Assembly (NCBI RefSeq): GCF_000374125.1
Contig: NZ_KB893625.1
Coordinates: 186,001-250,000 of the forward strand
Source of the DNA: Niabella aurantiaca DSM 17617
GTDB lineage: Bacteria; Bacteroidota; Bacteroidia; Chitinophagales; Chitinophagaceae
Direction: 5' to 3'
DNA: 64,000 nt
Shown here: piece by piece, positions 1 through 64,000 of the stretch
Numbering within the stretch: position 1 is the first letter of the stretch
Layout: every line of letters starts with the position of its first letter
Made by a program: the position numbers and the translations under genes
The notes under the pieces: generated by a model
What the model saw: only the letters and a program-made list of their open reading frames with translations
What the model was told of the DNA's origin: nothing
Database searches by the model: none

Positions 1-381
1 TATCCGCTGGGCGGCCAGTTCCATATTGCCCACGGAGCGTCCAATGCTGTTTTACTGCCTTATGTACTGGATCATATCCGCAGCAGCTGTGCCGGACGGC
101 TTGGTACGATCCTGCAAACACTTGGAGACGATACCGTATACGGCAGTGAAGCGGAAGCTGCTTTTAAATGTGTACGTTGGTTAAAAGAGCTGATGCAGCG
201 CATTGGCATACCCGCTACCCTGGGAGGGTACCAGATCCCGGAAACGGCGCTCCGCTCCCTGGCTGAAGACGGCATTCAGCAGAAACGATTACTGGCCCGG
301 TGCCCGATGTCATTGTCTCATGAAGATGTTTACCGGATCTATGAAAAAGCGTTCCGGGGATCTTTTGCAGATCAGGCATAG
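1..381 (+). CDS. Iron-containing alcohol dehydrogenase, C-terminal part (5' end outside window)
   Basis: Only the last 126 codons are present; the frame is open from base 1 and ends at TAG 379-381. The family oxidises alcohols or reduces aldehydes with NAD(P)H and an active-site Fe2+ or other divalent metal, in the cytoplasm. The visible stretch YPLGG-Q-FHIAHG-A-SNA-VLLPYVLDH matches the conserved metal-binding region of group III Fe-alcohol dehydrogenases, where the His of the H-G-x-x-N-A segment helps bind the metal. The remaining helices (LKELMQRIGIPATL) are typical of the C-terminal domain. A 26-nt gap to the following aldehyde dehydrogenase suggests one transcript, so the pair could oxidise an alcohol to a carboxylate in two steps, for example 4-hydroxybutyrate to succinate. 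That substrate is inference. The family call is firm; the substrate is unknown. Confidence 0.85.
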   Translation, partial: YPLGGQFHIAHGASNAVLLPYVLDHIRSSCAGRLGTILQTLGDDTVYGSEAEAAFKCVRWLKELMQRIGIPATLGGYQIPETALRSLAEDGIQQKRLLARCPMSLSHEDVYRIYEKAFRGSFADQA

Positions 382-407
382 GCATCGAAAGAAAATAAAA
401 AATATTT

Positions 408-1781
408 ATGGATATGCAATCGGTAAACCCCCTTAACGGGCAGATCATTCAAACGTATAAAGCGCTTTCAGAAAAGGAAATTGTTACAAAGATAACGGAG
501 GCGGATGCCGCATGGCTGTTGTGGAAGCAGACCACTTTTCAGAAAAGGGCCTTATTGCTTTTAAATGCGGCCATTGTGCTTCGGAACCGGAAAGAGGAAC
601 TGGCCCGTTTGATGGCGCTTGAAATGGGGAAGCCACTAAGCGAAGGCCGGTCGGAAATTGAAAAGTGCGCGGTTGTCTGTGAATTTTACGGTGCCCAGGG
701 CGCCCGGTTCTTAAAGGAGGAGCCGGTCCATACAGAAGGCCGGAAGCGTTGGGTATGTTTTCGTCCCTTAGGGGTCATCCTGGCCGTTATGCCCTGGAAT
801 TTCCCTTTCTGGCAGGTCTTCCGGTTCCTGGCACCGGGCCTGATGGCAGGTAACTGCGGCCTGCTGAAACATGCTTCCAATGTGCCCGGCTGCGCGTTGG
901 CGATCGAAAACATCCTACTGCAGGCCGGTGCCCCCCCGGGTGTATTTCAAACATTACTGGCGGGCAGTGGGGCCGTTGCCGGCATCATTAGCCACCCGGT
1001 CATCAAAGGAGTGGCATTTACCGGCAGTACAGCAGCGGGGCAGCGCGTTGCCGGGGTGGCCGGGGCCTCCCTGAAAAAGGCCGTGCTGGAGCTGGGGGGC
1101 AGCGATCCCTATATCATCCTGGCGGATGCCGACCTGCAGCAGGCTGCGGAGGTCTGCGTGGCAAGCAGGCTGGTTAATAATGGTCAGAGCTGTATCGCCG
1201 CCAAACGGTTTATTGTATCGGAAGAGGTAGAAGCACCTTTTACGGCATTGATCCGGGAGAAAATGATGGCAAAACAAACAGGTGACCCGTTGCTGGAAAA
1301 AACGCAGCTTGGACCGATGGCAAGAAAAGATCTGCGGGATGAATTGCATCAGCAGGTCCTGGAAAACATCCGGGCCGGCGCTAAATGTATATTGGGTGGC
1401 AACATTCCTGCACTGCCGGGCGATCATGCCTTTTATGAACCCACCATTTTAACAGGGATCCAAAAAGGAATGCCCGCTTACCGGGAAGAGATGTTTGGGC
1501 CGGTGGCATCGGTGATCACCGTAAAGAACGACCGGGAAGCGATCCGCGTGGCGAACGATACCAGCTTTGGCCTGGGAGCCGCCGTTTTTACCAAAGATGC
1601 AGAACTGGCGGAAGCGATGGCCAAAGATCAATTGGAGGCCGGCAGCTGTTTTATCAATTCCATGGTACGGTCGGATCCCCAATTGCCTTTCGGAGGGATC
1701 AAACAATCCGGTTTCGGAAGAGAGTTAGGGGCTTATGGCATCCGTGAATTTGTCAATATAAAAACAGTGGTTGCGGAATAA
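408..1781 (+). CDS. NAD(P)-dependent succinate-semialdehyde-type aldehyde dehydrogenase
   Basis: This 457-aa protein has the normal length of the short succinate-semialdehyde dehydrogenase branch (YneI/Sad-like) of the aldehyde dehydrogenase superfamily. It oxidises an aldehyde to a carboxylic acid in the cytoplasm. Visible motifs are the PWNFPFW segment near residue 128, the nucleotide-binding FTGSTAAG loop near 205, the general base Glu in LELGG (residue 228) and the nucleophile Cys in NNGQSC (residue 262). The late EEMFGPV and PFGGIKQSGFGRE segments are also present. The ATG at 408 starts the first conserved helix region without extra sequence. It follows the Fe-alcohol dehydrogenase by 26 nt. 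The exact substrate cannot be read from the sequence; succinate semialdehyde is the family default, and other small aldehydes such as lactaldehyde are possible. Confidence 0.9.
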   Translation: MDMQSVNPLNGQIIQTYKALSEKEIVTKITEADAAWLLWKQTTFQKRALLLLNAAIVLRNRKEELARLMALEMGKPLSEGRSEIEKCAVVCEFYGAQGARFLKEEPVHTEGRKRWVCFRPLGVILAVMPWNFPFWQVFRFLAPGLMAGNCGLLKHASNVPGCALAIENILLQAGAPPGVFQTLLAGSGAVAGIISHPVIKGVAFTGSTAAGQRVAGVAGASLKKAVLELGGSDPYIILADADLQQAAEVCVASRLVNNGQSCIAAKRFIVSEEVEAPFTALIREKMMAKQTGDPLLEKTQLGPMARKDLRDELHQQVLENIRAGAKCILGGNIPALPGDHAFYEPTILTGIQKGMPAYREEMFGPVASVITVKNDREAIRVANDTSFGLGAAVFTKDAELAEAMAKDQLEAGSCFINSMVRSDPQLPFGGIKQSGFGRELGAYGIREFVNIKTVVAE

Positions 1782-1874
1782 GGTATAAGCCACCGGTAGT
1801 GATCTGGCTCCTTGTTCAGCCGGGCGATTAAAGAACCGGCGCTCTATCGTTCACATTATAATGATTCAAAAGCA

Positions 1875-3458
1875 ATGAAAAAATTAACGACTCAACTCAG
1901 GTTTGCCTGGATGGTCATATTGCTGATCGGTCCGCTGCATGTATTGGCCCAGAAGGCGATTGATATCGGCAGCCGCCTGGAATTATTTGTGGATGACTAC
2001 CTGATCGATACGCTGCTCGGCGGTGCGGAACTGAGAATGCACCATCCCGTTCCGGCAAACATCGCCCTGGTACATGATGCGCCCTGGGAGGGGAGCGGCA
2101 GTGGTTTCCATAGCGTGTTTAAGGACGGGGATATTTACCGGATGTACTATAAGGCATGGCAGCATGAAGGCAGTGCAGATACTTCCGGTGTGCATCCGTC
2201 CTATTGTGCCTATGCGGAAAGCAGGGACGGGATCCATTGGTATAAACCGGATTTGGGACTGGTTGCATTCAAAGGAAGCAAAAAGAACAATATCGTAATT
2301 ACCGACGAAATGAGCGGTCACCTGAAGTCCAATTCCGGGCATCCGGCGGTCTTCAGGGATGAAAACCCCAATGCCGCACCCGACGCAAGATACAAGGCGC
2401 TGGTGCGGGGCGTTAAACCCCTCAGCACGATCGCCTATAAATCTGCAGACGGGATCCACTGGAAGCTGATGGGCGACCGGCCGCTGCTGACCGAAGGAAC
2501 GTTTGATTCCCAGAACCTGGCATTCTGGGACCGGCTTAAAGGCGAGTACCGCATCTATTGGCGGTATTATTCAGAAGAAGTCCCCACGGCCCGCTTCCGG
2601 GGCAAACGCGCGATCCGGACGGCGGTATCAAAGGACTTTTTGCATTGGAGCCGGCAGCAGGACCTTTCTTACGGAGACGCCCCGGAGGAGGATCTCTATA
2701 CCAGCCAGGTGATACCTTATTACCGGGCGCCCCAGATCTACATCGGCTTTCCGGCTCTTTATAAGGACCGGGGCTGGTCGGAATCCATGCGGCAGTTACC
2801 GGAGCTCAGGGAGCGGAAAATCCGCGCGGCCAAATCTAAAAAAGGCGGTAATAAGGATTCGGATACCCGTTTCGGAACGGTATTGACAGAAGGGCTCCTG
2901 ATGGCCGGCCGGGATGGCGTTCATTTTAAAAGATGGCCGGAAGCCTTTCTTCGCCCGGGGATCGAGAGAAAAGGGTCCTGGACATACGGCGATAATTTTA
3001 TCGGGTGGCAGATGGTGGAAACGAAATCGCCCCTGCCGGGCGCGCCCAACGAGCTGTCTTTTTATGTAAGTGAAAATTATTGGAAGGGGAGGGCCAGTGC
3101 GGTAAGAAGATATACTTTAAGGATCGACGGATTTGTTTCCGTAAACGCGCCAATGAAGGGGGGAACGGTCATCACCAGGCCTTTCGTCTTTTCAGGAGAT
3201 CAACTGGTATTGAACTTTTCTTCTTCCGCAGCCGGAGATATCCGTGTAGAGATCCAGGATGTAAAAGGGAAGCCTGTAAACGGTTTTTCACTTGCAGACT
3301 GTGTGCCCGTATATGGCGATGCGATTGCGCGTAAAGTGTTTTGGAATGGTTCCGGAGATCTGTCTGTATTGCAGGGAAAACCTGTGCGGCTCCGTTTTGT
3401 GTTGAAAGATGCAGATTTATACTCGTTCGGTTTTCAACAAAGAAAAAAAACGAAATGA
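1875..3458 (+). CDS. Secreted five-bladed beta-propeller glycosidase-like protein
   Basis: The chosen ATG at 1875 gives a 527-aa protein with a clear Sec signal peptide (MKKLTTQLRFAWMVILLIGP, cleaved after VLAQ). The upstream TTG at 1812 would only add a non-signal extension. The mature start contains LFVDDYLID and MHHP, then short repeated blade-like units such as YRMYYKAW, YAESRDGIHWYKPDLG and YRIYWRYYSEE. This is the pattern of the GH32/43/62/68-type five-bladed propeller superfamily seen in Bacteroidota and Planctomycetota 'glycosyl hydrolase-like' proteins. The last ~100 residues look like a beta-sandwich. I cannot assign the catalytic acids, so activity is not proven. It sits just before sulfatase 1 and probably belongs to PUL A, acting in the periplasm or outside the cell. 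Confidence 0.6.
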   Translation: MKKLTTQLRFAWMVILLIGPLHVLAQKAIDIGSRLELFVDDYLIDTLLGGAELRMHHPVPANIALVHDAPWEGSGSGFHSVFKDGDIYRMYYKAWQHEGSADTSGVHPSYCAYAESRDGIHWYKPDLGLVAFKGSKKNNIVITDEMSGHLKSNSGHPAVFRDENPNAAPDARYKALVRGVKPLSTIAYKSADGIHWKLMGDRPLLTEGTFDSQNLAFWDRLKGEYRIYWRYYSEEVPTARFRGKRAIRTAVSKDFLHWSRQQDLSYGDAPEEDLYTSQVIPYYRAPQIYIGFPALYKDRGWSESMRQLPELRERKIRAAKSKKGGNKDSDTRFGTVLTEGLLMAGRDGVHFKRWPEAFLRPGIERKGSWTYGDNFIGWQMVETKSPLPGAPNELSFYVSENYWKGRASAVRRYTLRIDGFVSVNAPMKGGTVITRPFVFSGDQLVLNFSSSAAGDIRVEIQDVKGKPVNGFSLADCVPVYGDAIARKVFWNGSGDLSVLQGKPVRLRFVLKDADLYSFGFQQRKKTK

Positions 3459-3559
3459 GGATCATTGGTATTTATGTTGTTGTGAATGGAAGTTGATAAG
3501 TGTTCCGTTCGGTCAGCAATGTTGTTGATCCGGCTTTATTGAAAAAATTTTCTGACAAA

Positions 3560-5224
3560 ATGAGCCTGAAGCTGAAACGAAGAAGTACAACACGCCGGAA
3601 AGCGATCCTGATCCTGTGGGTGATCCTGGTTTCAGGAATGACCAGGATTTATGGAACGGAGAAACCGAATATTATATTAATTGTTGCCGATGATATGGGG
3701 TATTCGGATCTGGGATGTTACGGCGGAGAGATCAGCACACCCAATCTGGATAAGCTGGCCGAAGAAGGAATGCGGTTTGCCCAGTTTTATAACCAGGCGG
3801 TATGTGCGATATCGAGGGCTTCCTTTATTTCAGGCACCTATCCAAGATTCGGGACCGGCCCTTTTCTGAAGCCGGATATGGTGACTTTAGCCGATGTGCT
3901 TGCAACTGCGGGTTACGCAACAATTTTGAGTGGGAAATGGCATTTGGGTGATGGGGCTAATAGCCCGGTGAACCGCGGGTTTCAGGAGTTTTATGGGTTT
4001 GAAGCCGGTGCGGTCGAATATTTTGATCCGCTTCGCCGCGACCCCCCTTTTGTCAATCACAGCAGGCCGGCATTTTTTTTCATGCACAACCGGTCTCCGG
4101 TGTCGGCGGTTCCGGATCACTATTATGTTACCGATGCCATCACGGATCATGCGATCAGTCAGATTGAAAAATATACAAGGGCGCATCAGCCTTTTTTCCT
4201 GCACGTCGCATTTAATGCACCTCATTATCCGTTACAGGCGTTGCCCGGGGATATTGCAAAATATAAAGGCCGGTATGATGCAGGATATGAAGAACTGCGC
4301 AAAAAAAGATATGAAGGTGCCATTAAAGCAGGGGTGATTGACCGGAAATGGGACCTTCCGCCTACAGATAAGAAAAAAAGCGATTTTAAGTATGACCAGG
4401 AGGTAAGACCCTGGAGCATGCTCACACCCGGTGAGCAAAAAGCGGAATCGGCCAGGATGGAAGTATATGCGGCAATGGTGGACCGGCTCGATCAGAATGT
4501 AGGCCGGCTATTGACCCGGCTGAAGCAATTAAAGATAGAAGACAATACAATCATCATTTTTTTCTCGGATAATGGCGCCTGTGCCAGTGTAAACACCTCT
4601 CCGGAAAACATTGCACGGTATCATCAATACAATAAGGGGAAGCAACCAGGTGGAAGGGATAGCTATCTTTTTGCAGGGCCCGGTTGGGCAACGGCGCAAT
4701 CCTCACCCTTCCGGAGGTATAAGGTCTGGACAAATGAGGGTGGGATTTCCACGCCAATGATCGTTCGCTGGAAAGGGCATGTGGCTGCAGGAACCTTAAC
4801 CCAAACGCCTATGCACCTCGTAGATCTCATGCCCACTTTTATGGAACTGTCGGGAGCGGTTTATCCGAAGCAGCACCATGGTGTAAAGATCCTGCCTTAT
4901 GAGGGCATTAGTATGATGGATGTATTGGAAAACAGACCGGTTCAGAAAGAGCGCGCGTTCGGATGGTACCTGTATGGCAATAAGGCATACAGGAAAGGGA
5001 AATGGAAAATAATATGGGGTACCGGTTCTGAAAAGTGGGAATTGTATGACATGGAAAATGACAGAACGGAAACCCGGGACCTTTCCGCCCGGGACCCCAA
5101 ACGGCTGAAACACCTGATCTCCTTATGGGACAAATGGGCGGTCCGGAGTCAGGTGCCGGCAGACGATTCAGCGATGATCCAGCAGGGTTCGCGCATCATC
5201 AGGAACCCTGCAAAAACGCGGTAA
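3560..5224 (+). CDS. Sulfatase (S1 family) with atypical C-x-I-S-R active-site motif, copy 1
   Basis: From ATG 3560 this is a 554-aa exported sulfatase; the GTG at 3500 is judged an over-extension because it would put about 20 residues before the basic, hydrophobic leader. Family S1 enzymes hydrolyse sulfate esters using Ca2+ and a formylglycine. Metal-site segments are present: NIILIVADDMGYSDLGCYGG near the start and FFSDNG in the middle, plus GKWHLG. The residue normally converted to formylglycine is Cys82, but its context is C-A-I-S-R instead of the canonical C-x-P-x-R, so conversion is uncertain. The protein is closely similar throughout to the sulfatase at 12719 (shared AFNAPHYPLQA, YKGRYDAGYE and PFRRYKVWT). 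The pair brackets the SusC-SusD-DUF5017-fasciclin unit. The family is certain; the substrate is unknown. Confidence 0.88.
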   Translation: MSLKLKRRSTTRRKAILILWVILVSGMTRIYGTEKPNIILIVADDMGYSDLGCYGGEISTPNLDKLAEEGMRFAQFYNQAVCAISRASFISGTYPRFGTGPFLKPDMVTLADVLATAGYATILSGKWHLGDGANSPVNRGFQEFYGFEAGAVEYFDPLRRDPPFVNHSRPAFFFMHNRSPVSAVPDHYYVTDAITDHAISQIEKYTRAHQPFFLHVAFNAPHYPLQALPGDIAKYKGRYDAGYEELRKKRYEGAIKAGVIDRKWDLPPTDKKKSDFKYDQEVRPWSMLTPGEQKAESARMEVYAAMVDRLDQNVGRLLTRLKQLKIEDNTIIIFFSDNGACASVNTSPENIARYHQYNKGKQPGGRDSYLFAGPGWATAQSSPFRRYKVWTNEGGISTPMIVRWKGHVAAGTLTQTPMHLVDLMPTFMELSGAVYPKQHHGVKILPYEGISMMDVLENRPVQKERAFGWYLYGNKAYRKGKWKIIWGTGSEKWELYDMENDRTETRDLSARDPKRLKHLISLWDKWAVRSQVPADDSAMIQQGSRIIRNPAKTR

Positions 5225-5311
5225 ACGGCCATCGGGGGCCGCATCCGTTGTCCGGAATTGAATAAATCGAAAAATTTTTGTGTATAAAATTTTTTTTATA
5301 ATATTAATATG

Positions 5312-5336
5312 TATATTTGTTATATGTCATACATAT
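5312..5336 (+). promoter_or_regulatory. Possible -7 box and adjacent palindrome upstream of SusC 1
   Basis: TATATTTG at 5312-5319 fits the Bacteroidota -7 consensus TAnnTTTG. No TTG or TTTG lies at the right distance (the nearest, 5278-5280, is about 31 nt away), so the promoter is only partly supported. Three bases later a perfect inverted repeat ATATGT-CAT-ACATAT (5322-5336) covers the expected transcription start and could be an operator. It lies about 140 nt before the SusC start, in the most AT-rich stretch of PUL A. Confidence 0.35.
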
Positions 5337-5445
5337 GTTCTCTGTTTGAAAAATGAATGACATACGATTGCGTTAGGGATCCTGGATGAGATTACTGCTT
5401 GAAGAATAGGTGACGGACGACGACCGGTAACCAGCTTGTTTAAAC

Positions 5446-5459
5446 AGAAGTACACTTCT
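5446..5459. repeat. Short palindrome just before SusC 1
   Basis: AGAAGT-AC-ACTTCT is a perfect 6-bp-arm inverted repeat ending 13 nt before the SusC ATG at 5473. It could form a small hairpin in the leader near the ribosome entry site. Its function is not known. Confidence 0.35.
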
Positions 5460-5472
5460 TAAAATAAAATTC

Positions 5473-8400
5473 ATGATTACGCTTTTCCATTCTTGCCATT
5501 GTTTCAAATCAGTTCTGTTACTGCTTTTGAGTATCGCATTTTCAGGAATACTGAATGCTCAGACAACGATTACCGGAACCATTACCAACCAGGATGGAGC
5601 GGTAGTGCCCGATGCGACGGTCAGCGTTAAAGACCTGTCGGTCACAACGAGTGCCACCAGCGCCGGAAAGTATTTTATAGTTGTCCGGCCGCAACACAAA
5701 ATCCTGGTATTTTCATCTGTGGGCTATATTACGAAGGAAGTAAACCTTTCGGGAAAAACAGTAGTCAATGTGATATTGGAAAAGGATATTTCAAATATGA
5801 ATGAAGTGATCGTAACCGGTTATACCGCTACCGCCAAAAAAGATCTGACCGGTGCTGTTGGTACCGTCAACGTGGAAGACATGCAAAAAGCGCCCGTCCG
5901 CTCATTTGAGGAAGCGCTGGCCGGCCGGGTAGCCGGGGTTCAGGTTACCTCCCAGAGCGGCCGCCCCGGATCGGCTATCGATATCGTGATCAGAGGGGTT
6001 GGTTCGATCAGCCAGAGCAACCAGCCGTTGTTTGTAATTGACGGGTTCCCGCTGGAGGACCCGGACAATAATATGATCGATCCCAATGATATTGAGACCA
6101 TGAGCGTATTAAAAGATGCCTCTGCTACCGCTCTGTATGGTGCCCGGGGCTCCAATGGTGTAATTGTAATTACAACCAAGCGCGGCGTACGGGGCCAACC
6201 ACGCGTGAACTACCTGGGCAGCTATGGCATCAATGAAACCACCCGGTATATGGACCTGCTTAGTCCTTACGAATTTGTAAAGATCCAGTCCGATCTCCCG
6301 GGAACCAATCCCTACCTCACCGACGGAAGGATACTGGAAGACTACCGGAATGAAAAGGGGATCGATTGGCAGGCCATGCTGTTTCAAACAGGATCGCAGC
6401 AGAATCATTCGGTCAGCCTTACCGGCGGAACGGATGGTACGCGGTACTCGCTCTCCGGCAATTATTTTGCGCAGGACGGTATCATTATCAATTCTTCGTT
6501 CCGAAGGTACCAGGGAAAAATGACACTGGATCAGACCATTGGTAAGCGTTTCAAAGTAGGTGGCGCTGTTCGCTATACCAACAACCTTACCAAAGGCGAC
6601 AATTCGCAGGGCAATGGCGGGCAAAGCGCCTTATTTTATCAGGCCTTCAGCTACCGGCCCATCGCCATATCCGGCAATAATGTTCAGCTGTCGGAGGATC
6701 TGTATGATCCGGAGGGAAACGGTGCGGGCGATTACCGGGTGAACCCGGTTTTGTCTGAACAAAATGCGATCCGCAACAGCACCAGCAATAATGTTGTAGC
6801 AAATTTATACATCGATTATAAGATCGCCAAATACCTGAAGCTGGAGCTGCGGGGAAGCTCCAATAACAATTTTGTACGGGTGGAGCGTTTTAATAATTCC
6901 AAAACCAGAACCGGTGGTAAATACAGTCCCCAGGGGGTGAACGGAAGTATTTATAATTACCGGTATGATTATTACGATAATACGAATTTGCTGGATTATA
7001 CCCGGAACTTTAAAGGGAAGCACAGTCTGAATGTGGTGGCGGGCATGGAAATGCAGATGCGTTATTCCCGGGCCCTGGGTTATTCGGCCACCCTCATACC
7101 GGAAGAGAGCCTGGGTCTGAGCGGGATCGATGCAGGAACGATCACTACCCCGCCGGTGAATTCCGTTTCCAAAAGCACCATGGCTTCCTGGCTGGGTAGT
7201 GTGGCCTATAACTACAAGAGTAAATATTACCTGACCGGGAATTTCCGGGCGGACGGGAGTTCCAAATTTATGAACGAGAATCAATGGGGCTATTTCCCGT
7301 CGGGAGCCGTGAAGTGGAAGTTCAGTGAAGAGGCGTTTCTCAAAAAGAGCAAATGGTTGTCGGATGGGAATATCCGGTTTAGCTATGGAACTACAGGAAA
7401 TAACCGGGTAGGTGATTTTGACACTTATTCAAGAATTATTTTCAGCAACGCTGTAACTTTTTCGGGTGTTTTACAACCCAATAGTGCGGTCATCTCTTCT
7501 CTCCAGAACCCGGCGCTCCGGTGGGAAAGCACCACCTCCACCGATCTGGGTGTGGACCTGGGTTTCTGGAAGAACAGGATCACCCTTACCGTGGATCTTT
7601 ATAAAAGGGCAACCGAAAACCTGTTGTTTAAAACCAACCTGCCCCCTTCGTCCGGCTACGGCAGTGTCATGAAGAACATTGCCAAGATATCCAACAAGGG
7701 GCTGGAGTTCACGCTGAAGGCCCACATCATTCAGCAAAAGCAGTTTACCTATACCTCTGATTTTAATATCAGCTTTAACCGGAACCGGTTAGAAGGACTT
7801 TCGGATCCGGACGAGACCGCGATCCTGACAAATATCGGTTGGGATCCTTATTATAACTCGGTTCCGGCATATATCGCAAAGATCGGAAGTCCCCTGGGTC
7901 AGATGTACGGTTTGGTGGCAGATGGATTGTACCAGTACAGCGATTTTGATAAGATGCCGAACGGATCGTATGTACTGAAGCCCAACGGGGTGGTCAATAC
8001 ATTCCTGCCCACGGCCTATCCGCGGCCGGGCGATTCAAAATACAAGGATATCAATGGCGATGGGGTAGTGGATGCAGATGACCGGGTGGTCATTGGTAAC
8101 GGTTATCCGCTGCACACCGGTGGATGGAGCAACAATTTCCGGTATAAAAACTTTGATCTGAATATTTTCTTTCAATGGTCTTACGGGAACTCCGTGATCA
8201 ATGCCAACCGGCAGTTCTTTGCAACCGGTCTGAACATTTATTTACGCAATACCATCATGCCCGGACAAAATGCGCTGGCCGAATTTGCCAACAGATGGAC
8301 GCCTCAGAACCAGGATACCGACATCCCGCAGCTGAACCGGGCTTATTTTGTCTACAGCAGCCAGTTTGTGGAAGATGGTTCGTTTCTGCGGCTCAAAACG

Positions 8401-8619
8401 ATCAACCTGGGCTACACGCTTCCCCAGCCATTGCTGAAACGCATTCATGCCAAATCCATGCGTGTGTATGTGGCTACTTCCAATATCTACACCTGGACCA
8501 AGTATAAGGGTTTTGATCCCGAACTTTCGGCCTTCCAGTCGGCCTTGTCGCCCGGGTTGGATTTTTCTACTTATCCGCGGCCGTTTACGATCGTAGCAGG
8601 ACTTAATCTATCACTGTAA
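5473..8619 (+). CDS. SusC-like TonB-dependent outer-membrane transporter 1
   Basis: This 1048-aa protein imports oligosaccharides across the outer membrane using TonB energy, as a complex with the SusD next to it. Order of parts: signal peptide (to about residue 30, ending LNAQ), a carboxypeptidase-regulatory-like beta domain (TITGTITNQDGAVVPDATV..., to about 110), a TonB-box-like NEVIVTGY, the plug domain (about 115-230, with PLFVIDGFP and the SusC hallmark SVLKDASATALYGARGSNGV), then the 22-strand barrel ending in an aromatic/hydrophobic C-terminus (GLNLSL). A Ca-loop-like DINGDGVVDADD lies near residue 860, as in many SusC proteins. SusD follows after 10 nt. It is the first gene of a tight SusC-SusD-DUF5017-fasciclin unit. 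Confidence 0.95.
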   Translation: MITLFHSCHCFKSVLLLLLSIAFSGILNAQTTITGTITNQDGAVVPDATVSVKDLSVTTSATSAGKYFIVVRPQHKILVFSSVGYITKEVNLSGKTVVNVILEKDISNMNEVIVTGYTATAKKDLTGAVGTVNVEDMQKAPVRSFEEALAGRVAGVQVTSQSGRPGSAIDIVIRGVGSISQSNQPLFVIDGFPLEDPDNNMIDPNDIETMSVLKDASATALYGARGSNGVIVITTKRGVRGQPRVNYLGSYGINETTRYMDLLSPYEFVKIQSDLPGTNPYLTDGRILEDYRNEKGIDWQAMLFQTGSQQNHSVSLTGGTDGTRYSLSGNYFAQDGIIINSSFRRYQGKMTLDQTIGKRFKVGGAVRYTNNLTKGDNSQGNGGQSALFYQAFSYRPIAISGNNVQLSEDLYDPEGNGAGDYRVNPVLSEQNAIRNSTSNNVVANLYIDYKIAKYLKLELRGSSNNNFVRVERFNNSKTRTGGKYSPQGVNGSIYNYRYDYYDNTNLLDYTRNFKGKHSLNVVAGMEMQMRYSRALGYSATLIPEESLGLSGIDAGTITTPPVNSVSKSTMASWLGSVAYNYKSKYYLTGNFRADGSSKFMNENQWGYFPSGAVKWKFSEEAFLKKSKWLSDGNIRFSYGTTGNNRVGDFDTYSRIIFSNAVTFSGVLQPNSAVISSLQNPALRWESTTSTDLGVDLGFWKNRITLTVDLYKRATENLLFKTNLPPSSGYGSVMKNIAKISNKGLEFTLKAHIIQQKQFTYTSDFNISFNRNRLEGLSDPDETAILTNIGWDPYYNSVPAYIAKIGSPLGQMYGLVADGLYQYSDFDKMPNGSYVLKPNGVVNTFLPTAYPRPGDSKYKDINGDGVVDADDRVVIGNGYPLHTGGWSNNFRYKNFDLNIFFQWSYGNSVINANRQFFATGLNIYLRNTIMPGQNALAEFANRWTPQNQDTDIPQLNRAYFVYSSQFVEDGSFLRLKTINLGYTLPQPLLKRIHAKSMRVYVATSNIYTWTKYKGFDPELSAFQSALSPGLDFSTYPRPFTIVAGLNLSL

Positions 8620-8629
8620 ATTTTTGAAA

Positions 8630-10207
8630 ATGAACAAGAGCTTATTTTCTCTTTTACTCGTCGGCATTTTGGGGATCACCGGGTGTAAAAAGTTCCTCAC
8701 CGTTATACCCGAAGACTTTGTTGCGCCGGAAAATTATTTCAACAAGGAGCAGGATGCGGTCCTGGCCTTAAATGCCGCCTTTTTTGATTTGAAAGATCTG
8801 AATTTCCTGGGTGGTCTTTGGCTGGCGAGGGGTGTGGCCGATGCGGACGATGCCTATTCCGTTCTGGAAGGGAACTATATTGCCAATCATAAGGCTCCTA
8901 CCAATGATGCGGCCTTCTCCAATCACTGGACGGCTGCATACCGGACCATCGAGAAATGCAATGTGCTCCTGGCCAATATTGACCGGGTGGAGATGGATGA
9001 AACGAAACGGTCGGTTATCAAAGGGGAGGGACTGTTTTTGCGGGCCTATTGTTACTTCTTCTTAGTAACGCAATGGGGCGCCGTTCCGCTGAAATTAGCT
9101 CCTACAGCTGACCCTACGGATATCCGCATTCCAAGGACACCGGTAGCCGAAGTGTACGATCAGATCCTCCGGGACATGACCTATGCGGAATCTGTTGTTC
9201 CCCCGGCTTCACAGGAACAATATGGAGCGGCAGATTATCCTTCCCGGTCTGCCGTGCAGGCCATGCTTGCCCGGGTTTGTCTTTCGATGGCGGGCGAGCC
9301 GCTGAAGGACGTGTCAAAATATGCGGCGGCCAGGGATTGGGCCAAGAAGGTGGTCGATTCCAAATTGCACTCCTTAAATCCAAGTTTTGAGGATGTATTT
9401 GTGAAGCTCATTTCTAATCAGTACGACAAAAAAGAAAGCATCTGGGAAATTGACTATGCCGATGTTCCGGGTCCCCGGCAATCCAGTTATATTGGTTACC
9501 TGGACGGCATCATCGGGTCGCCGGCGGATAGTGGTACCATGCTGGGGCAGGTGCATGCCACCCGTCTTTTGTACAACCTGTATGGCTCCAAAGACCTGCG
9601 GCGCGACTGGACGATTGCGCCCTTTATCTTTACGGCTACCGGAACAAAGACTTACTGGTCTTCCACACAGCTATACGACCGGTGCATTGGGAAATTCAGG
9701 CTGAATGTGTCGCCCATGCCGCGGGTCAATTCGAGATCGCCGGTAAATTTCCCCGTCATCCGCTATTCGGATGTGCTGCTTATGCTGGCGGAGGCGGAAA
9801 ACGAGGTAAATGACGGCCCAACACAACTGGCCTACGATTGTATCAACCAGGTACGTGCCCGGGCTTATGGAAAATTGCTCCCCGGCGCTACGGATCCGAC
9901 GGAAGCCGATCTGCCTCCCGGGCTGAATGAAGAATTGTTCCTTATCGAAATACAGGATGAGCGCGCCCGGGAGCTGGCTTTTGAAGGGCTGCGGAAAAAT
10001 GACCTGATCCGCTGGGGGATATTTTTTTCCAGGCTGCAGGCAATGAAAGCAGACGTGAACGATACGGGGCAGCCTGCCGTGGTGGCCCGTCAAAAAACGA
10101 ACATTATTAATCTGGTGGACAGGGCTACCGAAAAATGGCGCCTGTGGCCGATCCCTCCTAATGAAATTGCCCTGAACAGCGAAGTGACTCAAAATCCGGG
10201 CTGGTAA
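8630..10207 (+). CDS. SusD/RagB-like surface glycan-binding lipoprotein 1
   Basis: This 525-aa lipoprotein is the surface lid of the neighbouring SusC and binds the target oligosaccharide. ATG 8630 is preferred over TTG 8624 because it begins directly at MNKSLFSLLLVGILG. The lipoprotein Cys is in GITGCKKFL (about residue 20), followed by FLTVIPEDF, the usual SusD start. The TPR-like helices follow (RTIEKCNVLLANI, GEGLFLRAYCYFFLVTQWGAVPL), and the C-terminal segment has the family's RYSDVLLMLAEAENE, RARELAFEGLRKNDLIRWG and LWPIPPNEIALN...NPGW ending. All SusD hallmarks are present, including the final NPGW. Confidence 0.95.
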   Translation: MNKSLFSLLLVGILGITGCKKFLTVIPEDFVAPENYFNKEQDAVLALNAAFFDLKDLNFLGGLWLARGVADADDAYSVLEGNYIANHKAPTNDAAFSNHWTAAYRTIEKCNVLLANIDRVEMDETKRSVIKGEGLFLRAYCYFFLVTQWGAVPLKLAPTADPTDIRIPRTPVAEVYDQILRDMTYAESVVPPASQEQYGAADYPSRSAVQAMLARVCLSMAGEPLKDVSKYAAARDWAKKVVDSKLHSLNPSFEDVFVKLISNQYDKKESIWEIDYADVPGPRQSSYIGYLDGIIGSPADSGTMLGQVHATRLLYNLYGSKDLRRDWTIAPFIFTATGTKTYWSSTQLYDRCIGKFRLNVSPMPRVNSRSPVNFPVIRYSDVLLMLAEAENEVNDGPTQLAYDCINQVRARAYGKLLPGATDPTEADLPPGLNEELFLIEIQDERARELAFEGLRKNDLIRWGIFFSRLQAMKADVNDTGQPAVVARQKTNIINLVDRATEKWRLWPIPPNEIALNSEVTQNPGW

Positions 10208-10227
10208 TTTTAAAAAATGATTGTTTT

Positions 10228-11145
10228 ATGAAAACATGGTTAATTTCTTTGGTGGCCTCCTTGCTCTTTTTTTCCTGCAAAAAGGCTTTTACAGGCGTGG
10301 AAGTGCCCGACCTGGAGATATCGATCGAATCGACAACGGTTGGAGTGAATGAGCCGGTGGTATTCAATCTTACGGGCAATGCAGATGTGGTCACTTTTTT
10401 TTCCGGTGCACCGGGAAGCGAGTACCTGTATAAGAACCGTACAACGCTTGATAACGCAACGCCGCAGCTGAGCTTTGACTCCTGGCGCCGGTACGGGGCG
10501 CAGGACGGCCTTCCGGACAATACCATTGCCCTGATGGTTTCGCAGGATTTTAACGGAACATATGACGCCGCTTCCATCAATAAGGCAACCTGGGTAGACC
10601 TGACCGATAGTGCGGCCTGGTCTTATGTGAAAGCGCCCAGCACCGAAACAACTCCTTCAGGGAACATCGACCTTTCCCGCTTTAAAGAGGTGGACGCGCC
10701 CATCTATATTGGCTTTAAATATAATGATCTCCCCAAAGCGGTTTCACAGCGGGCCTGGACCATTACCAACGTTCAGGTAAACAACGTGCTGGAGGATGGA
10801 ACGGTTTTGAACCTGGCCAATAGTGCGGATATGTCCTGGAGCATTATCAATATCCTCAATGCTACCCGGATCTGGACCTTTAATGCTACCCAGATACAGA
10901 TCTGGGGCGGGGCGGCCCAAACGGATGAAAACCTGGATTGGATTATCGGGAAGCCCATTTTCCTTAAGCGGATTGGAAGTGATAAAGGCGTCAGCATTAA
11001 AAATAATCCCAGCGTTCGCCTTACCGATTATACGTTTGCCGGGTACGATAAACCGGGGACATATAAAGTGACTTTCGAAATCGTCAATGCCAATAAATGG
11101 GATACCCAAAAGATCGTCAAAGAATATGTAATAACGGTTGAATAA
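10228..11145 (+). CDS. DUF5017-like surface lipoprotein in SusE/F position
   Basis: This 305-aa protein has a short lipoprotein leader (MKTWLISLVASLLFFSC, Cys near residue 17) and then a beta-rich body. It begins with an Ig-like segment (VPDLEISIESTTVGVNEPVVFNLTGNADVVTFFSGAPGSEYLYKNR) of the kind found in DUF5017 proteins of Bacteroidota PULs. The C-terminus TFAGYDKPGTYKVTFEIVNAN...KEYVITVE looks like a PKD/Ig-type strand set. Its place, 20 nt after SusD, is where SusE/SusF-type glycan-binding proteins sit, so accessory glycan capture at the cell surface is the likely role. No catalytic motif is visible. The family call comes from motif resemblance by eye. Confidence 0.7.
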   Translation: MKTWLISLVASLLFFSCKKAFTGVEVPDLEISIESTTVGVNEPVVFNLTGNADVVTFFSGAPGSEYLYKNRTTLDNATPQLSFDSWRRYGAQDGLPDNTIALMVSQDFNGTYDAASINKATWVDLTDSAAWSYVKAPSTETTPSGNIDLSRFKEVDAPIYIGFKYNDLPKAVSQRAWTITNVQVNNVLEDGTVLNLANSADMSWSIINILNATRIWTFNATQIQIWGGAAQTDENLDWIIGKPIFLKRIGSDKGVSIKNNPSVRLTDYTFAGYDKPGTYKVTFEIVNANKWDTQKIVKEYVITVE

Positions 11146-11234
11146 ACGGGTGGGGCAACAGCGATACATTGCCCGGAGCTCTTCCATTACTTTTTCCAAC
11201 CTGTCCGGCTATCCGGACTCATAAAATCACACAA

Positions 11235-12668
11235 ATGAAAATGAGATTAAAATTAGGCATGGTTGTTATCGGAAGCGTGATCTGCTTCATGACCTTCTCA
11301 TGTAAAAAAGTATCCTCATTCAAATATCCGCCCTCATCGGTCAGTCTGTATGAAATGATCGCGGAGGATGACAATAATTTCTCGTTTTTTAAGCTGGCTG
11401 TGGACCGGAGTGGTTTGGGAGCGGAGCTTTCCGGGGGCAACTATACGCTGCTGGCACCCACAAACGCGGTGTTCTCACGTGCGGGTTTTAACGCCGGAAT
11501 GCTGCAGGAGCTTTCCCTGGATTCGCTGACCCTGCTGGTTAAGAATCATATCATTTCCGGCGCGATGGATGAAACTGCGTTAACCGGCACCCAGGAGCTG
11601 ACTGCATTAAGCGGCACAAAGATCCCCCTTCAGCAGCTGGGTAACCAAACCTATATTGCCGGTGCGGATATTACCAATGGCGATAATAAAGCGACCAACG
11701 GCTTTATGTATGTGATCAATACCGTACTGTTTAAAAGGAAGTCCATTGTAGAGCGCTTGCGGTCCTATGTTGCTGCAACCACAGACGCACAGTTTACCTA
11801 TGTACTGGAAGCGCTCAAACGCGCCAGCGCCGGGGGTGTCGATTACCTGGCCCTGCTGGATGACCCTGCAGCTGCCTATACTTTTTTTGCACCCAACAAC
11901 GGCGCATTTATCGACGGCGGCTATCCCACCCTGGCATCCGTTACCGCAGCGCCCGTAAACCGGATGGATGAGCTTATTAAAAGACACCTCGTTGACGGAA
12001 AGAAATATACCTCCGGATTTGATACCCTGCAGCCCGCCATGTCCCGGTCAGGTGCGCCGGTATATGCAGATCGTTTGAAGCCCGGGGCCAATACCTATAA
12101 TTATTTCAACAGCATCAACGCCATCAGCGGCGCAGCCAATATGGAAGGGGGAAGCAGCGTGATTCATACCGTAAACGGGTTTTTGCCCCTGGCAACCGAT
12201 CAGACTACCGGGGAACGGATCGCACAGGATACTTCGCTTACCTTCTTTTACGCCGCTTTACAAAGAGGAAGCGAAGCCGGTGAGCTGAACTTTGTGCAAA
12301 TGGTGGCTGATGCGGCGGCATCTTATACCGTGTTTGCTGTCAACAACAACGGCTTCAGGAGCGCGGGTTATCCAAGCATTGCTTCCATTAACGACCAGGA
12401 TCCAAAGGTGATCAGTGATATCCTGCGTCTTCACTTTTTAAATAAACGGGTCAACAATATCAATATCGAGGAAAACGGTAAAACCCCCACCTTGCTGTAT
12501 GCCTTAAATGTGAATAATGAAATGAAGCCGGTCAACCTGACCGTGTCCTCTGCGGGCGGCTATAAAGTAAAAGGGGATTCCAACGTCAACACCATACCGG
12601 TGATGTCGGCTAATATTGTAACGACCAACGGTCTTTTAAACATTATCGGCGAGGTATTGACTCCCTGA
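11235..12668 (+). CDS. Fasciclin (FAS1) domain lipoprotein
   Basis: From ATG 11235 this is a 477-aa lipoprotein (MKMRLKLGMVVIGSVICFMTFSC, Cys about residue 23); the earlier TTG at 11169 adds no signal. Two FAS1-type domains can be followed: one from about residue 35 to 175 (FFKLAVDRSGL...YTLLAPTNAVFSRAGF...LLVKNHIISGAM...ATNGFMYVINTVLF) and one from about 185 to 330 (YVLEALKRAS...YTFFAPNNGAFIDGGY...IHTVNGFLPL). A third, less complete unit follows (FFYAALQRGSEAG...YTVFAVNNNGFRSAGY...NGLLNIIGEVLTP). FAS1 domains serve adhesion and, in PULs, probably glycan or cell-surface attachment. It closes the SusC-SusD-DUF5017 unit, 89 nt after the DUF5017-like gene. Confidence 0.85.
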   Translation: MKMRLKLGMVVIGSVICFMTFSCKKVSSFKYPPSSVSLYEMIAEDDNNFSFFKLAVDRSGLGAELSGGNYTLLAPTNAVFSRAGFNAGMLQELSLDSLTLLVKNHIISGAMDETALTGTQELTALSGTKIPLQQLGNQTYIAGADITNGDNKATNGFMYVINTVLFKRKSIVERLRSYVAATTDAQFTYVLEALKRASAGGVDYLALLDDPAAAYTFFAPNNGAFIDGGYPTLASVTAAPVNRMDELIKRHLVDGKKYTSGFDTLQPAMSRSGAPVYADRLKPGANTYNYFNSINAISGAANMEGGSSVIHTVNGFLPLATDQTTGERIAQDTSLTFFYAALQRGSEAGELNFVQMVADAAASYTVFAVNNNGFRSAGYPSIASINDQDPKVISDILRLHFLNKRVNNINIEENGKTPTLLYALNVNNEMKPVNLTVSSAGGYKVKGDSNVNTIPVMSANIVTTNGLLNIIGEVLTP

Positions 12669-12718
12669 TGAACGGGAAAGCAGGGGGCTTTATTTTCTGT
12701 TCCATTTAATCCAATCAT

Positions 12719-14350
12719 ATGTTTCCTAAAATAATCCATACTTCATTTTTATCAGCTGTTGTCTTTCTTTCCGGACTATTGGGGAGTAACCAGGCGTATT
12801 GCCAGTATGCGGGTGCTGCATCGAAGCCCAATATTATTTTGATCGTTGCGGATGATCTGGGATATTCAGATCTTGGCTGTTATGGCAGCGAGATCCATAC
12901 GCCCAATTTAGATCTGCTGGCAAAGCAGGGAATGCGGTTTACCCAGTTCTATAACCAGGCGGTCTGTAATATTTCGAGGGTCACTTTTTTAACAGGCCTG
13001 TACCCCCGGTATGGCAAGGGACCTTTATTGAAGAACAATATGGTTACGATGGCCCAGGTATTGCAGGGAGCCGGTTACGCTACGATCCTGAGCGGCAAAT
13101 GGCATTTGGGCGGTGGGGCCACCAGCCCTATGCATAAAGGGTTCCAGGAGTTTTTTGGATCCATGATCGGGGCGGGCAACCATTTTGATCCCTCCCTGCC
13201 TGATCCGCCTTTTGTACACCACAGCGGTCCGCCGCATCCTTTTGTTCATAACGGAAAAGTGGTTACGCATGTTCCCGACGATTATTATACAACAGATGCC
13301 CAAACGGATTTTGCCATCCGGCAGATCCGGAAGAACGTGAAGCAGCACCAGCCGTTTTTTCTGCACCTGGCCTTCAATGCCCCGCATTATCCGCTTCAGG
13401 CCTGGCCGGAAGATATTGCGAAGTATAAGGGGCGATATGATGCGGGTTATGAAGTGCTGCGGAAAGAGCGTTATAAAGGAACGATCAAAGCCGGTGTGCT
13501 GAACCCGAAATGGGGATTGCCGCCCACCGATAAGCGAAGCGGGGCCTTTGCCTATGATCTGGCAGTGCCACCCTGGGATTCGCTTAGCCGGGAGGAGCAG
13601 CGGCATGAATCGGAAAAGATGGAAGTGTATGCAGCAATGGTCGACCGCATCGATCAGAACATCGGGCGTTTAATGGATTTTCTTAAGAGCAGCGGGATCG
13701 CCGATAATACTCTGATCGTATTTTTCTCCGACAACGGGGGCTGTGCCAGTATGATCACCAACCCCAGGTCGGTGGAGCTGAACAAGGCGTATAATAAGGG
13801 AAAGCCGATCGGCGGCAAGGATACCTATGAGCTTGCCGGTCCGGGCTGGGCTTCTGTAATGTCAGCTCCCTTCAGAAGATATAAGGTCTGGACCCAGGAA
13901 GGGGGGATCTCCACACCCATGATCGTTTGGTGGAAAGGTAAAATACAGCCGGGGGGGCTTACCAATATGCCCAGTCATATCATTGACCTGTTCCCCACTT
14001 TTTTGGATGCTTCGGGGGCTGCGTATCCGGAAACCTTTGAAGGAAAGTCCATTCTTCCGCTGGAGGGAAAAAGTCTGCTGCCCTTCCTCACCAGGCATCA
14101 AAAAATGCCGGAGCGTGAATTTGGGTGGTTCCTCTATGGGAACCGGGCGTATCGTAAGGGAAAATGGAAGGCCGTCTATGGAGTAACGACGATGAAATGG
14201 GAGCTCTACAATATGGATGCGGACCGTACAGAGTGTCACGATCTGGCCGGGAAGCATCCAAAAATAGCTAAAGAGCTGGAAGAGGACTGGTACAAATGGG
14301 CGGGCATCCGGGAGGTTCCGCTTGACAACAGCAGGTATTTGAAGAACTAA
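12719..14350 (+). CDS. Sulfatase (S1 family) with atypical C-x-I-S-R active-site motif, copy 2
   Basis: This 543-aa exported sulfatase has a signal peptide (FLSAVVFLSGLLGSNQAYCQ) and the S1 metal-site segments NIILIVADDLGYSDLGCYGS and FFSDNGGCAS. The formylglycine position is Cys83 in C-N-I-S-R, again with Ile where Pro is normal. It matches copy 1 (3560) almost block for block, including FYNQAV, GKWHLG, FFLHLAFNAPHYPLQA, YKGRYDAGYEVLRKERYKG and FRRYKVWT, and both end with a Trp-rich 'W-Y/D-K-W-A' tail. The two copies presumably arose by duplication and now bracket the SusCD unit. They should act on the same or a closely related sulfate ester. The function depends on whether Cys83 can be matured. 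Confidence 0.88.
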   Translation: MFPKIIHTSFLSAVVFLSGLLGSNQAYCQYAGAASKPNIILIVADDLGYSDLGCYGSEIHTPNLDLLAKQGMRFTQFYNQAVCNISRVTFLTGLYPRYGKGPLLKNNMVTMAQVLQGAGYATILSGKWHLGGGATSPMHKGFQEFFGSMIGAGNHFDPSLPDPPFVHHSGPPHPFVHNGKVVTHVPDDYYTTDAQTDFAIRQIRKNVKQHQPFFLHLAFNAPHYPLQAWPEDIAKYKGRYDAGYEVLRKERYKGTIKAGVLNPKWGLPPTDKRSGAFAYDLAVPPWDSLSREEQRHESEKMEVYAAMVDRIDQNIGRLMDFLKSSGIADNTLIVFFSDNGGCASMITNPRSVELNKAYNKGKPIGGKDTYELAGPGWASVMSAPFRRYKVWTQEGGISTPMIVWWKGKIQPGGLTNMPSHIIDLFPTFLDASGAAYPETFEGKSILPLEGKSLLPFLTRHQKMPEREFGWFLYGNRAYRKGKWKAVYGVTTMKWELYNMDADRTECHDLAGKHPKIAKELEEDWYKWAGIREVPLDNSRYLKN

Positions 14351-14508
14351 GGACTGGTAAGGCGCCGGCAGAACAGGCTGTACTTTCCCCGGACCACTTC
14401 ACAAGAGATGTTTCCCGGTTTGATAAGAGGCGCAGATGGAAGGATCAGATGATCTGCTGTAAAACGGTTAATCAGCATATTTTTAAACAGGCTTTAACTA
14501 CATCATAA

Positions 14509-16062
14509 ATGAAACATTATTTTCTGCTTTTTTGCGTGATGCTTGCAGTTGCCGGCCATGCACAGAATAGTTCAGGAAGTAACAGGGCTATCAATGAAAA
14601 GTTTATCCTGACGCCAAAACCTTCGGCGAAGCCGCGCCTGAACAATGCGTTGGTATATGGCTGCCGGCCGGGGAATGCGTTTCTGTACCGGATCCCCTGC
14701 CAGGGTGAAAGACCCCTGAGGTTTTCGGCTAAAGGATTGCCGGCAGGTTTGACGTTAGATGAAGATTCGGGCATCATCCGGGGAGCGGCTCCTGCACGTG
14801 GAACGTATCGCATCGTATTGAAAGCAAAAAATAAAAAGGGGAAAGCATCCAGAACGTTTGAGATCATTTCGGGCGATAAAATCGGCCTCACACCACCCAT
14901 GGGCTGGAACGACTGGTATGCGCATTACGACAGGATCTCAGATAAATTAATGCGCGAGGCGGCAGATCTGATCGTATCAACGGGAATGGCGGATGTGGGC
15001 TATGCCTATGTAAATATTGATGATTGCTGGGCGGTTTCCACACCCAATAACAAAGCGATGAAAAAAGATGACGGTACCCGTTATGGGACCCCCAGAAAAC
15101 CCGATGGAACGATCCTCCCGAATGTTCATTTCCCCGACATGAAGCGGATGACCGATTACATTCATTCAAAGGGTTTGAAAGCCGGCATTTATTCGTCGCC
15201 CGGACCGCGGACCTGTATGGGTTTTACCGGCAGCTATGGCCATGAAAAGCAGGATGCGGAACAATACGCAAAATGGGGATTCGATTTCTTAAAATATGAC
15301 TGGTGCTCTTATGGGAGCGTTGTGGGTAAAGACCGAAGCCTGGCTGCCTTTCAAAAACCATATAAGCAGATGGGCGATATTTTAAAGAACATCGATCGTG
15401 ATATTTTCTATAATCTATGTCAATATGGTTATGGTGAATCATGGAAATGGGCGGCATCCATTGGAGGAAATTCCTGGAGAACGGCAGGCGATCTTGGGAT
15501 AAAAGAGCTGGACAAGATTTTTGACATCGCCCTGCGCAATGCAAGCTTTCGTGAATACAACAAACCCGGTGAATGGAACGATCCGGACTATATTTCCATT
15601 GGTTATATCGGCAGCAACCAGGACAGGGGTGCGCCGAAGCCCACACCTATGGGCCCATGGTTGCAATATTCCTATATGTCGCTTTGGAGCTTAATGGCTG
15701 CTCCATTGTTTTATGGCGGCGATCTGTCCCGGCTGGATGATTTTACATTGGGTATTTTATGCAACCCGGAGATCATAGCGATCAACCAGGATCCTTTGGG
15801 CCAATGCGCCAGAGTGATCATGCATGGTGATAAGCAATTTATTATGGTAAAAGATCTATACGATGGTTCCAAAGCCGTAGGGTTATTCAACCGGGAAAAA
15901 AGACCGGTTGAAGTCAGGGCAACATGGGAAGAGATCGGCCTGCGGGGAAAACGGAAGATCAGGGATGCCTGGCGGCAGCGGGATCTTGGAACTTTTACAA
16001 ATGAGCTCAGATCAACAATTCCCGCACAGGGTTGTTTGGTCGTAAAGATATCAAAGCGCTGA
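14509..16062 (+). CDS. GH27 alpha-galactosidase-type glycoside hydrolase
   Basis: This 517-aa exported enzyme (signal MKHYFLLFCVMLAVAGHAQ) has an N-terminal putative Ig/cadherin-like domain (about 30-125; PLRFSAKGLPAGLTLDEDSGIIRGAAPARGTYRIVLKAKN) and then a GH27 TIM barrel that opens with TPPMGWNDWYAHY. GH27 enzymes remove alpha-galactose, alpha-GalNAc or beta-L-arabinopyranose with retention. The nucleophile is Asp264 in FLKYDWC, and the acid/base is in the EWNDPDY motif near residues 355-361. The C-terminal antiparallel beta domain (ALFNREKRPVEVRATWEEIGL) is complete. It lies 158 nt after sulfatase 2 in the run of PUL A enzymes. Given GH127 in the same locus, beta-L-arabinopyranosidase activity is worth considering beside alpha-galactosidase. 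Confidence 0.92.
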   Translation: MKHYFLLFCVMLAVAGHAQNSSGSNRAINEKFILTPKPSAKPRLNNALVYGCRPGNAFLYRIPCQGERPLRFSAKGLPAGLTLDEDSGIIRGAAPARGTYRIVLKAKNKKGKASRTFEIISGDKIGLTPPMGWNDWYAHYDRISDKLMREAADLIVSTGMADVGYAYVNIDDCWAVSTPNNKAMKKDDGTRYGTPRKPDGTILPNVHFPDMKRMTDYIHSKGLKAGIYSSPGPRTCMGFTGSYGHEKQDAEQYAKWGFDFLKYDWCSYGSVVGKDRSLAAFQKPYKQMGDILKNIDRDIFYNLCQYGYGESWKWAASIGGNSWRTAGDLGIKELDKIFDIALRNASFREYNKPGEWNDPDYISIGYIGSNQDRGAPKPTPMGPWLQYSYMSLWSLMAAPLFYGGDLSRLDDFTLGILCNPEIIAINQDPLGQCARVIMHGDKQFIMVKDLYDGSKAVGLFNREKRPVEVRATWEEIGLRGKRKIRDAWRQRDLGTFTNELRSTIPAQGCLVVKISKR

Positions 16063-16164
16063 AAGCACGATCCTGCCCTGTTTGACCATCCGCTAAAAAG
16101 CTTTCAATAATGTTTTTTTAACAGGCTTAGAAATAAATAAGATCATTGATTAAAAACCAGAAGT

Positions 16165-17325
16165 ATGAAATTGAGAAATCTTAAAACCACAATGTTCCTG
16201 TATGGATTATCAGGGTTGCTTACGATGACCACATTTGCCCAGCCTGCGGCGTCCGGGGGAAAACTGATCGATAACGGTAACCTGTGGATCCCCGGTAATG
16301 TTACGGAGCTGCCGGGTTTAAAGATGGGGCCTTTTGTCCGGAAAGAAGATAAAAGCATCGTGACCGTGGAAGGAACAAAGTGCCTGATCAGTACCAATGA
16401 AGGCAAATCCTGGAAGTCTTACGACATTTTTAAAGATCCCGCAAAATTTCATGTTTCCAATGAAAGGGCGCTGCTCAGAACGGCCAATGGAACACTGATC
16501 CTGGCTTTTATGAACGGAAGGGAAAAGAGCGGGTGGAACTGGAACAGGAAGATCTCCGATGCGCCGGGGGCCATACTGCCCACCTATGCGGTCAGAAGCC
16601 TGGATGGCGGGAAGACCTGGGAGGAGCCAAAGAAGCTTCACAATGAATGGACCGGTGCGATCCGGGATATGATCCAGACCCGGAACGGCAACGTGGTGTT
16701 TACCAGTATGATGCTGGCCCATAACCCCGGTCGTCATACCGTGCTCACCTATACTTCCCGTGATGAAGGCGCCAGCTGGGAACGCAGCAATATTATCGAT
16801 ATGGGAGGCATCGGAAACCACAGCGGGGTTACCGAATCAACTCTTGAAGAACTGAAGGACGGAAGGTTATGGATGTTAATGCGCACCAATTGGGGCAGTT
16901 TCTGGGAAACGTTTTCAGATGATGACGGCATTACCTGGAAGGATATCCGGCCCACCAGTATCGGTGCCAGCAGCTCTCCCGGTATGTTGAAAAGATTGGC
17001 CAGCGGCCGGTTGTTCCTGGTATGGAACCTGCGGTACCCCCAGGGTAAGGATTATTACCGGCTGCGCGGCGGAGACCGGCAATGGTCGGAAGTGGCCTCA
17101 AGCAATTACAGGGAAGAGCTGGTGATCGCTTTTTCCGATGATGACGGCAAGACCTGGACCAAACCCCGGATCATTGCTAAAACAATGAGGGCGAAAGATA
17201 AGGACATCTGGGATTCCTGGGTCGCTTATCCTTATGTATTTGAAGCAGCGCCGGGCGAAATATGGGTAACCACCATGCAAAGTAACCTGCGGGTAAAACT
17301 CCGGGAAAAAGATTTTGTGCAATAG
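16165..17325 (+). CDS. Exported sialidase-fold (BNR/Asp-box) protein
   Basis: This 386-aa protein has a signal peptide (LYGLSGLLTMTTFAQ) and a six-bladed sialidase-type propeller. Five Asp boxes of the form S-x-D-x-G-x-S/T-W are visible: STNEGKSW, SLDGGKTW, SRDEGASW, SDDDGITW and SDDDGKTW. A catalytic-like ESTLEELKDGRLWMLMRT segment follows GNHSGVTE. Such proteins are annotated as exo-alpha-sialidases, but related PUL members hydrolyse other acidic sugars or act by other mechanisms. I cannot place the Arg triad of true sialidases with confidence. No sialic-acid genes (NanA, epimerase, transporter) are present nearby, which argues against sialic acid as the substrate. It is about 100 nt downstream of the GH27 gene. 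Confidence 0.8.
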   Translation: MKLRNLKTTMFLYGLSGLLTMTTFAQPAASGGKLIDNGNLWIPGNVTELPGLKMGPFVRKEDKSIVTVEGTKCLISTNEGKSWKSYDIFKDPAKFHVSNERALLRTANGTLILAFMNGREKSGWNWNRKISDAPGAILPTYAVRSLDGGKTWEEPKKLHNEWTGAIRDMIQTRNGNVVFTSMMLAHNPGRHTVLTYTSRDEGASWERSNIIDMGGIGNHSGVTESTLEELKDGRLWMLMRTNWGSFWETFSDDDGITWKDIRPTSIGASSSPGMLKRLASGRLFLVWNLRYPQGKDYYRLRGGDRQWSEVASSNYREELVIAFSDDDGKTWTKPRIIAKTMRAKDKDIWDSWVAYPYVFEAAPGEIWVTTMQSNLRVKLREKDFVQ

Positions 17326-17438
17326 CACGGACCTGGTGTAAGAAAAATGGCAGGGAGCTTATAATGGCCCGCACCACGGTCAGCCTCCTCACCGACGGGA
17401 CAGTCAATTTATGAAGATCATTTTGCCACCGGTTCATT

Positions 17439-17455
17439 ATAAACAGCCTGTTTAT
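17439..17455. repeat. 17-bp palindrome before sulfatase 3
   Basis: ATAAACAG-C-CTGTTTAT is a perfect palindrome with 8-bp arms, in the 232-bp gap before the sulfatase at 17558. Related AAACAGGC/TTAACAGGC strings lie 20-40 nt before the GH27 and BNR genes (about 14485 and 16116). A regulator binding site is possible but unproven. Confidence 0.4.
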
Positions 17456-17557
17456 GGTTGATGGCCGTCCTGAGCTTCTGCCCGGACGGGTGTTTCAAAA
17501 TCTGTCTTAAGGCATTGGAATAAACCCTGGCACAGGAATAAATTAAAAATAGAACAC

Positions 17558-19012
17558 ATGAAAACAGCGGCCTGTTTTAAGAAATGGATCCTTTTGTCAA
17601 TGACTGTACCGGCTTTTTTTGCCGTGCCGCAATCACTGCCGGCGCAGAAAAAAGCGGCTCCCCCAAATATTGTCTTCATATTAGTAGATGATCTTGGCTG
17701 GAGCGATCTGGGTTATATGGGCAGCACCATTTATGAAACGCCCCATATCGACCAGTTCGCTGCCCAGGGCATGCATTTTACCGATTTTTATGCTGCGGGA
17801 CCCGTTTGCTCTCCCACAAGGGCTTCCATATTAACCGGGAGGAACCCGGTGAATACGGGCGTCACTACTGTTTTGATTTCGCCGGACCAGGATGTGGATT
17901 ATATGGCGCATCACCTGGCGTTGTCGGAATATACCTTGGCAGAAGCATTGCGGGACCGGGGTTATGCCACCGGACTTTTTGGCAAGTGGCATCTTGGCTA
18001 CCAGCTGGAACACTGGGCTACGCACCAGGGTTTTGATGTGGCCATTGGTGGCGAAGCCTCTTATAATGCCTGGCAGGTCGCCTATCCCGATCGCCCTTTG
18101 CCGGTTCCGGCCAAACACCTGGGACAGTATTATTTCAGCCCTTATTATAACGTACATATGGAGGATGGGCCCGTAGGGGAGAATCTGGGAGATCGGTTGA
18201 CCGATGAAACGATCCGGTTCATCGAATCGCGTAAGGACCGTCCGTTCTTTGCTTTTCTTTCTTTTCATGCCGTGCATACACCACTGGATGCGAAAAGGGA
18301 GGTAGAAGCAAAGTTCCGGAAGAAGATCAACGGACTGGGGCTGCTGGAGATCGATGAGAACCAGAACGGTTCCCGGAAATATCAGAACCTGCCTGAGTAT
18401 GCCGCAATGGTGAACCAGATGGACGGAAATGTGGGCAAATTGCTTAAAAAGCTGGATGACCTGGGGCTGAGCGATAATACCATTGTTGTATTTTCGTCGG
18501 ACAATGGTGGTAAAAGAAGTGTTACTTCCAACCTGCCTTTACGGGGTGGAAAGCATATGCTGTACGAAGGAGGTATAAGGATCCCGGTGATTGTCCGGTG
18601 GCCCGGCAACATTCAACCCCGTTCAATATCGCATACACCCCTGATATCCGATGATTTTTACCCGACCCTGCTCGATCTGGCCGGCTTGTCTCCGGTGACC
18701 CGGCGGCGGCCGGACGGCATCAGTTTCAAAAATGTACTGCTCGGGAACCTGGCCGGAACCAACCGCGGGGCTTTGTACTGGCATTACCCGCATGGACAGT
18801 TCCAGGGTGCCGTTCGCCGGGAAGACTATAAACTGCTCTATTACTATAAAACAGGGAAGACAGAGCTGTATGATCTGAAAACGGATCCGGGGGAAACAAA
18901 AAACCTGAGTAAAAAAGAGCCGGAACGCGTGGCTGTGATGAAAAAAGAGCTGCACAACTGGCTGCTCAAAAATAAGGCGAGGTTTCCCCGGGAGGGAATC
19001 ATCATGCCTTGA
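17558..19012 (+). CDS. Sulfatase (S1 family) with canonical C-S-P-T-R motif
   Basis: This 484-aa exported sulfatase carries a signal peptide (LLSMTVPAFFAVPQSLPAQ). It shows NIVFILVDDLGWSDLGYMGS at the metal site, the maturation motif CSPTR with Cys84 as the formylglycine precursor, GKWHLGY, FLSFHAVHTPL, and VVFSSDNGG for the second metal-binding cluster. The C-terminus LYDLKTDPGETKNLSKK is the typical sulfatase end. Unlike the two C-x-I-S-R copies upstream, this one should be matured normally by a formylglycine-generating enzyme or anSME encoded elsewhere; no such maturase lies in the window. It belongs to a different S1 subfamily from those copies and may attack a different sulfate position in the same glycan. 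The substrate is unknown. Confidence 0.93.
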   Translation: MKTAACFKKWILLSMTVPAFFAVPQSLPAQKKAAPPNIVFILVDDLGWSDLGYMGSTIYETPHIDQFAAQGMHFTDFYAAGPVCSPTRASILTGRNPVNTGVTTVLISPDQDVDYMAHHLALSEYTLAEALRDRGYATGLFGKWHLGYQLEHWATHQGFDVAIGGEASYNAWQVAYPDRPLPVPAKHLGQYYFSPYYNVHMEDGPVGENLGDRLTDETIRFIESRKDRPFFAFLSFHAVHTPLDAKREVEAKFRKKINGLGLLEIDENQNGSRKYQNLPEYAAMVNQMDGNVGKLLKKLDDLGLSDNTIVVFSSDNGGKRSVTSNLPLRGGKHMLYEGGIRIPVIVRWPGNIQPRSISHTPLISDDFYPTLLDLAGLSPVTRRRPDGISFKNVLLGNLAGTNRGALYWHYPHGQFQGAVRREDYKLLYYYKTGKTELYDLKTDPGETKNLSKKEPERVAVMKKELHNWLLKNKARFPREGIIMP

Positions 19013-19116
19013 GCGGCGCTTTTTGATGATAAGATGCAGGGATCGACAACCCGGCATAGGGCTGTATAAAAGACCCACGAAAAAGACGGAAACATTTAAA
19101 TACACAATATTGTAAA

Positions 19117-19863
19117 ATGAAAATCTATCTAAGGACGCTTCTCCTGCTTAGCATAGCAGGCCTCAGTATGGCAGGGTGTGGTACAAACAGACCGGCAACA
19201 AAACAATCGGTGAAGGATCCCCTGGATCTTACCATTGTTACTTTTGGCAATTCGGTAACAGCAACCCGGAAAACGATCAAACAGGTATTTGCCCAACGGC
19301 TGCCCTCGCTGTTGTCGCAGAAAGGCATTGCCGCAACTGTGATCAACAGCGGCGTTCCGGGCAGTCATACCGGCAGGTTGGCCGATAATGACGTGATCAA
19401 GGTGAAACATGCGCTGGAACGTTTTGATACGGATGTGCTGGATCATCACCCGGACCTGGTGATTGTGGATTTTGGCATCAATGACGCCGCCATTGATCCC
19501 CGGAAAGGCAGTTCCCGGATACCGTTGGCAGATTATAAAAGGAACATGGAGTATATGGTTACCCAAATGCAGGAACGAGGGATCAATGTGCTGCTGATGA
19601 CCCCTAATGCCCGGGGAGGCAAGCAAAAAGACCTGTTAAATAAAACACTTTCCCGATATGTGAACGTGGTCAGGGGTTTGAGCAAGACCCATAAAACCGG
19701 GTTCGTGGACAATTTCCAGCTATTCCTGGACTATCCCTCAAAAACCGGCAAAAGTCTGGACAGCTTATTGCTGGACGGGATCCATCCCAATGATACGGGG
19801 CATGAAATGATGGCCGATCTGATTGTAAAGGAGATCGTCCGTATGTACCGCAGGCAGCTTTAA
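19117..19863 (+). CDS. SGNH/GDSL hydrolase lipoprotein
   Basis: This 248-aa protein starts with a lipoprotein leader (MKIYLRTLLLLSIAGLSMAGC). SGNH blocks are readable: block I TFGNSVTA with the nucleophile Ser, a block II Gly in INSGVPGSHTG, block III DFGINDAAID with the oxyanion Asn, and block V LLDGIHPNDTGHEM with the catalytic Asp and His. Members are usually esterases that remove acetyl or other acyl groups from sugars. Here it would deacylate the PUL A substrate at the periplasmic or outer face. It lies 104 nt after the canonical sulfatase and about 120 nt before the Tat-exported protein. The ester it cleaves is not predictable. Confidence 0.88.
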   Translation: MKIYLRTLLLLSIAGLSMAGCGTNRPATKQSVKDPLDLTIVTFGNSVTATRKTIKQVFAQRLPSLLSQKGIAATVINSGVPGSHTGRLADNDVIKVKHALERFDTDVLDHHPDLVIVDFGINDAAIDPRKGSSRIPLADYKRNMEYMVTQMQERGINVLLMTPNARGGKQKDLLNKTLSRYVNVVRGLSKTHKTGFVDNFQLFLDYPSKTGKSLDSLLLDGIHPNDTGHEMMADLIVKEIVRMYRRQL

Positions 19864-19981
19864 GAAACTCCTGCAATGGACTGCAGACCGGACTGCGCCG
19901 TTGTATAGCCTCGAACCCGGTCAATGGCGCGCTTTTAAAATATGACCGGGCCATTTGAAATCAAGTTGGAACCCTGATAAG

Positions 19982-22732
19982 ATGAAAAATAGGAACGATA
20001 AAAAAACAGTGGATCATAGCCGCGAAGCATTAACAGTTCCCTGCGACGTTTCACGCCGGTGGTTTCTTAAGCATTTGGGCATTGGCATTACCGGTAGCGT
20101 GATCTTTAAAAGCGGGTATGGCCTGTGGGCAACCCCACATCCGGCGGTATCCTTTGTGGATCATTCCGCTGCAACGGGCAAGCTGCATTATTACGCGCAC
20201 GATGCCGTGCTCGACGCTCAGGGTGTAATCGCACCCTGGTACAAACAGCCAAACGGGCAATGTGATTTCAGGGTAAGAATTGCAGCGGAGACTTTAAAAA
20301 GATATCCCTGGACGAATAAGGAAAATGCCATCGCTGCATATCCGCATTATTTATTCAGTGGCAAATGGAAAATCAATGATGCCGGGGAGATCAGTCCGCA
20401 GGATCCCGGGGATTGGATGAACGGTGACCTGGGACAGCGGAGTGTGAACGTTCTGAAAGGGATGGTAGATTATTATCGTTATACCGGTGATGCGGCAGCA
20501 ATAAGCCATATGACTTATATGGGCGATTTTTTGGTCGATCATAGTTTGACGCCTGCAAACCATGCCTGGCCGGGTTTTCCGATCAGCGCGCCTGTTAAGG
20601 GCAAAGCCTATTATGATGCCAACCCGGAGGGAATGATACAGCTCGATATCAGCGCAACAATGGGTCATGCCCTGTTAAAAGCCTTTCAGGTTACGGGCAA
20701 CCTCCGCTGGCTGAAAGCGGCCAAACACTGGGGTGATCTTTTTGCGGCGAAATGCAATAAGACGCCTGGTAAAAACCCATGGCCACGTTATGCAAATCCT
20801 GAGCACGCATTTACAGTGGAGAATGAAAGGAACAGACAGTGGCGCAAGGATCCGCGCTTTAACCGGCAAACAGGTGGTGTAACGATGGTGATGACTTTTC
20901 TGGATGAGCTGATACGCCTGGGTTATACCGGTAAGAACAATGACCTTGTAAAAGCCCGGAATGCGGGCCTTGCGTATGTAAAGGGGGTGCTGCTGCCGGA
21001 ATGGACCCGGGAAGACAGCTTTGCACTGCATTTCTGGGATTGGGCAAACACCGTTCAGAATTGCACAACAACGGCGGATGTATCCATTTATATGCTGAAT
21101 AATAAGGCGGATTTCCCCAACTGGAAGAACGATGTCCGGAACATTCTTACCTTGTTTTTGAACCGTACAAGCGCCAATCCTGCTTCGGTGGGCGATGTTT
21201 ACAGCGGTGCCTGGGCCTATCCTGAATCCAGTCATTGCTGCAAAACTTCGTTGTGGTATGCCCCGTTAACCTTAGCGCCCGTATTCCTGCGGTATGGTGT
21301 TGAGGCCGGCGATGACCGGATGCGTGAGCTGGGTTACCGGCAGATGATCCTCCAGACCTATGATGGCCGGGAAAATGGGATAACCGAAGATCTGATTGAT
21401 GGAGGAGTTTATGTAAATGGCACCTGGTTTAATATTGCCCATCCCTGGCCGCTTTTTTGGATACTAAACAGCATCGGCTGGGCGCCGGAACAGCTGGGGG
21501 CCAGTAAGGAAAATCACCTGGTGTATAGCAGCGCCACAGTAGCCAATATTGCATATGGTAAAGACCATATTGCATTTACCACTTTTGATGCACCCGGAAA
21601 TACCCGGGCTGTATTGCGCTTGTCTTTTGTTCCGCATACCATCACTGCCGACGGAAAAAAGTTGCCTCTGCGCAATGATTTAGAGGCCAATGGTTTTACT
21701 GTAAAGCAATTGCCGAATGGAGATGCGATCATTACTGTAAGACATGACGGCTCAAAAAATATCATCATAAAGGGTGTCGATCAGCAACAAGTGCTTGCCG
21801 GCAGCAGGATTCAATGGGATGATCATTGGGAAAAGCAAAGAGATCCCTCTTCTTTTCAGGGAACGATAATGGTTACGGCAGTAAAAGATGCCGTCTTTGA
21901 AGCCAGGTTCAGCGGTAACCAGATAAGGCTGATCGGCCGCTTTGATCAGTATGGTGGTATAGCGGACGTATTTATTGATAATGAAAAACAATTGGTGCCG
22001 ATTGATTTTTGGGGACCATCAGCACGGCACCGGCAGGTGCTGTACTATAAAAATGGTTTGGAGAATGACGATCATACGATAAAAGTGGTTGCCCGGGGCG
22101 CCGCCAATCCCTATTCAAAAGGAAAGAGGCTTTACATTGATCAGGTCCAGGCGGCTGCAGGAGCCAAAACGTTTAATTACCCAACGGCCACCGGACCGGC
22201 AGGGGCCCAGCGTATGATCTTCGGGTATGCCGGGCGTAAAGATTACCAGGATACGGCAGGTCATTTTTGGCGCCCGGGAACCGAAGTGGTCACGCGCGTG
22301 GGGCCGATGGTTGATACGGTTGCAACCTGCTGGTTTGTGCAGCCAGTAAAGGAACGTATTGCTGCGACCAATGATCCCGGCCTTTACAGGTACGGGTACC
22401 ATGCGCCTGAATTCTGGGTGAATCTTACAGTAGGTCCCGGCGAATATAAGCTGCGTCTTAAATTTGCGGCAACCCGGGGCCTGGGCGACCGGAAAAACAG
22501 CTTTGACATACTGGTAAATGGAAAAATGGTCGCTGAACGGTTCGACATTATTTCGAGGGCAGGTAAGGTCAACACCGCAACAGATCTGGTGTTTAATAAC
22601 ATAAAACCTCAAAACGGGATCATCCGGGTAAAGCTAAGGGCAAATGATCCTGAAAATGGAAAAGCCTTGCTGCAGGCGCTGGAGATCAGCCCTCAGAAGC
22701 TGTTTAAAAACAATCCAGGAAAATCCGTATAG
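19982..22732 (+). CDS. Tat-exported large protein, probable six-hairpin (alpha/alpha) glycosidase-like with carbohydrate-binding-like modules
   Basis: From ATG 19982 this is a 916-aa protein whose leader carries a twin-arginine motif, SRRWFLKHLGIG, within the first ~40 residues, so it is exported folded. Residues about 70-520 are helix-rich with repeated 'QxTGNxRWLKAAKxWGDLF'-like pairs, NPWPRY and WDWANTVQNCTTTADVSIYML, as in (alpha/alpha)6 toroid enzymes such as uronyl hydrolases or lyases. Residues about 600-720 look like a beta-sandwich (FSGNQIRLIGRFDQYGGIADVFIDNE), and the C-terminus (FDILVNGKMVAERFD...LQALEISP) resembles a malectin-like module. I do not recognise the exact family or catalytic residues. 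It is the largest enzyme-like product of PUL A after SusC. Among the exported PUL proteins here it is the only one with a clear Tat signal. Confidence 0.65.
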   Translation: MKNRNDKKTVDHSREALTVPCDVSRRWFLKHLGIGITGSVIFKSGYGLWATPHPAVSFVDHSAATGKLHYYAHDAVLDAQGVIAPWYKQPNGQCDFRVRIAAETLKRYPWTNKENAIAAYPHYLFSGKWKINDAGEISPQDPGDWMNGDLGQRSVNVLKGMVDYYRYTGDAAAISHMTYMGDFLVDHSLTPANHAWPGFPISAPVKGKAYYDANPEGMIQLDISATMGHALLKAFQVTGNLRWLKAAKHWGDLFAAKCNKTPGKNPWPRYANPEHAFTVENERNRQWRKDPRFNRQTGGVTMVMTFLDELIRLGYTGKNNDLVKARNAGLAYVKGVLLPEWTREDSFALHFWDWANTVQNCTTTADVSIYMLNNKADFPNWKNDVRNILTLFLNRTSANPASVGDVYSGAWAYPESSHCCKTSLWYAPLTLAPVFLRYGVEAGDDRMRELGYRQMILQTYDGRENGITEDLIDGGVYVNGTWFNIAHPWPLFWILNSIGWAPEQLGASKENHLVYSSATVANIAYGKDHIAFTTFDAPGNTRAVLRLSFVPHTITADGKKLPLRNDLEANGFTVKQLPNGDAIITVRHDGSKNIIIKGVDQQQVLAGSRIQWDDHWEKQRDPSSFQGTIMVTAVKDAVFEARFSGNQIRLIGRFDQYGGIADVFIDNEKQLVPIDFWGPSARHRQVLYYKNGLENDDHTIKVVARGAANPYSKGKRLYIDQVQAAAGAKTFNYPTATGPAGAQRMIFGYAGRKDYQDTAGHFWRPGTEVVTRVGPMVDTVATCWFVQPVKERIAATNDPGLYRYGYHAPEFWVNLTVGPGEYKLRLKFAATRGLGDRKNSFDILVNGKMVAERFDIISRAGKVNTATDLVFNNIKPQNGIIRVKLRANDPENGKALLQALEISPQKLFKNNPGKSV

Positions 22733-23093
22733 CCATTAAAAGATGCCTGCTTTTGATCGCATCTACTTAGGGCCGCCTTCTGTAAAAACGGGGTTCAACG
22801 ATCATTTTTCAAAAGAGGCTTTAGCGACAACAACGCGCCTGGCGTTTATAAGGTAAATCAAAATGCTGTTCCTAAACAGTTTCTGAGAAATAGCAGCCTT
22901 TCGTGCTATAATTTTCAAAGTGACCTTCTATCAGGACAAATGCACCGGATGGACCGGCGGCATGCCACAGCGGGTATGTATAAAAACAGGTTTTCTTTAT
23001 GAAACAAGGCCGGACAGGGCTGTATCAAACCGGCTTGTGATCCGGGAAGGCGGAACGCCGCATAGCCGATCCCTGATGCTCGAAAAAACATTT
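22733..23093. other. Gene-free stretch between the Tat-exported gene and the GH127 promoter
   Basis: I find no convincing gene here. A 6-bp stem AGATGC...GCATCT (22742-22765) just after the stop has no T-run. The short open frames lack a start context and family resemblance. The promoter and inverted repeat that follow are listed separately. Confidence 0.5.
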
Positions 23094-23135
23094 TTAATTG
23101 TATTTGTGACAATTAATGTTTTTTTACTAAATTTG
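23094..23135 (+). promoter_or_regulatory. Promoter with overlapping inverted repeat upstream of GH127
   Basis: TTTG at 23103-23106 and TAAATTTG at 23128-23135 are 21 nt apart and match the Bacteroidota -33/-7 promoter pattern fully. The -33 box lies inside the 7-nt centre of a perfect 8-bp inverted repeat, TTAATTGT (23094-23101) and ACAATTAA (23109-23116). A protein bound to this repeat would cover the -33 region, so repression or class II-like activation is plausible. The predicted start is about 150 nt before the GH127 ATG, leaving a long untranslated leader. Confidence 0.65.
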
Positions 23136-23294
23136 ACAGTAAAATAGTAGGATCCGCCATTGTTTGTGTTAGTTGATTGCTGCGCAATACTGGGTTTCTT
23201 GTTTTGACCAGCCCCTGTTTTGCTCAAACGGCGCTGATTGCGGTAAGGATCCATAACGGACCCGGGAACAGGTTGAATCAATAAACGTGTTTAC

Positions 23295-25292
23295 ATGATG
23301 AGAAAAATAAGTTTGATGCTTGTACCGGCAACGCTGATGCTTGCCATCCTGCCAAAAGAGGCCGGCGCGCAGAAAAGGGACTATGCGGTTCAGCCGGTCG
23401 TGTTTACAAAAGTGCACCTGCAGGACCGGTTCTGGCGGCCGAAAATTGATGTGAACGCCCATGTGACGATCCCCTATATTTTACAAATGTGCCGCAGGCA
23501 CGGGCGCATTGACAACTTCCGGAAAGCAGCCGGTCTTATACCGGCCGGGGATCGGATGACCAGTTTCACATTTGATGATACCGATATCTATAAGCTGATC
23601 GAAGGCGCTTCCTATAGCCTTCAGGCGAAGTACGACCCGGTGCTGGACAGGGAGCTGGATACGCTCATAACCATGATCGGCAAGGCACAGGAGCGGGACG
23701 GCTACCTTTATACGTTTCGTACGGCAAACGTAAAGTACCCGCATGCCTGGATGGGGAATGCCCGTTGGCAAAAGGAAGAGGATCTGAGCCATGAGTTGTA
23801 CAATTCCGGGCATTTGTTTGAGTCGGCTGTTGCCCATTATGAGGCTACCGGTAAACGGACCTACCTGGAAATTGCCATCCGGAACGCAGACCTTCTTGTT
23901 CGCACATTTGGTCCGGGCAGGGTAGAGGAATGGCCCGGCCATCAGATTGTGGAAATGGGGCTGGCAAAATTGTACCGCGTAACCGGGAACACCGGATACC
24001 TGCAGCTGGCAAAATATTTTCTGGATGTACGGGGAACAAAAAAGAACGCATACGCAAAAGAATACAGCCAGAGCAGCCGTCCGCTGATCCGGCAGACCAC
24101 GGCGGTTGGCCATGCCGTACGTGCTACCTATATGTATAGCGGCATGGCGGATGTTGCGGCGCTTACAAACGATGACGCGTATCTGCATGTTATTGACGAT
24201 ATCTGGAAGGATGTGGTCTTCCATAAACTTTATATTACGGGTGGTATTGGTGCCCGGGGTAATGGAGAGGCCTTTGGCCCGGCTTATGACCTTCCCAATA
24301 TGAGCGCTTATGCAGAAACCTGCGCCTCTATTGCCAATGTATTTTGGAATGAGCGGATGTTTTTGCTGCACGGGGATTCCAAATACATCGACGTGCTGGA
24401 AAAGACCCTGTATAACGGCTTGCTTTCGGGTGTGTCACTGAGCGGCGATCGCTTTTTTTATCCCAACCCGCTGGCCTCCACCGGGCAGCATGCCCGTAGT
24501 GCCTGGTTTGACTGTGCCTGCTGCATAACAAATATTGCCCGCTTCATGCCTTCCATGCCGGGATATGTGTATGCGCAGGCCGGCAATGAGGTCTATGTGA
24601 ACCTGTATGTGGCAAACAGGGGGCGGATAAAGCTTGCTGGTGGAAACGTTGTGCTGGATCAGCAAACGGATTATCCGTGGAATGGCAGGATCACGGTGCA
24701 TGTTGATCCGTTAAATAACCGGAACTTTATCCTGAAGCTGCGTATTCCCGGCTGGGCCCAGGAACAGGCCGTTCCGGGCGATCTGTACCGCTATGCATCC
24801 CCCGAAAAAATAAACCCGGTCGCGGTCCGCATCAATGGAAAAAAGGTTGGCTATACGCTGGTGAAGGGGTACGCTGTTATCCGCCATCAATGGAAAAAGG
24901 GCGACAAAGTATCGTTGGACCTTCCGATGCCGGTACGCAAAGTGCTGGCAAACGAACAGGTTAAGGCGGACGAAGGGAGATTTGCATTACAGCGCGGCCC
25001 GGTGGTGTATTGCGTGGAAGGAGCCGATCAGCAGGTGAAGCACGTAACAACGCTCGTTGCGGACATCGCGGACCCGTTTACTTCCGTTTATAAAAGGGAT
25101 AAATTATCAGGCATTGTTGAATTGAAAGGAAAAGGATACTCGGTAACGTCCGGCACGGACGGCCGGGCAAAAAAGAAAGAAACAGCGATCGTGGCGATCC
25201 CGTATTACTCCTGGTGCAACCGGGGGGCGGGCGAAATGGCCGTATGGATCGCTTATACCCCGGCTCAAGACCTTACCGGAAATGGTAAATGA
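23295..25292 (+). CDS. GH127 beta-L-arabinofuranosidase (DUF1680 family)
   Basis: This 665-aa exported enzyme (signal MMRKISLMLVPATLMLAILP, cleaved near GAQ) belongs to GH127, which releases beta-L-arabinofuranose using a Zn-bound Cys nucleophile. The metal site is complete: Glu341 and Cys343 in YAETCA, then Cys409-Cys410 in FDCACC. The E-x-C spacing and the late double Cys match the Bifidobacterium HypBA1 pattern (Glu338, Cys340, Cys417, Cys418). By analogy Cys409 is the nucleophile. The GGIGARGNGEAFGPAYDLPN segment and the N-terminal FTFDDTDIYKLIEGASY are also typical. It is separated from the upstream cluster by 560 nt and has its own promoter. It would act in the periplasm on arabinofuranose-capped oligosaccharides. 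Confidence 0.94.
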   Translation: MMRKISLMLVPATLMLAILPKEAGAQKRDYAVQPVVFTKVHLQDRFWRPKIDVNAHVTIPYILQMCRRHGRIDNFRKAAGLIPAGDRMTSFTFDDTDIYKLIEGASYSLQAKYDPVLDRELDTLITMIGKAQERDGYLYTFRTANVKYPHAWMGNARWQKEEDLSHELYNSGHLFESAVAHYEATGKRTYLEIAIRNADLLVRTFGPGRVEEWPGHQIVEMGLAKLYRVTGNTGYLQLAKYFLDVRGTKKNAYAKEYSQSSRPLIRQTTAVGHAVRATYMYSGMADVAALTNDDAYLHVIDDIWKDVVFHKLYITGGIGARGNGEAFGPAYDLPNMSAYAETCASIANVFWNERMFLLHGDSKYIDVLEKTLYNGLLSGVSLSGDRFFYPNPLASTGQHARSAWFDCACCITNIARFMPSMPGYVYAQAGNEVYVNLYVANRGRIKLAGGNVVLDQQTDYPWNGRITVHVDPLNNRNFILKLRIPGWAQEQAVPGDLYRYASPEKINPVAVRINGKKVGYTLVKGYAVIRHQWKKGDKVSLDLPMPVRKVLANEQVKADEGRFALQRGPVVYCVEGADQQVKHVTTLVADIADPFTSVYKRDKLSGIVELKGKGYSVTSGTDGRAKKKETAIVAIPYYSWCNRGAGEMAVWIAYTPAQDLTGNGK

Positions 25293-25644
25293 TGGGACAT
25301 TGCTTCTCTGTTTTAGGTTGGGTAGGGAAGGCTGCAAACAAGCCGTTTATACCGCCTTTCGAGAGGAAATTGTTTATGTATTCTAATAATTATAATTTGT
25401 TTTGACTTTTTGGGTGGTAGCAAACAGGCGGCCCCGATGGCGCTTTATGCAGCTTCGTTGATCCATGTTATCAGCATAACGGCCTTACAGGTTGCCCATC
25501 ACTGAAGTGGTGAAAAGTGGCAATATGATCCGGGTATTTTTACACCGCAGCGGGCTAAAAACGGGCATGTATTGATCCTTTCAAAACTCCGGATTTTTGA
25601 AAGCAGGTCTGCGCCTTTATGCAGGAGATGATTACTTCCGGGCT
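25293..25644. other. Convergent intergenic region with weak hairpin
   Basis: This 352-bp gap lies between the GH127 stop and the stop of the minus-strand dioxygenase gene. The only structure seen is CTTTCAAAA-CTCCGGAT-TTTTGAAAG (25578-25603), a perfect 9-bp stem with an 8-nt loop. It could terminate transcription from either side but is AT-rich and lacks a long T tract. No gene is supported. Confidence 0.45.
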
Positions 25645-26460
25645 TTATCTTTTGTAAATAAGCGGATTTTGTGCATCATCATTCAGTGGATCGCCCACTT
25701 TTATGCGTTGCAGATAATCGTCGGGCAAAATATTGGCCTGTCCGTTAAATACGTTGCCGTCGGGCATATAAGCGCAGGTCATGGCGCGGCGGAAGCCCGG
25801 GGTCATATTGGCATTGGCCCCATGAATGGTTAACCCGTTGTGAAACGAGCAGCTGCCGGCTTTCATGGTAGCCGCAACTGATTGGGTTTGCCTGAACTGC
25901 GGATAGGCATTAAAGACTTCGATCATGTTTTTGCCAATGCCCGGGTTTTCGAAAGCGGTTTCCCTGTATGAGCCAGGAATAAAAAACAGACAGCCGTTTT
26001 CCAGGGTAGCATCGTCAAGCGCCACCCAAATGGAAAGAGCCCGCCTGTCGTAGAAAGACCAGAACGGCGTATCCAGGTGCCATGCTGTGGGGTTTGCCCA
26101 GGGCCGCTTTATCAGCGCCTGATCGTGCCAGATGCGGATGCCATCCACTCCCGCCAGGTCCGCAGCCATTTTGCCAATTTGCTCGTCGAGCATCAACCCT
26201 TTTATCTTGTCATTGGTCTGCCAAAGGTTCAATAGCTGATCAAATACATTGTTAAAGTAGTCGGCATCCTTGTTAATGCCATCGTCCTCGCCGATCTTAA
26301 CTGATTTTCCCGGCATTTTTTGACCGTTACGTTCTTCAACCGCTTCGGCTACCGCGCTTCGCCAGTATTCCAGTTCATCCGGAGCAAGAAAATCATCAAT
26401 AACCACAAAACCGTTTTCCTGATAGTCCGCAATGTGGCGGGGAGTTAATGCATATTTCAT
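25645..26460 (-). CDS. Phytanoyl-CoA dioxygenase (PhyH) family Fe(II)/2-oxoglutarate oxygenase
   Basis: This 271-aa cytoplasmic protein has the PhyH double-stranded beta-helix. It begins with YQENGFVVIDDFLAPDEL, the usual PhyH start. The iron site is His128-x-Asp130 in TAWHLDTPFW together with a distal His213 in TIHGANANM, and Arg224/225 after it is the expected 2-oxoglutarate anchor. Bacterial members hydroxylate small molecules. PUL-linked ones in Bacteroidota are common but mostly uncharacterised, so the substrate is unknown. A TAATTTTG -7 element lies just upstream on the minus strand. It is transcribed away from both PULs, between PUL A and the AraC regulator. Annotation as a phytanoyl-CoA enzyme in the strict sense is unlikely. 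Confidence 0.9.
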   Translation of the reverse strand: MKYALTPRHIADYQENGFVVIDDFLAPDELEYWRSAVAEAVEERNGQKMPGKSVKIGEDDGINKDADYFNNVFDQLLNLWQTNDKIKGLMLDEQIGKMAADLAGVDGIRIWHDQALIKRPWANPTAWHLDTPFWSFYDRRALSIWVALDDATLENGCLFFIPGSYRETAFENPGIGKNMIEVFNAYPQFRQTQSVAATMKAGSCSFHNGLTIHGANANMTPGFRRAMTCAYMPDGNVFNGQANILPDDYLQRIKVGDPLNDDAQNPLIYKR

Positions 26461-26821
26461 TGTTGATCGTTTTTGGTGCAGTTCAAAATTAGGGGCAATA
26501 ACATTTTAGTGCCATAGCTAAATTGATCCGGTTTATACACTTTCTGATATTTTATTTTCCGTGATTTTTATATTTTTTATGCGGCCATGATACCGGGAAA
26601 CCCAGCAGGTACCTCGTAGTTATAAATAGAACGAAAGCGTGAATGCTCTATATAAGAAGAACTGGTAAACATTCAAAAAATGGCATCCTCAAAGACCGCA
26701 TTATCCTTCCGTTCCCAGTCATCAGCCTTCAGCAGGATCTGGAACTGGGAATGCGCATCGGGCAAGCAAATGGGAACTCAACCCGTTGGGAATGGCGGCG
26801 TACGGGGCAGGGTATTTCCGG
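26461..26821. other. Intergenic region with minus-strand -7 element for the PhyH gene
   Basis: On the minus strand TAATTTTG (plus-strand 26484-26491) fits TAnnTTTG and lies about 24-31 nt before the PhyH start. No clear TTG sits 17-23 nt further upstream, so the promoter is only half supported. The rest of this 361-bp gap, which includes AT-rich DNA at 26521-26580, shows no gene I can support. Confidence 0.4.
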
Positions 26822-27022
26822 CTACCGGCCGGTGTCGTTGGTGGCACCTTCCCAGGTGGCTGTGTCGTGGGGATCGTTTTTCCGGGCACTGTCCGCTGTT
26901 GGCCCGTTCCCCTGATTTGTGGCAGGTTCGAGAGTGCCGCCGGTCTGCCCCGGCGTGTCCTTTGGCGGATTGTTACAGCTTCCATACAGGGCTACTGTGA
27001 GCGCAAAGATGAGGATCTTCAT
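26822..27022 (-). CDS. Small 66-aa putative lipoprotein
   Basis: The 66-aa product begins MKILIFALTVALYGSC, a short hydrophobic leader with a Cys at residue 16 that could be lipidated. The mature part is a low-complexity, hydrophilic tail rich in Pro, Thr, Gly, Asn and Asp (NNPPKDTPGQTGG...). Such small lipoproteins are frequent in this phylum and are often missed. It lies between the PhyH gene and the AraC gene on the same strand, about 180 nt downstream of AraC. No domain is recognisable and no function can be offered. The opposite strand also has open frames here, but none has a signal or family resemblance, so this reading is the best one. Confidence 0.5.
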   Translation of the reverse strand: MKILIFALTVALYGSCNNPPKDTPGQTGGTLEPATNQGNGPTADSARKNDPHDTATWEGATNDTGR

Positions 27023-27204
27023 AAAAAATATTTTAATGTATCTATGCAGCAGCCAAATACCGTACCGGTAAACGCTTTGTCCGGGGAGATTGATGACAGG
27101 GGGGTATCTGCGGCGCTTTTGCGGGATGTTTATAAAAAAGGGAAATTATTGACGCATGTAGAATCATTGCAACACCCCTGCAGGGGCTCCGGTACATCCT
27201 CGCG

Positions 27205-28089
27205 TTATTTGTTCTTAAAATGTTTGGGTGAGATCCCCATGATCTTTTTAAAGACCCGGGAAAAATGATACTGGTCATCATACCCCAGGCTGTACGAGAT
27301 GGTTTTGATGTTGTGCGCATTGTCCATCAGCATCTGGCAGGCTTTCTGGATCTTAAGCGTCGTGAATAAATGGATGGGGCTGGACTTGGCCTGCTTTTTA
27401 AACAGGGAAGAAAGATGCGACGATGACAACCCGACTGCGACGCTGATGTCATCCAACCTCAGCGGCTTGTCCAGGTTTTGCTTCATGAAATGGATGCACT
27501 GCTGGATGATATCATTCTCATTGGTGGACCGTTTGATCTGTGTATTTTGAAAAGAAGACAGGTAGGCATGCACACAGCTGCAGCTGTAAACGATATTGTC
27601 GGTATTGTTCATCAGCTCCAGGTGCTGGATGATGTCGTAAAAGATCAGCTGCCGCGATGTGCTTACTCCGGCGCTTGTGGGTGTTCCACCCTGGGCTTTC
27701 GTGAGCAGCTGGTAATAAAACGCGGCATCGTTGCCGGCAAAATGGAGCCAGTAAATGCTCCAGGGGTCCTTTTCATGTGCACCATAATGATGTGCCGCGC
27801 CGGCAGGGATGATGAAAAAATCATTGGGTTTTATTTCATACCGTTTATTGTTTAGAATATACCAGCCCCTTCCTTTGGTGCAATAGATCAGGATGTATTG
27901 TGCGCAGCCTTTCTTGCGCTCCCGCTCATGATCTGCCGCATTGGGGTAGTAGCCGATATCTGTTATATACAGGTTTTTACAAAAAATATGTTGTTCGCAG
28001 AATCTTAGTTTTGCCTGCGGCAGGATACAGGTCAACTGTCCTGCAAACCCTTCCATCTTTTTTTGAATATTTTCTGTGTTGAATGTCAT
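27205..28089 (-). CDS. AraC-family transcriptional regulator
   Basis: This 294-aa regulator has an N-terminal cupin-like sensor domain (about 20-140; ILIYCTKGRGWYILNNKRYEIKPNDFFIIPAGAAHHYGAHEKDPWSIYWLHFAG), which in this family binds a sugar. Its C-terminal AraC DNA-binding domain has two helix-turn-helix units (about 205-294; LDDISVAVGLSSSHLSSLFKKQ and IKTISYSLGYDDQYHFSRVFKKIMGISPKHFK). It is the only transcription factor in the window and sits between PUL A and PUL B. It is divergent from the first SusC of PUL B with 655 bp between them, so it is the natural candidate to control PUL B. A 16-bp palindrome starting 21 nt before its ATG suggests autoregulation. Confidence 0.93.
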   Translation of the reverse strand: MTFNTENIQKKMEGFAGQLTCILPQAKLRFCEQHIFCKNLYITDIGYYPNAADHERERKKGCAQYILIYCTKGRGWYILNNKRYEIKPNDFFIIPAGAAHHYGAHEKDPWSIYWLHFAGNDAAFYYQLLTKAQGGTPTSAGVSTSRQLIFYDIIQHLELMNNTDNIVYSCSCVHAYLSSFQNTQIKRSTNENDIIQQCIHFMKQNLDKPLRLDDISVAVGLSSSHLSSLFKKQAKSSPIHLFTTLKIQKACQMLMDNAHNIKTISYSLGYDDQYHFSRVFKKIMGISPKHFKNK

Positions 28090-28744
28090 GGAAGAACCGT
28101 TTTAACCGTGGGAACACCTGTTCCCGTTTGCTGTAAAAATATCTATATTTTTTATACTCGCTGCGGGATCGCAGTAAAAATAATCAGCAATTCCCGGGCT
28201 GTTGACAGGTCCTGATGCACAAAAGCGGATATGCGCTCCGGCCGGGAAGTGCATTTAAACCAGGGACTTTTGATAGAAAGAAGGCTAAAAGGCTTTTTCA
28301 CAGCGGTTTTGAAGGGATGTGCCGCTTATACCGGCGATATGCGGGAGGAAGCGGTTGACAGGCAGAGCATAAAAAAATCCATTATTTTCCATGGAATATC
28401 TATTTCCTTGGCCTCCATTTTATTGGAATTTTACATTCATGGATGAAAGAAGAGTGGAGGAGGAAAAAACAGGTCGTCTGCAACACTGCTGCTATGTAAT
28501 TGCTAACGAAGTTGCCGGAACCGGTTTTGCACTTTGATTTCATTTTTTGTCAGCGTATTAAAAGCGAGCAGACACATGTTTTTAATATAGGACAGGAACG
28601 GATTGTAATGTTTAGTATAAAAAATTGAATTCAGCTTGCTTTTAGATAACGGTTGGTCTTTAATCCAGATAAAACGTATGCTTCCGGCAGGCAGCAAAAA
28701 CAGGTCGGCGACGGCACCTGCTTATTATTATTAAAACGGCTATT
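28090..28744. other. Divergent regulatory region between AraC gene and SusC 2
   Basis: This 655-bp stretch has no supported gene; two short frames (28231-28446 plus, 28503-28697 minus) have no recognisable features. It should hold the promoters of both the AraC gene and the long PUL B transcript. I found no full TAnnTTTG promoter. A near match, TATTTTTA, reads toward AraC just beyond the palindrome at 28110. CTGCG-GGAT-CGCAG (near 28160-28177) is a second small inverted repeat. Confidence 0.45.
28110..28125. promoter_or_regulatory. Candidate operator palindrome upstream of AraC gene
   Basis: GGGAACA-CC-TGTTCCC is a perfect palindrome with 7-bp arms, 21-36 nt upstream of the AraC start codon. 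Its position over the leader or promoter fits autoregulation. AraC proteins usually bind direct rather than inverted repeats, so another regulator may use it. Confidence 0.45.
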
Positions 28745-31700
28745 ATGTTATTAAGATTGTTTTTTGCCTTCCTCCTGGTTGTTGCACTCGATGCTCAGGC
28801 TGTTAATACCCCAAGTGGTCTTACCGGCGCCTGGTATAAAAGGCAGCAGCCTGTTTCCGGTATCGTAACCGATCAGAAAACCGGGGCGCCGCTGACGGGC
28901 GTTACCGTTACCGTTAAAGGAACCGGAGTAGGAGCTTCATCGGATCAGGAAGGGCGTTATTCGTTGGCGGTGCCGGATGGGATCGGCAATGCGGTGCTTG
29001 TTTTTTCACTGGTGGGTTATCATACATTGGAGCAGCCGGTGAGGCAGCAATCGCAGATCAATGTGATGCTGATTGCTGAGCAAAAGGAAATGGACGAGGT
29101 AGTGGTAGTAGGATATGGAGAACAAAAGAAGCTGACGGTTACCGGAGCCATTGCAACCGTATCGGGAGCCGACCTCGTAAAAGCGCCCGTTGCCGGTATC
29201 AGCAATGCCCTGATCGGGATGGCCCCGGGCTTGCAGGCGGTTCAGACATCGGGGGAGTTTGGTAACGATAAAGCTACCATTTTTATCCGGGGTATGGCTA
29301 CCCTCAACGCTGGCGGAAGAAGCCCCCTGATCCTTATTGATGGGGTGCAGCGCGATACCTACAATAATCTCGACCCGAATGAGATCGAATCCATCAGTAT
29401 CTTAAAGGATGCCTCCTCAACGGCCGTTTACGGGGTACGCGGGGCAAACGGGGTGATCCTCATCACTACCAAACAGGGAAAAATGGGCCGGCCGCAGGTA
29501 AACGTTACGGCCAATGCCGCAGCTATACAACCCACCATTTTGCCCAAGTACCTCAATTCCTATGACTATGCCGTACTGCGCAACGAAGCCGAGCGGAACG
29601 GTGGTATTGCAGCAGATAAAGTAACCTTTACTGCTGAGGATCTCGAACTGTACAAATCAGGTGCAGATCCTGTTTTTCATCCAAGCAACGACTGGATCAA
29701 TGAACTGATCAAACCCTATTCCTTTCAGCAATCTTACAATGCCAATATCTCGGGTGGAACGGAAAAGGTACGTTATTATACTTCGTTGGGTTATTTCAAC
29801 CAGAGCGGGGGATACCAGCAACCGGAGCAGAGCCTGGGTTTTCCATATAAGCAGAAGTACGACAAGTACAATGTGCGGATGAACTTTGATTTTAAGCTGA
29901 CCCAGGACCTGCTGATACAGGTAAAACTGGGGAACCAGATCACCGATAATACCATCCCCAACGGAGGCGCCTGGGCAGCCTTTGACAAAGCGGCCAATCG
30001 TCCGCCGATGACCAGCCCGGTATTCATTGATGGTAAATACATTGAGCGGGTGATTGGTCTTCCGGGCGCTGTTCCCAACTTTAACCCCTGGGGAGATGCC
30101 GGACCAACCAGCGCCTCGGGTGCCTTTTTAACCGAACAATATTCCAGCACGCTCAATACCAACCTCCAGATCACCTATAAACTGGACCGTATTACCAAGG
30201 GATTAAGCGTACGGGCCATGGGCGCATACGACAGCTATTACCTGAAAAATAAATCCGAAAGCAAGAACTTTCCCAAGTGGACGGTTATGAAAGATGCCAG
30301 CGCACCCGAAGGATACCGTTTGTACCAGAGCGCCGATGATGGTCCGTTTACCGGTATCTCGGAAGCAGTGGGTGATGCCAACAAATGGCGGAAAGTGTAT
30401 ACGGAGGCCGCCATCGAATACAAACGCGGCTTTAGCGGGCACAATGTTTCTGGTTTGGTACTGGGTAACTTTTCCCGTGAGGTGCGCCCCAGCCTGCTGT
30501 ACAAGTTACCGCATGTGTACCTGGGGCTGGTATCAAGGGTAACCTATGATTATAAGAACCGTTACCTCACCGAGCTGAACATGGGGTATAACGGTTCGGA
30601 GAATTTTCCTGAAGGGAAGCGGTATGGCTTCTTTCCTTCCGTATCGCTCGGATGGGTACTTTCCAATGAACCCTTCTTCCCCAGGAACAGCTGGCTGAGC
30701 TTTGTAAAATTCCGGGGCTCTTACGGGGTGGTTGGAAACGATGAGATCGGTGGCCAGCGTTATCTGTATCTGGATCCGCCTTACAGCCTTAACAACGGGG
30801 GATACCAGGCAGTGATGTTCGGGAACCCGGGTGTGGATTTTGCCCGTTACAATGTATACAACGAAGGCGCCATTGGTAACCCGGATGTGACCTGGGAAAA
30901 GTCGAAAAAAATGGACATTGGTGCCGAGCTGAAATTCCTGGATGACCGCCTTTCTTTTAACGGGGACTATTTTGAAGAAAAAAGGGACAATATCCTCTGG
31001 TACCTGTCTACCGTTCCGGAACTGGTGGCCGCTTCTCTGCCGCCGGCCAATATCGGTAAGGTGAACAACCACGGTTATGAGCTGGAACTGGGCTATAACG
31101 GGCAGGCCAATAAGGTACAATACTGGGTAAAAGCCAGCTATGCTTTTGCCCGTAACGAGATCGTTTTCCAGGATGAACCGGATCGCAAATATGAATACCT
31201 GAAACGGACGGGCAAACCCATTCAGCAATATTTCGGGCTGACCTTTGATGGATTTTATAATTCCAAGGATGAGATTGATGATCCTGACCGGCCCAAATCC
31301 AAATGGGAGGGCGCCGGTCTGCAACCCGGTGATATGAAGTACAAAGACCTGGATGGCAACGGCATCATCGACGAGGATGATATGGGACCTGTCGGCCACT
31401 CCGACTGGCCGGAAGTAACCTACAGCATGTCTGGTGGTTTTTCCTGGAAAGGACTGGATCTGAGCATACTGGTACAGGGTACCGATAATGTATCGGCCAG
31501 CTTTGCATCGGCTGCCGCCTATCCTTTTGTGTCGTCCTGGGGTAGTGCCCAGCAATGGCATATGGAGCGCTGGACGCCGGAACGCTATGCAAACGGTGAA
31601 ACCATCTCATTTCCAAGGGTAGAGGTTTCGCCGGATAAACAGCACAACTACCAGCCATCCAGCTTCTGGGTACAGGATGCTTCTTACCTCCGTTTAAAAA

Positions 31701-31900
31701 ATCTGGAAGTAGGTTATCGCTTTACATCGCAGACGCTGAAGCGGATGGGTATGAGGAGCCTGCGTATTTATGTGAGCGGTAATAACCTGCTTACCAAAAG
31801 CCATTTCAAATACAGCAAGGACCCGGATGCGCGTGAGCTGTGGGGCCGTACCTATCCGCCCATGCGGGTGTTTAACGGAGGTATCAATCTTTCATTCTAG
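28745..31900 (+). CDS. SusC-like TonB-dependent outer-membrane transporter 2
   Basis: This 1051-aa transporter opens PUL B. After a signal peptide (MLLRLFFAFLLVVALDAQA) comes the carboxypeptidase-regulatory-like domain (VSGIVTDQKTGAPLTGVTVTVKGTGVGASSDQEGRYSL, about 38-115) and then the TonB-box-like DEVVVVGYGEQKK. The plug follows with PLILIDGVQRD and SILKDASSTAVYGVRGANGVILITTKQG, then the barrel, ending GGINLSF. A DLDGNGIIDEDD calcium-type loop lies near residue 870. SusD follows after 35 nt. It is the first of two SusCD pairs in this locus. The two SusC proteins are quite different in length and in the N-terminal domain, so they may import different oligosaccharides. Confidence 0.95.
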   Translation: MLLRLFFAFLLVVALDAQAVNTPSGLTGAWYKRQQPVSGIVTDQKTGAPLTGVTVTVKGTGVGASSDQEGRYSLAVPDGIGNAVLVFSLVGYHTLEQPVRQQSQINVMLIAEQKEMDEVVVVGYGEQKKLTVTGAIATVSGADLVKAPVAGISNALIGMAPGLQAVQTSGEFGNDKATIFIRGMATLNAGGRSPLILIDGVQRDTYNNLDPNEIESISILKDASSTAVYGVRGANGVILITTKQGKMGRPQVNVTANAAAIQPTILPKYLNSYDYAVLRNEAERNGGIAADKVTFTAEDLELYKSGADPVFHPSNDWINELIKPYSFQQSYNANISGGTEKVRYYTSLGYFNQSGGYQQPEQSLGFPYKQKYDKYNVRMNFDFKLTQDLLIQVKLGNQITDNTIPNGGAWAAFDKAANRPPMTSPVFIDGKYIERVIGLPGAVPNFNPWGDAGPTSASGAFLTEQYSSTLNTNLQITYKLDRITKGLSVRAMGAYDSYYLKNKSESKNFPKWTVMKDASAPEGYRLYQSADDGPFTGISEAVGDANKWRKVYTEAAIEYKRGFSGHNVSGLVLGNFSREVRPSLLYKLPHVYLGLVSRVTYDYKNRYLTELNMGYNGSENFPEGKRYGFFPSVSLGWVLSNEPFFPRNSWLSFVKFRGSYGVVGNDEIGGQRYLYLDPPYSLNNGGYQAVMFGNPGVDFARYNVYNEGAIGNPDVTWEKSKKMDIGAELKFLDDRLSFNGDYFEEKRDNILWYLSTVPELVAASLPPANIGKVNNHGYELELGYNGQANKVQYWVKASYAFARNEIVFQDEPDRKYEYLKRTGKPIQQYFGLTFDGFYNSKDEIDDPDRPKSKWEGAGLQPGDMKYKDLDGNGIIDEDDMGPVGHSDWPEVTYSMSGGFSWKGLDLSILVQGTDNVSASFASAAAYPFVSSWGSAQQWHMERWTPERYANGETISFPRVEVSPDKQHNYQPSSFWVQDASYLRLKNLEVGYRFTSQTLKRMGMRSLRIYVSGNNLLTKSHFKYSKDPDARELWGRTYPPMRVFNGGINLSF

Positions 31901-31935
31901 GGTTCCATTCGGTCATAAAACAAAAAATAATACGG

Positions 31936-33735
31936 ATGAAACGAAGCATAATAAATAAACTGATGAAACAAACCGTTTTCAATAAATTGATTTTATGGAG
32001 CATTGCCTGCCTGCTGCTCGGTTCCTGTAACCGGTATCTGGAAAAACCGGAGAGCAGTGATATTAAGCTGGATGATGTTTTTGCATCGAAGGAGCGCAGC
32101 GAGCAATTCCTCTGGAGCGTATACCGCACCTGTTCTATCTTCGAGTTTCCCTATTACTGGGCTTCGGGTGAGAATGGCTATTACCATTACGGCGCTACCT
32201 ATACCATTGTAGCGGCAGCAGATGATGAGGCCGATGCCTATTCCAATATCACCGGCGCGGAGGCTTTTAATAAAGGGAACTGGAGCTCCAGTGATATCTA
32301 CTGGTATGAATTCCGCAGCGAGTTCTGTTATAAAGGCATACGCAATGCCAACATCTTTATCGAAAATATTGATAAATCACCTTTTTCAGATGCGGAAAAA
32401 GCTTCTATGAAGGCGGAAGCCGTGTTCCTGAGGGCATTGATGCATTTTGACCTGATGCAGCGCTTGGGCGGTATTGCTATTGTAGACAAGGTATTAAAAG
32501 TAAGCGGTGCTGAAGATATTCCCGAAGTGCGTATACCCCGGAGCACCTATGCAGAAACGGTGAACTTTATTGTGAACAGCTGTGATGAGGCCGCAAAAAC
32601 CTTACCCAGCAGTTATGAAAGCAAATACAGAGGACGTATTGTAAAGGGCGCCGCACTGGCATTAAAAGCCCGTGTACTGCTGTATGCGGCCAGCCCGCTG
32701 TTCAACACTTCCCAGTCCTATGTACCGGTAGGTGATCCCAAGCTGCGCGAGCTGATCGGGTATCCCAGCTATGACCCCAACCGGTGGAAACTGGCAGCCG
32801 ATGCCAGCAAGGCGGTACTGGACTGGGCGGCCAATGAAAGCGGCTGGTGCGAATTGTATAAAGGAAAGAGCAACGCGGTAGACCGTTATGAAGAGATCTT
32901 TATCAACCCCAGTGTAAATGAGATCATCCTGGATGCGGGCCTGATGGGTACGAACACCAATAACTACTTTGTCCGCTTTATGACACCGGGTACGGTGGTG
33001 TACACCGGGTCGGACCCGATCAATATCGGTGTTACATTCAATTTTACCAAGTTCTATCAAAAGGCGGATGGTACCGATCAGACCTGGGATGAACAGGAGG
33101 GCGTGGATTATCCGTATGCGCAATACCGGCAGAAATTAAAGGAGCTGGATCCGCGGTTCCAGGCGTCCGTATTTTATTCCGGGGAGGAATGGGCCAGGGG
33201 TACCGGTACCGTGTACCATTTTTATGAGCAGCATGGCAAATTACTGGACGCTTATAACGGCGTGGGTTTCCTCCGCAAATTTGTAAAAGGGGTAAGCAAT
33301 GCCTCTAATCCCCCGCCCAAATGGATCACATTCCGGCTGGCGGAGTTTTATCTGAACTACGCAGAAGCATTAAACGAAATGAATGGAGACGGCGCCCAGG
33401 TTGTTTGGGCATTGAATGAAGTGCGCCGGCGGGTAGGCATGCCGGATTATACCTATACCAACCAGGAAGACATGCGTATGAAGATACGCCGTGAGCGGGG
33501 CGTGGAGCTGGCATTTGAGGAGCATCGCTATTTTGATGTACGTCGGTGGATGATCGCAGGTGATGAAGGTGTGATGAAAGGCGGTATGTACGGGCTGCGT
33601 TTAAAAGGCGGTACCAATCCTACTTACCGGCTGGAGAAGTTTGAAGACCGGGTCTGGAATGATAAAATGTACCTGTATCCGTTCAGGGTAAGTGAGATCA
33701 ACCTGGGATATATCCAGCAAAACCCCGGATGGTAA
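31936..33735 (+). CDS. SusD/RagB-like surface glycan-binding lipoprotein 2
   Basis: This 599-aa lipoprotein pairs with SusC 2. The leader LWSIACLLLGSCNRYLEKPESSD carries the lipid Cys; a second in-frame ATG at 31963 begins nearer to the leader and is an equally plausible start. SusD landmarks are present: FCYKGIRNANIFIENI, EAVFLRALMHFDLMQRLGGIAIVDKVL, IVKGAALALKARVLLYAASPLFN, FRLAEFYLNYAEALNEMNGD, RRERGVELAFEEHRYFDVRRW and the terminal YLYPFRVSEINLGYIQQNPGW. It is longer than SusD 1 because of a larger C-terminal insertion region. It binds the target glycan at the outer surface. Confidence 0.95.
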   Translation: MKRSIINKLMKQTVFNKLILWSIACLLLGSCNRYLEKPESSDIKLDDVFASKERSEQFLWSVYRTCSIFEFPYYWASGENGYYHYGATYTIVAAADDEADAYSNITGAEAFNKGNWSSSDIYWYEFRSEFCYKGIRNANIFIENIDKSPFSDAEKASMKAEAVFLRALMHFDLMQRLGGIAIVDKVLKVSGAEDIPEVRIPRSTYAETVNFIVNSCDEAAKTLPSSYESKYRGRIVKGAALALKARVLLYAASPLFNTSQSYVPVGDPKLRELIGYPSYDPNRWKLAADASKAVLDWAANESGWCELYKGKSNAVDRYEEIFINPSVNEIILDAGLMGTNTNNYFVRFMTPGTVVYTGSDPINIGVTFNFTKFYQKADGTDQTWDEQEGVDYPYAQYRQKLKELDPRFQASVFYSGEEWARGTGTVYHFYEQHGKLLDAYNGVGFLRKFVKGVSNASNPPPKWITFRLAEFYLNYAEALNEMNGDGAQVVWALNEVRRRVGMPDYTYTNQEDMRMKIRRERGVELAFEEHRYFDVRRWMIAGDEGVMKGGMYGLRLKGGTNPTYRLEKFEDRVWNDKMYLYPFRVSEINLGYIQQNPGW

Positions 33736-33777
33736 TCCTGTAACGATATAAAAAAGTACACGCACAAAAGGAATGTA

Positions 33778-36615
33778 ATGAAAATGAAATCAGGACTATA
33801 TCAGGCAGGAAGCGCCATGGCCATGCCCCGCCTCAGAATCGGGTTGCTGTTGTATTGCGGCTTCCTCTGGAATGCGGCGCATGCTCAATCGGTTCAGTAT
33901 GATGTGAACCCCGACTCTTCGGTAAGAGTGGCCTATGGCACACTTTCCAAAGACCAGAGTAATGCGGCTGTTTCGAGCGTTGCGGGATCAGAACTGAAGA
34001 AAACGCAGACCGCTACCCTAACCAATGCACTGGCCGGAAAACTGACCGGGTTAACGGTTACGAATACCGGGGCTGCACCGGGCTTTGATGATCCTTCTGT
34101 TTTGATCCGTGGCCAGCATACCAGCCTCAATAATGGCATCCTGCTGATCGTTGACGGTATCCAGGTAAACAGCATCAGCTTTTTGTCGCCGGATGAAATT
34201 GAAAGTGTATCTGTACTAAAAGATGCTGCGGCGGTGGCCATGTACGGAGCAAGGGGTGGAAACGGGGTGCTGCTGGTTACTACAAAGAGAGGGACCATTT
34301 CCGATAAGCCGCAGATCTCCTTAAACATGCGATACGGCATGCAGTCTCCAACACAACTGCCTAAAGTGGCGTCTTCCTATGATTTTGCCCGTTTGTACAA
34401 CGAGGCGCTTCAGAATGACGGCTTGTCCGCATTGTATACCAACGATCAGCTGGAAGGCTATCATCAGAAAAAAGACCCATATCTATACCCGGATGTGAAC
34501 TGGATGGATGCGATATTGCGGAAACAGGCGCCCATACAGGATTATACGGTAAGCTTTAATGGCGGAAACCAGACCGCAAAATATTTTGTAATGCTGGGAT
34601 TCCTGAACAACCAGGGATTGTATGCACATACCGATGGTGAGCACAACGCCAATATCGGGTACAACCAGCTCAACCTGCGCGCCAACCTGGATGTGAACCT
34701 GACAAAAACACTTTCGGCGCAAATAGGCATCGGAGGCAATATACAGGATCGCAAATTCCCTCCGGTAGCAACAGCTACCTTCTGGCAGAACATGCTTTCT
34801 TATGCCCCCAACCTGTATCCGGCAACAACACCGGATGGCAACATCACCGGAACGGCAGCCTTTCCATCCAATCCGCTGGGAGATCTGTTAAAAAGAGGCT
34901 ATCAATCGCGGCACGACCGGAACATCCAGATGAATGTACGGGTTACCCAGCAGCTGGATTTTATGACAAAAGGATTAAAAGTATTTGGAGCGGTATTGTT
35001 TGATAACCTGTTGCAGAACCGTTATGATAAGACCCGCACCTACGCCTATTATGAGCCGATATGGACAAAGGGGGGCGGTGGTCAGGATTCTGTGTATTAC
35101 CTGCAGCGGAGCCTGGATACGGACCTGAGCGTGGTAACCGGTGGCGATTATGAGAACAACCGGATCATCTTCCAGGGTGGACTGGATTACGGGCGCCGGT
35201 TCGGGGAACATGCGCTGGGCGGTATGGTGTTTTTTCAGCAGGATAAATATACCGTGTTGGGAAATGCATCTCCTTTTGCCATGCAGAACCTGGCCGGACG
35301 GCTGACCTATGGCTATAAGGATAAATATTTTGCCGAGGGCGTTTTCTCGTATAGCGGTCTGGAGAACTACGCACCCGGCAAGCGCTTCGGTTTCTTTCCC
35401 GCACTGTCTGCAGGATGGTTGCTGCATAAAGAATCGTTCCTTCAAAATGTAGCCTGGATCAATTATTTGAAATTACGTGCCTCAGCCGGCAGCGTGGGCA
35501 ATGATAAAGGCTCCCCGCGGTTCAATTATAACCAGTACTGGGGTGTAGCCAGCAGCCAGGGTTATTATTTTGGAACAGGACAGAGCTGGTACAACGGTCT
35601 GGTGCAACTGGCCATGGCCAATCCGGACATCACCTGGGAGCGTGCCATGGTCTATAACCTGGGCGTGGATGCAACCCTGTTCAACAACCGGTTAAGCCTG
35701 ACCGCAGATCTGTTTAAGGAAAACCGGAAAGATATACTGGTAGATCGGTCGGCAACCGGTTCTGCACTGGCGGGCTATACGTCGGGCAGGATGGCCAATT
35801 TAGGTAAAGTGAATAACGCGGGTGCTGAGGTTTCCGCTACCTACCGCAAAGAGGCCGGTGCCGTGAATTATTATTTTGGCGGACAGTTCTCCTACGCGCA
35901 CAATACCATTAAAGAAAGCTGGGAAACACCAAAGAAGGAAGCCTACAGTTACCGGCAGGGGCATCCGGTAGGTCAGTATTTCGGCCTTGAGGCCATCGGC
36001 TATTTTAAAGATGAAAGTGATATTGCTTCGAGTCCGCTGCAGACATTTTCGATCGTTGCACCCGGTGATCTGAAATATAAAGACCAGAACAACGACGGTA
36101 TCATTGATGTGAATGATCAGATCGCGATCGGGAAACAAAACTACCCGGAGATCAACTACGGGTTTCAGACAGGCGTGTCGTATAAAAATGTTTACCTGGA
36201 CCTGTTCTTCCAGGGCGTGGCCGATAAAAGCGTATACCTGAACGGTTATTTGTTTCAGCCCTTCATCAACAATGCTAATATACTTGACTGGGCCGTTGAC
36301 GGGCACTGGACCCCGCAAACGCATGCTACCGCTACCTATCCGCGGCTGACCACACAGGCCAATCCCAATAACTACCAGGCATCTACCTTCTGGGTGCGCA
36401 ATGCTGATTTCCTCCGGTTGCGGAATGTGGAACTGGGATACCGGTTACCTGTGAACCTCGTAAAACGGGTGGGCATAGAGCAGGCAAAAATATTTGTAAG
36501 CGGCATGAACCTGGTTACCTGGGATAACCTGGCAGTAGATGTGGACCCTGAAATGCTGGGGCAGGGCTATCCTGTATTGAAATCCTGGTCTGCAGGTATT
36601 ATGGTCAAATTTTAA
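33778..36615 (+). CDS. SusC-like TonB-dependent transporter 3, lacking the N-terminal beta domain
   Basis: This 945-aa SusC is about 100 residues shorter than the other two because the carboxypeptidase-regulatory-like domain is missing. The signal peptide (LLLYCGFLWNAAHAQ, to about residue 37) is followed by only ~20 residues and a TonB-box-like SSVRVAYGTLSKDQ, and then the plug (LTNALAGKLTGLTVTNTG, ILLIVDGIQVNS, SVLKDAAAVAMYGARGGNGVLLVTTKRG). The barrel is complete, with the loop DQNNDGIIDVND and the C-terminal SAGIMVKF. There is no sign of truncation: the 5' end is in frame and has a good signal. SusD 3 follows after 12 nt. It should be a working transporter for a PUL B oligosaccharide. Confidence 0.94.
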   Translation: MKMKSGLYQAGSAMAMPRLRIGLLLYCGFLWNAAHAQSVQYDVNPDSSVRVAYGTLSKDQSNAAVSSVAGSELKKTQTATLTNALAGKLTGLTVTNTGAAPGFDDPSVLIRGQHTSLNNGILLIVDGIQVNSISFLSPDEIESVSVLKDAAAVAMYGARGGNGVLLVTTKRGTISDKPQISLNMRYGMQSPTQLPKVASSYDFARLYNEALQNDGLSALYTNDQLEGYHQKKDPYLYPDVNWMDAILRKQAPIQDYTVSFNGGNQTAKYFVMLGFLNNQGLYAHTDGEHNANIGYNQLNLRANLDVNLTKTLSAQIGIGGNIQDRKFPPVATATFWQNMLSYAPNLYPATTPDGNITGTAAFPSNPLGDLLKRGYQSRHDRNIQMNVRVTQQLDFMTKGLKVFGAVLFDNLLQNRYDKTRTYAYYEPIWTKGGGGQDSVYYLQRSLDTDLSVVTGGDYENNRIIFQGGLDYGRRFGEHALGGMVFFQQDKYTVLGNASPFAMQNLAGRLTYGYKDKYFAEGVFSYSGLENYAPGKRFGFFPALSAGWLLHKESFLQNVAWINYLKLRASAGSVGNDKGSPRFNYNQYWGVASSQGYYFGTGQSWYNGLVQLAMANPDITWERAMVYNLGVDATLFNNRLSLTADLFKENRKDILVDRSATGSALAGYTSGRMANLGKVNNAGAEVSATYRKEAGAVNYYFGGQFSYAHNTIKESWETPKKEAYSYRQGHPVGQYFGLEAIGYFKDESDIASSPLQTFSIVAPGDLKYKDQNNDGIIDVNDQIAIGKQNYPEINYGFQTGVSYKNVYLDLFFQGVADKSVYLNGYLFQPFINNANILDWAVDGHWTPQTHATATYPRLTTQANPNNYQASTFWVRNADFLRLRNVELGYRLPVNLVKRVGIEQAKIFVSGMNLVTWDNLAVDVDPEMLGQGYPVLKSWSAGIMVKF

Positions 36616-36627
36616 AACGGACAACAG

Positions 36628-38349
36628 ATGAAATTAATGAATATGAAACCGGTTTGGATCAGCTGTCTCCTGTTGCTGGTAATAGCGGCAAACAGCAGTT
36701 GTAAAAAATTTTTAGACCGTGAAGTGGAGTCCAATTATAAGGAAGATGAGGTGTTTGTAAACTATGACCGGATGCAGCAGGCGGGCATTGGAGTGTATGC
36801 CTTCCTGTACAACCGTTTTGGTTTCCAGCGGATCGATAACGCCATGCTGGCTTCTGCCTGCGATGAGGCAGATCATGCGGTACCGGCATCTGCTATCCAG
36901 AAATACAATACCGGAACCTGGACGGCCGTTTCCAACCCGGAAGATTGCTGGGCCTTTTTTTACCAGGGCATCCGCAGGGCCAACCTGTTCCTGGAAAACT
37001 CCGTCAATTACAAACAGATCGTCTATCGGGACACATTGGATCCTGCCAATAAAAGCAGTTATGAGGCCAATGTGAAAGACATTGCCTGGCTGCGTGCGGA
37101 AGTGCGCCTGCTGCGGGCCCTGTATTATTTTGAGCTCATCAAACGGTATGGCGGTGTGCCGCTGGTAGACCGGTCTACTTATACCGACGAGGAGCTGAAG
37201 CAGTTCAAACGGAAAACATTTGATGAATGTGCCAGCTTTATAAAAGCTGAATGCGATAGCGTATATCCGCAATTAAAAGATTCCTGGGTGGGCTTCTCCT
37301 CAGAGAAATGGAGGGGAAGGATCACACAGGGGGTGGCCCTGGCCCTGAAGGCCCGCGTGCTGCTATACGCCGCCAGTCCGCTGAACAATCCATCCAATGA
37401 TGTTGAAAAATGGATCGCAGCGGTTAAAGCCGCACACGAAGTGATCGCATTGGGTAAATATGGATTACATAATAGCTACAGCGGCTTGTTCCGCCTGGGT
37501 AATGGTGCCGATGGCAACACGGAAGTGATCTTCGCCATACAGGGCTGGGCCCGCAATGATTTTGAGCGGATGAATTATCCGGTGGGTTACAGCCAGGGCG
37601 GAGAGGGCAGTACCTGTCCTTCCCAAAACCTGGTGGACGCATACGAAATGAAGGCCACCGGTATGGGGATCGGCGAACCCGGATCGGGTTATGATCCGGC
37701 CAATCCTTATGCCGGGCGAGATCCCCGGCTGGGTATGTCGATCCTTACCAATAATACCACCTTCAAAAACCGCCCGGTAGAAAGCTGGGTAGGCGGGCTG
37801 GATGGTTTGGGCAAGCTCAATGCCACAACAACGGGATATTATTTACGTAAGTTCGTTGATGAGGGGCTTGATCTGGAAAAGAACACCAGCAGTGTCCATA
37901 CCTGGGTATTGTTCCGGTATGCAGAGATATTACTGGATTATGCGGAGGCCATGAATGAGGCGTATGGACCGGAAGCCTCCAGCGGGTACTCGATGACCGC
38001 AAAAGCGGCGGTGGACCGTGTACGGCAGCGCTCGGGCGTAGGTATGCCGTTGCTGCCGCCCGGTCTTTCAAAAGATGAAATGCGGGCACGCATCCGGAAT
38101 GAACGCCGGGTAGAGCTGGCATTTGAAGAGCATCGTTTTTTTGATGTGCGGAGATGGAAGATCGCGGAGCAGACCGAGAACCTGCCGCTGATGGCCATGC
38201 AGATCACAAAGACGCCGGAGGGTACCTTCAAATACCTGGTGCGCAAAGCGGAAGACCGGATCTTTCAGCCGCGCATGTACTGGTATCCCATTCCGGAGCA
38301 GGAAGTGTTAAAAAGCGAGGGGAATCTTGCACAAAGCCCGGGGTGGTAA
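36628..38349 (+). CDS. SusD/RagB-like surface glycan-binding lipoprotein 3
   Basis: This 573-aa lipoprotein pairs with SusC 3. The leader is ISCLLLLVIAANSSC with KKFLDREVESNYKEDEVF after the Cys. Family segments are FYQGIRRANLFLENSVNY, EVRLLRALYYFELIKRYGGVPLVDR, GVALALKARVLLYAASPLNNPSND, LFRYAEILLDYAEAMNEAYG, RNERRVELAFEEHRFFDVRRWKIAE and the ending YPIPEQEVLKSEGNLAQSPGW. It resembles SusD 2 more than SusD 1 (RRVELAFEEHR-FDVRRW is shared), so the two PUL B pairs probably come from one duplication. It is followed by the SusE/F-like gene after 27 nt. Confidence 0.95.
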   Translation: MKLMNMKPVWISCLLLLVIAANSSCKKFLDREVESNYKEDEVFVNYDRMQQAGIGVYAFLYNRFGFQRIDNAMLASACDEADHAVPASAIQKYNTGTWTAVSNPEDCWAFFYQGIRRANLFLENSVNYKQIVYRDTLDPANKSSYEANVKDIAWLRAEVRLLRALYYFELIKRYGGVPLVDRSTYTDEELKQFKRKTFDECASFIKAECDSVYPQLKDSWVGFSSEKWRGRITQGVALALKARVLLYAASPLNNPSNDVEKWIAAVKAAHEVIALGKYGLHNSYSGLFRLGNGADGNTEVIFAIQGWARNDFERMNYPVGYSQGGEGSTCPSQNLVDAYEMKATGMGIGEPGSGYDPANPYAGRDPRLGMSILTNNTTFKNRPVESWVGGLDGLGKLNATTTGYYLRKFVDEGLDLEKNTSSVHTWVLFRYAEILLDYAEAMNEAYGPEASSGYSMTAKAAVDRVRQRSGVGMPLLPPGLSKDEMRARIRNERRVELAFEEHRFFDVRRWKIAEQTENLPLMAMQITKTPEGTFKYLVRKAEDRIFQPRMYWYPIPEQEVLKSEGNLAQSPGW

Positions 38350-38376
38350 TTTTCATTTATTCAAAATATTCTGTTT

Positions 38377-39984
38377 ATGAAAAGAATATATAGTATACTC
38401 TTTATTGGTTTGAACCTGGTATGGTTGTTTATGGCCTGCAATAAGGCGCTTACATTTCCTGAAGGAGATAGTACGCCCTTGCCCGTGCTGGAAGGCGCCA
38501 CTGCCCGTTTGCACTGGATCGGTCCGAAATACAAAGTAGCGGTACAGGCATTGATGAAGGACGAAAAGGGAATTAAAACGGTGCAAATGAAGAACGGCGA
38601 ATGGCAGCTGGATACGGTTTTTAATGTGGGCGACCAGTCCTCGTTTTCCATACAGGACAGCTTTCTGGTACCAAAGGATCTGAATCCCACACAACATACA
38701 CTGGAGTTCCGGATCACGAATAGTGAGGGTGGGTTGATCAGGAAATATGTAACGGTGGAGGACCTTTCTTCCGAAAATCTTATTGCCGGTTATAACCCGG
38801 ATGAACTGCCGCCGGATATCAAGGTTGTAAAGCCCACGGTGACCAAATTCCTGGGATTCTCGGCCGCGCCCATTAAAGTTGATTTTGAAGCAACCATCAG
38901 CGACCTGGAAATTAACAGTATAGAGCTTAAACTCTGGGGTGAGGCGGCAGATGGCCAGCCGGTAGAGCTTTCCGAAACGATCAATCCCACGGATGAAGCC
39001 GCAAAAAAACAATATACATTGATAAAGAGCCTGGAGCTGCCCTCCGGCAAACCGGGATTGTACCAGTACATCATCCGTTCAACGGATGCAAGCGGTAACA
39101 AAAAAACAGTAGGAGGTGAAGTAAGTGTGGGGTATGTGGACCGCCTTTATTTATCTGATGCGCAGAATGCAGCGGAAGTGACCGCACAGGGATACGACCA
39201 GGCCGGGGGATGCAGGGGGATCGGTACCATTTACTCGATGAAAAAGCAGGGTAACAATACATTCCTGATCGATTATTATTATCCTGCTTCCGGAGCAGAG
39301 AACATCCGGTTCATCGCATTTCTGGGACCCAATAAACCCTTTAGTAATACCGGCGGTACGCAGGCCGGTATCAATTATACCCTGGATGGGGAAAATGTTA
39401 TTGGTTCAAGTGCTGCAGCACCGGCTACGCTTACCGTTGATCTGCAACAGGCGGGCTTTAAATTACCGGTAACGCAGAAAGGCTACTATCATATTGCTGT
39501 TGACATGACCAAACGTACCATTAGCGCTACTCCATATACACCCACATTACCCATAGATGCGGTAAAATATCCGGGATGGTCCGATGCCAGCCCCTGGCAG
39601 TACCTCGCTGTAACGGGACCTACCGTTGCCGGTAGTGCGGGTGGCTGGACAGAAGCGACTACCTCACCCAAATTAACGAGGGATCCGGATAATAAATATT
39701 TATTTAGTGGATCCTTCCAGACTACGGGGGGGACGTCAAATATGAGCCTGAACGCGCCTTTGGCAGCTTTGGGTGGGGATGTATGGGGTAAGGGATGGTT
39801 TCGTCTGGCTGCAGCACGTGCTGCGATGAAAGATGATTATGGTGACCTGATCACCACGGTAGGAGCGGTAGGTGCCAGCTCCGGCGGTGCCAACTGGGGC
39901 TTTTCCACCAGTCCGGCAGGAACCTATAAGGCTTCTTATGATCTGGCATTGCAGCGTTTCAGGATCGTAAGAACGGGGAATTAA
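38377..39984 (+). CDS. SusE/SusF-like outer-membrane glycan-binding lipoprotein
   Basis: This 535-aa lipoprotein (leader LFIGLNLVWLFMAC, Cys near residue 21) has an N-terminal Ig-like region followed by two SusE/F-type beta modules. The first is about residues 255-390 (LSDAQNAAEVTAQGYDQAGGCRGIGTIYSMKKQGNNTFLIDYYYP...LPVTQKGYYHIAVDMTKRTISATPY). The second is about 395-530 (WQYLAVTGPTVAGSAGGWTEA...LTRDPDNKYLFSGSFQTTGG...AGTYKASYDLALQRFRIVRTGN). Module ends of the form 'G-x-Y-x-x-x-x-D-x-x-x-x-x-x' are typical of starch-type SusE/F. It binds glycan at the surface and completes the SusC3-SusD3 unit. No enzymatic motif is seen. Confidence 0.82.
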   Translation: MKRIYSILFIGLNLVWLFMACNKALTFPEGDSTPLPVLEGATARLHWIGPKYKVAVQALMKDEKGIKTVQMKNGEWQLDTVFNVGDQSSFSIQDSFLVPKDLNPTQHTLEFRITNSEGGLIRKYVTVEDLSSENLIAGYNPDELPPDIKVVKPTVTKFLGFSAAPIKVDFEATISDLEINSIELKLWGEAADGQPVELSETINPTDEAAKKQYTLIKSLELPSGKPGLYQYIIRSTDASGNKKTVGGEVSVGYVDRLYLSDAQNAAEVTAQGYDQAGGCRGIGTIYSMKKQGNNTFLIDYYYPASGAENIRFIAFLGPNKPFSNTGGTQAGINYTLDGENVIGSSAAAPATLTVDLQQAGFKLPVTQKGYYHIAVDMTKRTISATPYTPTLPIDAVKYPGWSDASPWQYLAVTGPTVAGSAGGWTEATTSPKLTRDPDNKYLFSGSFQTTGGTSNMSLNAPLAALGGDVWGKGWFRLAAARAAMKDDYGDLITTVGAVGASSGGANWGFSTSPAGTYKASYDLALQRFRIVRTGN

Positions 39985-40291
39985 GTGGGCGATGGTTCTT
40001 TCCCGACTGATGGGCGCGGATTGTTTTCGCTGATCTTTTGCTCTTAAGCTTGACCCGCAGAATAGTTGCGATCTGCGGGATGCAGGTTCCGCTGCAGAGG
40101 TACATGTCTGCACGCGCTCTGCGACATAGACCTTAGATGACGAAGTTTTCAAAGAATAGAATTAACAAGCAATAATACGACAGTAAAGAAAACCTGGGTG
40201 TGCATTGGTATGGATGGATATGCTTTCTTAAGCCGGGGTGCATGTCCGCACGCGCCTCGCCCATGGACTTTAAAAAATGAACGATCACCGG
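39985..40291. other. Intergenic region with hairpins and a diverged repeat before GH30
   Basis: This ~300-bp gap contains a hairpin CCCGCAG (40054-40060) and CTGCGGG (40073-40079) with a 12-nt loop and no T tract. Two imperfect direct repeats are also visible: a 33-nt CATGTC-GCACGCGC unit (near 40110 and 40241), and a ~60-nt stretch (40163-40225) that resembles the start of the following coding region (40320-40382). No gene is supported. Confidence 0.4.
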
Positions 40292-41917
40292 ATGAAATTT
40301 TTTAAGAACAGATCAGACAATAAACAAGCGATAAAAAGAATAGTAAAGAAAGCTGGTTGTGTGTTTGTATTGACGCATGTCCTCTCGCTTCCCTGGGCCT
40401 GCGACAAGCAGCCTGCGGGGGATGATCCCGGTGTTATTGCATCACCCGGAAAAATCATCGTAGAACTTTATCCTTTGCAGGAACAGCAGACCATTCACAG
40501 TTTTGGCGCTTCTGATTGCTGGACGGCAAAGTTTGTGGGCAGTTGGCCGGATGAACAGAAAAAGAACAGGGTCGCCGACCTGCTTTTCAGCATGGATACC
40601 TTAAAAGACGGAAGTCCTGCAGGCATTGGTCTTTCCTTGTGGCGGTTCAACATTGGCGGCGGCAGTTTTGAACAGGGTGCCGCAAGTAATATAAAGGATG
40701 AATGGCGGAGAGAGGAATGTTTTATGAGCGCGGATGGTGAGTATGATTGGAACAAACAAAAAGGGCAGCAATGGTTCCTGGAAGCCGCAAAGAAACGGGG
40801 CGTTTCTTATACGCTTGGTTTTTCACTGACACCTCCCGTTTTTATGACACAGAACGGAAAGGCTTATAATGCCTCCGGCGGCACGCGAATGAACATAAAA
40901 GATGGGATGATGGATGCCTATGCTGCTTTTTTGGCAAAGGTGGCCGGGCATTTCGGTTTCGATTTTCTAAGCCCGGTGAATGAGCCGCAATGGAAATGGG
41001 GAAAGGCAGACGGCGCCGGCCAGGAAGGTACACAGGCCGTGAATACGGAGATTGCTGAGCTGGTAAAGGCTATTGCACCAAAAATGGGAAATACGAGCAC
41101 AAAGATCGTAGTGGGTGAAGCCGGGCAGTGGGATTATATCTTTGGCAAAAATGAAGAAGGCTGTGGCGATCAGGCCCGCCGGTTTTTTAAACCGGGAACC
41201 ACTACCTATATCGGCGGCCTGCCCCAGGTTGCCCGTATTATCTCCGCGCACAGCTATTTTACCACCTGCCCGGATGATGCTGCAGTTGCTACCCGCCAGC
41301 AGGTGCGTTCTGTAGTGCAGCAACTGGCGCCGTTACAAACATGGCAAACAGAATTCGGTATCCTTGGTAATATCTGCAATCAATACAGCGGTGCACCGCG
41401 TAATACCGGTATCGATTACGGATTGTATGTAGCAAAAGTGATCCACCATGATCTTACGGTGGCCAACACCACATCCTGGCAGTGGTGGCTGGCCATGAGC
41501 CCTTACGACTACAGCGATGCCCTGGTATACATCAATGCTCCCTCCGGTAAGATCGATGTGCCGGGCAGTAAAACGGACGGGATCGTTTCCGGCTCAAAGC
41601 AGCTTTGGGCGTTCGGGAATTTTGCCCGTTTTGTACGGCCGGGGATGCAGCGGATCGCAGCAGTAACATCCGGGAAGGACGATGCCGGGAGCATCCTGGT
41701 ATCCGCATACAAGGACAACAACACAAAGAAGATGGTTGTGGTACTGATCAATCCAAAGGAACAGGAGCAACACATACAATTGAAGGGGATGTCTGATCTG
41801 CCGCTTGCGCTGTATACCACAGATGGCACACAGAACCTGAAACATTCGGTAGCAAATGCCCGCGAAATACAGCTGCCGGCTAAATCGGTGGTAACGGTAA
41901 CCGGGATCTACCAGTAA
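40292..41917 (+). CDS. GH30 family glycosidase, beta-1,6-galactanase-like
   Basis: From ATG 40292 (in frame with 40277) this is a 541-aa protein with a lipoprotein-type leader ending LSLPWAC. The barrel begins at QTIHSFGASDCWTAKFVGSW, and GLSLWRFNIGGGSFEQG is characteristic of the GH30 group that includes endo-beta-1,6-galactanases. The acid/base is Glu231 in SPVNEPQW and the nucleophile is Glu354 in WQTEFGIL, both present. The C-terminal beta-sandwich (FARFVRPGMQRIAAVTSG...SILVSAYKDNNTKKMVVVLINP) is complete. The surface lipoprotein position and an endo-type enzyme fit a role in cutting the polymer for import by the SusCD pairs just upstream. The substrate, beta-1,6-galactan or a related beta-linked chain, is inferred from family only. 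Confidence 0.87.
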   Translation: MKFFKNRSDNKQAIKRIVKKAGCVFVLTHVLSLPWACDKQPAGDDPGVIASPGKIIVELYPLQEQQTIHSFGASDCWTAKFVGSWPDEQKKNRVADLLFSMDTLKDGSPAGIGLSLWRFNIGGGSFEQGAASNIKDEWRREECFMSADGEYDWNKQKGQQWFLEAAKKRGVSYTLGFSLTPPVFMTQNGKAYNASGGTRMNIKDGMMDAYAAFLAKVAGHFGFDFLSPVNEPQWKWGKADGAGQEGTQAVNTEIAELVKAIAPKMGNTSTKIVVGEAGQWDYIFGKNEEGCGDQARRFFKPGTTTYIGGLPQVARIISAHSYFTTCPDDAAVATRQQVRSVVQQLAPLQTWQTEFGILGNICNQYSGAPRNTGIDYGLYVAKVIHHDLTVANTTSWQWWLAMSPYDYSDALVYINAPSGKIDVPGSKTDGIVSGSKQLWAFGNFARFVRPGMQRIAAVTSGKDDAGSILVSAYKDNNTKKMVVVLINPKEQEQHIQLKGMSDLPLALYTTDGTQNLKHSVANAREIQLPAKSVVTVTGIYQ

Positions 41918-41939
41918 TAATAAAAAAGTTTTTGAGCAA

Positions 41940-44720
41940 ATGATGAGAAGCATTCCGGTTTATTGGATAACAACCTTGTTGCTGGGCATCGTGTTTACGA
42001 CACAGGCGCAGCAGCATACACCTTTCTCCCGTAAAACCCTGGGCCTGGAAGGGGTGTGGAAATTTAAACTCGATCCCTTTGAAACTGGTGTTAACAGCAA
42101 TGGCGTACAATTGCTGCCATCCCTGGCGGAAACGATCACATTGCCGGGATCTACGGACCAGGCGGGTAAAGGGTACAAGACAGAGGGGATGACCTCGCTG
42201 CGGCTGACACGCGCATTTGAATACAAGGGCATTGCCTGGTATGAAAAGGAGATCGAAGTGCCGGAGCAGTGGAGCGATAAAGAAGTGGAGCTCTTTCTTG
42301 AACGGGCACACTGGCAAACCGATGTATGGGTCAACGACCGGCCGGCCGGCAAGCGGGAGAGCCTTTCTGTGCCGCATCGTTATATAGTAACCTCGTTGCT
42401 GAAACCTGGTAAGAAAAATAAGATAAGGATCCGGGTCAATAATGATAAGATCTATGACATCGAATATGCGCACGCCATCAGTGCAGAAACGCAAACCAAC
42501 TGGAACGGGATCATTGGTAAAATAGAACTGCGCGCTTCTGATAAAGTGCATATCGCCGATGTGCAGGCTTATCCCGATGCATCAAAAGGAATGGTAAAGC
42601 TGCAGGTGCGCATCCGGAATACCACCCGCAAGGCAGTGGAAGGAAGATTGGGATTTAGCGGTACCGTTGAACATACGGCAAAGCCACAGCAGGTGCCGGA
42701 AGGCGGGATCCGTTTTTCGGGAGCAGATTCCCTGATCACGGTTACGGCCGAAGTACCACTGGGCGCACCAGTTCAGTTATGGGATGAATTTAATCCCGCA
42801 TTGTACCGGTTGCAGCTGACATTGAACGCCAGCGGAAATGCACAGCAATATAATGATGGAACCGAAGTGACCTTCGGCGTGCGTGATCTTGCAACCCAGG
42901 GTACCCGATTTCTTTTTAACGGCAAACCTGCATTTATCCGGGGCACGGTGAACTCTTCAGAGTTTCCGCTCACCGGTTATCCGCCGGCGGATAAGGAGGA
43001 GTGGATCCGGATCTTTACCATCTGCAAAAATTATGGATTAAACGCGATGCGCTTTCATACCTGGTGTCCGCCGGAAGCGGCTTTTGAGGCAGCAGATGAA
43101 CTGGGCTTTTACCTGCAGGTAGAAAATCCTGACTGGCGGTTTACCATTGGTAAGGACAGCGCCGTAAATGGATTTTTGCGCAGGGAGGGTGAAGCCATCT
43201 TAAATGCCTATGGCAACCACCCGTCATTTATTATGTTCTGCGAGGGTAATGAACTGGTAGGCCCGGCCGTAAAGGAATTTCTTACAGCGCAGGTTACGCA
43301 CTGGAAACAGTTGGACCCGCGACGCCTTTATACCGGAAGTGCAGCGTACCCGCTTATTGATGCGAATGATTATCATGTATTGTATGGTGCCCGGCCGCAC
43401 CGCTGGAAGGAAGGGCTCAAAAGCCGGTTCAATGTAAAGGCACTGGATACCCGGTATGATTATTCGGATTATGTGGTCAGGAACAAAGTGCCGATGATCA
43501 CGCATGAGATCGGTCAGTGGTGTGTGTATCCCAACTTTAAAGAGATTCCGAAATATACGGGTGTATTGAAACCGTATAACTATGAACTGTTCCGCGAGTT
43601 GCTGCGCGAGCGTAACATGCTGGACCAGGCAGAAGATTTTATGATGGCCTCGGGAAAATTCCAGGTCATCCAGAAAAAAGAGGAAGTGGAATCCTACCTG
43701 CGTACACCCGGGCTGGGCGGTTATCATATGTTGCAATTGAACGATTTTCCCGGTCAGGGCACCGCACCGGTAGGCGTGGTAGACATCTTCTGGGATCCCA
43801 AGCCTTATACAACAGCGGAAGCCTTCCGCAGGTTTCAAAATACCAGGGTACCTTTATTAAGAACGGATGGTTTTACCTGGACCAATGCACAGACCTTTAC
43901 GGCAATGGCGCAGTTTGCTAATTTCGACAGTGCTGCGCTGAAAGACGTTACGGGTGAATGGTCGCTCTGTTACCAGGATGGCACCGTATATGCTTCGGGA
44001 AGTTTTGCACCGGCCGATATACCGGTGGGCAGCCCGTTCACGCTGGGAGAGATCGCCATTCCGTTGGATAAGATTGAAACAGCAGCACAGTTGAAACTGA
44101 CGGTCGGTATCCGTGGTATGGGCTACAATAATGACTGGAATCTCTGGGTATATCCGCAAAAACAACCACAGGTGGATCCGGGTAAGGTGCTGATCGCAGA
44201 TAGCTGGAATGAACGGGTTGCAACCGTTTTGGAGAAGGGGGGCAGTGTACTGCTGCTGGCCGATACCGCAAAAGTAAATACAGATGCGGCACCCGGGTTC
44301 TCGGGCATTTCCTGGAACACGGTGTGGTCCGGTATGCCGCCCAACCTGTTAGGGATCCTTTGTGACCCGAAACATCCGGCCTTACAGTTCTTTCCAACGG
44401 CCTTTCATTCCGACTGGCAGTGGTGGGACCTGGTAGCCCATTCAAGGCCCATGGTACTGGAGCATTTCCCGTTCGGATTCAAGCCGCTCGTACAGATGAT
44501 CCCCGACTGGAACAATCCCCGTAAGGTCAGCCTGTTGTTTGAAGCACGGGTGGGTAAGGGTAAATTGCTGGTTTCAGCCATTGATCTGAAAAATCAGCTG
44601 GATCAGCGTCCTGTGGCAAGGCAATTATTGTACAGTCTGAAGAAGTATATCAGCAGCGATGCCTTTGCGCCAACCGAAGAGTTGGCTCCGGCCTTGTTGC
44701 AGCAGTTGTTTAAAAAATAG
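41940..44720 (+). CDS. GH2-family glycoside hydrolase, paralogue 1
   Basis: This 926-aa exported enzyme has a signal peptide (YWITTLLLGIVFTTQAQ), an N-terminal sugar-binding jelly roll (LEGVWKFKLDPFE...ERAHWQTDVWVNDRPAG...NWNGIIGKIEL), an immunoglobulin-like domain, and a TIM barrel that begins near FNGKPAFIRGTVNSSEFPLTG. The acid/base Glu438 is in GNELVG and the probable nucleophile Glu523 is in THEIGQW. The C-terminal region (FPTAFHSDWQWWDLVAHSRPMVL) looks like a further domain shared with the two other GH2 paralogues at 50647 and 53763. The family acts on beta-galactosides, beta-glucuronides and beta-mannosides. Conserved acidic residues show it is likely active, but the sugar is not clear. 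It is 22 nt after GH30, so co-transcribed. Confidence 0.9.
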   Translation: MMRSIPVYWITTLLLGIVFTTQAQQHTPFSRKTLGLEGVWKFKLDPFETGVNSNGVQLLPSLAETITLPGSTDQAGKGYKTEGMTSLRLTRAFEYKGIAWYEKEIEVPEQWSDKEVELFLERAHWQTDVWVNDRPAGKRESLSVPHRYIVTSLLKPGKKNKIRIRVNNDKIYDIEYAHAISAETQTNWNGIIGKIELRASDKVHIADVQAYPDASKGMVKLQVRIRNTTRKAVEGRLGFSGTVEHTAKPQQVPEGGIRFSGADSLITVTAEVPLGAPVQLWDEFNPALYRLQLTLNASGNAQQYNDGTEVTFGVRDLATQGTRFLFNGKPAFIRGTVNSSEFPLTGYPPADKEEWIRIFTICKNYGLNAMRFHTWCPPEAAFEAADELGFYLQVENPDWRFTIGKDSAVNGFLRREGEAILNAYGNHPSFIMFCEGNELVGPAVKEFLTAQVTHWKQLDPRRLYTGSAAYPLIDANDYHVLYGARPHRWKEGLKSRFNVKALDTRYDYSDYVVRNKVPMITHEIGQWCVYPNFKEIPKYTGVLKPYNYELFRELLRERNMLDQAEDFMMASGKFQVIQKKEEVESYLRTPGLGGYHMLQLNDFPGQGTAPVGVVDIFWDPKPYTTAEAFRRFQNTRVPLLRTDGFTWTNAQTFTAMAQFANFDSAALKDVTGEWSLCYQDGTVYASGSFAPADIPVGSPFTLGEIAIPLDKIETAAQLKLTVGIRGMGYNNDWNLWVYPQKQPQVDPGKVLIADSWNERVATVLEKGGSVLLLADTAKVNTDAAPGFSGISWNTVWSGMPPNLLGILCDPKHPALQFFPTAFHSDWQWWDLVAHSRPMVLEHFPFGFKPLVQMIPDWNNPRKVSLLFEARVGKGKLLVSAIDLKNQLDQRPVARQLLYSLKKYISSDAFAPTEELAPALLQQLFKK

Positions 44721-44744
44721 ATCAGGACAAATTTTGAGAAGGAT

Positions 44745-46019
44745 ATGAAGAACGGTTTAAAGAACGTCTTGCTCGGCAGTTACCTGATATTGTCAGGGGT
44801 AATGCCAGCTCCGGTAAATGCACAGAAGCTGCACCGGTTAAAGCCCCGCCCGGAGGTGCAGGCAATCGTGTCAGAAAGTTTACAGGCTTCCGTACGCCAG
44901 TACAACTATTTAAAACAACAGCTAAAACCGGATCAATGGCCCCGGACCTTTGAAAAAGGAATGTTACAAACAGTAACACCTGCTGCCTGGACCAGCGGTT
45001 TTTATCCCGGCGGGCTGCTGTACCTCTATGAATTTTCGCAGGATCAGGGTTTATTGAATGAAGCGAAGGCTAAACTGGAAAAGATGGAGCCGCTAAAAAC
45101 AATGACCGCACATCATGATCTTGGTTTTATGATGTATTGCAGTTATGGCAATGCCTACCGGTTGTTTGGCGCTCCGGAGGATAAGGCCGTCCTGGTACGC
45201 TCGGCGCAGTCGCTGGCCCGTCGGTTTGATCCACGTGTAGGCTGTATCCAGTCCTGGGACCAGGTAAAATCCCTGGATGGAAAACGGATCCTGAAATTTC
45301 CGGTGATCATCGATAATATGATGAACCTGGAATTATTGTTCTTTGCTTCAAAGGCAACCGGGGAACCGCTTTATAAAGATATAGCGATCAAACATGCGGA
45401 GATGACCATGAAGAACCAGGTACGTCCTGATTTCAGCTGCTATCATGTGGTAGACTATGATGTGGAGACCGGGGCTGTAAAGAGCCGGGAGACCCAGCAG
45501 GGCTTTTCAGATAACTCCGCCTGGTCGCGCGGTCAGGCCTGGGGTATCTATGGGTTCACCATGGTATACCGCGAAACAAAGGATCTCCGCTTTTTGCAGA
45601 CAGCAACCGGCATGGCCGATTTTTTCCTGAACCATCCCAATCTGCCAAAGGACAAGGTTCCCTACTGGGATTTTAATGTGGGTCAGGCGGGCTTTGATCC
45701 GCCCTGGAACTTTGATCCGTTGAAATACCAGCCGGTGCCCAGGGATGCATCAGCGGCTGCGATCACCGCATCTGCATTGCTGGAGCTGGCGGGATACGTG
45801 GATCGTAAGACAGGCGAGCGTTACCAGCATGCCGCAGAAATCATGCTGCAATCGCTGTCGTCACCGGCTTACCGTGCAGCAACTGGGGAGAACGGCGGGT
45901 TCATCCTCAAACATGCATCAGGAGGCGTACCGGGAAATATAGAGGTGGATGTGCCCCTTATTTACGCAGACTATTACTATCTTGAAGCGCTTATGCGTTA
46001 CCGGGCGCTCAAAAAATAA
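44745..46019 (+). CDS. GH88-type unsaturated glucuronyl hydrolase, paralogue 1
   Basis: This 424-aa exported protein (signal LGSYLILSGVMPAPVNAQ) is an (alpha/alpha)6 barrel of family GH88. These enzymes hydrate and remove the 4,5-unsaturated uronic acid that lyases leave at the non-reducing end. Both catalytic Asp residues are present: Asp125 in HHDLGFMMYCSYG and Asp190 in VIIDNMMNLELLF, by analogy with Asp88 and Asp149 of the Bacillus enzyme. Other landmarks are WTSGFYPGGLLYLYE, DNSAWSRGQAWGIYGFTMVYRET and DVPLIYADYYYLEALMRY. It comes right after GH2 paralogue 1 and directly before the PL8 lyase (37 nt), whose product it would clear. A second GH88 is at 48866. Confidence 0.94.
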   Translation: MKNGLKNVLLGSYLILSGVMPAPVNAQKLHRLKPRPEVQAIVSESLQASVRQYNYLKQQLKPDQWPRTFEKGMLQTVTPAAWTSGFYPGGLLYLYEFSQDQGLLNEAKAKLEKMEPLKTMTAHHDLGFMMYCSYGNAYRLFGAPEDKAVLVRSAQSLARRFDPRVGCIQSWDQVKSLDGKRILKFPVIIDNMMNLELLFFASKATGEPLYKDIAIKHAEMTMKNQVRPDFSCYHVVDYDVETGAVKSRETQQGFSDNSAWSRGQAWGIYGFTMVYRETKDLRFLQTATGMADFFLNHPNLPKDKVPYWDFNVGQAGFDPPWNFDPLKYQPVPRDASAAAITASALLELAGYVDRKTGERYQHAAEIMLQSLSSPAYRAATGENGGFILKHASGGVPGNIEVDVPLIYADYYYLEALMRYRALKK

Positions 46020-46056
46020 GAGGCAGTGCTTTTTTGAAGATCACAGAAAATAAGAT

Positions 46057-48066
46057 ATGCGCAGGATCAGTTTGAATATCGTTTTTATTTTATTGTTTGC
46101 CGTGGCGGCGCGCGCACAGGCAGATACCATACTGGACCGGTACAGCAGGTATTTGTTCCAAACCAGTGTATTGGCTGTAACGCATACAGGCAGCTGGATA
46201 CGTACCCTGCAACCGGATGGGCGCTGGCCGGATATTGATTATAACGACAAGGAACCGGCCGCATGGAAAGTACCGGACCACCTCAAACGGATTCGTGATA
46301 TGGCTTTGTGCTGGGGGGCTCCGGGATCACCGGACCGGAATAGTACCCGGCTGTTAAATGCAATGGAAAAAGCACTCGACCACTGGCTGTTGAGGCGGTA
46401 CCAGAGTACGAACTGGTGGCACAATGAAATCGGCATTCCCCGCTATATGCGGGACATCATCATCCTGCTCCGCAACCAATTGAATCCGCAACGTATGAAA
46501 GCCGCGCTGGAAGTGCTGAACCAGCTGCGGGTGCACGAAGATTATCTTGCCGGTAACCTGGTTTGGTGTGCCGACCTGGGTCTGCATTACGGCGCGCTTA
46601 CCGGTGATGAAAAGCTGGTGCAACGATGTCGTGCACTGATCGTAAAGGAGATCAAAACCGGAACAGGAGAGGGCATTCAGCCGGATTACAGCTTTCAGCA
46701 GCACGGCCACCGGCTGCAGATGTACCAGTATGGAAAAGCATTTTTGTTGGAGAGCCTGCGGGTGGCCTGGCAGTTAAAGGGCACCCCACTTGCATTTCCG
46801 GAAGATAAAGTAGCATTGCTTACCGGTATGATGCTGAACGGGTGGCAATGGATGGCCCGCGGTATTTATACCGTGCCGGGAACCATGGACCGGTCGGCCT
46901 CCCGTAAAGGTGAACTGGAAAGCGCAGATGTGCGGTCGTTGATCCCGTTTATGAAAGAGCTGCAACCTTCCAGGTCTGCGGACTGGGACCGGCTAAGTGC
47001 CGTTCAGAATGGGAAAGCGGGCTTGCAGGGCTTCCGCTATTATCCCTATTCAGATTTTGCTGCCTATCACCGGAAAGGGTTTAGCTTTTTTATAAAAACC
47101 ATTTCGACCCGTACGCTGGCTACGGAATCCATCAATCATGAAAACTTAAAAGGCCGCCTTCTCAATAGCGGTGATGCCTACCTGATCAGGGATGGAAAGG
47201 AGTATACGGATCTGATGCCGGTCTGGGACTGGTCGCACCTGCCCGGGGTCACTGCTTTTAAAGGTGCTTACCAGGCAAACCGCCAGGCTTTTGCCGGCAG
47301 CGCGGGCGATTCCTTTTGCGGCGTTACAGCCATGCACATCATCATTGCCGACACAACAGGAAAACAATCACTGGAGGCGCGTAAGTTCTGGGCCTGTTAT
47401 GGAGATAAGGTAATATGCCTGGCAGGCGATTTAAAAACAAATCAGGTTTCCGGTCCGGTTTACACGGCATTGGATCAGTGCCGCCTGCGGGGTCCGGTAA
47501 CGGTCAACAGTCCAAAGCAGGTACTGCGGAGCGGAACAACACGGCTGGATGAGGTACGCTGGATCCATCATGCAGGATTTGCCTATATCCCGCTGCAGCC
47601 GGCGGCTATGGAAGTACACGCGGAGCAAAGGTCCGGCACCTGGTATGCGATCAACAATGCGGAATCAAAAGATACCGTGCGTGCTGCTGCTTTTATGCCG
47701 GTGCTCTTGCAACAACAAGGCCAGGCCTTTGGCTATGTATTAAGCGCTGCGAGGACGGCTGCGGAAGCGGCAAGGCTGGCCTCAAAACCGGATTGGAAAG
47801 TGTTGCAGAATGATAAAGGTGTACAAGCCGTTCGTTTTTCAGACGGCGTGGTCATGGCGGCATTTTATACCGGAGGTAAACTGATGCTGGATCAGCGGCG
47901 CTACCTGCAAACGGATCAGCCTTGCATGATGGTTGTTAAAAAAGGGAAACTATATATCAGCGATCCGTTGCACAAAGGTGTAACGGTAACAGTAGCGATC
48001 AATGATAAAACGCAACGGCTGCAGTTGCCGGAGGATGGTACTACGGTTGCTGTCGCTTATGAATAG
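46057..48066 (+). CDS. Polysaccharide lyase family 8-type lyase (compact)
   Basis: This 669-aa exported protein (signal ending ARA) has the PL8 fold: an N-terminal alpha/alpha toroid followed by beta-sandwich domains. PL8 lyases cleave hyaluronate, chondroitin or xanthan next to a uronic acid by beta-elimination. Catalytic residues can be placed by spacing: Asn167 in LAGNLVW, His216 in SFQQHGHR and Tyr225 in MYQYG, with His-Tyr 9 residues apart and Asn-His 49 apart, close to the family's 50. Other markers are STNWWHNEIGIP, DRSASRKGELESADVR and ATESINHENLKGRLL. It is shorter than most members (roughly 700-1000 aa), which suggests a reduced C-terminal domain. It is the only lyase seen here and explains the two GH88 genes around it. 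Confidence 0.85.
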   Translation: MRRISLNIVFILLFAVAARAQADTILDRYSRYLFQTSVLAVTHTGSWIRTLQPDGRWPDIDYNDKEPAAWKVPDHLKRIRDMALCWGAPGSPDRNSTRLLNAMEKALDHWLLRRYQSTNWWHNEIGIPRYMRDIIILLRNQLNPQRMKAALEVLNQLRVHEDYLAGNLVWCADLGLHYGALTGDEKLVQRCRALIVKEIKTGTGEGIQPDYSFQQHGHRLQMYQYGKAFLLESLRVAWQLKGTPLAFPEDKVALLTGMMLNGWQWMARGIYTVPGTMDRSASRKGELESADVRSLIPFMKELQPSRSADWDRLSAVQNGKAGLQGFRYYPYSDFAAYHRKGFSFFIKTISTRTLATESINHENLKGRLLNSGDAYLIRDGKEYTDLMPVWDWSHLPGVTAFKGAYQANRQAFAGSAGDSFCGVTAMHIIIADTTGKQSLEARKFWACYGDKVICLAGDLKTNQVSGPVYTALDQCRLRGPVTVNSPKQVLRSGTTRLDEVRWIHHAGFAYIPLQPAAMEVHAEQRSGTWYAINNAESKDTVRAAAFMPVLLQQQGQAFGYVLSAARTAAEAARLASKPDWKVLQNDKGVQAVRFSDGVVMAAFYTGGKLMLDQRRYLQTDQPCMMVVKKGKLYISDPLHKGVTVTVAINDKTQRLQLPEDGTTVAVAYE

Positions 48067-48082
48067 ATTTAAAAACAGAAAG

Positions 48083-48793
48083 ATGAAAAACAGGATGACC
48101 CGTTTATTACTATTTGTTCTGGCATTGCACTGGGCAATGGCCGGTATGGCGCAGGCAGATCCGCAAACCTACCTGGAGGAGCTGAAGACCGAATTGAAAA
48201 AGAAATGGCCCGCGAACCGGACCATTAACCTGGTATTTCACGGGCATTCTGTGCCCAGCGGCTATTTTCAAACACCTGCGGTACATACGCTGGAAGCCTA
48301 CCCGCACCAGGTATTGCAGCAATTGAAGGAGCTGTATCCCAATGCCGTTATCAATGTGATCACCACATCGATCGGTGGCGAAAATTCCGTGCAGGGGCAA
48401 AAGCGGTTTGAGAAGGATGTGCTGCCGCACCACCCGGATGTATTGTTTATCGATTATGCCCTCAACGACCGGGCCATTGGCCTGGAAGCATCCCGGATTG
48501 CCATGGAGAAGATGATCCGGAAGGCATTGAAGAAGCATATAAAGATCATCCTGATGACGCCTTCTCCGGATCTTACGGTGGATATTCTTAAGCAGGATAA
48601 TATCCTGAGCCAATTCAGTCAGCAGCTGATACAATTGGCTGCAAAATATAAGATCGGTCTTGCAGACAGCTATGCTGCTTTTTATGATGAGGCCCGGAGT
48701 GGAAAACAGCTACGCGATTATATGGCGCAAAGCAATCATCCCAATGGAAAGGGACACCGGCTGATCGCAGACCGGATTATGCAATGGTTTTAA
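48083..48793 (+). CDS. SGNH/GDSL-type hydrolase with altered block V
   Basis: From ATG 48083 (17 nt after the lyase stop) this is a 236-aa exported protein (signal LLLFVLALHWAMAGMAQA). SGNH blocks: block I VFHGHSVPSG with the presumed nucleophile Ser, block II Gly in TTSIGGENS, block III DYALNDRAIG with Asn. Block V reads AQSNHPNGKGH: the His is present but the position three residues before it, normally the catalytic Asp, is Gln. The enzyme may still work as a Ser-His dyad or use another acid. Members deacetylate sugars, which fits removal of acyl groups from the lyase substrate. It lies between the PL8 and the second GH88. In-frame starts further upstream overlap the lyase gene and lack a signal. 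Confidence 0.75.
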   Translation: MKNRMTRLLLFVLALHWAMAGMAQADPQTYLEELKTELKKKWPANRTINLVFHGHSVPSGYFQTPAVHTLEAYPHQVLQQLKELYPNAVINVITTSIGGENSVQGQKRFEKDVLPHHPDVLFIDYALNDRAIGLEASRIAMEKMIRKALKKHIKIILMTPSPDLTVDILKQDNILSQFSQQLIQLAAKYKIGLADSYAAFYDEARSGKQLRDYMAQSNHPNGKGHRLIADRIMQWF

Positions 48794-48865
48794 AATGGTA
48801 AGAAATCAAATGTCGGGCCGAGGTTTGTGTCCTCATGGTCGCCTGAGGGGGCTAAATGAAATAAT

Positions 48866-50077
48866 ATGAATAAAATAAGGTTGCGCCGGGTTTGTTGGTT
48901 GCTTGCCTGTTGTTTTTTGTTGAACACATTAAACGCACAGCATCTAAAGACCCGGAAAAAACTACGACGGGAGGTAGTGCGGTGTATGAATGAATCGGCT
49001 CAGCAATACAAGGTAATGCTGCAACGGCTGGATGCCGCCCGTTTTCCCGTAACCTGGTATGCTAAAGATGATAAACTGGTCACCAGCGGTTCCGAGCCCT
49101 GGGTGGGCGGCTTTTACCCCGGTGCATTGTTGTATCTTTTTGAGTACACGAAGGACAGCGCTTTATACAAGGAAGCTTTGCAAAAAATGAATGTGCTGGA
49201 AAAGGAGCAATACAATAAAACAACACACGACCTGGGCTTTATGATGTACTGTTCTTTCGGTAATGCGGAAAGGCTGGCGCCAAAGCCGGAGTATAAAGAT
49301 ATCCTGATCAACAGCGCACGGTCTCTGGCAAGCCGGTTTAGTGAAAAAGTAGGCTGCATCCGTTCCTGGGATTCGGATACCGGCCGGTTTATGGTGATCA
49401 TTGATAACATGATGAACCTGGAACTGTTGTTTGAAGCTACAAAGATGACGGGCGATTCTTCTTTTTACCGAATTGCAGTGACCCATGCCAGTACCACCAT
49501 GCAACATCATTACCGTCCGGATTACAGTTCGCATCACCTGGTGATCTACAACCCAAAGGACGGCAGCGTATTAAAAAAGCAAACGGTTCAGGGTGCTGCC
49601 GACAGCTCTGCATGGGCGCGGGGACAGGCCTGGGGTTTGTATGGCTATACCATGACCTATCGCGAAACCCGTGACCCGAAATATCTGGAACAGGCCCGGC
49701 ACATTGCGCGGTTCCTGTTAACGCATCCACGTTTGCCGGCGGACAAGATACCTTACTGGGATTTTGATGCACCCGGGATCCCCAATGCACCAAGGGATGT
49801 TTCTGCAGGTGCGGTGATCTGCTCGGCCCTGCTGGAGCTGGCTACCTATACATCCGGAAAAGAGCGCAAAAGCTATATGACGGCGGCAGAAAAAATGTTG
49901 CAAAGTCTGTGCTCCCCGGCCTACCGTGCCGCTATCGGTGAAAATGGTGGTTTTCTTTTGAAACATGGTGTGGGTAACTATCCGAAAAATGCGGATATCG
50001 ACGTGCCGCTGATTTATGCCGATTATTATTATGCAGAGGCATTGCAACGGTATTGGAAGCTGGGAGGAGGAAGATGA
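48866..50077 (+). CDS. GH88-type unsaturated glucuronyl hydrolase, paralogue 2
   Basis: This 403-aa exported GH88 protein (signal VCWLLACCFLLNTLNAQ) matches the first paralogue along its full length: WVGGFYPGALLYLFE, THDLGFMMYCSFG with Asp122, VIIDNMMNLELLFEA with Asp180, DSSAWARGQAWGLYGYTMTYRET, IPYWDFDAPGIPNAPRDVSAGA and DVPLIYADYYYAEALQRYWK. All expected catalytic residues are kept. It lacks the extra HFDP-type loop of paralogue 1 (the NVGQAGFDPPWNFDP insert at its DF-N segment), so the two may accept different acceptor sugars. It follows the SGNH gene and ends the PL8-SGNH-GH88 group; a 569-nt gap with its own promoter follows. Confidence 0.93.
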   Translation: MNKIRLRRVCWLLACCFLLNTLNAQHLKTRKKLRREVVRCMNESAQQYKVMLQRLDAARFPVTWYAKDDKLVTSGSEPWVGGFYPGALLYLFEYTKDSALYKEALQKMNVLEKEQYNKTTHDLGFMMYCSFGNAERLAPKPEYKDILINSARSLASRFSEKVGCIRSWDSDTGRFMVIIDNMMNLELLFEATKMTGDSSFYRIAVTHASTTMQHHYRPDYSSHHLVIYNPKDGSVLKKQTVQGAADSSAWARGQAWGLYGYTMTYRETRDPKYLEQARHIARFLLTHPRLPADKIPYWDFDAPGIPNAPRDVSAGAVICSALLELATYTSGKERKSYMTAAEKMLQSLCSPAYRAAIGENGGFLLKHGVGNYPKNADIDVPLIYADYYYAEALQRYWKLGGGR

Positions 50078-50122
50078 TATTGGTCGTGCCTACGGCACTC
50101 TGGTCTCTTAGCATGTTTTAGT

Positions 50123-50301
50123 CTCCGGAATAAATTCCGGAGTCATATAACAGCAGGCCGATGGCCTTTGGTGGTGTGTTGGAGAAATGTTCACGACGGT
50201 GTGTAAATACAGTGAAGAGGCATCACCTCGTTTTAGTTTTTTAACAACGAACTTTAGTTCGTTGTTAACGGGCTGTAGTACAGACCGAGAGCCATAGGCT
50301 C
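50123..50301. repeat. Cluster of short palindromes after GH88 paralogue 2
   Basis: Within 180 bp there are at least five inverted repeats: CTCCGGAAT-AA-ATTCCGGAG (50123-50142), AGGCC-GAT-GGCCT (50155-50167), GAGG-CATCA-CCTC (50217-50229), TTAACAACGAACT-TT-AGTTCGTTGTTAA (50241-50268) and GAGCC-ATA-GGCTC (50289-50301). The fourth has perfect 13-bp arms and a 2-nt centre. The density and the A-C-T-n-n-A-G-T centre resemble REP-like palindromic elements that some bacteria mobilise with RAYT (Y1) transposases. No such transposase is in the window. Confidence 0.6.
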
Positions 50302-50433
50302 GGATCATGAGTTTAATGCAAACTCACTGTTCTACCAGTCGATGTGATCCTCAAAACAAATAATGACCTGGGCTTATGGTACCTAATAGCAAATAGGTAA
50401 GGGTCAGAAACTTAAGCCAGTGCGGAGAACAAA

Positions 50434-50627
50434 CCGCCCTGTATCGAGGTGTCGACGCGTGCGACGCAAGACTGCCGCCATGAGCACTGCAGCCGGGACA
50501 ATAAAAAGCCCGCCGCTGCCAACGCTCTTTAACATCAAAAGATCTATCTTTTTCCGAAGATTAGCCATTGAAAGTGCCACAGAACGGTGCTATGTTTGAA
50601 CACTAAATGCGAAGGATGCTTGCCGGA
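50434..50627 (+). repeat. Duplicated leader, copy 1 (before GH2 paralogue 2)
   Basis: This 194-bp noncoding block is repeated at 53516-53719. Aligned by hand, the left 74 nt differ at about 9 positions and the later 45-nt block (CATCA...TGC) at about 4, separated by a variable stretch. The block after that includes the shared promoter -7 box and ends at GATGCTTGCCGGA (copy 2: TATGCTTGCCGGA). It lies directly after the palindrome cluster and ends 19 nt before the GH2 ATG. Confidence 0.8.
50568..50598 (+). promoter_or_regulatory. Promoter for GH2 paralogue 2
   Basis: TTG at 50568-50570 and TATGTTTG at 50591-50598, 20 nt apart, form a full Bacteroidota promoter match. The same two boxes with the same spacing occur in the second leader copy, which supports selection on them. 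The predicted start lies about 40 nt before the GH2 ATG at 50647. Confidence 0.7.
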
Positions 50628-50646
50628 CAGGAAGCCTGTATTTATA

Positions 50647-53469
50647 ATGATTGATATTTTAAAAACACGTATAGCCGGAACCCTGTTGTGGATATTGCTA
50701 AGTATTTATGGCAATGCGCAGTCATCTGTGCGGGAGCGTATTGCCCTGCGGGGTAGCTGGGGTTTTCGTATGGATCCGCAAAACGCGGGAATGGCACAAC
50801 GTTGGATGAATAGTCTGTTTGCAGAAACAGTGACCCTGCCCGGTTCCATGGCGCAGTGGCATAAGGGCGTCCGGAATACCCAACCCACCACACAACATTT
50901 AAATGCCCCCTGGTCCTATACAGGTAAGGCCTGGTACCAGAAATGCATCCACATACCGGTATCCTGGAACGGAAGAACAATAACGCTGAACCTGGAGCGT
51001 ACAAAAGCTACATCCGTCTGGCTGGACGGAGTACTGGTGGGCAAAAGCCGGCTGCTATCTGCCATGCAGGTGATTGAGCTTGGCCACCCGGAACCGGGAT
51101 TGCATACGCTAACGATCTGTGTAGACAATACGCCTTCACTCTTTGCTGTGGGCGGCTCACATGCCCTGAGCGCGCACACACAAACCAACTGGAACGGTAT
51201 CATCGGCAATATCTTCATGGAAAGCCGGAACAGTTTTCAATTAGCGCGGGTGCGGGTAAAACCGAATGCAGATCAACGGCTGTTCCGGTTCAGCATCCAG
51301 TTAAGAGACGAACAAAAAAATCATAAGCCAGCCCGTATCAAAATAGAAGCATCCGCATGGAATACGCCGAAACCGCATCGGGCAAAACCGCAGTGGTATA
51401 ATCTCGCTGAACAAACAACAGATCGTATGGTGATACTGGATTATCCGTTAGGTCCGGATGCCCTGTTCTGGGATGAATACCGGCCGGCACTCTACCGCAT
51501 TACGGTAACACTGTATGATAAGAATAGCATTGCAGACCGGAAGACGTTAAATGCAGGGCTTCGAACGTTCCGTCCGCAAGGCACACAATTCAGCATCAAT
51601 AACCGGATCACGTTTTTGCGTGGAAAAAATGAAAGCTGTGTGTTTCCTTTAACAGGATTTCCGCCCACTGCTACAGCAGAGTGGCAACGCCTGTACCGGA
51701 TCGCAAAACAATACGGCATCAATCACTACCGTTTTCATTCCTACACGCCGCCGGAGGCGGCCTTTGAGGCCGCAGATATTGAGGGCATCTATATACAGGC
51801 AGAGTTACCCAACTGGTCCAATTTCAACAGTAAGGATAGTTTTCAGAACCGCTTTCAATATGAAGAAGGCCGGGCCATACTGGATGCTTATGGAAATCAT
51901 CCATCGTTTGTGATGTTATCGCTGGGCAATGAACTGGCAGGGGATGAAACAGTGCCGGATAAAATGATAAAAGAATTACGGGCTTACGATGATAACCGCC
52001 GGCTGTATACGATTGGCACAAATGCATTTTATAACGACCCGCATCCGGGGCCGGGGGATGATTTTTGGGTAACGATGCGGACAGGTAAGGAAACCCCTGA
52101 TGGCCGGTTTGATGTGCGGGGCGGTTTTGCCACAACGGAAGACGCCGGTAATGGAATTTTAAACACCATGCGCCCCAATACACGGCGCAATTACAATGAA
52201 GCCATTAAACCGTATCACCTGCCGGTGGTAGGACATGAGATCGGACAGTACCAGCTCTATCCGGATTATACAGAGCTCCCGCAATACACCGGAGTGCTTC
52301 AGCCAGCAAATCTCCGGATCTTCAGGGAGCGTTTGCAAAAGGCGGGCATGGGCGACCAGGCTGCTGATTTCTTTAAAGCATCGGGTATGCTGGCCGTACA
52401 ATTGTACCGCCGGGAAATTGAGATGGCGCTGGGAACACCCGGTTTTGGGGGCTTTCAACTATTGGACCTGCAGGATTTTCCCGGTCAGGGCACCGCGCTG
52501 GTGGGTCTGCTGAATGCTTTTATGCGTAGCAAAGGGCTCATTACCCCGGAAGCGTTCCGGCAGTTTTGTAACGATCGAACGCTACAGGTGCTGATGGATA
52601 AATATACCTGGACCAACGAAGAGCAGTTCACAGCAGATATCCGGTTAGTGAATTACCGTCCGGAAAACCTTTCAGGGAAAATCGTCAGCTGGAACCTGAC
52701 CGGACCGAAAGGCCAGGTGTTGGGAAGCGGGAAACTGCGGATCAAAATGGATGCAAGTGGGATCATCCCGGTCGGGAACATCCGTCTTTCACTGGGGGAT
52801 ATTACAACAGCCAAAAAGCTGATTTTGGAGGCGGAACTCGAAGGTACGGCTTACCGCACCAGTTATCCCGTTTGGGTATACCCAGCCAAACAGGAGCTGA
52901 CCGTTCCTGCCGGGCTAATGGTTTCAAAAAAGCTGGATGACCAAATGTTAAGCGCATTACAGGCAGGGGCCAAAGTGTTGCTGTTGCCGGATCATGACAG
53001 GATAGAAGGAAAATCAGTGGGTGGTCAGTTCATTACTGAATTCTGGAACTGGAAAGTATTTAAAGAAGCCGCCGAAAAACAGCAACGGCCGCAATCGGCC
53101 GGTACGCTGGGGATACTTACCCGGCCGGAATTGCCGCTGTTTGACCATTTTCCCACGGAATATTATGCCAGCTGGCAATGGTGGAGCATTATCAAAAATG
53201 CGCGCCCGCTGATACTGGATGCCCTTCCGGCAGGCTATAAGCCGCTGGTACAGGTGATCGATAATATCGACCGCAACCATAAGCTGGGACTGATCTTTGA
53301 ATGCAGTGTGGGAAGGGGGAAGCTGCTGGTATGCATGGCACCATTGGATCAGCTGAAGGATGATCCCGCTGCAAGACAGTTGTATTACAGCATGCTGCAG
53401 TATATGGCATCTGATCGCTTCCACCCGGTAACGGTATTAAATACCCGGCAATTAAAAGAGATTTTGTAA
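50647..53469 (+). CDS. GH2-family glycoside hydrolase, paralogue 2
   Basis: This 940-aa enzyme starts at ATG 50647 with a signal peptide (GTLLWILLSIYGNAQ); the in-frame GTG at 50587 is rejected because a promoter -7 box lies inside that extension. Domains follow paralogue 1: jelly roll (LRGSWGFRMDPQN...TNWNGIIGNIFME), Ig-like, TIM barrel with acid/base Glu429 in LGNELAG and nucleophile Glu531 in GHEIGQYQLYPD, the FQLLDLQDFPGQGTALVGLLNAF motif, and the shared C-terminal HFPTEYYASWQWWSI domain. It resembles paralogue 3 more than paralogue 1 in organisation: both have the duplicated leader and promoter. It is probably a periplasmic exo-enzyme. The sugar specificity is unknown. Confidence 0.9.
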   Translation: MIDILKTRIAGTLLWILLSIYGNAQSSVRERIALRGSWGFRMDPQNAGMAQRWMNSLFAETVTLPGSMAQWHKGVRNTQPTTQHLNAPWSYTGKAWYQKCIHIPVSWNGRTITLNLERTKATSVWLDGVLVGKSRLLSAMQVIELGHPEPGLHTLTICVDNTPSLFAVGGSHALSAHTQTNWNGIIGNIFMESRNSFQLARVRVKPNADQRLFRFSIQLRDEQKNHKPARIKIEASAWNTPKPHRAKPQWYNLAEQTTDRMVILDYPLGPDALFWDEYRPALYRITVTLYDKNSIADRKTLNAGLRTFRPQGTQFSINNRITFLRGKNESCVFPLTGFPPTATAEWQRLYRIAKQYGINHYRFHSYTPPEAAFEAADIEGIYIQAELPNWSNFNSKDSFQNRFQYEEGRAILDAYGNHPSFVMLSLGNELAGDETVPDKMIKELRAYDDNRRLYTIGTNAFYNDPHPGPGDDFWVTMRTGKETPDGRFDVRGGFATTEDAGNGILNTMRPNTRRNYNEAIKPYHLPVVGHEIGQYQLYPDYTELPQYTGVLQPANLRIFRERLQKAGMGDQAADFFKASGMLAVQLYRREIEMALGTPGFGGFQLLDLQDFPGQGTALVGLLNAFMRSKGLITPEAFRQFCNDRTLQVLMDKYTWTNEEQFTADIRLVNYRPENLSGKIVSWNLTGPKGQVLGSGKLRIKMDASGIIPVGNIRLSLGDITTAKKLILEAELEGTAYRTSYPVWVYPAKQELTVPAGLMVSKKLDDQMLSALQAGAKVLLLPDHDRIEGKSVGGQFITEFWNWKVFKEAAEKQQRPQSAGTLGILTRPELPLFDHFPTEYYASWQWWSIIKNARPLILDALPAGYKPLVQVIDNIDRNHKLGLIFECSVGRGKLLVCMAPLDQLKDDPAARQLYYSMLQYMASDRFHPVTVLNTRQLKEIL

Positions 53470-53515
53470 TGAATGGATACTCCCAGTCCCACCAGTCGCC
53501 CTGTCCCGCAACCAG

Positions 53516-53719
53516 CCGCCCTGTATTGAGGTGCCAAAGAGTGCGACGCAAGACCGCCGCCATAAGCATTGCAGCCGGGGCAATAAAAAAACGCAGGTAG
53601 CTCAACCAGCCCGACCGCACTCAGCATCAGAAAATCTATCTTTTTCCGAAGATTAGCTATTGAAAATGCAGCAGGTCAGTGCTATGTTTGATCATAAATT
53701 TGCGGGTATGCTTGCCGGA
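53516..53719 (+). repeat. Duplicated leader, copy 2 (before GH2 paralogue 3)
   Basis: This is the second copy of the leader at 50434-50627. It fills most of the 293-bp gap between the two GH2 genes, which otherwise holds nothing recognisable, and ends 43 nt before the next GH2 ATG. The middle stretch differs in length and sequence from copy 1; the two outer blocks are nearly the same. Confidence 0.8.
53660..53690 (+). promoter_or_regulatory. Promoter for GH2 paralogue 3
   Basis: TTG at 53660-53662 and TATGTTTG at 53683-53690 are 20 nt apart, exactly as in the first leader copy. The predicted start leaves a leader of roughly 65 nt before ATG 53763. Confidence 0.7.
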
Positions 53720-53762
53720 GTCGGCCCAGGGCCCCGTACAGTTAAAGAAACTTTGTAAAGCG

Positions 53763-56543
53763 ATGATAAAACGAATGAATATGTTATTACCAACGACCAT
53801 GCGAACATTGTTACTTGGCTTTTTTCTTGTTTGTGCTGCCCGGACATACGCCCAACAGGAGCGCTCCCTGGCGGGTACCTGGAAACTGCGTCTGGATAAG
53901 GAAGACCGCGGTATAAAAGAAGGGTGGTTCCGTAAGAACGAAGGGCAAGCCATCACACTGCCCGGAACCCTGGATGATGCAGGTATCGGCGAAAAGATAA
54001 AGGTGGATACCAATGTGATGAATAAGGAAGTAATGATCCGGCTGACCCGCAAGCATACCTACACCGGGCCGGCCTGGTACAGTAAGCAGGTGGTGATCCC
54101 TTCCGGCTGGACGGGCAAAGTGATCCGGCTGTACCTGGAGCGGGTGATCTGGAATACAAGGGTTTGGGTAGATGGTAAGGAAGCCGGAACAGATGAGAGC
54201 CTGAGCACACCACATGTGTTTGAGCTGAGCAAATACCTGACACCCGGGATACACCTGCTGACGATCCGTATTGATAACCGGAAACAGCATGATATCTCTG
54301 TCAGGGATATGGCGCATGCGTATACGGATGGAACACAGATCATATGGAACGGTGTTATCGGCGCGATAAAATTAACGGCCCGCAACCGGCTGGCGCTGGG
54401 GCTGGTACAAACCTATCCGGATGTTGCGCAAAAAAAGGCGGGATTAAAAATAGGGCTGGAGAACCATAGCCCCCGTGCTCAAAAAGCAGTATTGCAGGCA
54501 AAAATATATTTAGGCGCCAACCGGCTGGTGGCTACCCGCAGGGTACCGGTTACGGTTGCCCCTGGAGCATCGGATGAAGAAATTGACTTGTCTTTGGGCC
54601 GGAATGCGGCGCTTTGGGATGAATTTGATCCGAATATATACCGCGTTGAGATAGCCATACAAACGACCGGCGGGCAACAGCTGGACAAAAGAGAAACCCG
54701 TTTTGGATTAAGAGCGATGACCAGCGATCAGCAGACCCTGCGCATCAATGGTCGCCCGGTATTTTTAAGGGGCACGCTGGAATGCAATATCTTTCCACTG
54801 ACCGGGCATCCGCCGATGACCCGCGAAGGCTGGCTTAAGGTATTCCGTACCGCTAAAAGCTATGGACTGAACCACCTGCGTTTTCATTCCTGGTGCCCGC
54901 CGGAAGCGGCTTTTGAAGTGGCCGATTCCATGGGCTTTTACCTGCAGGTGGAGCTGCCGTTCTGGAACCTGCATGCCGGCGAGGATGCAGGCACCAACCG
55001 GTTCCTGGAGATGGAAGCGGAACGGATCAGCGAAACTTATGGCAATCATCCTTCTTTCTGTCTTTGGTCATTGGGCAATGAGCTGCAGGGCGATTTTAAC
55101 TGGCTGCACGGGTTGCTGGGAGGATTGAAGCAGAAAGATAACCGGCACCTCTACACGACCACTACGTTTACATTTCAAAAAGAGCATGGCCGCTGGCCGG
55201 AGCCGGGAGACGATTTTTTCATTACCCAGTACACAAAAAAAGGTTGGGTAAGAGGGCAGGGGGTGTTTAATGATCATGCACCGGATTTTTCTGCGGATTA
55301 TGCAGTTTCGGTTGAAGGGCTGCCCGTGCCGCTGATCACACATGAGATCGGGCAATATTCGGTGTACCCCAATCTGAAAGAGATCCGTAAATACACCGGC
55401 GTGCTGGACCCGCTGAATTTTAAGGCGGTCCGGAATGATCTCCGGAAAAAGCACCTGTTGCACCTGGCCGATTCATTTACGCTTGCCAGCGGTATTTTTG
55501 CCGCACGGCTGTATAAAGAAGAGATGGAGCGGGCATTGAAAACAAAAGGGATCAGTGGCTATCAGTTGCTGGACCTGCACGATTTCCCCGGTCAGGGTAC
55601 CGCGTTGGTGGGCATCCTGGATGCGTTCTGGGACAGCAAACAGCTGGTGCGCCCCGAAGAGCACCGGATGTACAGTTCGGAGGTGGTACCCTTGCTCCGG
55701 TTCCGTAAGGCGGTTTATACAAGCGACGAAATATTTTCCGTAACAGCAGCGGTGGCCAATTTTAGCGCCGGCACCCTGAAGCAGGTGTCGCCGCAGCTGA
55801 TCATTAAAGACCGTTCGGGGAAGATCCTGTTCAAAAAAGAATGGCAGACGGTCAGCCTGCCGGTGGGGAACAACAGCCAGGTCGGAGCAGCGGAGTTTGC
55901 GTTAAGTACGGTAAAAAAAGCGGAAATGCTTACCGTGGAACTGTTGCTCAGGGGAACCGCGTTTAAAAACGAATGGCGGATCTGGGTGTACCCTCCTTCA
56001 GTTGAAGAAGCTGCCGATAATGTATTTTTTACCCGCTCATTCACAGAAGCTCTGCAGTTGCTGGAGAAGGGCGGGAACGTATTGTTCAATCCGGATACCG
56101 CAGCACTGAAAGGGGTGAATGGCCGCTTTGCGCCGGTGTTCTGGAGCCCGGTACATTTTCCGGATCAGCCCGGTACCATGGGGATCCTGTGCAACCCGGC
56201 ACATCCTGCGCTGAAGCAGTTTCCTACGGCATTTCACAGCGACTGGCAGTGGTGGGACCTGATCACTTCTTCGAAAACGATGATCATAGATTCGCTGCCT
56301 GCTATGAAACCGGTAGTGCGCGTGATCGATAATTTTTTTAAAAACCGTAAGATGGCCAATGTAATTGAGGCGCGTGTAGGAAAGGGAAAGCTGCTGATGA
56401 CCTCTATCAATATTGCCGACGGGCTGGAACAGCGGCCGGCTGCGCGCCAGCTGCGTTACAGCCTGCTGCAGTACATAAAAGGGGCGCAGTTCGTGCCTCA
56501 AACAAGGCTGACACCAGAACAGTTGCTGTTGCTGAAAAAGTAA
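53763..56543 (+). CDS. GH2-family glycoside hydrolase, paralogue 3
   Basis: This 926-aa enzyme starts at ATG 53763 (other in-frame ATGs at 53775 and 53781); the GTG at 53679 lies on the promoter. A signal peptide (TLLLGFFLVCAARTYAQ) is followed by the GH2 jelly roll (LAGTWKLRLDKED...IWNGVIGAIKL), the Ig-like domain, and the barrel with Glu440 in LGNELQG (acid/base) and Glu528 in THEIGQYSVYPN (nucleophile). The SGYQLLDLHDFPGQGTALVGILDAFWDS and FPTAFHSDWQWWDLITSS segments are shared with the other two paralogues. All catalytic acids are intact. It is 293 nt downstream of paralogue 2 and has its own promoter copy. It likely acts on a different linkage from its paralogues, but this cannot be read. 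Confidence 0.9.
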   Translation: MIKRMNMLLPTTMRTLLLGFFLVCAARTYAQQERSLAGTWKLRLDKEDRGIKEGWFRKNEGQAITLPGTLDDAGIGEKIKVDTNVMNKEVMIRLTRKHTYTGPAWYSKQVVIPSGWTGKVIRLYLERVIWNTRVWVDGKEAGTDESLSTPHVFELSKYLTPGIHLLTIRIDNRKQHDISVRDMAHAYTDGTQIIWNGVIGAIKLTARNRLALGLVQTYPDVAQKKAGLKIGLENHSPRAQKAVLQAKIYLGANRLVATRRVPVTVAPGASDEEIDLSLGRNAALWDEFDPNIYRVEIAIQTTGGQQLDKRETRFGLRAMTSDQQTLRINGRPVFLRGTLECNIFPLTGHPPMTREGWLKVFRTAKSYGLNHLRFHSWCPPEAAFEVADSMGFYLQVELPFWNLHAGEDAGTNRFLEMEAERISETYGNHPSFCLWSLGNELQGDFNWLHGLLGGLKQKDNRHLYTTTTFTFQKEHGRWPEPGDDFFITQYTKKGWVRGQGVFNDHAPDFSADYAVSVEGLPVPLITHEIGQYSVYPNLKEIRKYTGVLDPLNFKAVRNDLRKKHLLHLADSFTLASGIFAARLYKEEMERALKTKGISGYQLLDLHDFPGQGTALVGILDAFWDSKQLVRPEEHRMYSSEVVPLLRFRKAVYTSDEIFSVTAAVANFSAGTLKQVSPQLIIKDRSGKILFKKEWQTVSLPVGNNSQVGAAEFALSTVKKAEMLTVELLLRGTAFKNEWRIWVYPPSVEEAADNVFFTRSFTEALQLLEKGGNVLFNPDTAALKGVNGRFAPVFWSPVHFPDQPGTMGILCNPAHPALKQFPTAFHSDWQWWDLITSSKTMIIDSLPAMKPVVRVIDNFFKNRKMANVIEARVGKGKLLMTSINIADGLEQRPAARQLRYSLLQYIKGAQFVPQTRLTPEQLLLLKK

Positions 56544-56661
56544 GCGGGATGTCTGCCTGTCTACTCAGCAATATCATAAGATCGTCCTTTGTTTTCATAA
56601 GGATATCCATTCTATTTCCCTTTTTATGTGCGCATCTTTGTGTTCCTAAAATCGCTTCAGT

Positions 56662-57999
56662 ATGAAAAGTCAGTATCCCTTTAATACATCCTATATCATT
56701 GGCATCTCATTTATTTCCGCGCTGGGCGGTTATCTTTTTGGGTTCGACTTTGCGGTGATCGCGGGGGCGCTTCCTTTTTTAAAAGAGCAGTTCGGCTTTA
56801 ACGAGGTACAGGAAGGATTTGCCACGGCATCACTGGCATTGGGATGTATTGCGGGGTGTTTGCTGGCAGGCCGGATCTCCGACCGCTGGGGGCGCCGGAG
56901 AGGACTGATGCTGGCCGCGGCCGTATTTTTTCTTTCCTCGCTGGCAATGGCCTTCTCGCACAACAGCGCATTATTCATTGCCGCCCGTTTTGCTGCCGGA
57001 ATAGGAGTGGGAATGGCTTCTGTTCTGTCGCCGATGTATATTGCGGAAGTAGCACCCACTGATATGCGTGGCCGCATGGTAGCCATCAACCAGCTGACGA
57101 TCGTGATCGGGATCTTTATAACCAACCTGGTCAACTATAGTTTGCGCAATGAAGGCGCAGATGCATGGCGCTGGATGGTAGGATTGGGCGCTGTGCCCTC
57201 CGCGCTCTTCCTGATAGGTGTATGCTGGTTACCAGAAAGTCCACGCTGGCTTGCCAAGGCCGGCAATCTGCTGCTCGCAGAAAAGATATTGAAGAAGATC
57301 GGTGGCGGGGACTACGCCACGCATACATTGGAGGCGATCCGGAAATCGGTCGCCGGCGATACGGCGGTGCGTTATAAAGATGTGTTCGGACGTGCCGTTT
57401 TTCCGGTGGTATTGATCGGCATCGGGCTGGCAGTATTCCAGCAGCTTTGCGGAATCAATGTCGTATTTAATTATACAGCAAATATTTTTGAAAGCGTAGG
57501 TTTTAGCCAGGACGATCAGCTGAAGCAAACGGTATTTATCGGCCTGGTCAATATGGTTTGTACCCTGGTGGCTATGTGGCAGGTAGATAAGCTGGGACGG
57601 AAGCCCCTAATGCTGCTGGGCGCCATCGGGCTCACCCTTCTGTATCTGGTCAGCGCCACATTGCTGAAACAAAGATCCGCTGCTGCTTCCTGGTCGTTAC
57701 TGGCCGCCATCGGGCTGTACGCTATGACACTGGCGCCGGTTACCTGGGTGCTCATTTCGGAAATATTTCCCAACAAGGTAAGGGGCGCAGCTACCGCTGT
57801 TGCCGTGCTGGCCCTGTGGGCATCCTATGCGGTACTGACTTTTACCTTTCCCATACTGGCAAAAAACTTAGGAACCTACACGCCGTTCTATATCTATGCG
57901 GGCGTTTGTGTCCTCGGCTTTTTGTTCGTGAAATTCCGGGTAAAGGAAACCAGGGGAAAATCGCTGGAAGAAATGGACAAGGTTTTTTCGGGGCATTGA
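56662..57999 (+). CDS. Sugar porter family MFS transporter (sugar-proton symporter)
   Basis: This 445-aa inner-membrane protein has twelve predicted hydrophobic segments and no signal peptide. Sugar porter signatures are clear: GGYLFGFDFAVIAGALPF in helix 1, GRISDRWGRRRGLM between helices 2 and 3, PESPRWLAKAGN at the end of helix 6, QQLCGINVVFNYTANIFE in helix 7, DKLGRKPLML between helices 8 and 9, and PNKVRGAATAVAVLALW in helix 10. XylE/GalP-type members import a monosaccharide with a proton. It comes 119 nt after the last GH2 gene, so it would take up the sugar released from PUL B substrate. The exact hexose or pentose cannot be told. Confidence 0.93.
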   Translation: MKSQYPFNTSYIIGISFISALGGYLFGFDFAVIAGALPFLKEQFGFNEVQEGFATASLALGCIAGCLLAGRISDRWGRRRGLMLAAAVFFLSSLAMAFSHNSALFIAARFAAGIGVGMASVLSPMYIAEVAPTDMRGRMVAINQLTIVIGIFITNLVNYSLRNEGADAWRWMVGLGAVPSALFLIGVCWLPESPRWLAKAGNLLLAEKILKKIGGGDYATHTLEAIRKSVAGDTAVRYKDVFGRAVFPVVLIGIGLAVFQQLCGINVVFNYTANIFESVGFSQDDQLKQTVFIGLVNMVCTLVAMWQVDKLGRKPLMLLGAIGLTLLYLVSATLLKQRSAAASWSLLAAIGLYAMTLAPVTWVLISEIFPNKVRGAATAVAVLALWASYAVLTFTFPILAKNLGTYTPFYIYAGVCVLGFLFVKFRVKETRGKSLEEMDKVFSGH

Positions 58000-58044
58000 T
58001 GATCATAACTTAAATGAATTTTCTACAATCATAAAAAGAAGACT

Positions 58045-61000
58045 ATGGAAGTGCGTGCATGGCAGGAAACCGTGAAGATCCCGACGTATAAGACCGGGGA
58101 GCCGGACAAGAACCCGATGTTCCTGGAAAAGCGTGTGTACCAGGGGAGCAGCGGTGTGGTGTATCCCTATCAGGTGATCGATAAAGTGTATGACGAAAAA
58201 GAAGAGAAGGAGTGGACCGCCCTGTATCTTGAGAATGATTACCTGAAGGTGATGATCCTGCCCGAACTGGGCGGGCGCATACAGATGGCTTATGATAAGA
58301 CCAATGATTATCATTTTGTTTATCACAACCGGGTCATCAAACCCGCGCTGGTGGGCCTGCTGGGCCCCTGGATCAGCGGTGGCATCGAATTCAACTGGCC
58401 GCAGCACCATCGTCCCACTACTTTTGACGCAACCGATTTCCAGATCCTGGAAAATAAGGACGGCAGCAAAACGGTATGGGTAAATGAATATGAGCAGATG
58501 TTTGGTACCAAGTGCGCCCTGGGTTTTACCCTGTATGCCGGCAAGGCCTATATTGAGCTGGAAGCAAAATTGTATAACCGGACGCCGTTCCCGCAGACCT
58601 TTTTGTGGTGGGCCAACCCCGCGGTGGCAGTGGACGAGCATTACCAGAGTGTATTTCCTCCGGATGTAAATGCCGTTTTTGATCATGGCAAACGGGATGT
58701 AAGTGCTTTTCCCATCGCAACCGGCACGTACTATAAAGTAGATTATTCGCCGGGCACCGATATCTCGATCTATACCAACATCCCGGTCCCTACATCCTAT
58801 ATGGCAGTGAACAGCGCCTTCAATTTTGTGGGCGGGTATCATCATCAGAAGAGGGCCGGCATCATGCATATTGCCGATCATCATGTAAGTCCCGGAAAAA
58901 AGCAATGGACCTGGGGATGCGGTGAATTTGGCAAAGCCTGGGACCGCCAGCTTACCGATGAGGATGGTCCTTATTTTGAGCTGATGTGCGGTGTGTATAC
59001 CGATAACCAGCCGGATTTCAGCTGGATCATGCCCAATGAAGTAAGAACGTTCAAACAATACTTCATGCCCTATAAGCACATCGGGTATGTAAAGAACGCT
59101 TCTACAGACGCGATGGTAAATCTCGAAACCACCGCAGATACAGCAACAGTACAGGTGTATGTAACGCAGGAACGCAGGGTAACGATACGGCTGAAACAGG
59201 AGGGGCAGGAAGTTTTTACAGACACACTGGTATTGTCACCCCTTAAAAGTTTTGAGAAACAGGTCTGCATTGAGGCGGCATTCGACGCCCGCCGGCTGAC
59301 AGTGGAAGTGCTGGATGTAAAGGGTAAGCTGCTGATCGCTTATACGCCGGTGGAACGCAATACGGAGGCCATACCGGACCCTGCAAAACCCATACTGCGG
59401 CCCGAAGCGCTTTCCACCAATGAAGCGCTTTATCTTGCGGGCCTGCACCTGGAGCAATACCGGCACGCAACGTATTCGCCGCTGGATTATTACCGCGAAG
59501 CACTAAAGCGGGATGCAACGGATATACGCTGCAACAATGCAATGGGCCTCTGGTACCTGCGCCGTGGCCGGTTTGAGACCGCTGAACCCTATCTTCGTGC
59601 GGCAGTGGAAAAGCTTACGGCCAGGAACCCCAATCCTTATGATGGAGAGCCGTTGTATAACCTGGGTCTCTGCCTGCGGTACCGGAACCAACTGGAAGAG
59701 GCAACAGACTGGCTTTATAAAAGCACCTGGAATGCTGCCATGCAGGACAATGCCTACCTGCAGCTGGCTTACATCAGCGGGCTTCAGAACAACTGGGAGA
59801 CCTGCGCGGAATTTGCGGGGAGATCGGTTTTGAGGAATTACAACAGCCTGAAGGCTCGCCACATAAAGGCAGTGGCGCTGCGGCAGCTGCACCGGGAGGA
59901 TGAAGCCGCCGCGTTGTTAAAGGAAACACTGGCCATTGATGTATTCGATTTTGCGGCCCGGTTCGAATGGAGCCGGCACCTGCAGCAGGAGGGAAACACC
60001 GATGCAGCGGAAAAAGAACTGCAGGGCCTCCGGCAGCAAATGCGCCACCGGTCTTATTCATTTATTGAAATGGCATTGCAATATGCCGCTGCGGGTCTGT
60101 ACGAAGATGCCATGGCCTTTTTACTGCTGACGGCAGCCCATACAACGGATCCGCTGGTTGATTACTACCTGGGGTATTTTGCGCACCTGGCCGGCAGGGA
60201 AGAAGAGTCAAAAATGTGGTTTGGCAAAGCCTTTCAGGGAAGACCGGATGGTGTATTCCCCAATCGTATAGAAGATATCGCCGTGTTAAAGACCGCCGTG
60301 GACCTGGATCCCGCAGATTACAAGGCTTTATACTACCTGGGCAATTACTATTATGGAAAACGGTTGTATGACCCCGCGCGCAGCTGCTGGGAGCAATCGC
60401 TTGCGATCAACCCGGACTTTGCCACTACCAACCGGAACCTGGGAATTGCCTATTACAATAAGTTTGATAAGAAAGAGGAGGCGTTCCGTTTGTTCCGGAA
60501 AGCGTTTGACGCGGATCCGTCGGACTCAAGAGTGCTGTTTGAACTGGATCAGCTAAAGAAGCGGTTTAACACGCTTCCGGAGCTCCGGCTCTCATTCCTG
60601 GATCGATACCCGGAGCAGGTAAGGGAGCGCGATGACCTGTATATAGAATACATCACATTGCATTCGCTGCTGGGCCGGTTTGAAGAGGCCGGTGAGCTGC
60701 TGAAAGCCCGTAACTTTCATCCCTGGGAAGGGGGGGAAGGCAAAACCTCCGGCCAGCACGTACTCATCCATGTGGCGCGCGCGCGGCAGTTGCTGGCGGT
60801 GCGGGATCTGGATGGGGCCGCAGGTTTGTTGCAGCAGGCACAGGAATTTCCTGTTAACCTGGGGGAAGGCAAGCTATATGGTGCCCAGGAAAATGATATC
60901 TACTATTGGCTGGGTTGTGTGGAAGAGGCCCGCGGCAATTTGGCCGCGGCTGAGAGCTGCTGGGAGAAAGCAGCAGTGGGGCTGGCGGAGCCCACACCTG

Positions 61001-61356
61001 CCGTCTATTACAACGACCAGCAACCGGATAAGATCTTTTACCAGGGCTGGGCATTACAAAAATTAGGAAAGCATGAAGAAGCGGCACAACGTTTCCGGAA
61101 CCTGATCCGGTATGGGGAAACACACCTGGAGGATACCGTTGCCATTGATTTTTTTGCCGTATCGCTGCCGGACCTGATGATCTTTGATGATGATCTGGAC
61201 CTGCGCAACCGGATTCACTGCTGCTACCTGATGGCCCTGGGTTACCTGGGCCTGGATGACACCGTGCAGGCCGGACATTACTTTAACCAGGTGCTGGAGC
61301 TGGATCCGGCACATACCGGCGCCGCAATACATCGAAGCATGATGTCTATGGCTTAA
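58045..61356 (+). CDS. DUF5107 domain plus TPR-repeat protein (cytoplasmic)
   Basis: This 1103-aa protein has two parts. Residues about 35-360 form the DUF5107 domain (LYLENDYLKVMILPELGGRIQMAYDKTNDYHFVYHNRVIKPALVGLLGPWISGGIEFNWPQHHRPTTF), a galactose-mutarotase-like beta-sandwich that probably binds or processes a sugar. Residues about 450-1090 are tetratricopeptide repeats (for example CNNAMGLWYLRRGRFETAEPYLRAAVEKL, LYYLGNYYYGKRLYDPARSCWEQSLAINPDFATTNRNLGIAYYNKF). No signal peptide or membrane helix is seen, so it is likely cytoplasmic. It closes PUL B 46 nt after the transporter. Such DUF5107-TPR proteins occur in Bacteroidota carbohydrate loci, but I know of no proven activity. The C-terminus is complete and followed by a strong terminator. 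Confidence 0.85.
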   Translation: MEVRAWQETVKIPTYKTGEPDKNPMFLEKRVYQGSSGVVYPYQVIDKVYDEKEEKEWTALYLENDYLKVMILPELGGRIQMAYDKTNDYHFVYHNRVIKPALVGLLGPWISGGIEFNWPQHHRPTTFDATDFQILENKDGSKTVWVNEYEQMFGTKCALGFTLYAGKAYIELEAKLYNRTPFPQTFLWWANPAVAVDEHYQSVFPPDVNAVFDHGKRDVSAFPIATGTYYKVDYSPGTDISIYTNIPVPTSYMAVNSAFNFVGGYHHQKRAGIMHIADHHVSPGKKQWTWGCGEFGKAWDRQLTDEDGPYFELMCGVYTDNQPDFSWIMPNEVRTFKQYFMPYKHIGYVKNASTDAMVNLETTADTATVQVYVTQERRVTIRLKQEGQEVFTDTLVLSPLKSFEKQVCIEAAFDARRLTVEVLDVKGKLLIAYTPVERNTEAIPDPAKPILRPEALSTNEALYLAGLHLEQYRHATYSPLDYYREALKRDATDIRCNNAMGLWYLRRGRFETAEPYLRAAVEKLTARNPNPYDGEPLYNLGLCLRYRNQLEEATDWLYKSTWNAAMQDNAYLQLAYISGLQNNWETCAEFAGRSVLRNYNSLKARHIKAVALRQLHREDEAAALLKETLAIDVFDFAARFEWSRHLQQEGNTDAAEKELQGLRQQMRHRSYSFIEMALQYAAAGLYEDAMAFLLLTAAHTTDPLVDYYLGYFAHLAGREEESKMWFGKAFQGRPDGVFPNRIEDIAVLKTAVDLDPADYKALYYLGNYYYGKRLYDPARSCWEQSLAINPDFATTNRNLGIAYYNKFDKKEEAFRLFRKAFDADPSDSRVLFELDQLKKRFNTLPELRLSFLDRYPEQVRERDDLYIEYITLHSLLGRFEEAGELLKARNFHPWEGGEGKTSGQHVLIHVARARQLLAVRDLDGAAGLLQQAQEFPVNLGEGKLYGAQENDIYYWLGCVEEARGNLAAAESCWEKAAVGLAEPTPAVYYNDQQPDKIFYQGWALQKLGKHEEAAQRFRNLIRYGETHLEDTVAIDFFAVSLPDLMIFDDDLDLRNRIHCCYLMALGYLGLDDTVQAGHYFNQVLELDPAHTGAAIHRSMMSMA

Positions 61357-61398
61357 TATTAGCGAAATGTTATGATTGAATGAATTCTTTAAGGTTTG

Positions 61399-61432
61399 AA
61401 GCCCGGATTGCCACATAATCCGGGCTTTTTTT
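61399..61432 (+). terminator. Rho-independent terminator after PUL B
   Basis: AAGCCCGGATT (61399-61409) and AATCCGGGCTT (61417-61427) form an 11-bp stem with a 7-nt loop, followed by seven Ts. It lies about 40 nt after the DUF5107-TPR stop and marks the end of PUL B. Confidence 0.9.
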
Positions 61433-62083
61433 GCCGTCTATCAAAAATTACGGGTGCCTACCCGTAAAAATGACTTTTTTTTTAATTTTTAGTTATAAAG
61501 TTCCTATTTTGCGGTAAAGGATGCCGGCGATGGTCCATTGAAAGGCATAGAATATATCGAAGGGATCCTGCCTGCTGTAAAAGAGAATGATAACGATTGG
61601 TAGCGGCTATATATAGAATATTCCCCAGGTGGATCGAGCTTGGCGTATGTATGACCGGCAGAAGCGGCAGCGGTTCGTGCTTCATCGGCAAAAAGTCGTA
61701 GTGCATACATGCCTCCCGGTTTAAATGAACCGGAGACCACCGTTTCAAACGGATCATCCTTCAATAAGTGCTTGTAATTGAGTTTAGTGTATGCATAAAA
61801 TTTGCTGATGGCATGACAAAGGCCTCCGTTGCATGATCCATACATGATGGGAGATAGACTTGTATTTACAAGGATCTGTGAGTTAATATTGGAGAACAAA
61901 CCGGCGTCAGTTGCAACCTGTTAAAACAATATTCCGCCGATTTTGACACAGTTATAATTAGTAGAAAGCCATAATAACCAGGTGCGGTCGAATTGGGGAT
62001 AAAATTAACGGTAACGTTACCGGAAAATGAACGAAATTGCAGATGCGAAGTATACGGGAACGGGCAGAAGAACATTCCGAAAG
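61433..62083. other. Gene-poor stretch between PUL B terminator and IS21 remnant
   Basis: No gene is well supported. A perfect 8-bp inverted repeat TTACGGGT-GCCT-ACCCGTAA (61448-61467) is followed on the minus strand by TTTTTG, so it could end a leftward transcript or be a regulator site. A 131-codon minus-strand frame (61504-61899) ends just before it but has no recognisable domain or signal. TTTTGACA at about 61938-61951 could be a relic of an insertion-sequence end. Confidence 0.45.
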
Positions 62084-62245
62084 ATATCGGATCAGGACGT
62101 ATGCTGCTTTCGGGCGGTAGCGCAAATGCTGGAATGGATGTTGGATTCGGGCATCTGCCGGGGGGAGAAAAGAACATTGCCACTGCCTTTTGAGGCCATA
62201 CCGGGCGAAGCTATTTTTATTTTTCAACGTTTAAATCATACAGAT
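62084..62245 (+). pseudogene. Possible C-terminal remnant of IS21-type transposase istA
   Basis: In one frame the sequence reads ...AVAQMLEWMLDSGICRGEKRTLPLPFEAIPGE..., which by memory resembles the C-terminal tail of IstA proteins of Bacteroidota IS21 elements, in the position expected directly before istB. Everything upstream that istA would need, including the integrase catalytic domain, is absent. The resemblance is short and the call is tentative. Confidence 0.35.
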
Positions 62246-62246
62246 T

Positions 62247-62993
62247 ATGAATGCCGCAACACTCGACAAAATGAGACAAATGAAACTGCTGGGCATGCAC
62301 CAGGTCGTAACAACCGGTCTCAACGCCGAAAAATCCGGCTTATATACAGCCGATGAATTGATTGCCCAGCTCGTGGAGGCAGAATGGGACGACCGCCGGA
62401 ACCGTAATACCGAGCAGCGGATCAAAAATGCCCGGTTCCGCTATAAAGCTGATATCAACGACCTTTATTATGATGTGGACCGAAACCTCGACCGGAATCA
62501 GGTGATGGAACTTGCCGATTGTAGGTTTATTGACAAAGGAGGATGCGTGCTCATTACAGGCTGTACCGGCATCGGTAAGAGCTATATTGCTTCAGCGCTG
62601 GGCTACCATGCATGCAGTCAGGGTTACCGGGTTATGTACCACAGTGCAGCCCGGTTGTTTGCAATGCTTAAAATGCGCAAGGCCGATGGCTCTTACTTCA
62701 GGGAGATGAACCGAATTGAACGGCAACAGCTGCTGATACTGGATGACTTTGGTCTTCAGCCCCTTGATGCTCAAAGCCGCACAGCACTCATGGAGATTAT
62801 AGAGGACCGATCTGGAAAAGGTGCGTTGATCATTACCTCCCAGCTGCCGGTAAGCCAATGGGATGATGTCATTGGTGAACAAATAATTGCAGATGCGATT
62901 CTTGACAGGATTCTGCACCAGGCCCACCGGCTGGATCTTAAAGGTACCTCGCTGAGACAAAATTTAAAGCTTGAAGAAGCGCTGGTATCATAG
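62247..62993 (+). CDS. istB: IstB-like ATP-binding protein of an IS21-family element
   Basis: This 248-aa protein is a full-length IstB, the AAA+ helper ATPase of IS21 transposition. It has the N-terminal MNAATLDKMRQMKLLGMHQ helix, Walker A GCTGIGKSY with Lys111, Walker B LLILDDFG, and the sensor region ALIITSQLPVSQWDDVIGEQIIADAILDRILHQAHRLDL. Without IstA it cannot move DNA by itself, and a full istA is not found upstream. Right after the stop the sequence ACTGGCACCGGTTG (62994-63007) resembles, from memory, the terminal repeat units of Bacteroidota IS21 elements. The copy is therefore a remnant, or could be mobilised in trans. It separates two DUF5107 genes. Confidence 0.92.
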   Translation: MNAATLDKMRQMKLLGMHQVVTTGLNAEKSGLYTADELIAQLVEAEWDDRRNRNTEQRIKNARFRYKADINDLYYDVDRNLDRNQVMELADCRFIDKGGCVLITGCTGIGKSYIASALGYHACSQGYRVMYHSAARLFAMLKMRKADGSYFREMNRIERQQLLILDDFGLQPLDAQSRTALMEIIEDRSGKGALIITSQLPVSQWDDVIGEQIIADAILDRILHQAHRLDLKGTSLRQNLKLEEALVS

Positions 62994-63514
62994 ACTGGCA
63001 CCGGTTGGCTTTGACCGCATTGTTTAGAAACGTTCTGGCGGGCTTTGATTGCTTTAGCCATTAGTCAGTTAACGAGCGATTGAGAAGGTTGCCATTTTAT
63101 GGAATGATTCGCTTTTTAAGGAGACTGCTTGAGTTCCGGATTTTTTTAACAGGAGCCCCGGCTGCTCTTTCATTTGAACGGTAGATGATTGCCAGAGAAG
63201 GTTTACAAGGCCGTTAAAATAGCTGCTGTAGTGATTTTGATAGCTGGCTTTTTTATTATGGGTCGGGCGGATGATCACCAGGGCAAACAGCCCGGCTCAA
63301 TAGGATATCGCCCGGTGCTAACCCTCGTCAAATGGAAGCAAGGCAGCGCCGGGAACAATACAGGTCGGATGTACTATTGGAATAAATGAGATACCCATTG
63401 CGGTGTCTGCGGGGGAGCGATCTTTATACGGCTTCCACGATGGATGTCTTTTAAAGACAAACGTTTGCATAGAGATCTTCGGACCAGATTGAGTAAATTC
63501 GACAAAAACTACAC
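62994..63514. other. Region after istB with no supported gene
   Basis: This stretch starts with the IS21-like motif ACTGGCACCGGTTG (62994-63007). A 66-codon frame at 63189-63389 (VYKAVKIAAVVILIAGFFIMGRADD...) would encode one hydrophobic helix followed by a hydrophilic tail, but it needs a TTG start and has no recognisable relatives. It may be a real small membrane protein or a relic. Nothing else is convincing. No full TAnnTTTG promoter was found before the gene at 63515. Confidence 0.35.
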
Positions 63515-64000
63515 ATGAAAAGAGGTTGCTTCTGTATGACGGTACTGCTGTTCTTTTGCCTGTCCCTGACTGCGCAAAAAAAAGCGGTGATCCGTGAGCT
63601 GAAAAAAAGTTATGTGACCTATCCTTTCTCAGATCCGAACCCGGTTCCGTCCTTTGAAAAAATATATCCCTATTTCCGGTTTGATGGCTTTACGGCAACG
63701 CCTGTCCGGAAGGAATGGAAGGTGGTGCAACTGGAGAATGATTTTATCCGGGTGGAAGTGTTTCCGGAGATCGGGGGCAAGGTATGGTCTGCTTATGACA
63801 AAGTGCACCGGCGGTATTTTCTGTACAATAACCGTGTGGTAAAGTTCAGGGACATTGCGATGCGCGGTCCCTGGACCAGCGGGGGTGTTGAATTTAACTA
63901 TGGGGTGATCGGCCATACGCCCAACACGGCCACTCCGGTTGATTACAAATTGAGCACCGCTGAAGATGGTAGTGTCAGCTGCATTATCGGATGCCTGGAG
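63515..64000 (+). CDS. Exported DUF5107 domain protein, N-terminal part (continues past window)
   Basis: The ATG at 63515 opens a frame that runs without a stop to the window edge (162 codons). A signal peptide (MTVLLFFCLSLTAQ) precedes a DUF5107 domain: KVVQLENDFIRVEVFPEIGGKVWSAYDKVHRRYFLYNNRVVKFRDIAMRGPWTSGGVEFNYGVIGHTPNTATPVDY. It matches block for block the domain of the cytoplasmic protein at 58045 (LENDYLKVMILPELGGRI...GPWISGGIEFNW), so the two are paralogues in different compartments. The family is a mutarotase-like sugar-processing fold of unproven function. It may begin another locus beyond the IS21 remnant. Confidence 0.88.
   Translation, partial: MKRGCFCMTVLLFFCLSLTAQKKAVIRELKKSYVTYPFSDPNPVPSFEKIYPYFRFDGFTATPVRKEWKVVQLENDFIRVEVFPEIGGKVWSAYDKVHRRYFLYNNRVVKFRDIAMRGPWTSGGVEFNYGVIGHTPNTATPVDYKLSTAEDGSVSCIIGCLE

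Follow-up and report, generated by a model that had tools for sequence, protein, structure and literature searches.

Regulators of the AraC family and families of interspersed repeats together provide the closest described parallels to the locus reported here. At araI1-I2, AraC recognizes two direct half-sites that overlap the upstream element of the promoter, resulting in class II activation. DNA uptake sequences, as in Neisseria and Haemophilus, are present in many copies, have a near-invariant core and form head-to-head pairs at gene ends. In Vibrio, the XylRA motif, a tested case, comprises two AT-rich direct repeats located upstream of several operons (PMC12125979). PMC3733652 and PMC6006769 portray REP, BIME and REPIN elements as short, mostly intergenic, high-copy and arranged in inverted pairs, with REP stems of 6-13 bp (GTAG) and 8-9 bp (CGTC) (PMC3733652).

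The window, a stretch of 64,000 nucleotides from Niabella aurantiaca DSM 17617 (NZ_KB893625.1, positions 186,001 to 250,000), appears to bring these two themes together. Upstream of two glycoside hydrolase family 2 genes, GH2a and GH2b, lie similar blocks of about 200 bp, and we consider it probable that each "leader" comprises a proximal promoter module operated by an AraC-type protein and a distal copy of an intergenic repeat (Table 1). The resemblance to araI1-I2 would lie in the direct half-sites, 21 bp apart, that overlap the predicted upstream element at the GH2 genes, and, as with AraC-type regulators of polysaccharide utilization loci (PULs), the regulator gene adjoins a SusC gene. The locus differs from known AraC operators in having its own site sequence and a Bacteroidota-type promoter, and the surrounding cluster of PL8, GH88-type, sulfatase and GH2 genes is unlike the AraC systems compared. 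The Vibrio XylRA regulator has a LacI-type ligand domain, whereas the protein encoded here has a cupin-type domain.

Table 1. Regulator, upstream modules and proposed target genes, in window coordinates (bit scores from the matrix of relatives' sites)
Feature	Position	Strand	Basis or comment
AraC-family regulator	27205..28089	-	Pfam AraC_binding 5.5e-16 (cupin), HTH_18 5e-19; proposed to bind tandem sites
Predicted AraC-type tandem site, divergent AraC/SusC intergenic region	28376..28404	+	38.2 bits
SusC-like TonB-dependent receptor, proposed target	28745..31900	+	Pfam Plug, TonB_dep_Rec
Distal module a, degenerate repeat copy	50428..50507	+	69/80 identical to copy b
Core of distal module a, CGCGTGCGACGCAA	50456-50469	+	2 mismatches to AGWGTGCGACGCAA
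Predicted AraC-type tandem site a, overlaps -33 TTG	50541..50569	+	42.3 bits
Predicted GH2a promoter	50568..50598	+	TTG 50568-50570, 20 nt, TATGTTTG 50591-50598; aligned in orthologues
GH2a, glycoside hydrolase family 2	50647..53469	+	Pfam Glyco_hydro_2_N, _2, _2_C
Distal module b, repeat copy	53510..53589	+	exact 14-mer; 16 exact genome copies
Core of distal module b, AGAGTGCGACGCAA	53538-53551	+	exact 14-mer
Predicted AraC-type tandem site b, overlaps -33 TTG	53633..53661	+	45.1 bits
Predicted GH2b promoter	53660..53690	+	TTG 53660-53662, 20 nt, TATGTTTG 53683-53690; aligned in orthologues
GH2b, glycoside hydrolase family 2	53763..56543	+	Pfam Glyco_hydro_2_N, _2, _2_C
Predicted AraC-type tandem site upstream of MFS gene	56583..56611	+	28.2 bits
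MFS sugar transporter, proposed target	56662..57999	+	Pfam Sugar_tr 1.9e-113

A sequence-only reading of this DNA had proposed stronger conservation in the blocks than in the genes that follow them, and this is confirmed. Positions 50428-50627 and 53510-53719 are 78% identical across 212 nt (E = 1e-40 in a search of the window and 7e-39 in one of the whole genome), compared to 50.1% nucleotide identity over 2682 codon-aligned nt of GH2a and GH2b, which share 38.9% of amino acids and 39.9% of third positions. The best 96-nt window of the two genes reaches 72.9%, and none of 940 windows attains 80%. Identity in the blocks is concentrated in a left part and a right part (76 of 95 positions in the latter), close to the mismatches counted by hand in that reading, and these flank a variable middle that includes a 10-nt indel. 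The TTG-20 nt-TATGTTTG arrangement it had pointed out is likewise present in both. What does not hold is the idea of a single 200-bp leader, as the repeated, conserved stretch is made of two unrelated modules side by side. Nor do the blocks resemble a transcribed leader: most of each lies upstream of the predicted promoter and is therefore expected to be absent from the transcript. The likely starts of the GH2 genes are the ATG codons that open the features in Table 1; earlier GTG codons suggested by the ORF finder are not favored.

The proximal module, of about 95 bp, carries a 29-bp tandem site with a 21-bp period before both GH2 genes. The half-sites match at 65% at the 21-bp offset, compared to 11-36% at offsets of 8-20 bp, and agreement is still 48% when they are read as an inverted repeat. 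Across 10 aligned leaders, TTGAAA is present in 8 and TATGTTTG in 7. Overlap with a promoter element is seen for the GH2a and GH2b sites, with no clear promoter assigned at 28376 or 56583. The operator reading does not account for ATGCTTGCC, a conserved box shared in the 5'-UTR.

Searches with site matrices returned the same small set of genes. A first matrix, built from eight GH2-type sites of the window and relatives together with one site each from a relative (G009) and from another genus (G018), gave one further match above 6 bits in the window, in the divergent AraC/SusC region, and 0 in 5 mononucleotide shuffles; the site at 28376 had originally been predicted at 20.3 bits from the GH2-type sites and the G018 site. 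With a second matrix of 14 sites from relatives, some of them found through models that contained window sites, the top four matches in the window are the four tandem sites of Table 1, the next match scores 12.1 bits and the maximum over 20 dinucleotide-like shuffles is 17.3. No strong site was found with this matrix at GH2c (41940) or the GH30 gene of the same cluster. A loose site pattern allowing up to 2 mismatches has 3 matches in the 5.93-Mb genome, all in this cluster, and 0 for the control. Over 59 genomes it gave 44 matches, compared to 23 for the backward control, so matches with 2 mismatches say little without context.

Across relatives, site and regulator go together in some genomes and not in others. 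AraC orthologues with 81-87% identity are present in 6 of 16 same-genus relatives (G005, G006, G010, G011, G014 and G015), and tandem sites adjoin 6 of the 7 orthologues when that of the window is included. These sites score 38-40 bits in the window, G005, G006, G011 and G015, and 19.3 and 14.7 bits in G014. The G010 genome, with an 81% orthologue, has sites at GH2 and MFS genes, but none was found at its AraC locus. Among more distant AraC homologues, 4 of 23 loci have sites (17.8-21.9 bits) and 17 have none above 9 bits, against a background of 8 sites above 9 bits in 410,941 bp of other loci. In G018, a site lies between a 38% AraC homologue and a SusC-like gene. GH2 and MFS promoters of relatives also bear sites, including the orthologous MFS position in G010, G011 and G014, at 19.3-20.7 bits; the G009 counterpart is weak, at 15.7 bits. 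Both GH2 genes are present in G011 and G009, with a strong site before GH2a only, and G009 has its site although its closest AraC homologue is only 40% identical. Of 36 loci, 2 were scanned, the GH2 loci belonging to the two closest named matches; neither had a site above 8 bits.

From the computed conservation of the site, its restriction to one cluster, its position and its adjacency to AraC genes, we infer binding, activation and a sugar ligand. The best reading of these sequence comparisons is that the AraC-type regulator would activate the SusC, GH2a, GH2b and MFS genes. Most likely it binds the tandem site as two monomers on one helix face. At a site overlapping the -33 element this would lead to class II activation of a Bacteroidota-type promoter, and the same protein may also act on the adjoining SusC gene and on the MFS transporter. 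With the sugar ligand present, the receptor, the transporter and the GH2 enzymes would rise jointly. We propose that the proximal halves are alike because selection retains site and promoter, and not through recent copying.

The distal module is of another kind. These 80 or so bp, upstream of the promoter, are a copy of an interspersed repeat with the core GTGCGACGCAA, within a context of about 60-80 nt that is partly conserved. The sequence-only reading had named a lack of other copies among the findings that would count against it, but this part recurs at further places in the genome and also in relatives. Of 60 same-family genomes, 41 contain the exact 14-mer, against 0 of 39 others, with up to 621 copies per genome. 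The repeat also lies close to numerous further genes and is missing at several of the relatives' GH2 promoters. Searches of open-licence PMC papers found no description of this repeat. Matches to the 16-mer were seen in 30 viral stretches, some with repeat-like flanks and others not, and 1 copy remained after strict filtering on the tail; from a rough estimate of the size of the viral collection, about 30 such matches are likely by chance. Of the 143 copies in G020, 100 were assigned a position, with the highest density at 2.0-2.5 Mb. GC skew from twenty 12-kb stretches hints at an origin around 2.8-3.0 Mb in that genome, at a resolution too coarse for a claim. Replichore polarity was considered for G020 and discarded, the strands being mixed (70 forward and 73 reverse copies).

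From this computed distribution we infer what function, if any, the repeat may have. One explanation, plausible if somewhat short of an even chance, is that the core is a selected DNA-binding site of a chromosome-wide protein, such as a nucleoid, uptake or termination factor. The core is intact in 43 of 44 copies in stretches of G040 and 35 of 38 in G039 (copies with at most 2 mismatches to the 16-mer; reversed control 0) while the flanks vary, but copies were selected via the core, which inflates its apparent conservation. It contains an odd dyad, TGCG-A-CGCA. In stretches of G039 and G040, with 12% of bases noncoding, 86 of 92 copies lie between genes, and spacing recurs: the distance from the core is 30-40 nt to the end of 23 of 51 right-hand convergent genes and 38-49 nt to the start of 12 of 33 codirectional ones. 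Placement is also shared, with 10 of 19 copies of the N. aurantiaca genome at the same place in G015 (11 had a match of more than 300 bp, of which L068 was dropped for scattered repeat matches). Like uptake sequences, the repeat is present in many copies with a near-invariant core and head-to-head pairs at gene ends; it differs in being almost entirely intergenic in the stretches read and in its partly conserved context. A copy number that ranges from 0 to 621, with 19 of the 60 genomes having none, is odd for an essential site, and the cognate protein is hypothetical. The narrower proposal that GTGCGACGCAA is a family-wide selected binding site at gene ends, read by a putative DNA-binding protein and so far without a description that we found in Bacteroidota, is made tentatively and is on the doubtful side.

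Mobilization as a REP/REPIN-type element by a Y1 (RAYT/IS200-like) transposase is rather unlikely, though it would fit a short, mostly intergenic, high-copy repeat whose inverted pairs (20 of 20 close neighbor copies are head-to-head across three genomes) can form long hairpins. In the N. aurantiaca genome, one Y1 gene and a repeat copy are about 0.35 kb apart, and another Y1 gene is present at a G015 locus. However, among 32 Y1 loci, each spanning about 3.3 kb, only 2 hold the main core (3 with the sister core), as do 2 of 20 Y1 stretches of 6-10 kb, 2 of the 20 being reread Y1 genes. Y1 number and copy number are uncoupled (143 copies and 2 Y1 matches in G020, 2 copies and 8 matches in G012), and a consistent Y1 neighbor is lacking in the genomes surveyed, a set without the highest-copy G039 and G040. 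The hairpin expected of a single REP copy is not seen either, as the consensus of 164 copies folds into a 3-bp stem (-0.4 kcal/mol), shorter than the REP stems of PMC3733652, and the places shared with G015 argue against mobility. G020 has two widely spaced pairs, at 631 and 679 bp, that enclose ORFs of 131 and 138 amino acids; a small IS or MITE between repeat pairs was set aside, as neither ORF was recognized by inspection as a transposase.

The sequence-only reading had offered an operator, a regulatory RNA or attenuator, and a mobile or homogenized repeat as explanations. An operator with promoter fits the proximal half and a dispersed repeat the distal half; recent homogenization and the RNA are not supported. 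The blocks may stem from an old promoter duplication that predates the split of the genus. Recent duplication or gene conversion homogenizing the promoters is improbable: it would account for blocks much more alike than their genes, and for a proximal-module tree that does not part a from b copies, but the proximal region (about 110 nt) is 76% identical within the genome, compared to 94% and 97% to the orthologous G015 copies, and distal module b resembles genus copies at other loci (83-88%) roughly as closely as it resembles module a (86%). A single functional unit spanning all 200 bp and shared by the two GH2 genes (an RNA leader, attenuator or riboswitch-like element) is very improbable, since, despite the shared 5'-UTR box and the same order of both modules here and at GH2b of G015, the distal module is found at other loci, the GH2 sites of G009, G010 and G011 and of GH2a in G015 keep the proximal module with no exact distal core found beside them, and the predicted promoter comes after most of the block. 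Rfam scans returned nothing in 48000-57000 of the window, even with E values as high as 1 allowed, and one tRNA and nothing else at gathering score in 117.5 kb of repeat-rich relatives. When 164 repeat copies were aligned, RNAalifold and covariation analysis showed no covarying base pairs. An RNA leader or attenuator was rejected on these grounds and on the position of the tandem site, which precedes and overlaps the -33 element.

An odd repeat has thus led to a predicted regulon, in which one AraC-type protein and four predicted sites would link an outer-membrane receptor with a transporter and the pair of GH2 enzymes. Beside it stands an abundant repeat family, limited to one bacterial family among the 99 genomes examined, whose stable core and drifting surroundings would suit a protein that reads the core.

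The two GH2 genes, GH2a and GH2b, are preceded by paired upstream blocks (50428-50627 and 53510-53719), as the sequence-only reading had described, and these share 78% identity over 212 nt (E 7e-39 in the whole-genome search). The genes are only 50.1% identical over 2682 codon-aligned nucleotides, with 0 of 940 96-nt windows reaching at least 80% identity, which bears out the proposal that conservation is higher in the blocks than in the genes. The third GH2 gene of the cluster (41940-44720) lacks such a block.

Comparison across genomes points to two separable modules. When the GH2b block was searched against the whole genome, most of the matches found elsewhere aligned to query positions 33-85, in its left part, and in relatives the left and right parts occur apart. 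The right part, or proximal module, lies upstream of GH2 orthologues in six comparison genomes (G005, G006, G009, G010, G011 and G015), and the left part, or distal module, is also found at L090, L109 and L112, loci without a match to window proteins. The exact core of the distal repeat is absent next to the GH2 sites of G009, G010 and G011 and the GH2a site of G015; a degenerate core is retained at GH2a of G006, and at GH2b of G005 the core is interrupted by a hairpin insertion. The observation stands and is largely accounted for, the block probably being an AraC-type operator and promoter preceded by an unrelated repeat.

In the aligned leaders, a conserved 29-bp tandem site leads into TTG, 20 nt and TATGTTTG, which we take to be the Bacteroidota promoter form. 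Of the 10 rows, 8 have TTGAAA and 7 have TATGTTTG, with G009 and G018 deviating in both. The match between the half-sites is highest when they are read as direct repeats offset by 21 bp, and the downstream half-site overlaps the -33 TTG. A first matrix, built from GH2-type sites of the window and relatives plus the G018 site, gave, in the AraC/SusC divergent region, one additional window site scoring more than 6 bits. A later matrix of 14 sites in relatives, some of them identified by models built partly on window sites, gave four predicted sites (table); the next-best window match scored 12.1 bits and the maximum of 20 shuffles 17.3. That weak match (12712-12740), within the shuffle range, lies at a sulfatase gene start. 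A loose pattern has three matches in the source genome, all within this cluster; across 59 genomes it has 44, against 23 for a backward control, and two-mismatch matches were therefore used only with context. The proximal module is read as a probable AraC-type operator over a promoter.

Genes and predicted AraC-type sites in the window (scores from the later matrix)
Feature	Position	Score (bits)	Context
AraC-type gene	27205-28089		borders divergent region holding predicted site
Predicted site	28376	38.2	
SusC gene	start 28745		other border of the divergent region
Predicted site	50541	42.3	
GH2a	50647-53469		
Predicted site	53633	45.1	
GH2b	53763-56543		
Predicted site	56583	28.2	upstream of MFS transporter

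A further box, ATGCTTGCC, lies in the predicted 5'-UTR (50616-50654 and 53708-53758) and is common to 7 of 10 GH2 leaders; in six of these leaders it begins a small reading frame, 12-16 codons long, whose end lies close to or overlaps the start codon of GH2, and in G011 the box and the GH2 gene share a reading frame.

AraC orthologues (81-87% identity) are present in 6 of 16 same-genus relatives. AraC-adjacent sites score 38-40 bits in the source genome, G005, G006, G011 and G015, and 19.3 and 14.7 bits in G014; G010 has no AraC-adjacent site, yet scores 42.7 bits at GH2b and 19.3 at MFS. MFS sites reach 19.3-20.7 bits in G010, G011 and G014, with a weak one (15.7) in G009. Both GH2 genes are present in G011 and G009, with a strong site before GH2a only. 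Of the 23 loci that carry more distant AraC homologues, 17 lack any site above 9 bits; sites score 17.8-21.9 bits at 4 and are weak at the remaining 2. In 411 kb of other loci, 8 sites exceed 9 bits. In Pedobacter sp. BS3 and Chitinophaga cymbidii, no site at the GH2 loci exceeds 8 bits. The cluster carries genes for a PL8 lyase, GH88-type hydrolases, sulfatases, GH30, GH127 and SusC/D pairs, and its substrate is therefore likely an acidic, perhaps sulfated polysaccharide. An IstB-like ATPase of an IS21-type element (62247-62993) lies near the window end.

The sequence-only reading had also raised a homogenised repeat. Recent homogenisation is not borne out, as the proximal ~110 nt is 94% (GH2a) and 97% (GH2b) identical between the source genome and G015 orthologues, against 76% between the two copies within the source genome (76 of 95 positions on the gapless core stretch). 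The proximal-module tree does not separate GH2a and GH2b copies, so an older promoter duplication is possible.

The distal repeat is widespread. Its core, AGWGTGCGACGCAA, has 16 exact copies and 3 with one mismatch in the source genome (control 1) and occurs in 41 of 99 genomes, comprising 41 of 60 same-family and 0 of 39 other-family genomes (backward control 0), with top counts of 621 (G040), 253 (G039), 143 (G020) and 115 (G002). In stretches of G039 and G040 (318 kb), 86 of 92 copies are intergenic, against 12% non-coding bases as estimated by a simple ORF caller. Genes often lie next to the A-rich end: of the 51 right-hand genes in convergent orientation, 23 terminate 30-40 nt from the core, and of the 33 in co-directional orientation, 12 begin 38-49 nt away. 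Among the first 100 of the 143 places in G020, all 9 close neighbours (less than 1 kb apart) are head-to-head, as are all 11 within 500 bp in G039/G040, and the seven G020 pairs less than 250 bp apart have predicted folds of -64 to -101 kcal/mol (raw energies). On G020 contig C1, 28 of 100 listed places (143 in total) lie between 2.0 and 2.5 Mb, the region of highest copy density; coarsely sampled skew suggests that this may be towards the origin. Counterparts at the same place in G015 exist for 10 of the 19 source-genome copies, with 87% identity in the middle and tail and 65% in the left flank; the repeat is therefore largely fixed in place, not freely hopping. Hairpins of type TCCCGAAGTTTCGGGA or TCCCGCTTTCAGCGGGA lie directly after, inside or beside the core in several copies (the G005 leader L087, L165, L167, L042 and L039) and look inserted. 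L204 (position 2704), L041 and L169 carry a sister core (GTGAGTGACACAAC or something very close to it) in similar flanks, which resembles a second dialect of the repeat.

As to what the repeat may be, the reading that best suits the invariant core is a candidate site for a chromosome-wide protein; an 11-mer is kept in 43 of 44 G040 and 35 of 38 G039 copies (at most two mismatches to the 16-mer), a conservation inflated by choosing copies by their core. RNA structure, for which the sequence-only reading had suggested a covariance check, gains nothing from the repeat, with no base-pair covariation in 164 aligned copies. The nearest known kind is the REP mobilised by RAYT, a Y1 transposase; however, REPs have a hairpin and single copies of this repeat, across the same 164, do not, and most Y1 genes examined, all from genomes other than G039 and G040, have no copy nearby. 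The repeat family merits separate study.
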